Of a stretch of DNA of 31,615 bases, positions 1 through 31,615 are shown one piece after another. Every line of letters begins with the position of its first letter. Position 1 is the first letter of the stretch. The DNA is taken from positions 1 through 31,615 of IMG/VR virus record IMGVR_UViG_3300023196_001911; one strand, 5' to 3'. The notes below the pieces were generated by a model. The model was not told the DNA's origin. It was given only the letters and a program-made list of their open reading frames with translations, and searched no databases. The DNA is from a virus. Both the position numbers and the translations under genes were made by a program.

Positions 1-438
1 TCTAGTTGGATTTGGATCTTCTGCTCTCTTTTTAGCAGCACGTTTGTTTCTTTCGTCTTTACTCATTGATGCACGGTCATCTGCATCACGACAATATGGT
101 TTAGTTGTTTGACCTGGTTGTTTAGCACAAGGTTTTCCATCATATTTACCACCAGCTTGTTTCCATCCACCACCTTTAAACCAATCACGAAGAGAATATC
201 CTTTATCCTTTGCAGATTTACCATCTCTTTTTTCCGTGATGGTTTCTTCATTGGTTACATAATCTGCTGCAGTATCAATGTAATCTGCTGCCTTGGTAAT
301 TTTTGATTGAACCCATGCCTTGAGTTCACCTTCTCCTTTCTTACCCATCTTCTTTTGAAGACGCTTAGTAGCATTAGAAACTGTTTTTAATTGAGACCGA
401 GCCATTGAATATTCATGATCTTTTTTCTCTTCAGTCAT
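1..438 (-). CDS. Conserved marine-phage hypothetical protein, C-terminus cut by window edge, start after in-frame stop
   Basis: Open for 146 codons from ATG 438-436 to the left edge without a stop, so the C-terminus is missing. It begins MTEEKKDHEYSMARSQL, followed by a helical part containing AWVQSKITKAADYIDTAADY (about residues 46-65). Then comes a small Gly/Lys-rich segment (GWKQAGGKYDGKPCAKQPGQ, about 93-112) with two Cys (105 and 117), and a basic tail. I recognise this arrangement from conserved proteins of unknown function in cyanophages and pelagiphages. The same frame stays open upstream to ATG 531 apart from one TAA at 481-483, and the upstream part reads like the usual N-terminus of the family. 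The 438 start is therefore probably internal to the ancestral gene and could be used only by reinitiation; no good Shine-Dalgarno precedes it. It lies just after gene 16, where gene 17 (large terminase) would follow. No function is known to me. Confidence 0.75.
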   Translation of the reverse strand, partial: MTEEKKDHEYSMARSQLKTVSNATKRLQKKMGKKGEGELKAWVQSKITKAADYIDTAADYVTNEETITEKRDGKSAKDKGYSLRDWFKGGGWKQAGGKYDGKPCAKQPGQTTKPYCRDADDRASMSKDERNKRAAKKRAEDPNPTR

Positions 439-467
439 TTTTTTCTTTTTGCCCCGACAATAAGCTT

Positions 468-522
468 TCTGAGAAAATCCTTAAGGATTGCTACAATCGA
501 TTGATCTTTCGTATTTCTCAGA
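468..522. repeat. Perfect 9-bp inverted repeat flanking the in-frame stop
   Basis: TCTGAGAAA at 468-476 and TTTCTCAGA at 514-522 are exact reverse complements, 37 bases apart. Between them lies a 14-base palindrome, AATCCTTAAGGATT (476-489, sharing base 476), that contains the TAA stop of the interrupted gene. In minus-strand RNA the arms could form a stem with the stop codon inside it. Both arms also encode expected family residues, so the pairing may be coincidence. Confidence 0.5.
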
Positions 523-531
523 CCAAGACAT
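481..531 (-). pseudogene. Truncated N-terminal piece of the same conserved protein, ended by in-frame TAA
   Basis: ATG 531-529 opens a 16-codon frame, MSWSEKYERSIDCSNP, closed by TAA at 481-483. After the stop, the same frame continues GFSQKAYCRGKKKK and then enters Met 438 and the downstream protein. In marine-phage relatives I recall this motif reads SIDCNNPKGFSQ with Lys where the stop lies, so AAA to TAA by a single base change would explain it. The start is 12 bases after the gene 16 stop, as expected of a real gene in this cluster. It could be a mutation, a sequencing error, or a leaky stop. Confidence 0.6.
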
Positions 532-543
532 CTAATTATTTAT

Positions 544-969
544 TTACTCTTTACTATTTAGAAAACCTTGCTTGAGTAGTTTTGAAAGGTCTGATGTTGA
601 ACCAACAAATAGTGCATTATTTGTAACATTATTTGTTGTTGATTTTTTACTTTCATCTTCAACATCTTTGAGTTTTTTCTGAAGATCAATTAATTTATCT
701 GTTGTATCAGCAACACTTTTTATGAGTTGACCAGCAACTTCATAGGCTCTTGGACTTCCACCTTCACCGGCAAGTTCCATAATTCCATTAATTGCTTCTT
801 GACCCTTTTCAATTAGAGAATACAAATTTGCCCTTGTATATACATAATCTTTTTCAATATCATCAGTCTCTATTGGTGCTTCTTTTATTGAAGTACTATC
901 ATCCGATACCTCAACAATAGAAGATTCTACGTTAAGTGCTTCATCTATCTTTTCAAATTTATTATTCAT
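544..969 (-). CDS. gp16: Terminase small subunit, T4 gp16-like
   Basis: Encodes 141 residues (T4 gp16 has 164). Small terminase subunits of T4-like phages form rings that recognise DNA and stimulate the gp17 ATPase/nuclease during packaging into the prohead. The N-terminal 40 residues are acidic and look disordered. A helical core follows (YVYTRANLYSLIEKGQEAIN, about 42-61, then GSPRAYEVAGQLIKSVADTT, about 71-90), and a Lys/Asp-rich helix runs from about 92 to 110. An Asn/Thr-rich linker leads to a short C-terminal helix (SDLSKLLKQGFLNSK). Identification rests on this pattern and on its place directly after gene 15, as in T4. The start follows the gp15 stop by 10 bases. No strong Shine-Dalgarno is visible. 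Confidence 0.9.
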   Translation of the reverse strand: MNNKFEKIDEALNVESSIVEVSDDSTSIKEAPIETDDIEKDYVYTRANLYSLIEKGQEAINGIMELAGEGGSPRAYEVAGQLIKSVADTTDKLIDLQKKLKDVEDESKKSTTNNVTNNALFVGSTSDLSKLLKQGFLNSKE

Positions 970-979
970 GAGTCAATAA

Positions 980-1777
980 TTATACGTCAGTTTGTTGAGT
1001 TGGACTATAAGATCTAGAATCTTGGAAAAATTCTGTTGTACCACTAAATCCAAAATCATCATCTGGACCTGCACTGATTGGATCTGGAACAACCTTATAT
1101 CTCATTTCTCGTTTAGATGTTTTTCTATCAGTTCCAGAATGATAATCAACTTGTACCTTACGAATGAGACCATCTGTAGAATCTGCAATAGGACCAAACA
1201 AATATGTTTTAGCACTAAAGTTTAATGTATAAATTAATGCTCTCCTTACTGAAAAATCTCCCTCATAATCATCTTGAAAAGAAATATTATCAAGATTGAG
1301 AGCGATATCTCTTTTCTCCCCAATTGAATCTAATAAGTCTACAGTAAAATTAAAAGATGGTTGAAAATATGGTATAATTTGCTCCACAATCTGTAAAGCA
1401 TCGTCATTTAATTTGGTTAGAATATTAAGTTCAAACCCAATGTTATATGGAACCGGCATATAAACTTTTTTCATATTAATTCCATCAGAAGCCTTAAATG
1501 ACTGTGTAACACCAGACTTTCTAGTTGGATCATATTGGATAGAAGTCATTTCAAAAGACATTCTTGGTAATGTAATTTGAACTGCCTTATCCAAATCTGC
1601 TTGTTGATCTAAACGAGCAAGAAATTTTTGAGTCGGACCATATGCTAATGGAACTCTCATTTCACTGTAGACATCACCATCACCATCTTTGTGCTTAATT
1701 GAAATATCATTAAAGATAGTTCCAAAAGAAACAATAGTTTTCCTAATTATCTGGTGATAGTAATAAGTTCCTAACAT
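980..1777 (-). CDS. gp15: Proximal tail sheath stabilisation protein, T4 gp15-like (tail completion)
   Basis: Encodes 265 residues, close to T4 gp15 (272). In T4, gp15 forms a hexamer that caps the sheath and tail tube and makes the surface that docks to the neck of the head. The N-terminus (MLGTYYYHQIIRKTIVSFGT) and the following VPLAYGPTQKFLARL (about 43-57) are hallmarks of this family in T4-like phages. The central part continues with LPRMSFEMTSIQYDPTRK and is rich in beta strands. The start codon overlaps the gp14 stop by one base (TAATG), which indicates translational coupling. The last third (about residues 220-265) is polar and Ser/Asp/Gln-rich. Confidence 0.93.
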   Translation of the reverse strand: MLGTYYYHQIIRKTIVSFGTIFNDISIKHKDGDGDVYSEMRVPLAYGPTQKFLARLDQQADLDKAVQITLPRMSFEMTSIQYDPTRKSGVTQSFKASDGINMKKVYMPVPYNIGFELNILTKLNDDALQIVEQIIPYFQPSFNFTVDLLDSIGEKRDIALNLDNISFQDDYEGDFSVRRALIYTLNFSAKTYLFGPIADSTDGLIRKVQVDYHSGTDRKTSKREMRYKVVPDPISAGPDDDFGFSGTTEFFQDSRSYSPTQQTDV

Positions 1778-3177
1778 TAGTAAGTTCCAAATGGATTATT
1801 TTCTGTGAAATCAAGAATAAGATCTGCTTCTTCTTCAATTTCATCATTCTGCTCATATTTATCTGCAAATTTTTCTTCGAGCATTTCGTCTAGACTATAT
1901 CTTGCGGAAGAGGCAGATCCAACAATAATATCTCCAGGTAAGAAATTGCCATCAGTAGTACCAACTTTAAGAACGTTTGTATCAGAATCCCAAGATTTAA
2001 CTCTAGATTTAGCTCCAGACACAGATCCAGTAACGACCTCATTAAATATGAACGTTCCTATACCAGTTACTAATGGTGGTTCTGCAATAATTACTGTTGG
2101 TGCTTGAGTATAACCAATACCAGCATCACGAATGAATACTTGAGATATTGTATTTGCAGAAGCATTAATTTCAACGATAGCAGAAGCAGTAACTCCAATA
2201 CCCAATGACGGAGATCCAATTGTTATTGATGGTGCTGTTGGATAACCAGATCCAAATGTTTGTATTCCTATGGTACTAATACCAGCATATGCAGTTACTA
2301 AATCTGCAGTTGCAGCAGCACCGACTCCTCCTCCACCACTTATCGTAATAGTTGGCGTTTCGGTGTATCCTGCGCCTGCATTTGTTATTAAAATCTCCTT
2401 AACTGAATGTGTATTAAGAATACTTGTAGTAATAGCAACTGCCGTTGCATTTGTTCCACCAACTGGAGGATTGGATATATTAACAGTTGGTATTGAGGTA
2501 TAATCATAACCATCATTGGTCAATGTGATTCTTCTAATATACCCTGTAGAAGTTGTAGCTGTACCAGTTGCTTGTTGACCAAAAGAAATTAATTGTAAAG
2601 TTGTAATATATCCAAAATCTTCTAGTTGAGAATCAATTTCTTCGGTTGTAGTGTTAATATTATCCCAACCACCCATTTCATCTTGATACTCAAAGAGTTC
2701 ACATTGAAGTTCATACACATATGTTTTACCTAATTGGTAAAATGGTTTTTCATGCTCAACAAATTTAACTTCAAATAATCTTTTTCCAAGTGGAAAATAT
2801 ATAATATCTCCTTCTTTTGGTCTCAATGAAGTACCAATTTCAGAATCTGGAATATCACTTAAGAATGCTCCAATAAAATCTTCAAATCTTTCTTTTGAAA
2901 TGACTAAGTTTAATTCATCCCTCAAACTCATTCCAAATTTTGTTAGTACATCACCAGCACCAGAATATCCCTCATATGTGTTAACATATGCTTCTATTCC
3001 AAAATTATCATCAAATTTTGATGATGTTACTTCTTCGATAATTGATTCCCTTCTTACAAATTTTCTTGGAATATAAATTACCTCAACTCCATAAATTTTG
3101 AGTTGCTCATTTATGAGTTCTTGTATAAGTCTCTGTTCTCCAGGAGAACCTTGTAAGAAGAATGGATTTAAAGACAT
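1777..3177 (-). CDS. gp14: Neck protein, T4 gp14-like, with inserted Gly-x-Gly-Tyr repeat region
   Basis: Encodes 466 residues; T4 gp14 has 256. Together with gp13 it makes the neck that joins filled heads to tails. The N-terminal 190 residues (MSLNPFFLQGSPGEQRLIQE, later GDIIYFPLGKRLFEVKFVEH) and the C-terminus (ILDFTENNPFGTY) match the gp14 family of cyanophages. Between about residues 210 and 375 lie four imperfect repeats of roughly 35-45 residues, each with a core such as DGYDYTSIPTVNI, GAGYTETPTITI, GSGYPTAPSITI or GIGYTQAPTVII. Next comes a module of the type 'V.GSVSGAKSRV..W....L.V....G.F.PGD.I.G', also common in cyanophage virion proteins. The repeats probably form an extra beta-rich domain exposed at the neck (inference). 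Start and stop overlap the neighbouring genes by one base each (TAATG). Confidence 0.92.
   Translation of the reverse strand: MSLNPFFLQGSPGEQRLIQELINEQLKIYGVEVIYIPRKFVRRESIIEEVTSSKFDDNFGIEAYVNTYEGYSGAGDVLTKFGMSLRDELNLVISKERFEDFIGAFLSDIPDSEIGTSLRPKEGDIIYFPLGKRLFEVKFVEHEKPFYQLGKTYVYELQCELFEYQDEMGGWDNINTTTEEIDSQLEDFGYITTLQLISFGQQATGTATTSTGYIRRITLTNDGYDYTSIPTVNISNPPVGGTNATAVAITTSILNTHSVKEILITNAGAGYTETPTITISGGGGVGAAATADLVTAYAGISTIGIQTFGSGYPTAPSITIGSPSLGIGVTASAIVEINASANTISQVFIRDAGIGYTQAPTVIIAEPPLVTGIGTFIFNEVVTGSVSGAKSRVKSWDSDTNVLKVGTTDGNFLPGDIIVGSASSARYSLDEMLEEKFADKYEQNDEIEEEADLILDFTENNPFGTY
2050..2545 (-). repeat. Four tandem GxGYxxxPxVxI protein repeats inside gene 14
   Basis: Reading the minus strand, four copies follow each other with cores NDGYDYTSIPTVNISNPP, NAGAGYTETPTITISG, TFGSGYPTAPSITIGSP and DAGIGYTQAPTVIIAEPP. 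Each is followed by a Gly/Ala-rich strand such as ATAVAITT or ATADLVTA. They are degenerate at DNA level, so the expansion is not recent. The same motif occurs in gp8, in the DUF4815-type protein and many times in the giant gp7-position protein of this window. Confidence 0.8.
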
Positions 3178-4022
3178 TATCCAATAAGATCGAGAGGTGG
3201 TAATTCATAATCTGTAGTCATTTTTTGCCTAATTGCTTCAATTTCTCTCTCAGCATCTTCATATATTTCTCTCCCATTTAATTCAATTCCGCCAGGAAGC
3301 TTTACACCTCTAAACTTAATTAAATTTTGTCCCCACTGTCTTTTTATCAATGAAGTTAAATATTGCTTCAAGAAACTATCATTATAGACACCAGTAAATG
3401 TATTAGGATCTAAAATCCTGTAGCAATCAATTACAAAGTATGTATCTAGAGACTGTGCTCCCCAATCAATATCTAAATATAACCTATCTTGTCTCTTATT
3501 ATATCTAATTTGCTTATCTGTTGATATAAGGTGATCAATATCTTCCAAATAACTCTTAACCATTGCATATTGCATCAACTCTACAGAGTTGAAATAATAC
3601 ATATCATTTAAAAATAGTTGATATTTAATACTAAACATCCCACCAGATATTGTACTGGTATCAAATTTAAAAATATTTTCAATACCAATTACAGAATCTG
3701 GAATTTGTATAAAGTTAGATGTTTCATAAAAATTTGATGTAATAGTTCCAATTCCACTCACACTAGTTGATAATGCACTGGTCGTTACAATTCCAACACC
3801 ATCAGTTCCTTTTGCTCTTCCTCTATCCAAATCATCTTGAGATACCTTATATTTAAGGAACATTCTCTCAACACCATCAAAATGACGCTCTTGAAAATAT
3901 TGAAGAGCATCATCAACCAAATCGTCAATTTGATCATCATCAACATTAATTTCAAGAACTGGAGCTCCCAGTCTTCTTAAAGAATAATCAATTAATTGCT
4001 GTCTAGTTGCTGGTTTAGCCAT
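3177..4022 (-). CDS. gp13: Neck protein, T4 gp13-like
   Basis: Encodes 281 residues (T4 gp13 has 309). With gp14 it closes the portal after packaging and allows tail attachment. The N-terminal block MAKPATRQQLIDYSLRRLG, then the acidic DDDQIDDLVDDALQYFQERH (about 28-47) and VERMFLKYKVSQDD, is strongly typical of the T4-like head-completion family. The middle holds an aromatic segment (YQLFLNDMYYFNSVELMQYA) and later LKQYLTSLIKRQWGQNLIKF, both usual for gp13. It ends ...TTDYELPPLDLIG. The start overlaps the stop of the upstream fibre-like gene by one base (TGATG), and its stop overlaps the gp14 start in the same way. Confidence 0.94.
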   Translation of the reverse strand: MAKPATRQQLIDYSLRRLGAPVLEINVDDDQIDDLVDDALQYFQERHFDGVERMFLKYKVSQDDLDRGRAKGTDGVGIVTTSALSTSVSGIGTITSNFYETSNFIQIPDSVIGIENIFKFDTSTISGGMFSIKYQLFLNDMYYFNSVELMQYAMVKSYLEDIDHLISTDKQIRYNKRQDRLYLDIDWGAQSLDTYFVIDCYRILDPNTFTGVYNDSFLKQYLTSLIKRQWGQNLIKFRGVKLPGGIELNGREIYEDAEREIEAIRQKMTTDYELPPLDLIG

Positions 4023-4402
4023 CAGTATGTACCTCCATCGATGAGTCCGGCATCAAGTGTTCCTGTAATATTTACATTATTAGAGAATGTTGCAACACCA
4101 ACAACATCCAATCCTCCACTAGTAATTCTTACATCATCATTAAAAATAGAAACATCACCAAAAGTGACATTACTATCAAAAGTGACATTACTATCAAATT
4201 GTGAAGATCCTTGAAATGTTGATATTCCACTAACATTTAATTGAGAAACTGATGCTATACCACCAATAACATTAGTTGAATTAAGAGCATCTTCCGCATA
4301 AGATCCTCCACCAGAACTATTGGAGATAATCTTAATTGCATTTTCTTGACCAACTCTAGCAGTAAGATTTGTCGAAGAAGTTTTGACTCTTATATCAGGC
4401 AT
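4022..4402 (-). CDS. Small fibre-like virion protein with T-x-x-G-x-x-x-F repeats
   Basis: Encodes 126 residues. The N-terminus MPDIRVKTSSTNLTARVGQE is found on several small structural proteins of cyanophages. The rest consists of short beta repeats of the kind 'VSGISTFQGSSQF / DSNVTF / VVGVATFSNNVNITG', typical of trimeric beta-helical fibres and fibritin-like shafts. An exact 18-bp tandem duplication gives DSNVTFDSNVTF. It sits where T4 has fibritin (wac), directly before gene 13, so a whisker or tail-fibre role is plausible but not proven. Start and stop overlap the neighbours by one base each. Only 126 residues are present, far shorter than T4 fibritin (487), so it may be a base or adaptor for longer fibres. 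Confidence 0.7.
   Translation of the reverse strand: MPDIRVKTSSTNLTARVGQENAIKIISNSSGGGSYAEDALNSTNVIGGIASVSQLNVSGISTFQGSSQFDSNVTFDSNVTFGDVSIFNDDVRITSGGLDVVGVATFSNNVNITGTLDAGLIDGGTY
4159..4194 (-). repeat. Exact 18-bp tandem duplication in the fibre-like gene
   Basis: CAAAAGTGACATTACTAT occurs twice in direct succession (4159-4176 and 4177-4194). It keeps the reading frame and doubles the hexapeptide DSNVTF. Perfect identity at every base, including third positions, points to a recent duplication by slippage or recombination. Confidence 0.95.
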
Positions 4403-4743
4403 TATTTAGTTACTCCATCTCTTACGAGAACCATACCTTCAATTACTCTATTAACCACTTCACCATTAGTGACTACAATATCATAAACATATCTTCCGGG
4501 TTTCAAATTGGTTGTTTGAGTGGGAGTTAACTCAAGAATAATTTTTCCAGATGTTTCTGGAGATATGATTGTAACATTAAAACCTATAGCGGTAGTACTA
4601 CCTGCATGTTTTCTCAACTGAGATTCTGCTGTAGCACCGGTTAAGTCATATGCAGAATTTGTTGCACCTTCTTCCAAAGTAAATGTTTGAGCAAAAGACG
4701 CTCCACAATTTACAACTAAATTACTAACATATACTGCCGCCAT
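4402..4743 (-). CDS. Small virion structural protein, Ig/beta-sandwich-like, cyanophage-conserved
   Basis: Encodes 113 residues. The pattern 'VNCGASFAQTFTLEEGATNS.YDLTGATAESQLRKHAGS', then 'GKIILELTPTQTTNLKPGRYVYDIVV' and 'VVNRVIEGMVLVRDGVT', is one I know from cyanophage virion proteins placed before gene 13. It is a compact all-beta domain of the kind also seen as a baseplate- or fibre-associated module in other tailed phages. The perfect late promoter at 4768-4775 lies 25 bases upstream of the start, so this gene heads a late transcript running through 13, 14, 15 and 16. Its stop overlaps the next start by one base (TAATG). The exact position in the virion is unknown. Confidence 0.75.
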   Translation of the reverse strand: MAAVYVSNLVVNCGASFAQTFTLEEGATNSAYDLTGATAESQLRKHAGSTTAIGFNVTIISPETSGKIILELTPTQTTNLKPGRYVYDIVVTNGEVVNRVIEGMVLVRDGVTK

Positions 4744-4767
4744 CTATAAAAAATTATCTCTACTCTT

Positions 4768-4775
4768 TATTTATA
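4768..4775 (-). promoter_or_regulatory. T4-type late promoter, perfect TATAAATA
   Basis: The minus strand reads GTATAAATAAAG, a full match to the T4 late promoter box TATAAATA recognised by the phage sigma factor gp55 with gp33/gp45. It abuts the stop codon of the 58-aa gene (4776-4778) and lies 25 bases before the start at 4743, at a suitable distance for transcription of the neck gene cluster. Confidence 0.8.
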
Positions 4776-4952
4776 CTACGGTGTAATATTCAAAGAATCC
4801 AACATAATTTCTTGCTGATAAAAATATAATTTTATGTAAGACTTAGTAATATCTTTTAATACGTCAATATCATTACAAGAATCAATTTCTCTAGCTAATT
4901 TTTCATATTCAAATGATTTTGCAACACTTTTGAAAGTAATTTGATCATCCAT
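4776..4952 (-). CDS. Small conserved hypothetical protein (58 aa)
   Basis: ATG 4952-4950 to TAG 4778-4776 gives MDDQITFKSVAKSFEYEKLA... ending DSLNITP. It is acidic to neutral and predicted helical, with no membrane segment. The start overlaps the end of the preceding 66-aa gene by eight bases, and the stop touches the late promoter box of the next operon. The tight packing and the helical make-up argue for a real gene. It probably acts with its neighbour, but I know no function. Small partners of this kind occur after the large DUF4815-type gene in related phages, as far as I recall. Confidence 0.7.
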   Translation of the reverse strand: MDDQITFKSVAKSFEYEKLAREIDSCNDIDVLKDITKSYIKLYFYQQEIMLDSLNITP

Positions 4953-5145
4953 TTTGATTCATTAGTTGTTTTAACAATAATTTAATTTCGGAAATTTCAG
5001 ACTTTAAATCTTTAATTTCCTTTTTTTCCAAACTTTTTCTTTGTTTAGAAATAAGATATTGTTGGTAAGATGACGCATCGCAGTTAACGATTGCGCCAGT
5101 ATTTTCATCTCTAAACAAATTTGGGTTTCCTTCTACTGGTATCAT
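4945..5145 (-). CDS. Small coiled-coil protein (66 aa)
   Basis: MIPVEGNPNLFRDENTGAIV opens a short globular N-terminus of about 30 residues. From about residue 33 to 62 a charged helix follows (KQRKSLEKKEIKDLKSEISE, then IKLLLKQLMNQ) with hydrophobic residues spaced as in a coiled coil. The start overlaps the stop of the 2449-codon gene by four bases (ATGA), indicating coupled translation. It may be a small virion or assembly cofactor; T4-like cyanophages carry similar 60-70 residue proteins here. No specific function can be assigned. Confidence 0.75.
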   Translation of the reverse strand: MIPVEGNPNLFRDENTGAIVNCDASSYQQYLISKQRKSLEKKEIKDLKSEISEIKLLLKQLMNQNG

Positions 5146-8100
5146 ACTAGAGCAATTGTCCTCAAATCTTTGATAAGTGGTGGTTTGGATTGATCTGTAC
5201 CAGACATAACGATTTTAATTCTATATCCAGTAAAGAATCCAAGGTTTGCAGCAGTAAATTCGTGTTCTAAGAATTCACCATCACGACTTGCTGGTACAAA
5301 AATATCAGATTTACCGGTATTTTTGTCTGGATCTACAACATCAAGATAACCGTCACCGTCTAAGTCTATGGTTAGATTATCATAACCTGGGAATAATTCA
5401 AACGTTTGTTCAATTTCACTTGAATCTGGTCTAACAAGACTGTAAAGAACTCTTATATCAGAAGTGTCTGGTCTATTTGCGGCGATAATAACTTTAAGTG
5501 AACTTGCGGGTTGTGCTAAAGTAACCAAATTACTTACATAAGATGCAATGTGAGGGTCAAATTCAAAAGTTTTTGTATCTCTATTAGTCACATAGTCTTC
5601 AACTGGTTTATCAAGAAGACTCGTTCTAAGCTCAATAGAAGATTCGTCAAGATCAATAAATGGTGAAATAAATTTATTATTCGTTGTTAAAGTTAACTCA
5701 GATGTGAATGATTTATTTCTGGGCATGTTTGATAAGTACTCAGTCTCATTTGTGTTTGAGCATATCATTCTAATGGAACTTAGTTTATTTGGTGTATTTA
5801 ATTCTACAGTTTCATATCCAACATCTTCAAATGAAACTTCAGATCCAGAAATACTTGTTCCTGTTACAGTTCTAATCTGTGCAGTTGTTCTTGTTCTTCC
5901 TGGGGTAAATGCGGTGTAATTTGGAATAATTGTATCATAAACAATATTTTCCGTAGCATATGCATTTTTACCGCCAGCGCCACTAGTTTTATTGAATGAT
6001 AGTTGTGGATTACCACTCAAAGATCCATCAGTACTTCTATCAGAACATTTTCCACTAGCATCAGTTCTATCAAACTCAACGTAATAACCATAAACATCGT
6101 TATCAAAATCACTAATATCATGAGTTGTGTTAATTCTTCTTAGAGATACTCCATTTAATTCATACTTGGTTATAGTAGATCCAGATGGGTGATCTACTGC
6201 AACTGTACCATCCAATCCTCTATAAAGAGCTTCTAAAGTACCACTTCCAACCGACTCATATCCAATAATTTCATCTTCAACTCTAACATATCCAAAGTTT
6301 GTAGCACCAACACCCATACCTTCAAAAACAGAATATCTTGAAGTATCTGCAACACTAATAAGAGCGTCACCTGTTAAAATTGGTGCTACTAGTGTAGTTG
6401 GTTCTTCACTAGACTCAATTCCACTAATTTGAACTTTATTATTTGCAGAATACATACCATGATTGAAGTGTTCCAATCTTAATGCATTTCCTTTTTCTTC
6501 ATTTCCATATTCTATGTACGATGTAATTGTTGTAGATGCAAGAGAAACTGCAACATCACTATCATTAAAATATTTTAGTTGAGATCCAACGGTAAATGAT
6601 TGTGCCTGAACGTTATCAAGATATAGGGTATCAACTCCATTTGATGCAGTTACTGTTACTTCTGCCCCAGTTCCAGTATTTCCTGCTGTTGAAGTAACAA
6701 TACCGACCAAATCGCCAACAGCATAACCATTTCCCTTTTCAGTTATTGTAGCACCAGTAACTGATTTGGAAGTAATCGTTAAATCTAACTTCAATCCAGT
6801 TCCTCTTCCAGTAATAGCAAAAGTGCTAACATTCGATTGAGAAGATCCACTATAATTTAATCCACCAGTCGAAACACCAACTGTTTCAACAGTACTTCCC
6901 GTACCAACAACATAACCATAATTGAATCCTTTCACACTTTCAGAGACTTTTCTACCTCCAGTTAAAATACCAATGAGATCGGTAGCCGAAGTGGTAACAA
7001 TACCAATGGATGCTCTCTTAGTATGTCCTGTAACGGTATTATCATCTAATCTTTGTGAATAACCATTACTTTCATTGAGTGATGGATTATAGAAAGTTAA
7101 TACACCCGAAGTTGAAGTAAATTCCGCTTTATACAGTTTGAACTTAAGATCTTGATAATCATCTGGAGTCCACTCTCCACCGTTTTGGGACTTATAAAGT
7201 CTTCCAACCGCCCATTGGCGAGTATATCTAGCATTTTCTGCTGAAAGACTACGACGATTTACAGATTCTTCACCCATTTGAGCAATCCATACTTCATAGT
7301 TAATGCTTTCTGGTGCTAACATCACAACTGCATATTGTTGACCTGGTGGAAGAAATATTGGGTAATCAAAAACAACATGAGTTGCTACTGATGCATCTTC
7401 AGAAATATTGATTTGACTTGGTTTTAGGACCTTAGCATTACCAATTCTTGTTAAAGTTGGTGATCCAAATTGAGTTGTTCTAATTTCAACCGTCAATGGT
7501 GTCACATCATCTTTACTACGCACAAAGATATCGACACCAGTCAAGAATACACCTTCAATATCCTCTGTAGTATTGATATTATTTCTTTCACCTGGAGCAT
7601 CACCGACTGTAAAAGATTGTGCAAGAGGATCAGATCTTCTTATAGATGTTGTGATTCTTCTAAGGAATGTGTTTGTAGTAGTATTTGTTATGGTAACTTG
7701 TCTAGCAATAGTTGTAAGTTCCTCAGTTTGAACTTGTCTAGTTTCCCAAGTTCCTTGAGAAAGATAATTTGACTCTCCAGTAGAGATAGATTTATCTCCT
7801 CTAATTGGTGTCGCATTCGACTTACTTGAAGTTAGTTTATAAGTCTTTGTTCCAGTTCCAATTCTTACAGGAGGTGCTGGATTTGTATTGGGATTTCTTA
7901 AGAAGAAAGATCCAATAACTTCACCAATTTCATCAGAAATCAAACGAAGATCTTTTACAAATGCTACGGCACCACTAGTTTGACCAGTAAGTTGCATTCC
8001 TTTAGTTACATAACCATGGAATCTTCCCTGAGCTTCTTCTGATAGTGCAAAAGTATCTATATTTAAAATTTTAGATGAACCACTATAAACTGCAGGTATT

Positions 8101-11100
8101 GTTTCTGTTCTAGTATATGGATTTATATTAAATGTATCGTCTGGATTGTTAAATTTGCCAGACTTGTGATTACATTGTGCAACTCTAAATCTGATTAATC
8201 TGTTACTACCAACAGAACCAATTACAGTTTCTCCAACTTGGAATACTCCACTAGATCCAAAACCTTTAAGATCTCTGTTTACAGAAATTTCAAGTAATTT
8301 TGGAATAAAATCTACTGATTTATTTCCATCAAAGAACTGATAAAATTTAGTAAATGGTTTTAAATTGGACGATCTAAATTCTGTATTTCTGGATCTCATG
8401 TACTTTTCAGTACCACTAGAGAGAGTTATATCTCTACTTGAAATTGATACTGAAGAACGATCTGTGGTACTGCTACTAAGTGCAAAACTTCTATTTACTA
8501 ACGATGTATTACTTGTTACTCTTTTTCTGGGACCACCACGGTGTCTTTTTCTAATGTTTACAGTGTTGGTTACGTTGCGAGTTACATTTCTAGTACTGAC
8601 GGAAGTGTTTATTTGAGTACGTCTGGTAACTCTTTCATTTAATCTAATAGTTCTAACCCAACTATCAGATGATGGTTGAAGTACAATATTACCAATATAC
8701 TCAACTACATGAAATGGATTTACATTTTCTATTCTTGTTGCAATTGTTTGCTCAATCCAACCAACTTCTTTATAATCTAAAGTAACAAAAGGTCCGGACT
8801 TTCTAACGTTAGAATCTAAAAGTTCTAAATTAATACTCAAATCTAAAGAATCTTCACTTATGTTTTCTTTAGGTGCTAGTTGAGTTTTTATTTGATTTCT
8901 AGATGTAATGGGTTTCAATAAATTTACAGATCTATCAACTTCAACTGAGGAAATGAGTGGATCAATAAATTCGTTATTTTTAAAGTCATCCACAAAGAAT
9001 CCAGTCTTAAATCTATCTAAACCATCAGCATCTTTTACTTGGAAAGTTTTTGTATTAAGTTCAAGTAATGATAGTGAAGTAGTTTCTTCTAAATTTGCTA
9101 CTCTATTTTCAATTTTACCAATGTCTCTCATAGTATATCTCTTATTATCAATAGGAGATATTGAAACATCCTCAGTTTTGTAAAGATATGGTGGTAAAAC
9201 TATTGATGCTATTTCCATAACCTCACTAATTCTCTTTGGATCTTGTGGGTTGGAAGAGGAAATACCTTTATCTAAAATAAACTCACCATACTTATTCAAA
9301 TATAACCTATCAATTCTACCAAGATAATAATCATATCCAACTATAGAACTACTATTTGGAGAAATCAAGTGTTTTGGATTAGAACCAAATGATCTAGAAA
9401 CAAAGTCGAATGGAGATGCTGTTGCAGTAGATGAATCTAAAACAGAAACTCTTGGTCTAAAATCAAGAATATCTGTTAGTCTTTCTTCTGTTGATTCTAT
9501 TTTGGGGATATCATTTTGATATCTATCTTTTTTGTAACTCAATACAGTAAATACATCACCATCATCTTCTACAGAAACTGTATAATGATCAAATACAACC
9601 ATTATTCTATTTGATGGTTCTGGTGCCCTTTTCTTTCTAGATAATTTAGAATAATCGTAATATTGATCTTTCTGACCAGAATCTAAGATATAATTCTTTG
9701 TAATATCTTTATAAGATCCTGGAGTAATCAACTCAACCTGTGTCTCAAGGTTGGAGTCTTCAAAATACAGATCTTCATACTGAATAAATCTATCACTGTT
9801 TAGATAAATTATTCCTAAAGTATTTGAAGATGGTTTTGTAACTACTCTAGCATAAGCACCATTAGATCCAACAATATTTTCTCCAATTATTGCATTATCA
9901 TTAACATTAGCAAGAGATCCTACTTGAATTGTATCCAAAGTTGGATTTTCTGTATTTAATGATTCGTAAATCGCAATAACATTCGCAACATCTGGATGAT
10001 TTAGAGATAACTCTTCATCTTGTACACGCAAACCATAATATTGATTGTAATCTAGACCATCATTAATAGAGGTGCTTATTCCAGTTCCAGATTGTTGATT
10101 TTTTGAATAATTAATATTTAACGTGGTGCTTCTTGTATAATCTTTTGATTTACTCTGAACACCATTTTTCTTTGCGGTAACATTAACTACAAGATCACTC
10201 TCTGAAGTTTCTAAACCATTTATAGTTACTGTATTACCTGAAAGAGTAAACTGATCTGAAGATAATGGTGCAATTGTACCATCAGAATAGTGTACAGAAT
10301 AATTTTCAACATCAAATGGTTCGAGGAATGCACTACTAATTCCGATTAACTGGGAATCAGTAAATGATAAAGTACCATCTGCATTAGTTGATTCTCCAAT
10401 AATTTGTTGTGTTACAACTAAATTAGAAGATGATAAATTTACAGAAGCAATATTTTCGTTTGGTAGTTCTGCATATAAGAATCCAGAATCTTGATTTTTA
10501 ATTTGTGCAACTCCAAGAGAAAATGTAGTTTGCAATTCTGCACCAGGAGATGCTCCTGTAAATATACCTACAACTGAAACTAGTGATCCAATATTTAAAG
10601 TTTTTCCATCAAGACTAACAGATTTAACTCTTGAATATGTTTCATCTTCTTCTCCTGGTCTCTGATATCTAATTATAGATTCTGTAGAAATTCCTAAGAA
10701 TGACTTTCCAGCAGCAGTTACACTACAGTTACCAAATCCATCATCAGCACTAATAGTTATTTGATCTAAAGATGAAAAACCTTTTGCCGTAACTTTTTCT
10801 AAGTTAGTGTTGGATATAAATGCTTTTGGATATCCATTCCCACTATCTGCTGCCTGATAAACAGACTTAACATCACCAATATTGAAAACTTGAATTCTTG
10901 AAATACTTCTTGGTTTAGTTTCAACACCGTTTATAATTAATTGCTCACCTCTAATAAAAGTTCCAGAAGTTTGTCTTAAAGTTAAAACAGTAGCATCTCC
11001 ACCGGCATATACTGCATATCCACTAGCACCACTACTCTTTCCTTTTACAAAAGAAGATGCTGGAAGTTCTTCCGTAGATATTGCTTGATTTAAAGTTATC

Positions 11101-12491
11101 TCTGTATATGTTTGAATATCATATAGAGATAAGTCCCATCTTGTAGTTGCATCAGTATATTTTGAATCTGTTACTTTAAAATTATATACTCTTGCCTCTC
11201 CAATTTTAAATCCATTTGGAGAAGTTGTTCCATTTTTGAATTTGCTATAAAGAGATATTAATTGCTTATTTTGTGCAACACCAGATACATTGTTTACTCT
11301 GAGAATGTTACCCATTTGAAAGGGAACATTTACCCCGGATACAGTTTCAGTATCTCTTGGTTTTTCAACATCAATTATTGATACATCAGTTTTAGTAATA
11401 TCATATCCCCTAACATATGCCTTTCCAGGAGATAATTTTACACACATCAAATCATCCGATGGGGTATTTCCATCAGGTGTAATATCATCATTGAAAAATA
11501 AACCATCACTTCCAACTCTATCATTTAAAGAATTGTTGACGGAAATCTTAAATGGGTCTACAGCATAATCTCCAGACTCATCATAAGTTCTTTCTGCAAG
11601 ATAATCTCTTATAAAAGAGTATTGAGATTCTTTTGTTTGTATTTTTTTAACTTGACCTTCACCAACTCTCATCAATTCGATGAAATCGGTATCCTCCAGG
11701 TCATCTAAATCTTTTTTGCCTAGACTGGTAGATATTTTGAATCTATCAGCACCAGAAGATGCAAAGTTTGTAAATCCTTTAGCATTATCATATAGAGATT
11801 TATCATCTTTTGCGGTTACAATCTCTTCATTCACTTTTAATCCAATTCTATATGATGAATTGCTTGAATAATAATCTAAAATAATTGTTTCTTTAGAAAC
11901 AGTTACAAAATATCCTCTAATAAAATAAACACCTTCATTAATAGAAACTGCAGATCCTACAGCAGTTGCATCTTCTGTTATTGATGATGCAAATGGAACA
12001 CCAACGTTAATAGTTGTATTTCCATAAGTTATTTCTTCTTCACAAACTAATTCTTCAGCATCACTAAAAGAACCAATTTCAAAATTACTATCTGAATTTA
12101 AATATTTTACATATAAAGTTGGATATTCTATTTCATCATTTGGTAATTGAACATATTGTATGACTGCATTTACTTGGGAGGACTCTCCCGTTATTTTTTT
12201 ACCTAAAAGTTGATTTAAATATACTGATATATCTACACCCAAATTCGTTGGGTTTAATTTTACCGCATAAAATTCTGGATCAAAAGTAACTCCACCAGGA
12301 ATTACCATTGCACCTTCTTTGAATATATGACTTCCAAAAGTTTCTACCTGATCCTGCAATATTGATTGCAGAGTTGTTAGTTCTCTAGCCTGTATTGGAC
12401 GACCTGGATTGAATAAAACTTTATAAAACTGCTTCTTGGCATCAAAATCATCATAATATGGATTTATATTGAGGTTTGTTTTTTGAGCCAT
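5142..12491 (-). CDS. Very large virion structural protein, DUF4815-type, in the gp9-gp12 position
   Basis: Encodes 2449 residues. The N-terminus (MAQKTNLNINPYYDDFDAKK, then FYKVLFNPGRPIQARELTTLQS) is the signature of the cyanophage virion family I know as DUF4815. It occupies the place of T4 genes 9-12 between gp8 and the whisker-like genes, so a baseplate or tail-fibre attachment role is likely (inference). Visible parts: the N-terminal family region to about residue 900; an Arg/Ser/Thr-rich stretch around 1290-1370 (TRNVTRNVTNTVNIRKRHRG); a jelly-roll-like segment near 1630-1800 (SDPLAQSFTVGDAP to WAVGRLYKSQNGGEWTPDDY); Gly-rich repeats near 1850-1950; a module with VRVEDEIIGYES ... YRGLDGTVAVDHPSG near 2045-2100; and a C-terminal beta domain with an Asp-rich loop (DLDGDGYLDVVDPDKN) that resembles a calcium-binding loop. 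It starts three bases after the gp8 stop. Confidence 0.88.
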   Translation of the reverse strand: MAQKTNLNINPYYDDFDAKKQFYKVLFNPGRPIQARELTTLQSILQDQVETFGSHIFKEGAMVIPGGVTFDPEFYAVKLNPTNLGVDISVYLNQLLGKKITGESSQVNAVIQYVQLPNDEIEYPTLYVKYLNSDSNFEIGSFSDAEELVCEEEITYGNTTINVGVPFASSITEDATAVGSAVSINEGVYFIRGYFVTVSKETIILDYYSSNSSYRIGLKVNEEIVTAKDDKSLYDNAKGFTNFASSGADRFKISTSLGKKDLDDLEDTDFIELMRVGEGQVKKIQTKESQYSFIRDYLAERTYDESGDYAVDPFKISVNNSLNDRVGSDGLFFNDDITPDGNTPSDDLMCVKLSPGKAYVRGYDITKTDVSIIDVEKPRDTETVSGVNVPFQMGNILRVNNVSGVAQNKQLISLYSKFKNGTTSPNGFKIGEARVYNFKVTDSKYTDATTRWDLSLYDIQTYTEITLNQAISTEELPASSFVKGKSSGASGYAVYAGGDATVLTLRQTSGTFIRGEQLIINGVETKPRSISRIQVFNIGDVKSVYQAADSGNGYPKAFISNTNLEKVTAKGFSSLDQITISADDGFGNCSVTAAGKSFLGISTESIIRYQRPGEEDETYSRVKSVSLDGKTLNIGSLVSVVGIFTGASPGAELQTTFSLGVAQIKNQDSGFLYAELPNENIASVNLSSSNLVVTQQIIGESTNADGTLSFTDSQLIGISSAFLEPFDVENYSVHYSDGTIAPLSSDQFTLSGNTVTINGLETSESDLVVNVTAKKNGVQSKSKDYTRSTTLNINYSKNQQSGTGISTSINDGLDYNQYYGLRVQDEELSLNHPDVANVIAIYESLNTENPTLDTIQVGSLANVNDNAIIGENIVGSNGAYARVVTKPSSNTLGIIYLNSDRFIQYEDLYFEDSNLETQVELITPGSYKDITKNYILDSGQKDQYYDYSKLSRKKRAPEPSNRIMVVFDHYTVSVEDDGDVFTVLSYKKDRYQNDIPKIESTEERLTDILDFRPRVSVLDSSTATASPFDFVSRSFGSNPKHLISPNSSSIVGYDYYLGRIDRLYLNKYGEFILDKGISSSNPQDPKRISEVMEIASIVLPPYLYKTEDVSISPIDNKRYTMRDIGKIENRVANLEETTSLSLLELNTKTFQVKDADGLDRFKTGFFVDDFKNNEFIDPLISSVEVDRSVNLLKPITSRNQIKTQLAPKENISEDSLDLSINLELLDSNVRKSGPFVTLDYKEVGWIEQTIATRIENVNPFHVVEYIGNIVLQPSSDSWVRTIRLNERVTRRTQINTSVSTRNVTRNVTNTVNIRKRHRGGPRKRVTSNTSLVNRSFALSSSTTDRSSVSISSRDITLSSGTEKYMRSRNTEFRSSNLKPFTKFYQFFDGNKSVDFIPKLLEISVNRDLKGFGSSGVFQVGETVIGSVGSNRLIRFRVAQCNHKSGKFNNPDDTFNINPYTRTETIPAVYSGSSKILNIDTFALSEEAQGRFHGYVTKGMQLTGQTSGAVAFVKDLRLISDEIGEVIGSFFLRNPNTNPAPPVRIGTGTKTYKLTSSKSNATPIRGDKSISTGESNYLSQGTWETRQVQTEELTTIARQVTITNTTTNTFLRRITTSIRRSDPLAQSFTVGDAPGERNNINTTEDIEGVFLTGVDIFVRSKDDVTPLTVEIRTTQFGSPTLTRIGNAKVLKPSQINISEDASVATHVVFDYPIFLPPGQQYAVVMLAPESINYEVWIAQMGEESVNRRSLSAENARYTRQWAVGRLYKSQNGGEWTPDDYQDLKFKLYKAEFTSTSGVLTFYNPSLNESNGYSQRLDDNTVTGHTKRASIGIVTTSATDLIGILTGGRKVSESVKGFNYGYVVGTGSTVETVGVSTGGLNYSGSSQSNVSTFAITGRGTGLKLDLTITSKSVTGATITEKGNGYAVGDLVGIVTSTAGNTGTGAEVTVTASNGVDTLYLDNVQAQSFTVGSQLKYFNDSDVAVSLASTTITSYIEYGNEEKGNALRLEHFNHGMYSANNKVQISGIESSEEPTTLVAPILTGDALISVADTSRYSVFEGMGVGATNFGYVRVEDEIIGYESVGSGTLEALYRGLDGTVAVDHPSGSTITKYELNGVSLRRINTTHDISDFDNDVYGYYVEFDRTDASGKCSDRSTDGSLSGNPQLSFNKTSGAGGKNAYATENIVYDTIIPNYTAFTPGRTRTTAQIRTVTGTSISGSEVSFEDVGYETVELNTPNKLSSIRMICSNTNETEYLSNMPRNKSFTSELTLTTNNKFISPFIDLDESSIELRTSLLDKPVEDYVTNRDTKTFEFDPHIASYVSNLVTLAQPASSLKVIIAANRPDTSDIRVLYSLVRPDSSEIEQTFELFPGYDNLTIDLDGDGYLDVVDPDKNTGKSDIFVPASRDGEFLEHEFTAANLGFFTGYRIKIVMSGTDQSKPPLIKDLRTIALV

Positions 12492-12494
12492 TTT

Positions 12495-14042
12495 TTAAAA
12501 TTCCAGGATAATTTTAACGTCTTCTTTTTGTCTAGAGTTTCTTGAAACAAGAGGTCTATTATCAATATAAATTAAATCCCCCGACTCTTTATTTATCTCA
12601 GGAGTAGCAAGACCGTTTGTAAATTGAGAACCCAAACTTATGATTTTGGTGCCTGTTGGATTGGTTGTAATTCCAGTAAAATTAACATCAATAGATCCAG
12701 AGAATCCACCATCACTAGTTACTGGATTTGATGATGATTCAAAATCATAAATTCTTCCAGTGGTTGAAATACCAAGATAATCTTTTTGATCAAATGATGT
12801 TGAATTATAATTTGAAGTTCTATCAGTGTAATATTTTAAAACACTAGTTTCAGTATCAAATGAAGCAACATATCCCTTTGCAGTTCCATTAGTTGCTGTT
12901 TGGGAAATAATATCACCTGCAGAAACTGATCCAGATGTTAATGTAAATTTAATTGCGTACAATGAAGAATATTCTGACGCTTGATAAATTTCTGTAGAAC
13001 CAAAAGAAACTGGATTTTTAATTAATCCAATTTGAGAAAATTTAGTATCTACTGGGAAATCTTTAGTAGAATCATCAAATCTAGCATAAACTAAAACTTT
13101 ATCAGTACCAAGTTCTTTATATAAATCATATCCATGACCTTTAGATGGTGGAATTATAGGAATTAATTTTGCATTCCGATTCGATGATGCATTTAAATTT
13201 CCAGTATCAACAAGTCCATATGTATATCCCTTTCCACCAGATGAAACTTGTGCATTTGTAATTCTACCACCAATAATATCTAAAACAACTTGCCCACCAG
13301 TTCCATCTCCAATAATATTTACTACTTGACCAGTTCCACTCGAATAACCGGATCCTTCATTCTCAATATATATTTTTTTAATTTTATTATCATTTAAACT
13401 AGAATCACCATTTTCTCTAACAGTTTGAATTTGAGCATCTGTTGATGTGCTCCAGTTATTTGGTACTGTTATATATTCTGTAGAATCAAATTTAATAATA
13501 TCACTTGGAGAAACTGTGAATAGATATTTCCAAACATAACCATCTCCACTTTCACCAGACTTTGATGGTTCTAAATCTGTAAATGTTGGTTCATCTTGAG
13601 AAGCATTACCTAGAGGATTATTACCAGAAGATCCATTATCAATGCAAATATAAACTTTAAAGTCTGAGTTAATTACATAATAATTTGCATCATACAATCG
13701 TGTAGAATTTGTGATTGGTGATCTATTTGTAATACTATAATCATGGCGATACATTTCATACTTAGTTCCACGACTCCAATCAATTCTTCTTACCAATCTT
13801 CTAACATTTAGTCCAGTAACTTTTTTACCAAACATCATGTTATCTTTATAATGATATTCGTAATCTAAGTTATCAACGGGACTTGGTGTGTTTGTATCCC
13901 AATCAGAAGTTCTTCCAAAACCAACTGCTGCTGGGTTTGGAAGACCAACATAAACATAATACGAATTTGAAGAATTTTCTATAGATTCAACAAAATTATT
14001 CGAATTGAATATTCTAAATTGATCTGTAACAAGAGCAGACAT
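12495..14042 (-). CDS. gp8: Baseplate wedge protein, T4 gp8-like
   Basis: Encodes 515 residues (T4 gp8 has 334). gp8 is a dimeric wedge component that links gp7, gp6 and gp10 in the baseplate arm. The N-terminus MSALVTDQFRIFNSNNFVES and the following YYVYVGLPNPAAVGFGRTSDW, then LVRRIDWSRGTKYEMYRHDY and GDGYVWKYLFTVSPSDIIKF (about 168-187), are characteristic of gp8 of marine T4-like phages. Extra length comes from two Gly-x-Gly-Tyr repeats at about residues 225-285 (NEGSGYSSGTGQVVNI and SGGKGYTYG) and from a C-terminal beta region. It is preceded by a perfect late promoter 20 bases upstream. A weak GAG lies five bases before the ATG. The next gene starts three bases after its stop. Confidence 0.9.
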   Translation of the reverse strand: MSALVTDQFRIFNSNNFVESIENSSNSYYVYVGLPNPAAVGFGRTSDWDTNTPSPVDNLDYEYHYKDNMMFGKKVTGLNVRRLVRRIDWSRGTKYEMYRHDYSITNRSPITNSTRLYDANYYVINSDFKVYICIDNGSSGNNPLGNASQDEPTFTDLEPSKSGESGDGYVWKYLFTVSPSDIIKFDSTEYITVPNNWSTSTDAQIQTVRENGDSSLNDNKIKKIYIENEGSGYSSGTGQVVNIIGDGTGGQVVLDIIGGRITNAQVSSGGKGYTYGLVDTGNLNASSNRNAKLIPIIPPSKGHGYDLYKELGTDKVLVYARFDDSTKDFPVDTKFSQIGLIKNPVSFGSTEIYQASEYSSLYAIKFTLTSGSVSAGDIISQTATNGTAKGYVASFDTETSVLKYYTDRTSNYNSTSFDQKDYLGISTTGRIYDFESSSNPVTSDGGFSGSIDVNFTGITTNPTGTKIISLGSQFTNGLATPEINKESGDLIYIDNRPLVSRNSRQKEDVKIILEF

Positions 14043-14061
14043 ATTACTCAGCTTTTAGATC

Positions 14062-14069
14062 TATTTATA
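14062..14069 (-). promoter_or_regulatory. T4-type late promoter, perfect TATAAATA
   Basis: The minus strand reads AATATAAATAGATC in the 29-base gap between the giant gene (stop 14074-14072) and gene 8 (start 14042). It matches the T4 late box exactly and gives a leader of about 10-15 bases, so gene 8 and the 2449-codon gene can be transcribed separately from the giant gene. Confidence 0.8.
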
Positions 14070-14071
14070 TT

Positions 14072-17000
14072 CTATGCGAGATCTTTTTTCAAAGCACCAG
14101 TATCTCTTAATCCATACCCTCTTCTTTGTATCGTTGGGAACGTTGATAATCCAGAATTAACAGTTTTTCCAGTAACTCCGATAGAAATAGGTGATGATGA
14201 TCTAGAAAATCCATAAAGTCTTCCCCAAGAAAACTTACCAAGTTGATCATAACCAAAAGTATCAATACCAGAAAGGGATTGTGAATTCATTACATTACAT
14301 ACAATTGATGCTTGTGTAGCACCTATTCCAGTATATGTGTGAATCTTGTAAATATTATCAACAAATATGGTTCCAATTCCAATCGTCTCAGAATCTGAAT
14401 TGTCTATAGATGTTACTCCAGAACCAATTACAGTATCAAATATAGAAATTACATATCCAGCACTAAGATTTGTTCCAGTAAAGGTTGTTGGAGAACTAAT
14501 AGATAAATCAAATTTAAGTGCAATATCAGTACCAACTCCAGAAGTTGTTGATATACCAGTAATAATACCACTAAAACCTTCCACTCCAATAATACCAGTA
14601 ACATTTTCATATGAAACATTTGGTAACGATGTAATTACTTGTGGGGGAGTAAGGACACTATATCCAAGACCAGGATTGGTTATGGTAACTGATGTAATAA
14701 CTCCTTCTGTAATAGATGCCGTTGCAGTTGCTGTGATACCAGTTCCAATATTTCTAGGTGAAGAAATTTTTAGATCTGTAGATGATCCAGAGTATCCACT
14801 ACCGCCATCATTAATATTTAAAGAATCAATAGTTCCGTTATAAGATACGGTTGCAGTTATAGAAGCAGAAACTGGATCTACAATGTTATCAATAATAATA
14901 CCATCAACTTCAGATATAATTATACTCGATTGATTTTCCTCATAATTAAATAATTGTGCATCATCAACAAAAACTTGACCATCCAAAGTGTTTACATCAT
15001 AAATTATTTTTGAAACTGGAACAATTTGAGACTCAATAGACCCTCTTACCTTATAAACCATTTCATTATTGATAATCTTATCAACTTTTTGCTTCATCCA
15101 AGTTAATGGTCTAGCATTTTCCTGATCTATTCCCTTTTGATTGTAATTTACTGTTTCAATTTTATCTGAAGTTGGTAAATCAATAACATCTCTAGCGTTC
15201 TGTCCAATAGTCTCTGGAATTTCATCATTTTGTTCGATTCTTATTGTATCTCCAATCTTTATTGTTTCAGTAACTTCTACAAGATTACTATCTTCACCTT
15301 TAGTTCCCCTATAGAAGAATATTGAAATAGCATCCTCGGGATCTGGAGGAATCATGAAACTAAAAGAAGAACCTCCATTAAATGTATAACTTTCATTTGG
15401 TTCTTGAAGGACACCATTTACATATATCATTAAAAGTGAATTTAGATTAATAGTACTATCATCACTAGGAGATTCAAAACTCAGCAAAGATCCATTATAA
15501 AAAAGTGGGAATCTCTTTTTCGTTCCATCTTGGAAGGATTTGATTGAATCAATATAATCTAATTCACCAAACTGCCATGCTGCAAAAGAATCAGTATATA
15601 TGTCGGTAACGGTCAATTCAAATTGAGATAATGGACTTGGTATTTCTTTTGCAGTAACTATACCAACTGGTGTTATTACATCCCCAAAACTAAATCCATA
15701 ACCATTTCTCACAATCTTAAAGGATTTGACTTCATGTAAGGTTGAACCAATACCAGTTGTGCTGCTTGCACCAACTTCTAAATTAAGAAGTAATCCTGTT
15801 CCAACATCAGTTGTTGCTCCGACACCAAGTCTAGATACACCCTGTACAGGTAAATTACTATATGATGGTGATGGGAGTTGAATAATTGGATTTGTGTATC
15901 CAGATCCACCATCACCAACAGTAAATGATAGTGAACCACCAGCACCGACTGTTGCTGTAATAGACGCTTCCGTTCCAGTATGGTTTGAATCAGTAACTCC
16001 TACTGAAACGGTCCCATAATATCCAGAACCAACTAGATCAGTAGTTCCTATACCAACAGATGTAATAGATCCACTACCATCAATTACAGCGGTAACTGAT
16101 GCTCCAACCAGAGGTGCAATTCCCAAACCACCAGTAGATCCCAGAGAAACGATGACTCCACCTCTTGGAAGTTGATTTTCATTTACATCATAAGCAGAAA
16201 TAATGTCTTCTTCACTAGGATCTATAGAAGATCCACTAAAGACAATACTACTTATACCAACACCCGCATCTTCAATAATATTAAAGTTGTTTGTTGGATT
16301 ATTATCAGAAGTTGGTGCCTGGAACATATTGTTGATGAACAAAATTCCAGTTCCACCTTCAGTACCAAGACCAACGGTATTTAATCCACTGGTAGTTAGT
16401 ATATAAGTTTGTCCAATTCCTGTAAAACTTTCAGATATATTATCATATAATTGATTTGTAGTGTAATCTTTTCTTAAAAATACTCTACCTGTAAAATCGG
16501 ATTTGAAAAAATTCAAATTACTAGGATCTCTTGAAGATCTAAAATCACCAGCAGGAGGATCTGTAAAGTGAATTTTGTTTCCTTTGAGATTATAAGAACC
16601 TCTATAAAGATCAACAGTCGATAAATCTGCATGAGATGTTTCGGCAGTACCAACTACACCTCTTTCAACAAATACCAAATTTGTGTTTCCAATTCCAGTT
16701 ATTGGTCCAAGACTAGTTTCACCATATCCAACATTTAAAACTTTAACAAATTCATCTTCAATTTTTAAAAGATCACCAGATCTTATTGAAGAAATACCAC
16801 TTAGAGAAATATAAGTCGTTCCAACTCCAACAGATCCTCCATAGTTACTAAGTAATGTATGAGATACCAGACAATATGTTATTGGATATTGAACGAGATT
16901 ATCAATAGTTATCAATGACTTTTCAAGTTTTTGAGTCATTTCAAGTTTATGTGCATTTCCAGCACCAATAGATGTGAATGTTACACCAATTCCAGACTCT

Positions 17001-20000
17001 GCTAGAGATTTTGATTTTGCTAGATTAAATGTATCATCTGTTAATTTTATAACATATACTTGTGAAGGAAGAGTTCCACCAGCAGTTGCGATACCAACAG
17101 CAGAAATATCACTTAATGTAGACCCTGGAGTATAAATTAATTCTTCTCCAGTATTAAAGAAATGATTTGATATTGTAAATATTCCGGTTGCTGGATCCAA
17201 AAATCTAGTTTTGGATGGATTAAATGTCTTTTCAAAAATAGGAGATTTTTCATGGTAAAGATCAAAATCTCTTCTTTCAACTCTAAGACCATTAACACCA
17301 CCATATTCAATAAATGAATGAGATTCTTTTATTGGTCCATATTCCAAATCATCTGGTTGATTTTGTAAATCAAAATCTGTATAAATTAATTCACTGAATG
17401 ATGATATCTCAACATTGTCTGTAATTGTAGAATCTGGATAAAAGACTAACTCAACACTAGATCCAGAAATACCAGATCCAAAAGTTCCAATTCCACTTGT
17501 ACTTCCAACTGAAAGGGGTTGATAAACTGCTAAATGTGTATCACCACCAGACTCATTTAATATTGCAGTTTGATATAATGCACTTGTAGAACCGACACTT
17601 ACATTTAAAGTTGATTTTATTGTTGTAAACAAAGATCTAGATGCAGATACTATTGTTGTAATACCTGAAGAATTTGAATAATTTGTTTCATAAATTACCG
17701 TTCTTTCTGTTTCATCAGTTTGTTCTTCATTTTTAAATCTATAGGTACCAATTCCAAGTGATTCAGTACCAAATCCAATAGATTTAACTCCAAGTCTTAC
17801 ATTATTTGGTTCAGTATTAGTGAAGTCTAAAGATAATATTCCATTAGATAAAGATGAATTAAACTCTCCCAATTGAGATTTAATAGATCTATCAGTATTA
17901 TAATAATATTCTGATATGTAAACATCTACACCATCATGATTTACATATATTTCTGAATAATTTGATTCATTAGTAATAGTGTTTTTGGAGTAAATATTGA
18001 AATATAAAGAATTGCATTCATCTGCAGAGAAAGATAATATAGATGATGTAATTCCTGCTGGAATATTCTTAATTGTGGAAGTTAGATTAGTTAATCCTAA
18101 TGAGGTAGTTCCAACCCCAACCAAATCCGTTGCAAATTTATTCGACAAGATTTTAATATCATAATCTCTTGTATAAGGATCTACCGCATTAAATGCAATG
18201 TAGTTATTTCCTAATAAATCTACTCCACCATCAATACTTGCGATTGGAAATTCTTGATTTGTTAGTGATAATTTCTCTAATATAAAGTTATCTTCTGAGT
18301 CACTAATAACAACAATATCATTTAACTGATATTCTGTTCTATCAGTATCTACGATTTGAATTAAGTATCTAACAAATCCACCAAAATTTTCATCATCATT
18401 ATCAATAATATTTTGGTCAGTTTCTTCTAGACCAACGTTGGAGAATCTAGACTTTATATTGTCTATTTGTAATACCCTATTGGAAACACATCTAATAAAA
18501 CTTGTTAACTTTTTATTTTCCAGTTTTACAAATTTAGTTTTGTTTCCTGCTGAATCAATATCAAGAACTTGATCAAAATGATGAACTTGATCAACTCTAT
18601 CTTCATTAATAAAGTCTAAAATCTCAAATGAATTATCCACGGTTGTCCTGATTCCCGCAGAAACATTTTCTTGAATTTCAGTATCTGCAAAATTTTTCAT
18701 TCCAGATGGATGTAAAAGTCTATTAACATTAATAGACATTTCATCATATTCTATAGGACTCTTAACTGAATAAGAAAGATTTTGATAGTAATCATTATCT
18801 GCAATAAATTGTTTATCATCGTTAAGTTTACCAACATCATTTTTCCAACCCAAATCTTTTCTAAGTTTTACTCCAATATTAAACTTACCAAGGTTTTCTT
18901 CGATAGAGTTTATTGTTGCTATAGTTCCAGTCCCCTTACCCTTTATCTTATCATTTACTTTTAATGCATAATCTCCAAATATTTTAAGACTTTCATCTGA
19001 AGATTTCAAAATTTCAAGATCAGTTTCTATATATTCGTCACCAATATAAACTAATAATGTTTCTCCATTTCTAAATTGACTAAAAGATTTTTCTAAAGAG
19101 AACAGTGGATAGTTTTTGTAGTTGATAATAGATGGTATTCCATCTTGAGTTGTTTTTGCAACTCCAGCATTAGTTGACAGTCCAGAAACACTGAATTCTA
19201 CAGTTGCTGGAATTGAATTTGTAAATCCAGAAACGGTAAAGAATTTATAACCATAATCACTGGAATTATATCCAGTACCAGAATCAGAATTTAATATCCC
19301 TTCTACAAATATCGCATCTCCAATATCAAATGGTGGAATGCTAAATCCAAGTACTGGTGTAGAAAGATAACAAGTAGCAAATCCGGAAGAAGATTCAATC
19401 TTATTAATGGAATATCCATTATCATTATTAATTGTCAGTACTTCAGTCTCATTTTCAGATAGTCCATATGGAGTTTCTACAATTTTTATTGAACCTATAG
19501 TTTTATTATCTAAGGACAATTCTAAAAGACCACTATCAAACACTTCTCTAGTTACAGAGTCTACAAGTATTACATCTGGTGGATGCGAATATCCACTACC
19601 AGCACTTGAAACACCAACAGAATCAACTTTAAATGCAGATTTTAATGTGATTAGTGGAGAAATAAATGCGACTGGACTTAAAGTTTTATCACTTGGATAT
19701 TCGTACCCCTGATTAGAAATTGTAATTTGATTTATTTTTCCAATATTATTTGATTTTGCAATTATGAATCCACCAGTTCCTTCTTCAGATACGGTTTCGC
19801 TAAATGCTGGTAACTTTTTATATTTGTTTCCACCAGAAAGAATTTTAACTCCAGCAATACCACCTGTAGTGGTTGTAGACGTAGTTTCATATTTAAGAAC
19901 ATCACATTCTGAAGAAGTATATGATAGAACTTCTGGTTCTCTTGTCAGTGAAATATCAAAAGTTGTAGCACCAACCCCTGCAATTTCATATGTTCCATTA

Positions 20001-23000
20001 TACAAACTATTTTCAAACTTAATTTGAGAAAAATTATTTACATCTTTATCTGATGTACTAATATATCCAGAAGGAGTTTTTGCTGCATAGAAAAGTTTTT
20101 GTGGAATGTCATCAAGATAATTTAATGTTAGTGATGCATTAGTAGAAACTCCTATAGTTCCTACACCAGATACTACAAAATTTGATGCAGATTCGACGGA
20201 TAAGAATTGATCGGCAAATTCTTCATCAAAGTAGAAATTAAAGTCATATCCATTTAAAGAAGAATCTGATAGATCAAACTTCAAACTATTATTTCTTACA
20301 GATATTAATTCTGGATTGATTAAACTTAATTCATGTAAAATACCACCGGTAGAACCTATACTAACGTATACTGGTGGGTTGGAAACAGAATCATTATAAA
20401 CTTCACAAAGTCTAATTCTATTGTCGTCAAATTTATACACAAAATATGATCCAGTAGTTAATCCAGACGAAATTAAATCTTCGGAATTATAATAAACCTT
20501 ATCACCTGTTTTTAATTTGTGTGATGTTAAAGTAATTAAATCATTTGCTGTATCAATACTTTCAGAAGTAAATCCAATAGGATTAATTAATAGTCTTTGA
20601 GAGTCTTCATCAAATTTTACATAGACTGAACTAAATGTTTGAATACCAACAGTTTTATTTGGATTTACTTCTAAAGTAATTTGATCTCTATTCTTTAATC
20701 CATGATCTCCTGAAACTAAAACTGTTGTTTTTATTTTTTGTACTTTTGTTCTAATTTGAGAGAAATTGCTCTCTAAAGAATATTCATAACTATCCGCAGA
20801 TCCACCATCATTTATAAAGAATACTTCTGATGATGTTCTAGTTGTCTTTATTCCAATAGTATTTTTTGTCTTATTTGAAATAAAGACTGTTTGTGAAGAT
20901 CCAGATGATGGTATGTTAAATGTAGAACCAAAAGTTGAAGAAGATACTTCAATTTTACTATGAGAATTTGGTACAGTAAGAATAACTTCCTGATTATTTG
21001 AAAATGGATGATCTTTGATGAAGATAGATTGAGTTTCAATTGCTCTCGTATAACTCGCAACTCTATCGGTAGTAACACCAAGATTAAATGATGTTGTTGA
21101 GTTTACACCAACACTTGCACCAAATCCAATGGATTCTGATGGTTTAAAGAAAACCTTATCATTAAACTTGGAATCAAAATAATCAACAGACTCCGAAATT
21201 GTAAATGTATCTGGTTCAAAATATATCGGTGTAGTTATAGTATGTGCAGACCCAACATTTCTTATAATCCTAATAATCTTTTGTTCTGGAAAAACATTTA
21301 GAAGAGATGTTAACTCTGATCCAATTTTTACAGTGCTTCCTATAGAAACATTATCTGGAATTTCATTTACATAAACATCTGTAGATAAACCAATAATAGA
21401 ATTTGTAGGAATGCCTTTTGATACAAAAGTTGAATTTGTTACAATTCCAATTTGATTTAACTTTTTAAGATTAGTTAGAGATGTTGTAAATCCAGATAAA
21501 GCAACATAATCCCTATCATTAAGATCATGAGATGGAGATATCTTTATTTTTAATGAATCTGGGGTATCCCTAACAATTACTGCATTGTCATAAGAATCTA
21601 TATTTGTAGACAAATCTATAACATTTTTTCCAGTTAACTTAGAGACTACAGATCTAAATCCATTTCCATTAGTTCCTGTATTATCAAATAATATCTCATC
21701 TTTAATTTTATAATTAGTTCCTACACCAACAATATCAGTATCAACTATCGAACTACCTAATACAGAATCAATTATTGCCTCGTGTCTAGCAAACGCATAT
21801 GATTCATATAGAAAATCATTACCCGCATTATCATCATTTAATTTATATGGTAATACATTTCTTATCAAAGTAGAATTATTAAAATCAAAAGATTGTGATA
21901 AAGATCTATTTTCTTCAATAAATGGAGATCTATAACTATCACCAACAAAGTATGGGAAAGAACTTATACCAATATTTTCATTATCTAATGCTGCAAAATA
22001 AACATAAGCACCATTAGGGAATTCTGGTGTTTTGCAGAATCTTCCATTATGTTCATCCAAATCTCCTGATTCTGCATATCTATAGTCTTCAATGAAGAAT
22101 CCTGGTTCAAATCCAGTTGGTCTATTTACAACAGATTCTGAATCTAAAATATAACCAGTGGTAAGAACTCTAGATGGTGAATTGATATCTTCAGAATCAG
22201 AATAACCATATGGTCCATAAATTGGATTACCATCATAGGACCAACCAATGATTGGGGAGTGTTTTAAAGAATTAGTATCTTTAAACTCATTTTGTAGTTT
22301 TGTATTGTATCCTGTAATAGAATACTGGAGACCTTCCTCTCCACCATCTAATATCTCTTCTCCATATTTTACTTTCTTATCAACAGAAAGATATCTAACA
22401 TTGGAATCTATTAAAGCATTAATTCCTGCAGATTTTACATTTATACTAGTAGTTGGTGCAGTATATCCAATTCCAGATTTTGTAACTATAACATTTATTA
22501 TTTTACCATTTTCTATTACTGGTCTCAATTCAGCACCACTGCCTTCACCAATCACTGTTAGTGTTGGAGATGAATAATACTCTTTACCTCCATACTGAAC
22601 AATTGCTTTAGTGACAGATCCATTATTTACAATTGGTCTGATTTCAGCATCTCTTCCATTTTTAATTACAATGTTTGGTTTTCTATGGAAATTTAAGGTC
22701 TTAGATCCATAATCAGAACCGGATTCGTAGAGATGTGCATCTACAATTTCACCTCTAATTATTGGAGTTGCTGTTATAACTCCAACAGTTTTTGCTGTTG
22801 TACCAACTCCAACAGAAGAATAATTAATATTAAATTTAATGTCTGGATATTTGAAATATTGATATCCAGATCCTTGTGATTTAAAATTTATATATTTTTT
22901 ACGCTCAAAATTTGAGAGAGTTCTACCACTTTCTATTATATCTTCACATAACCTAAAAGAGTTATCATCCATCTTTAAAACTCTGTAGTTGGTGTTAGAA

Positions 23001-25957
23001 GAAAGACCAACTATCGAATTTGTTTCATATTGATATTCTATCAAATCACCGTCATTGAATCCATGATTATTGAATGAAATTTCATCATAATATATTGATA
23101 TTCCAGATTGTTTTACAATTAGTTTTCTATTTTCATACTTACTTCCAGGATCTAAAACTACAATATCCTGAAGAATAACTTTTGGATCTGCTGTTTTAAA
23201 TTTGTGGATACCAGTATTACCAAATTGAGTAAATCCAACTGTATTAATACCAACTGCAAGATCTTTGGTGTTTTCATACAATCTAACAGTTGTAGAGTTT
23301 AAAATTTCTGCATAATATGATGCAGAATCAACTAATGTTTCTCCAGAATATGCGTTAGAACTATTAAAAGTTCCTTTTCCTAAAGCATCATTTCCATTTT
23401 TGTTATATGTAATAAGATCACCATTGTTTAGAAGATGTGGTTCTAAAAACGAAATAGTGTCGTCTGTAATATCGATACCACCATTATCTGTAGTTAATTT
23501 TGCACTAAACTCAATATCTCTAAATTTTTGTCTATTCAATACTGGAGAAAATGCAGCTCCACTACCATTTCCACCTGTTAATGCAATAGAAACAATTGAT
23601 TCCAATCCAATATCTTGTGGATCTACAACAACTCTTTCTAATGAACCAGTAACTACAGGTTGAATTTTAGCTCCTGTTCCAGTATCATCTACAAACTCTA
23701 ATACTGGTGGATTTATAACATCATATCCACTACCTGGGTTTAAAGTAGTTACATCTTCAATTGGACCATAATAAATTCTATCATCTGACTTATAACTATC
23801 AATTTCAACACCATTAATCAATACACCAACTTTACCTGGAACAGTCTCGTCAGACTTTCCATCTGCAATATTAGTTTCTAGTGGAAACTTTCTTAAAATT
23901 TTCTTTGGAGAAATAATACCCGATTTCTGGGAATTTAATAAAAATCTATGAAATCCAGAATCCGTTGGTAATGTTTTGAATGTTATATTATTAATACTTC
24001 CAATAAATGATCGAGAAATATATAATTTTATCTGATTTAAATCTGAGAGAACTTCAACATAATAAACTCCACCATCCTCTAATCCTGGAATGGGATCATT
24101 TTCTGCAGAATAATAAACTTCATCACCTGTTACAAATGGTACATTTGTGGGAAAAGATAAAATCGAATATGCTTCAATTAATTGATCATAACTTTGTAAT
24201 CTTGGTACTGTTGCTTCAGGAATTGACGCTTCAAATAAATTTTTAGTTAAAATATAGGATGGTAATGAATTTGATGCAATATACATAAATTCATCATTAT
24301 CATTATAAACATTTTGAATATCTGATGTGATAGATTCAAATTCAAATGGAACAACTGAACTAGATGCTTTTTTTAACTTTCTTCTAATATCATACTTTAA
24401 ATCTGGATTGTATACAAATCCAGTAAGATTACCTAAGACTATTTGATTAATTTGTGTATTAACTGTCTGTACAAAAGGTATGCTATCAATCGGTACTACA
24501 GTTTCACTATCACGAATTAGAATTTCAACAGAATCACCAACTTTTAAACTTGATTTATCAATTAAACTTCTCAAAAGAAACGAAGATCCATCAATAGTAT
24601 TAATTTGATATCTAGAACTAGTATTGTAAATCCAAGAGTTAGAAAACTTCTGTTTAAATGTCTTATCTTCAAGAGGATTATTAATTAATTCTCCAAGATT
24701 TCTTACATATATTGAGTCTCCTTCTTCAACAGAAAATTTATCCGAAAGTGGAACAAATGAAGATAAAACTCCAGTTAACCTTAATTCAACCTTTTTCGTC
24801 AAATCACCATTTTCATATCCATAAACAAAAAGATTAGATCGAATAGAATCTTTTGGATTAATTTCTTCTACTATACCAGAACAACCAAAGAATTGGTTTA
24901 AAGATTTGCTTGTATATGAAATAATATTTCCATTGACAATTAAGTCTCCAGAATCATCAAATCCAATAGTTGAATCGACTGTAATTACATTGGAACCAAT
25001 GTTCGTCTTTTCAACTACTAATGTTCTTCCAGGTAAATCAAATGATGATGAATTAATAGTATCATCACTATATCCAATAAACATGGATAGTTGATAATAA
25101 GTTAAATTTTGTCTAGAAATTACATCAACATTTGATATTGAAGCAAATATATTGGAATTATCAGATTGTTTAATAGTCTGACCGATCAAATTAGATGGAT
25201 TTCCAGAAATAGATTCGGCTACAACTACTTCTCTTCTAACATATTCTGAAAAAGATGGTTTGATTAAAAGATCTTCAAGATTGATAACAGTTGGTTTTAC
25301 ACCATATAATACATTGAAGAGTATTTTAAATGACTCATCAGTCCCTTTTGACTTATAAAAAGATTTGGACTCTTTGATAAAATTTCCAACATCTAAATCA
25401 GAAACAAAATTAACATCTTCTAGACCTGGAGTTAAAGAGAATTTTAATTTTTTATAAAATTCTCTTAAGAAAAGAGAACTTAAATTTTGTATAGTTACAC
25501 CAGATCTATGAGAAGAAGCATTAGTTGATTCAAAAACTACTTCTCCAGGATTTTCATCACTATGATATGTTGTAATACCACTAAATCCTCTTACACATCC
25601 AGTAAAAGATGTAGCAGTTGTATCTGTATATGTAATAATTTCATTATCAATTTTAAAAAGACCATACTTTTGAGGAAAACCTTTCGTATTTGATACCTCA
25701 ATAGTTGTATCAATAGATGTAATATCTACAGAAAGAGATGTAGAATCAACAACAACTTCTGATGTTAGATTATCTAATTTTAAATACTGATCTAAGTTCT
25801 CAGTAATATCAGATGAACCACTTTGATATTCTTGAGAAATATAATATTGCTTTAAAAAGTCCACCGCTTTCGGACTTTCATCTAACACAAACTCAGGTAA
25901 CTGACTTTCAATAATCTGTTGTACTTTTACCCGAGTTTCAAAACCTGTCTTGATCAT
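14072..25957 (-). CDS. Giant virion/baseplate protein with YHYH domain, in the gp7 position
   Basis: Encodes 3961 residues, nearly four times T4 gp7 (1032). It sits between gp6 and gp8, as gene 7 does in T4, so it is most likely the wedge initiator homologue with large insertions. The N-terminus (TRVKVQQIIESQLPEFVLDE, then AVDFLKQYYISQEYQ and LFLREFYKKLKFSLTPGLED) and the C-terminus (RRGYGLRDTGALKKDL) are shared by cyanophage gp7-type proteins. Near residues 1215-1325 is a YHYH-type domain (SPIIGWSYDGNPIYGPYGYS, then FCKTPEFPNGAYVYFA). The rest is beta-rich and modular: many GxGYxxxPxVxI repeats, at least five copies of an 'H...tGD.v.Y...YyV...d...i.L' module, and three copies of an 'EiitYt..RG..gT..H' module. 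No membrane segment is seen. The start lies two bases after the gp6 stop and has an AGAGG Shine-Dalgarno (minus strand AAGAGGTCGTAATATG). Confidence 0.85.
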   Translation of the reverse strand: MIKTGFETRVKVQQIIESQLPEFVLDESPKAVDFLKQYYISQEYQSGSSDITENLDQYLKLDNLTSEVVVDSTSLSVDITSIDTTIEVSNTKGFPQKYGLFKIDNEIITYTDTTATSFTGCVRGFSGITTYHSDENPGEVVFESTNASSHRSGVTIQNLSSLFLREFYKKLKFSLTPGLEDVNFVSDLDVGNFIKESKSFYKSKGTDESFKILFNVLYGVKPTVINLEDLLIKPSFSEYVRREVVVAESISGNPSNLIGQTIKQSDNSNIFASISNVDVISRQNLTYYQLSMFIGYSDDTINSSSFDLPGRTLVVEKTNIGSNVITVDSTIGFDDSGDLIVNGNIISYTSKSLNQFFGCSGIVEEINPKDSIRSNLFVYGYENGDLTKKVELRLTGVLSSFVPLSDKFSVEEGDSIYVRNLGELINNPLEDKTFKQKFSNSWIYNTSSRYQINTIDGSSFLLRSLIDKSSLKVGDSVEILIRDSETVVPIDSIPFVQTVNTQINQIVLGNLTGFVYNPDLKYDIRRKLKKASSSVVPFEFESITSDIQNVYNDNDEFMYIASNSLPSYILTKNLFEASIPEATVPRLQSYDQLIEAYSILSFPTNVPFVTGDEVYYSAENDPIPGLEDGGVYYVEVLSDLNQIKLYISRSFIGSINNITFKTLPTDSGFHRFLLNSQKSGIISPKKILRKFPLETNIADGKSDETVPGKVGVLINGVEIDSYKSDDRIYYGPIEDVTTLNPGSGYDVINPPVLEFVDDTGTGAKIQPVVTGSLERVVVDPQDIGLESIVSIALTGGNGSGAAFSPVLNRQKFRDIEFSAKLTTDNGGIDITDDTISFLEPHLLNNGDLITYNKNGNDALGKGTFNSSNAYSGETLVDSASYYAEILNSTTVRLYENTKDLAVGINTVGFTQFGNTGIHKFKTADPKVILQDIVVLDPGSKYENRKLIVKQSGISIYYDEISFNNHGFNDGDLIEYQYETNSIVGLSSNTNYRVLKMDDNSFRLCEDIIESGRTLSNFERKKYINFKSQGSGYQYFKYPDIKFNINYSSVGVGTTAKTVGVITATPIIRGEIVDAHLYESGSDYGSKTLNFHRKPNIVIKNGRDAEIRPIVNNGSVTKAIVQYGGKEYYSSPTLTVIGEGSGAELRPVIENGKIINVIVTKSGIGYTAPTTSINVKSAGINALIDSNVRYLSVDKKVKYGEEILDGGEEGLQYSITGYNTKLQNEFKDTNSLKHSPIIGWSYDGNPIYGPYGYSDSEDINSPSRVLTTGYILDSESVVNRPTGFEPGFFIEDYRYAESGDLDEHNGRFCKTPEFPNGAYVYFAALDNENIGISSFPYFVGDSYRSPFIEENRSLSQSFDFNNSTLIRNVLPYKLNDDNAGNDFLYESYAFARHEAIIDSVLGSSIVDTDIVGVGTNYKIKDEILFDNTGTNGNGFRSVVSKLTGKNVIDLSTNIDSYDNAVIVRDTPDSLKIKISPSHDLNDRDYVALSGFTTSLTNLKKLNQIGIVTNSTFVSKGIPTNSIIGLSTDVYVNEIPDNVSIGSTVKIGSELTSLLNVFPEQKIIRIIRNVGSAHTITTPIYFEPDTFTISESVDYFDSKFNDKVFFKPSESIGFGASVGVNSTTSFNLGVTTDRVASYTRAIETQSIFIKDHPFSNNQEVILTVPNSHSKIEVSSSTFGSTFNIPSSGSSQTVFISNKTKNTIGIKTTRTSSEVFFINDGGSADSYEYSLESNFSQIRTKVQKIKTTVLVSGDHGLKNRDQITLEVNPNKTVGIQTFSSVYVKFDEDSQRLLINPIGFTSESIDTANDLITLTSHKLKTGDKVYYNSEDLISSGLTTGSYFVYKFDDNRIRLCEVYNDSVSNPPVYVSIGSTGGILHELSLINPELISVRNNSLKFDLSDSSLNGYDFNFYFDEEFADQFLSVESASNFVVSGVGTIGVSTNASLTLNYLDDIPQKLFYAAKTPSGYISTSDKDVNNFSQIKFENSLYNGTYEIAGVGATTFDISLTREPEVLSYTSSECDVLKYETTSTTTTGGIAGVKILSGGNKYKKLPAFSETVSEEGTGGFIIAKSNNIGKINQITISNQGYEYPSDKTLSPVAFISPLITLKSAFKVDSVGVSSAGSGYSHPPDVILVDSVTREVFDSGLLELSLDNKTIGSIKIVETPYGLSENETEVLTINNDNGYSINKIESSSGFATCYLSTPVLGFSIPPFDIGDAIFVEGILNSDSGTGYNSSDYGYKFFTVSGFTNSIPATVEFSVSGLSTNAGVAKTTQDGIPSIINYKNYPLFSLEKSFSQFRNGETLLVYIGDEYIETDLEILKSSDESLKIFGDYALKVNDKIKGKGTGTIATINSIEENLGKFNIGVKLRKDLGWKNDVGKLNDDKQFIADNDYYQNLSYSVKSPIEYDEMSINVNRLLHPSGMKNFADTEIQENVSAGIRTTVDNSFEILDFINEDRVDQVHHFDQVLDIDSAGNKTKFVKLENKKLTSFIRCVSNRVLQIDNIKSRFSNVGLEETDQNIIDNDDENFGGFVRYLIQIVDTDRTEYQLNDIVVISDSEDNFILEKLSLTNQEFPIASIDGGVDLLGNNYIAFNAVDPYTRDYDIKILSNKFATDLVGVGTTSLGLTNLTSTIKNIPAGITSSILSFSADECNSLYFNIYSKNTITNESNYSEIYVNHDGVDVYISEYYYNTDRSIKSQLGEFNSSLSNGILSLDFTNTEPNNVRLGVKSIGFGTESLGIGTYRFKNEEQTDETERTVIYETNYSNSSGITTIVSASRSLFTTIKSTLNVSVGSTSALYQTAILNESGGDTHLAVYQPLSVGSTSGIGTFGSGISGSSVELVFYPDSTITDNVEISSFSELIYTDFDLQNQPDDLEYGPIKESHSFIEYGGVNGLRVERRDFDLYHEKSPIFEKTFNPSKTRFLDPATGIFTISNHFFNTGEELIYTPGSTLSDISAVGIATAGGTLPSQVYVIKLTDDTFNLAKSKSLAESGIGVTFTSIGAGNAHKLEMTQKLEKSLITIDNLVQYPITYCLVSHTLLSNYGGSVGVGTTYISLSGISSIRSGDLLKIEDEFVKVLNVGYGETSLGPITGIGNTNLVFVERGVVGTAETSHADLSTVDLYRGSYNLKGNKIHFTDPPAGDFRSSRDPSNLNFFKSDFTGRVFLRKDYTTNQLYDNISESFTGIGQTYILTTSGLNTVGLGTEGGTGILFINNMFQAPTSDNNPTNNFNIIEDAGVGISSIVFSGSSIDPSEEDIISAYDVNENQLPRGGVIVSLGSTGGLGIAPLVGASVTAVIDGSGSITSVGIGTTDLVGSGYYGTVSVGVTDSNHTGTEASITATVGAGGSLSFTVGDGGSGYTNPIIQLPSPSYSNLPVQGVSRLGVGATTDVGTGLLLNLEVGASSTTGIGSTLHEVKSFKIVRNGYGFSFGDVITPVGIVTAKEIPSPLSQFELTVTDIYTDSFAAWQFGELDYIDSIKSFQDGTKKRFPLFYNGSLLSFESPSDDSTINLNSLLMIYVNGVLQEPNESYTFNGGSSFSFMIPPDPEDAISIFFYRGTKGEDSNLVEVTETIKIGDTIRIEQNDEIPETIGQNARDVIDLPTSDKIETVNYNQKGIDQENARPLTWMKQKVDKIINNEMVYKVRGSIESQIVPVSKIIYDVNTLDGQVFVDDAQLFNYEENQSSIIISEVDGIIIDNIVDPVSASITATVSYNGTIDSLNINDGGSGYSGSSTDLKISSPRNIGTGITATATASITEGVITSVTITNPGLGYSVLTPPQVITSLPNVSYENVTGIIGVEGFSGIITGISTTSGVGTDIALKFDLSISSPTTFTGTNLSAGYVISIFDTVIGSGVTSIDNSDSETIGIGTIFVDNIYKIHTYTGIGATQASIVCNVMNSQSLSGIDTFGYDQLGKFSWGRLYGFSRSSSPISIGVTGKTVNSGLSTFPTIQRRGYGLRDTGALKKDLA

Positions 25958-25958
25958 A

Positions 25959-27848
25959 TTACGACCTCTTTAGCTCCCCGTTGGAATAACTTGATGTGTA
26001 GAAATTATTAACAAATTCGACGCCAGATACATTATCTCCAGAAGAAATAACATCTCTTACCATATTTATTGAACTTTTAGCAACATCAAACGACAGATAT
26101 AGATCCTTTAATCCAACAACATCATTGGACTCTGGAAATGCTTGAATTTCAATAATATCATTTGGTAAAACAGTATCTATGATATTAATCGTATTAATAA
26201 GAATCTCTCCCTTTACATAATCTACTGTTCCAATATTTTTGGAAACAGCAACATTATTACCATCAGAATCAACTTTAGATAAAGAGAGAACACCCACTTT
26301 ATTGTTTATTGGTGTATCTGTAATATAAACAGTAGAAGGATCATTTGAAACTCTAAATCCAGTAGATTTAATATTAAATCCATTTGGATTTATGTGAAAT
26401 CTATTTCCAAAACAAATCTCATACTGTGCTAGTTGATTTTTAAATGCCTTTAAATCTCTTCTAATTTTGACTTTCGTAATGTTTGATGTAATTGCAGAAT
26501 CTGTATTATCAATAATTTGAAGAGCTTTACTATACTTGAATCTTCCCCCAAATTTATTAATATCTACAGATTGAGAATATCTTGTTAATGATGTTTCTAC
26601 TTTTGTTTTTAAAGAATTGACCGTAGAAACTAATGATGAATTATAGTAAACAGAAGAATCTAGTTCAACATATAGAACCTTAAGATCTGTAATTCTGGTA
26701 TTAATACCAGAAATGGTATATTGCTTAAGTTTTGATGATATTTGATCCTTGTCAAAATCAGAAACATATATTCCATTTTTTGGTTTGATACTCAAAATGA
26801 CTGAACCAAATTGTGGCGGATCCATTTCTTCACCACCAATAACGGATACAGATTCTGTATTTGAATATATTGATTTTATAATTGATTCGTAATCTCTGGC
26901 AGTTACTGCCCTATATTGAGATTCATATGATCTTGATGCAAAATATTTTACAGAATCAATTGTTTCAATATCTGCACCGTTTTGAGACTTCTGATTTGTG
27001 GTTACAGTAATTGTATTTGTTGGAACGATAATTTCATCAGAGGATCCTCTCAGACTTCCAGCAAAATTGAATACTGAAGATCCGTTTCCTTCTATACCAT
27101 CAGTAACAATATAGTTAACTGTAATTACACTACCATTATCTAACTTTTTACCAAAGTATCCATCACCAAATAAAAGTTCATATTTTTCATCTTGCACTTC
27201 TTGAATCAAATATATCTCAGAAGTTGAATTAACATTTATGATATTATCGACCAACTTAAACTGTCTTCCCAATCCAGTATCTGAAAGTCCCTTTACATAC
27301 ACAACAATCGTCGATGTATCGATAAAAGAATTATCTAGAGTAAACTTCTGATCTAAAGAACCATCAAAGACAAATTGTTTTGTAAGATATGTTCCCTGAC
27401 TAACATCAATATTACTAAAACTTGCAGATCCGTTTTGTATCGTTGTAGTAATACTTTCAGAAATAGAGAATGTATATGTTTCGTCGTTTACGTCCCCAAC
27501 GCACACCAGACCAGGTTTTAAGGTGATTGTTGCTGATGTACTGGTAGTTTGCACATCAAACGATATCTGCGCCTTAGAGGCGGTTCTGGAGCGTGGTACA
27601 TATCCAATATTTCGAGCAAGAGATACTACATTTTCTCTAAGTGTTGCAGAATCCAAGAAGGATTCATTCACAATCATGTTCGCATTAAATGCATTAATGT
27701 AAGTATTATATGCTAACGTATCGATCAATACAGAAAAATTAGACCCCTCAAAGTCAAAATCCGTGAAATTTGAATTTGCACGAAGATAATCTTTGATGGA
27801 TGTCTTAATTTGATCGAAATCTAAATTTGAGAACTTTGTAAAAGGCAT
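25959..27848 (-). CDS. gp6: Baseplate wedge protein, T4 gp6-like
   Basis: Encodes 629 residues (T4 gp6 has 660). gp6 dimers form the continuous inner ring of the baseplate wedge and change shape with sheath contraction. The N-terminus (FSNLDFDQIKTSIKDYLRAN, then FEGSNFSVLIDTLAYNTYIN, about 34-53, and SLARNIGYVPRSRTASKAQI) is the classic gp6/baseplate J signature. Further recognisable parts are YELLFGDGYFGKKLDNGSVI (about 228-247), the SQYRAVTARDYESIIKSIY block near 313-331, and VIGGEEMDPPQFGSVILSIK. It follows the gp25 stop by one base and is followed within two bases by the giant gene, so these genes form one operon. Confidence 0.95.
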   Translation of the reverse strand: MPFTKFSNLDFDQIKTSIKDYLRANSNFTDFDFEGSNFSVLIDTLAYNTYINAFNANMIVNESFLDSATLRENVVSLARNIGYVPRSRTASKAQISFDVQTTSTSATITLKPGLVCVGDVNDETYTFSISESITTTIQNGSASFSNIDVSQGTYLTKQFVFDGSLDQKFTLDNSFIDTSTIVVYVKGLSDTGLGRQFKLVDNIINVNSTSEIYLIQEVQDEKYELLFGDGYFGKKLDNGSVITVNYIVTDGIEGNGSSVFNFAGSLRGSSDEIIVPTNTITVTTNQKSQNGADIETIDSVKYFASRSYESQYRAVTARDYESIIKSIYSNTESVSVIGGEEMDPPQFGSVILSIKPKNGIYVSDFDKDQISSKLKQYTISGINTRITDLKVLYVELDSSVYYNSSLVSTVNSLKTKVETSLTRYSQSVDINKFGGRFKYSKALQIIDNTDSAITSNITKVKIRRDLKAFKNQLAQYEICFGNRFHINPNGFNIKSTGFRVSNDPSTVYITDTPINNKVGVLSLSKVDSDGNNVAVSKNIGTVDYVKGEILINTINIIDTVLPNDIIEIQAFPESNDVVGLKDLYLSFDVAKSSINMVRDVISSGDNVSGVEFVNNFYTSSYSNGELKRS

Positions 27849-27849
27849 T

Positions 27850-28251
27850 TTATCTTGTTGCCTCTAATAAAAATGTAAATTGTTGGGTTGGGAACTCCTG
27901 TCCAATAATATCAAAGGTAACTGAAACCTCAAATTCGTTGGTATCTGCAGAAGGATTAACTTCTACAACTACATTTTCGACTCTTGGCTCAAAATTTTCG
28001 ATAGATGTTAAAATTTGCGACTCAATTAATGATGCGGTACCAAAATCCACAAAATTAAACAAACTAGACCGCACATCAGATCCAAATAATGGATTAAAAA
28101 ACTTTTCTGTGGGTATTGTTTGTATAATATTGCGAATAGATCGTATGATAGCACGCTCATTCTTAAGAATCTGCAAATCTTTTGTCACTGGATGTGAATC
28201 AAAAGATAAACTGATGTCTTTAAATGATTTTGATATCTTTTGTAGAGACAT
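27850..28251 (-). CDS. gp25: Baseplate wedge protein, T4 gp25-like (lysozyme-fold family)
   Basis: Encodes 133 residues, nearly identical in length to T4 gp25 (132). gp25 binds the gp6/gp53 wedge core and connects to the first sheath ring; homologues exist in all contractile systems (TssE in type VI secretion). The segment ERAIIRSIRNIIQTIPTEKF (28-47) followed by FNPLFGSDVRSSLFNFVD is the conserved core, and the family Glu ending the first helix is present (ESQILTSIENFEPRVE). The C-terminal strands read FEVSVTFDIIG and QQFTFLLEATR. A near-perfect late promoter box (CATAAATA) lies 23 bases upstream, making this the first gene of the baseplate operon. Confidence 0.95.
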   Translation of the reverse strand: MSLQKISKSFKDISLSFDSHPVTKDLQILKNERAIIRSIRNIIQTIPTEKFFNPLFGSDVRSSLFNFVDFGTASLIESQILTSIENFEPRVENVVVEVNPSADTNEFEVSVTFDIIGQEFPTQQFTFLLEATR

Positions 28252-28274
28252 TCAGACAAGAAATTTCTTATCTT

Positions 28275-28282
28275 TATTTATG
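28275..28282 (-). promoter_or_regulatory. Probable late promoter, CATAAATA (7 of 8 to T4 box)
   Basis: The minus strand reads GCATAAATAAAG between the 50-aa gene and gene 25. It shares ATAAATAAAG with the perfect box at 4768-4775 and differs only in the first base. Transcription would start about 6-8 bases downstream and give a leader of roughly 15 bases for gene 25. Confidence 0.6.
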
Positions 28283-28284
28283 CC

Positions 28285-28437
28285 CTAATTCCCATAATTC
28301 ATTTTAAAGTCTTTTCTGTGTGAAATATCTGTTCTATTCTCTTTTTTTGTTGGTAAAGACCAATAATCTGTTATTAAACTGGTTGTTCCCCATGTTTGAT
28401 ACATATAATCCTTATTTCTATCTGCAGGTTTTCCCAT
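28285..28437 (-). CDS. Small hypothetical protein (50 aa) with strong ribosome-binding site
   Basis: ATG 28437-28435 to TAG 28287-28285 encodes MGKPADRNKDYMYQTWGTTS, then LITDYWSLPTKKENRTDISH and a basic end. A strong Shine-Dalgarno AGGAG lies five bases before the ATG (minus strand ACAGGAGTAAAAATG), the best in the window, which supports translation. The composition is polar and basic with several aromatic residues and no membrane helix. It lies between the 222-aa protein and gene 25, and its stop is only two bases from the late promoter box of gene 25. Function is unknown; a minor virion or assembly role is possible from position only. Confidence 0.75.
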   Translation of the reverse strand: MGKPADRNKDYMYQTWGTTSLITDYWSLPTKKENRTDISHRKDFKMNYGN

Positions 28438-28480
28438 TTTTACTCCTGTTTACTGCGAAACAGAACTTTTTAAGGGGTTT

Positions 28481-29149
28481 CTATCCCTCTTCACTATTTA
28501 TTTTTCTCTCTTGGGCAGTTTTCCAGAAATATTCATCTTCACGACCCATTCCAAGTCGATCAAATCCATTCTCAACCTGGTAGTACTGCGTTGATACCTT
28601 AAAATCAGGTATCTTTGGTTCGACTGGTGTCAAACTATTATCGAAAATACGCAATCTATTGTTGGGGTAGAGTGCGTATTGACCATTTTCTAACTCAATC
28701 AAGTTATGTGACTTATGTTCTGCTGGATTTTCACTCGTCGCATAATCAATATAGTCTGGATCATGATGGTAATTATCAATTGTACAGATATAAGTACCCT
28801 TTACATTACCATGATCCCTGGTATAACACTCAAAGTCCATTGAACCAATAAACTTCTTATCCACTGATACGACTCCGTAGTCCATGCAGTTCCAAAATTG
28901 CAGGTTAGGTAGATTCATATCAGGTGAAGGGGTCTCAGGATTCTTTACAAAGGCACTGATAGGTAGTTTATCATACATTGCAGCATACTCTGGTAAGTAT
29001 GTCTCAAAATAAAAAGCACGTCCAGGAATCGATTTAACCGATACCCAAACGCCCTTTACAAATTCTCTATGACCAGACTGATGATCTGTTAGATATTCTT
29101 TACGTACCCATACTTCTTTTGATGGAAGATTAGCAATCAAACAAGACAT
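28481..29149 (-). CDS. Conserved cyanophage hypothetical protein (222 aa)
   Basis: Opens MSCLIANLPSKEVWVRKEYL, continues GVWVSVKSIPGRAFYFETYL and LQFWNCMDYGVVSVDKKFIG. I recognise this as a protein conserved in T4-like cyanophages, with no function known to me. It is rich in aromatic residues, acidic overall, without signal peptide or membrane segment, and probably a folded beta-rich protein. The middle holds many His and Asp (DNYHHDPDYIDYATSENPAE), which could bind a metal, though I see no known site. The C-terminus is charged (REDEYFWKTAQERKINSEEG). GC content here (about 40%) is a little above that of the structural genes. No Shine-Dalgarno is evident before the ATG. Confidence 0.8.
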   Translation of the reverse strand: MSCLIANLPSKEVWVRKEYLTDHQSGHREFVKGVWVSVKSIPGRAFYFETYLPEYAAMYDKLPISAFVKNPETPSPDMNLPNLQFWNCMDYGVVSVDKKFIGSMDFECYTRDHGNVKGTYICTIDNYHHDPDYIDYATSENPAEHKSHNLIELENGQYALYPNNRLRIFDNSLTPVEPKIPDFKVSTQYYQVENGFDRLGMGREDEYFWKTAQERKINSEEG

Positions 29150-29174
29150 AAAAAATAATGACTGTTCTATCTAT

Positions 29175-29315
29175 TCAACCTCTTCCTTGTCCCCGATAAC
29201 GCTTACGTGCCCCATTACGAGAAGTCGCGGCATATTTGGTATGCTTACCAGTTCCTTGACGAGATTTTTTGGGCGCGCCTTCAACATAACCCATTCCTTT
29301 ACGCATAGCAGCCAT
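29175..29315 (-). CDS. Very basic small protein (46 aa)
   Basis: ATG 29315-29313 to TGA 29177-29175 encodes MAAMRKGMGYVEGAPKKSRQ, then GTGKHTKYAATSRNGARKRY and RGQGRG. It has 13 Arg/Lys and one acidic residue, is rich in Gly, and lacks hydrophobic stretches, so it is likely disordered and able to bind nucleic acid. A perfect Shine-Dalgarno (GGAGG, six bases before the ATG) lies inside the end of the preceding 53-aa gene, so the two are co-expressed. I recall close relatives in other cyanophages. A DNA- or RNA-binding or virion-packaged role is an inference from charge only. Confidence 0.8.
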   Translation of the reverse strand: MAAMRKGMGYVEGAPKKSRQGTGKHTKYAATSRNGARKRYRGQGRG

Positions 29316-29317
29316 AA

Positions 29318-29479
29318 TTAACCTCCAAGAATTTCAGTTTCAATTTGATTTGGTTTGGGAGAACCTTCCTTATAATACTTTTGAGCAAGATCTTCAATAG
29401 TATCCAGGTATTCTTCCTCTGTGATGTTTGAGTGGATTAGTTCTCCCTTACACCAGATATTATAGCGTTCGTTAGCCAT
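29318..29479 (-). CDS. Small conserved hypothetical protein (53 aa)
   Basis: ATG 29479-29477 to TAA 29320-29318 encodes MANERYNIWCKGELIHSNIT, then EEEYLDTIEDLAQKYYKEGS and PKPNQIETEILGG. It is acidic, with a probable beta strand at the start followed by the amphipathic helix EEEYLDTIEDLAQKYY. The start lies four bases after the glycosyltransferase stop and the stop lies two bases before the next start, so it belongs to the same transcript. Similar short proteins occur next to glycosyltransferase-type genes in cyanophages as I recall. Function unknown. Confidence 0.75.
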   Translation of the reverse strand: MANERYNIWCKGELIHSNITEEEYLDTIEDLAQKYYKEGSPKPNQIETEILGG

Positions 29480-29483
29480 AAAG

Positions 29484-30242
29484 TCAAATCACTCTTGTCT
29501 TTTCGTGACCGACTCTAATACGAGGATCGCACCAAATTTCAAAACCAGCTTCCTTAGCATCCAAACAGAACGATACGTCCTCTCCACACATATCTTGTAC
29601 TTCACCAGATTCAAAGACTTGCATCTTCGGAGCAAACCATGGATATTTCATTTCTCCATGTTCAAACACTCCGTGTTTAATTAGAAGCCATCCGAAACCA
29701 GTGTAGTCTACCGTGAAAGGTTTACGACGCTTTGAGATACTCTCAACAGTTTCATGATTCATTACTCCACCATTACCACGGAAGTCATCCTCATCTAACC
29801 AGTGTGCTACAGATGTTGTGTGACCATCCTCAGTAGCATACCATCCTCCAGCAATATCCTTATCCATCAATACTAATTGATAGAACTTCTCAGTGTTGAA
29901 TACAATATCACTATCAATCCATAATTGATAATCATACTGCAACTTTCCATCCCAAGGAATCTGATCAGGTCCACGTAATACATTTGCACCAAGACACTTA
30001 CATCGTGCAAAGTTCACCATTGAAGAGTAATCTTGTGAAATTTGGATACTAGCGCCAGTTTGCACTAGATCAAAGCATAGTTGTACAAAACTCTTTAGAT
30101 ACGTATAAGAAACTCCACGTCCTGGAAGACAAAATACAATTGACTTCCCACGAAGCATCTCTCGTGCTTTATCATAGTCCCATTCAGATGCTTCCTTCTT
30201 TGTTACGGGCGCTTTTGCTTTTACAGTGAATCCTTTAGCCAT
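29484..30242 (-). CDS. GT-A type glycosyltransferase
   Basis: Encodes 252 residues. Features of GT-A sugar transferases are visible: IVFCLPGRGVSY (35-46) as the first strand and loop, SMVNFARCKCLG (74-85) like the nucleotide-sugar-binding 'd.aRn' motif, and LWIDSDIVF with the DxD motif at 110-112 that would bind a metal and the sugar nucleotide. Further on are AGGWYA (131-136), YTGFGWLLIKHGVFE (180-194), and GEDVSFCLDAKEAGFEIWCD (220-239) followed by His246, matching the usual acid/base and metal-ligand region. It probably transfers a sugar to a virion protein, phage DNA or a host surface component; the acceptor cannot be told. No signal peptide or membrane helix, so it is cytosolic. It is preceded by a strong host-type promoter and followed by two small genes on the same transcript. 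Confidence 0.85.
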   Translation of the reverse strand: MAKGFTVKAKAPVTKKEASEWDYDKAREMLRGKSIVFCLPGRGVSYTYLKSFVQLCFDLVQTGASIQISQDYSSMVNFARCKCLGANVLRGPDQIPWDGKLQYDYQLWIDSDIVFNTEKFYQLVLMDKDIAGGWYATEDGHTTSVAHWLDEDDFRGNGGVMNHETVESISKRRKPFTVDYTGFGWLLIKHGVFEHGEMKYPWFAPKMQVFESGEVQDMCGEDVSFCLDAKEAGFEIWCDPRIRVGHEKTRVI

Positions 30243-30248
30243 AGTTGT

Positions 30249-30260
30249 AAGTAATTACTT
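30249..30260. repeat. 12-bp perfect palindrome in the glycosyltransferase leader
   Basis: AAGTAATTACTT is its own reverse complement and lies at about +1 to +10 of the transcript predicted from the sigma70 promoter at 30265-30293. The position would suit an operator, or a small hairpin near the ribosome-binding site, but no regulator is known. Confidence 0.4.
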
Positions 30261-30264
30261 CAGT

Positions 30265-30293
30265 ATCATACAGTATTATCTAGTTAATGTCAA
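30265..30293 (-). promoter_or_regulatory. Strong sigma70-type promoter for the glycosyltransferase gene
   Basis: On the minus strand TTGACA (30293-30288), a 17-base spacer and TATGAT (30270-30265) match the bacterial consensus in 11 of 12 bases with ideal spacing. The predicted start, near 30258, lies about 16 bases before the ATG. The -35 box overlaps the TGA stop of the upstream AbrB-like gene. This allows early transcription by host RNA polymerase, in contrast to the late boxes of the structural genes. Confidence 0.8.
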
Positions 30294-30484
30294 TCGCATT
30301 CTAATTCGGTTATCACAATGCAATCACCATCAACCTCCATGTTTATTTCAGTGCCCTCATACCACCCATACTCACTAATAACCCATTCTGGAAGTCTTAT
30401 ATAATACTCACCAGTTACAGAATCAACTTCTATATTAGTAATATTTTCTCCGGGATTTTTTTGCATATCAGTAAACTCTACCAT
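30290..30484 (-). CDS. Small AbrB/SpoVT-like protein (64 aa)
   Basis: From ATG 30484-30482 it reads MVEFTDMQKNPGENITNIEV, DSVTGEYYIRLPEWVISEYG, WYEGTEINMEVDGDCIVITE. The pattern 'tGe.yirLP.wv..e.GW.eGt.i.....d..iviT' is that of the swapped-hairpin AbrB/MazE DNA-binding fold, though only one such half is present and the protein is acidic. It might act as a transcription regulator or an antitoxin-like protein. No toxin gene lies next to it. I chose ATG 30484 over an upstream in-frame TTG at 30517, because that extension would pass through a 10-base homopolymer (plus strand A, 30499-30508) and adds an unlike hydrophobic end. Neither start has a good Shine-Dalgarno. Confidence 0.65.
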   Translation of the reverse strand: MVEFTDMQKNPGENITNIEVDSVTGEYYIRLPEWVISEYGWYEGTEINMEVDGDCIVITELECD

Positions 30485-30517
30485 TGATTTTATATAGCAA
30501 AAAAAAAATTTTACCAA

Positions 30518-30640
30518 GTATAATATTTAATAGGCAATCGTAACACTTTGTAGACTAGGGTAGTTATGCGTTTTTAATCACGCGCCCCAGGGGGGCACCC
30601 CCAATCAACGGGGGCACTGCTGCTTTAACGAACGCATGGG
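30518..30640. other. Intergenic junction between AT-rich and GC-rich DNA, with alternative G/C hairpins
   Basis: No gene is seen here. GC content changes sharply near 30575. The segment 30584-30614 holds runs that can pair in several exclusive ways: CCCCC (30598-30602) with GGGGG (30610-30614) around a 7-base loop, or GCCCC (30584-30588) with GGGGC (30592-30596). It follows the nuclease-like gene by about 27 bases on the minus strand and could serve as its terminator, although no T-run follows directly. Comparable G/C runs are very rare in the AT-rich part of the window. Confidence 0.55.
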
Positions 30641-31390
30641 TCACATGGTGATCAGGCGCACATCAGCAGAACCTGTCACCAACTGATCCACACGGTCCTG
30701 TTGCAACTTCAAAACAACCTGAGAATTGCGGTTCGCTTTGGACAGACCTAGGAAGGCGCGAATACCATTGTTGCTGGTGACGCGCAGGCGGAGACCAACC
30801 TCCACAATATGATGATCTTTCACCAGGACGACCTTACGGGATGTCATGCCGCGTCCCTTCTCAATCTTTGCAACGTATCCATTTTCTAGGAGACGGGCGG
30901 CGGGAATAACGTCGTGTTCGATGACGTAGCAGCGTCGGGCGTCGGTGTCGGTGATTACCATAGACATGCCGTCGTTTGCTTCAATCAGTTCGGAACGCAA
31001 CCAAGCGGTCAGAGATGCGGGGTCGATCGAATCCAGAGCGGCAGAGCAGATCTCATTAAACAGATCGCGGCACTCGGTTACAATCGCGTCACGCTTAACG
31101 GTCTCCCACTGACGGGCATCACTGACGAACTTAAGAAATGGGTTGAACTGAGAGGCGTCGATCAGGGTATCAGTCTTTGAAGTGTTGATCCAATCAAATG
31201 ATCCGTTTTTCAGTCCTGCCTTGTGCTTGATGCTGATTCGCTTAGTTCCCGCCATGGCGTCTGCCTTGTTACGGGTACCGCCCTTATGGGTCACAGTGTC
31301 GGGAAAGACGCGGTGATCGTTGAGCAGTTGAATAGTTGCCAGTTCATTGGCGATGCCTTTGTGGTGTGTGCTGCCGTTGGTTTTGAACAT
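30641..31390 (-). CDS. Possible PD-(D/E)XK nuclease-like protein in GC-rich block
   Basis: Encodes 249 residues. The first 70 residues, HHKGIANELATIQLLNDH (9-26), GGTRNKADAMAG (37-48) and KRISIKHKAG (50-59), then GSFDWINTSK, look like a restriction-endonuclease fold. On this reading Glu16 lies in the first helix, Asp44 is the metal ligand, and Lys55 or Lys57 is the catalytic Lys of a degenerate (D/E)XK motif. The acidic residue two before Lys55 is Ser, so activity is uncertain. The middle (about 100-160) is helical. The C-terminal third holds beta-rich segments (RKVVLVKDHHIVEVGLRLRV) and may bind DNA. Codon use is GC-rich (about 55% in a sampled line) against about 33% for the structural genes, which suggests acquisition. 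It is flanked by G/C hairpins, and no Shine-Dalgarno precedes the ATG. It could be a homing-type or defence/anti-defence nuclease. Confidence 0.7.
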   Translation of the reverse strand: MFKTNGSTHHKGIANELATIQLLNDHRVFPDTVTHKGGTRNKADAMAGTKRISIKHKAGLKNGSFDWINTSKTDTLIDASQFNPFLKFVSDARQWETVKRDAIVTECRDLFNEICSAALDSIDPASLTAWLRSELIEANDGMSMVITDTDARRCYVIEHDVIPAARLLENGYVAKIEKGRGMTSRKVVLVKDHHIVEVGLRLRVTSNNGIRAFLGLSKANRNSQVVLKLQQDRVDQLVTGSADVRLITM

Positions 31391-31398
31391 GTAGTTAG

Positions 31399-31415
31399 GG
31401 GGTGAGCGCCACCCC
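31399..31415 (-). promoter_or_regulatory. G/C stem-loop just before the nuclease-like gene start
   Basis: GGGGTG (31399-31404) and CACCCC (31410-31415) pair perfectly around a 5-base loop, 8 bases upstream of the ATG at 31390. A stem at this place in the mRNA leader would cover the ribosome-binding region, where no Shine-Dalgarno is seen, so it might control translation. Confidence 0.5.
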
Positions 31416-31433
31416 GGAGTGGTTTACTTTGTT

Positions 31434-31442
31434 ATTGTAGCA
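31434..31442 (-). promoter_or_regulatory. Candidate extended -10 promoter
   Basis: The minus strand reads TGCTACAAT about 44 bases before the nuclease-like gene. It has the TGn extension and five of six bases of the -10 consensus TATAAT. No convincing -35 box is present at the right distance. Confidence 0.3.
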
Positions 31443-31446
31443 TGAA

Positions 31447-31461
31447 AGGGGGGCAACCCCT
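31447..31461 (-). terminator. Short G/C hairpin followed by TTT, overlapping a stop codon
   Basis: On the minus strand AGGGG (31461-31457), loop TTGCC, then CCCCT (31451-31447) followed by two more T form a 5-bp stem. The first A is the last base of the TGA stop of the partial upstream gene. Position and shape fit a weak intrinsic terminator for that gene. Confidence 0.5.
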
Positions 31462-31615
31462 CACAGTTCTGCCATCATCTCATTCATTTCATCGGCGTCG
31501 ATCGCTGCATCATCCCAACGCACCCCGTCTGCTGTCTCACCCATCATCCGACCGATCATGCCGTCAGTCATGCAGCGAACGAATTTGGTCCAAGGGGTTT
31601 CACCTTCGGCAAACT
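31461..31615 (-). CDS. C-terminal end of an unknown protein, truncated at the right window edge
   Basis: The last 50 codons read FAEGETPWTKFVRCMTDGMI, GRMMGETADGVRWDDAAIDA, DEMNEMMAEL and end in TGA 31463-31461. The tail is acidic and unusually rich in Met (8 of 50 residues). The DNA is GC-rich, as for the adjacent nuclease-like gene, so both belong to the same foreign-looking block. I do not recognise the family. The beginning lies outside the window. Confidence 0.65.
   Translation of the reverse strand, partial: FAEGETPWTKFVRCMTDGMIGRMMGETADGVRWDDAAIDADEMNEMMAEL

Follow-up and report, generated by a model that had tools for sequence, protein, structure and literature searches.

We examined the GC-rich end of a 31,615-base virus record, IMGVR_UViG_3300023196_001911, and refer to this whole stretch as the window. 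The window is a fragment of a T4-like cyanophage, as a first-pass annotation had judged, with large baseplate genes, gp6 and gp25; across its final 4.6 kb, the closest deposited relative is Synechococcus phage S-SKS1. The features at this end, with the basis for each in brackets, are as follows.

29484-30242, minus strand: phrog_1574 gene, weakly similar to glycosyltransferases, which serves as the anchor of the locus (profile match)
30290-30517, minus strand: gene for a MazE/AbrB-like small DNA-binding protein, phrog_661 (a neighbor, not specific to R)
30538-30576, minus strand: conserved intergenic element TAAAAACGCATAACTACCCTAGTCTACAAAGTGTTACGA in the interval between R and the MazE-like gene (alignment)
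30578-30640, minus strand: GC-rich sequence following R, whose short inverted repeats vary between clades (change-point, alignment)
30641-31390, minus strand: candidate restriction-endonuclease gene R, 249 aa, predicted PD-(D/E)XK fold (open reading frame, homologues, alignments, models, dN/dS)
31399-31415, minus strand: hairpin GGGGTG-GCGCT-CACCCC close to the start codon, in the leader of R (conserved position, covarying stem)
31461-31615, minus strand: 3′ part of a Met-rich DUF7249/phrog_871 gene, cut by the contig end (PF23907, E 3e-14; phrog_871, E 2e-15)

The sharp rise in GC that the annotation placed near 30575 is borne out. The best change-point lies at 30578, with GC of ~0.37 locally before it and 0.536 after it, and positions 30576-31615 have a GC of 0.535, compared to a maximum of 0.410 among all 1040-bp stretches before 30575 (mean 0.320, sd 0.027). 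Both genes that had been reported in the block are there: R is an intact open reading frame (30641-31390, minus strand) with the suggested PD-(D/E)XK fold in our models, and the partial Met-rich frame at 31461-31613 (minus strand) is the end of the DUF7249/phrog_871 gene, which neighbors R in many relatives too. The description of several G/C hairpins not seen elsewhere stands only in part: a strict criterion leaves one (31399-31415), no excess for such a GC content, and this one is conserved across relatives and covaries.

The TAAAAACGCATAACTACCCTAGTCTACAAAGTGTTACGA element, upstream of the MazE-like gene, has a core that recurs letter for letter in 18 fetched loci, one of them a contig (L168) whose R is ~6 kb away, and has no match in Rfam; it may serve as promoter or leader for the genes that follow. 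We considered the MazE-like neighbor as a dedicated controller of R and regard this as unlikely, as related DNA occupies the place in cyanophages without R. In one relative (L026, 8800-12840), a 3-kb zone with GC up to 0.63 and many small ORFs (one of them DUF7249-like) lies between R and the MazE-like gene and contains what looks like a gene for an HNH homing endonuclease (12098-12838); the region of phage ACG-2014f that matches this interval holds a ‘cox1-i7’ endonuclease.

At least 80 IMG/VR contigs carry R, and the homologues share 38-93% identity with the window protein. R adjoins the phrog_1574 gene in 61 of the 80 related contigs; gp25 and gp6 come next in those that extend far enough. 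This placement of R holds down to ~40% protein identity. Because the place is shared by so many relatives across such a spread of identities, we reject a recent insertion, and comparison of the contigs indicates that the locus is old in uncultivated T4-like cyanophages. The annotation had called the block recently acquired, a claim that fails by the sign it had itself named for an old core locus, namely the same genes at the same place in most relatives. None of 50,697 phage records contains R, and 104 of them carry the phrog_1574 neighbor gene; a profile search of two deposited cyanophages gave no match, and a scan of genome contigs found no cellular homologues. Sequence searches of Pfam, PHROGs, NCBIfam, PADLOC and PDB returned nothing significant, so the family is new to these collections and to deposited phage genomes.

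The GC content of R tracks the clade and not the place: it is 0.52-0.60 in the window’s large clade, with GC at third codon positions (GC3) of 0.61-0.76, and GC3 is ~0.2-0.56 in other clades. In the same clade where R is GC-rich, its putative partner methylase gene M (described below) has a GC3 of ~0.40-0.46. On the window branch of R, we count 36 G/C-to-A/T changes versus 6 in reverse with L006 as the outgroup, and 32 versus 6 when L003 is required to agree. The dN/dS of R is about 0.07 (range 0.06-0.23), indicating purifying selection. R is selected for function while its composition drifts toward the AT-rich makeup of the phage; one possibility for the origin of the GC-richness is that the clade’s ancestor exchanged DNA with a GC-rich source.

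We modeled the window protein with AlphaFold2 on 20 relatives (pLDDT 89.9) and, as a second model, the R of an operon-bearing contig, L097, which is 38-42% identical (pLDDT 90.5). The window model runs helix, strand, strand with D44, strand S53-I-K55-H-K57 and strand with D66, followed by a helical insertion and a C-terminal part rich in beta structure; the PD-(D/E)XK core is present as H10-25, E33-35, E45-47, E50-57 and E65-70. Its top VIA-align matches are ThaI and NhoI (Z 7.6), DpnI (7.1) and Hjc (6.8), values that taken alone are middling and within reach of unrelated folds. The L097 model matches HinP1I with a Z of 11.0 over 193 residues (rmsd 3.8), followed by I-Ssp6803I (7.5), Hjc (7.1) and HhaI (6.6); HinP1I appears for the L097 model only and is missing from the fold matches of the window model. 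Matches to aminoacyl-tRNA synthetase folds had low TM-scores and were dropped.

In 36 diverse members, E16, D44 and D66 are invariant and K55 is present in 35; S/T53-x-K55 and K57 are nearly invariant. The classical motif is altered at this active site, where S/T and not D/E precedes x-K; this counts against a restriction enzyme, as does the lack of a sequence match to known restriction enzymes. Two confident models (pLDDT 90) give a fold of the PD-(D/E)XK restriction-endonuclease type. At 249 aa, with one nuclease fold and no helicase or other Pfam domain, R is predicted to be a separate, ATP-independent single-domain endonuclease as in Type II restriction-modification (R-M) systems, and it is probably a DNA-cutting restriction enzyme. 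A target site might be guessed from the related folds, as HinP1I and HhaI both cut GCGC, or from the hairpin loops GCGC and TCGA; we considered this and do not claim one, because M is nearly identical in clades with differing loops.

Among the first 24 R contigs examined, eight encode an N6_N4 methylase (PF01555, E about 1e-40), and each of the eight holds a member of a single family (A3), which is M; one also has a second, different PF01555 gene. M is about 325 aa, its DPPF and DPFCGSGTT (motif I) are invariant in the alignment, and these motifs together with the PF01555 match place it among the beta-class N6/N4 amino-methyltransferases; PADLOC calls it MTase_II. Identity is 71-93% across the seven members aligned. 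The family is confined to IMG/VR contigs, and none of the best matches in the 50,697 phage records exceeds ~31% identity.

In the T4-like cyanophage clades, including that of the window, M lies 8-14 kb from R on the same strand. In about ten contigs outside the window’s clade, from other marine T4-like viruses, M follows R directly or overlaps it, as in an R-M operon. The two genes abut or overlap in L082, L085, L097, L098, L151, L152, L162, L163, L165, L166 and L169; the gap between them is 41-130 bp in L164, L086 and L087 and 1.1-1.5 kb in L021, L140, L154, L155 and L159. Beside R in L098 (5954-6924), M is broken across two frames that overlap (233 and 100 aa), reflecting a frameshift or a sequencing error. 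R is present in 26 of the 46 records with M; among the 20 without it, 17 end less than 8 kb downstream of M and two at 10-11 kb, and the one that counts against an R-M pair (L134) runs for ~18 kb downstream of M with no R. The window has no M and ends before the expected place; the metagenomes of its two closest relatives (L002 and L003) hold M contigs (L130 and L171), which is circumstantial.

One clade of divergent cyanophages (L048-L052, L056, L057, L065 and L089, including contigs of 135 kb and 63 kb, and two that extend more than 14 kb upstream) has R with no M found, which counts against an R-M pair, and a search there for Dam-type or D12 methylases found none. These cyanophages keep the hairpin where the leader is complete. 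No C5 methylase was found as a partner of R. R sequences diverge far more quickly than M sequences, the usual pattern for pairs of this kind; R and M distances correlate weakly (Mantel r 0.23, p 0.006), which counts against the pairing. A cognate methyltransferase as in a Type II system is nevertheless present in relatives, whether adjacent, overlapping or 8-14 kb away, and in our judgment from gene order this linkage is the decisive evidence that R and M are a putative R-M pair. The structure class of R and its conservation, selection and linkage are established by computation.

The hairpin sits exactly 8 nt before the R ATG, and ~40 of 62 distinct R leaders have it at that place or close by. 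Its stem compensates (GG/CC, GC/GC, CC/GG) around a constant GTG...CAC; pairing holds in 92.6% of cells versus 75% in shuffles and 37-59% in shifted registers, in sequences that are related and so contribute few independent changes. The motif occurs once per fetched locus, before R, except in a sub-clade with a second copy, and M leaders have no such hairpin. RNA folding gives the hairpin as drawn in 7 of 8 test leaders and not in the eighth, from a hairpin-less clade; the folding energy of most leaders is only 1.4-2.8 sd below shuffles. Phage T4 delays lysozyme and homing endonucleases by start-site hairpins (PMC2988022, PMC3014915). As no Shine-Dalgarno sequence is visible within the R hairpin, its mechanism may differ from that of T4; it possibly delays cutting until the DNA is protected.

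In that sub-clade, the second copy precedes a HicA-like gene: in L084 (9103-9344) the same hairpin, CCGTGTCGATCACGG, sits 8 nt upstream of the gene’s start codon, and the gene with this hairpin is also found in L081, L083, L251, L258, L268, L296, L304 and L312. The protein is 69-73 aa (PF07927, E 0.006; phrog_18430 ‘toxin’, E 4e-8), and the gene lies ~2-3 kb downstream of R in contigs with both genes.

We consider it likely that R is the endonuclease of a virus-encoded Type II-like R-M system whose partner M lies beyond the fragment. Its activity, specificity, regulation and role we infer as follows. M would be found past the end of the window, 8-14 kb from R on the same strand, and would methylate the phage’s own DNA at a short site; R would cut the same site when unmethylated. 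The hairpin 8 nt before the start would probably hold back translation of R, with M made first. R might then destroy the host chromosome, the DNA of co-infecting or later-coming phages, or both, as a lytic phage with R and M could attack unmethylated DNA in the cell and both targets are accessible in a bacterium. The GC-rich allele of R is old in the clade and is drifting to the AT-rich composition of the phage. More doubtful is the idea that an R-M operon was split over ~10 kb in marine T4-like cyanophages, with the hairpin keeping R untranslated until M has protected the genome; in one sub-clade, the hairpin would also control the HicA-like toxin gene, making a small RNA-level regulon of DNA- and RNA-cutting enzymes. 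We put it forward tentatively. The annotation had suggested a defence-type function, and we agree with this in the form of restriction-modification.

R could instead be a non-specific or modification-guided nuclease that degrades host DNA, or a recombination nuclease resembling a Holliday-junction resolvase, with M an independent orphan methylase. Archaeal Hjc is indeed among the fold matches (Z 6.8-7.1), and one clade has R but no detected M. We find this account improbable in view of the R/M gene overlaps in many lineages, the absence of both genes from deposited phages, the near-complete co-occurrence of R in M contigs and the best, near full-length fold match, which is to a Type II enzyme (HinP1I, Z 11.0). 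A free-standing homing endonuclease or selfish gene with a T4-like translation-delaying hairpin is very unlikely: R has kept its place through many lineages and not moved, a methylase gene overlaps it in others, and its strong purifying selection is unlike the decay cycle of homing genes. In favor of the homing reading are the fold match to I-Ssp6803I, a PD-(D/E)XK homing endonuclease (Z 7.5), the start-site hairpins on T4 homing endonuclease genes (PMC2988022, PMC3014915) and the HNH and GIY-YIG-type genes in the same region of relatives. The chimeric contig that the annotation had offered as an alternative can be dismissed despite the sharp GC step at a contig end, because independent assemblies from other metagenomes run through the junction (L003, with 22647-31414 aligned unbroken at 91%, and L002, with 29181-31615 aligned at 90%).

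Restriction-modification is usually described as a host weapon against phages. If R and M are the R-M pair that we propose, widespread uncultivated marine cyanophages seem to carry their own system. The literature that we searched, with most subscription journals outside it, holds no description of cyanophage-encoded R-M systems; as far as that literature goes, R and M would be an undescribed viral pair. If active, they would provide a specific mechanism for host-DNA takeover or phage-phage competition in Synechococcus, as well as a new enzyme pair whose methylation mark could be read from long-read ocean metagenomes.

Among known enzymes, HinP1I (PDB 2fkc, 1ynm) resembles R in its PD-(D/E)XK fold, its single domain and its size (about 250 aa), with the Z of 11.0 coming from the L097 model; it differs in that identity is 11% and that R is viral and has S/T before the active-site Lys. 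ThaI, NhoI and DpnI are the best fold matches of the window model (7.6, 7.6 and 7.1), but these align over 112-137 residues with no sequence similarity and at Z values that unrelated folds can reach.

Two further cyanophage proteins recovered by structure similarity lie next to methylase genes as well, which favors the R-M reading. The first, gp45 of Synechococcus phage S-CAM22, is a Foldseek match (E 1.4e-3 and 4.5e-5) with GGS-x2-K-x-D and SIK motifs, and this nuclease-like gene overlaps an N6_N4 methylase gene, gp46. Unlike R, gp45 has 208 aa and is about 12-17% identical, and gp46 is a different methylase from M (TSPPY, 240 aa). As hhalign (A2 versus gp45) aligned a 28-residue motif and nothing more, homology beyond the fold is not shown for gp45. 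The gp45/gp46 genes (L102, 32911-34256; KU686208) look like a complete small R-M pair, and gp45 homologues are also found in S-RIM12 and Sf-CH1b. In ACG-2014f (KJ019105, 129102-136292; L218-L219), a 433-aa ORF with GG-x3-K-x-D and SLK, tied to the Foldseek match by length and phage name only, lies immediately upstream of a methylase of the DPPY (D12) type, and another cluster nearby has NPPY and DPPY methylase-like ORFs; this is possibly another R-M region in a cultured cyanophage lineage. A motif of the type GG-x3-K-x-D ... S-[IL]-K is common to R, gp45 and the ACG-2014f ORF.

The precedent comes from marseilleviruses and chloroviruses. These are eukaryotic giant viruses, and the marseillevirus GATC enzyme resembles CviAI; we found no relation between their enzymes and R. 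What they share with the system proposed here is a virus-encoded R plus M with a proposed exclusion of competing viruses, and the marseillevirus systems, which do not degrade host DNA, are thought to exclude competitors (PMC7253447).
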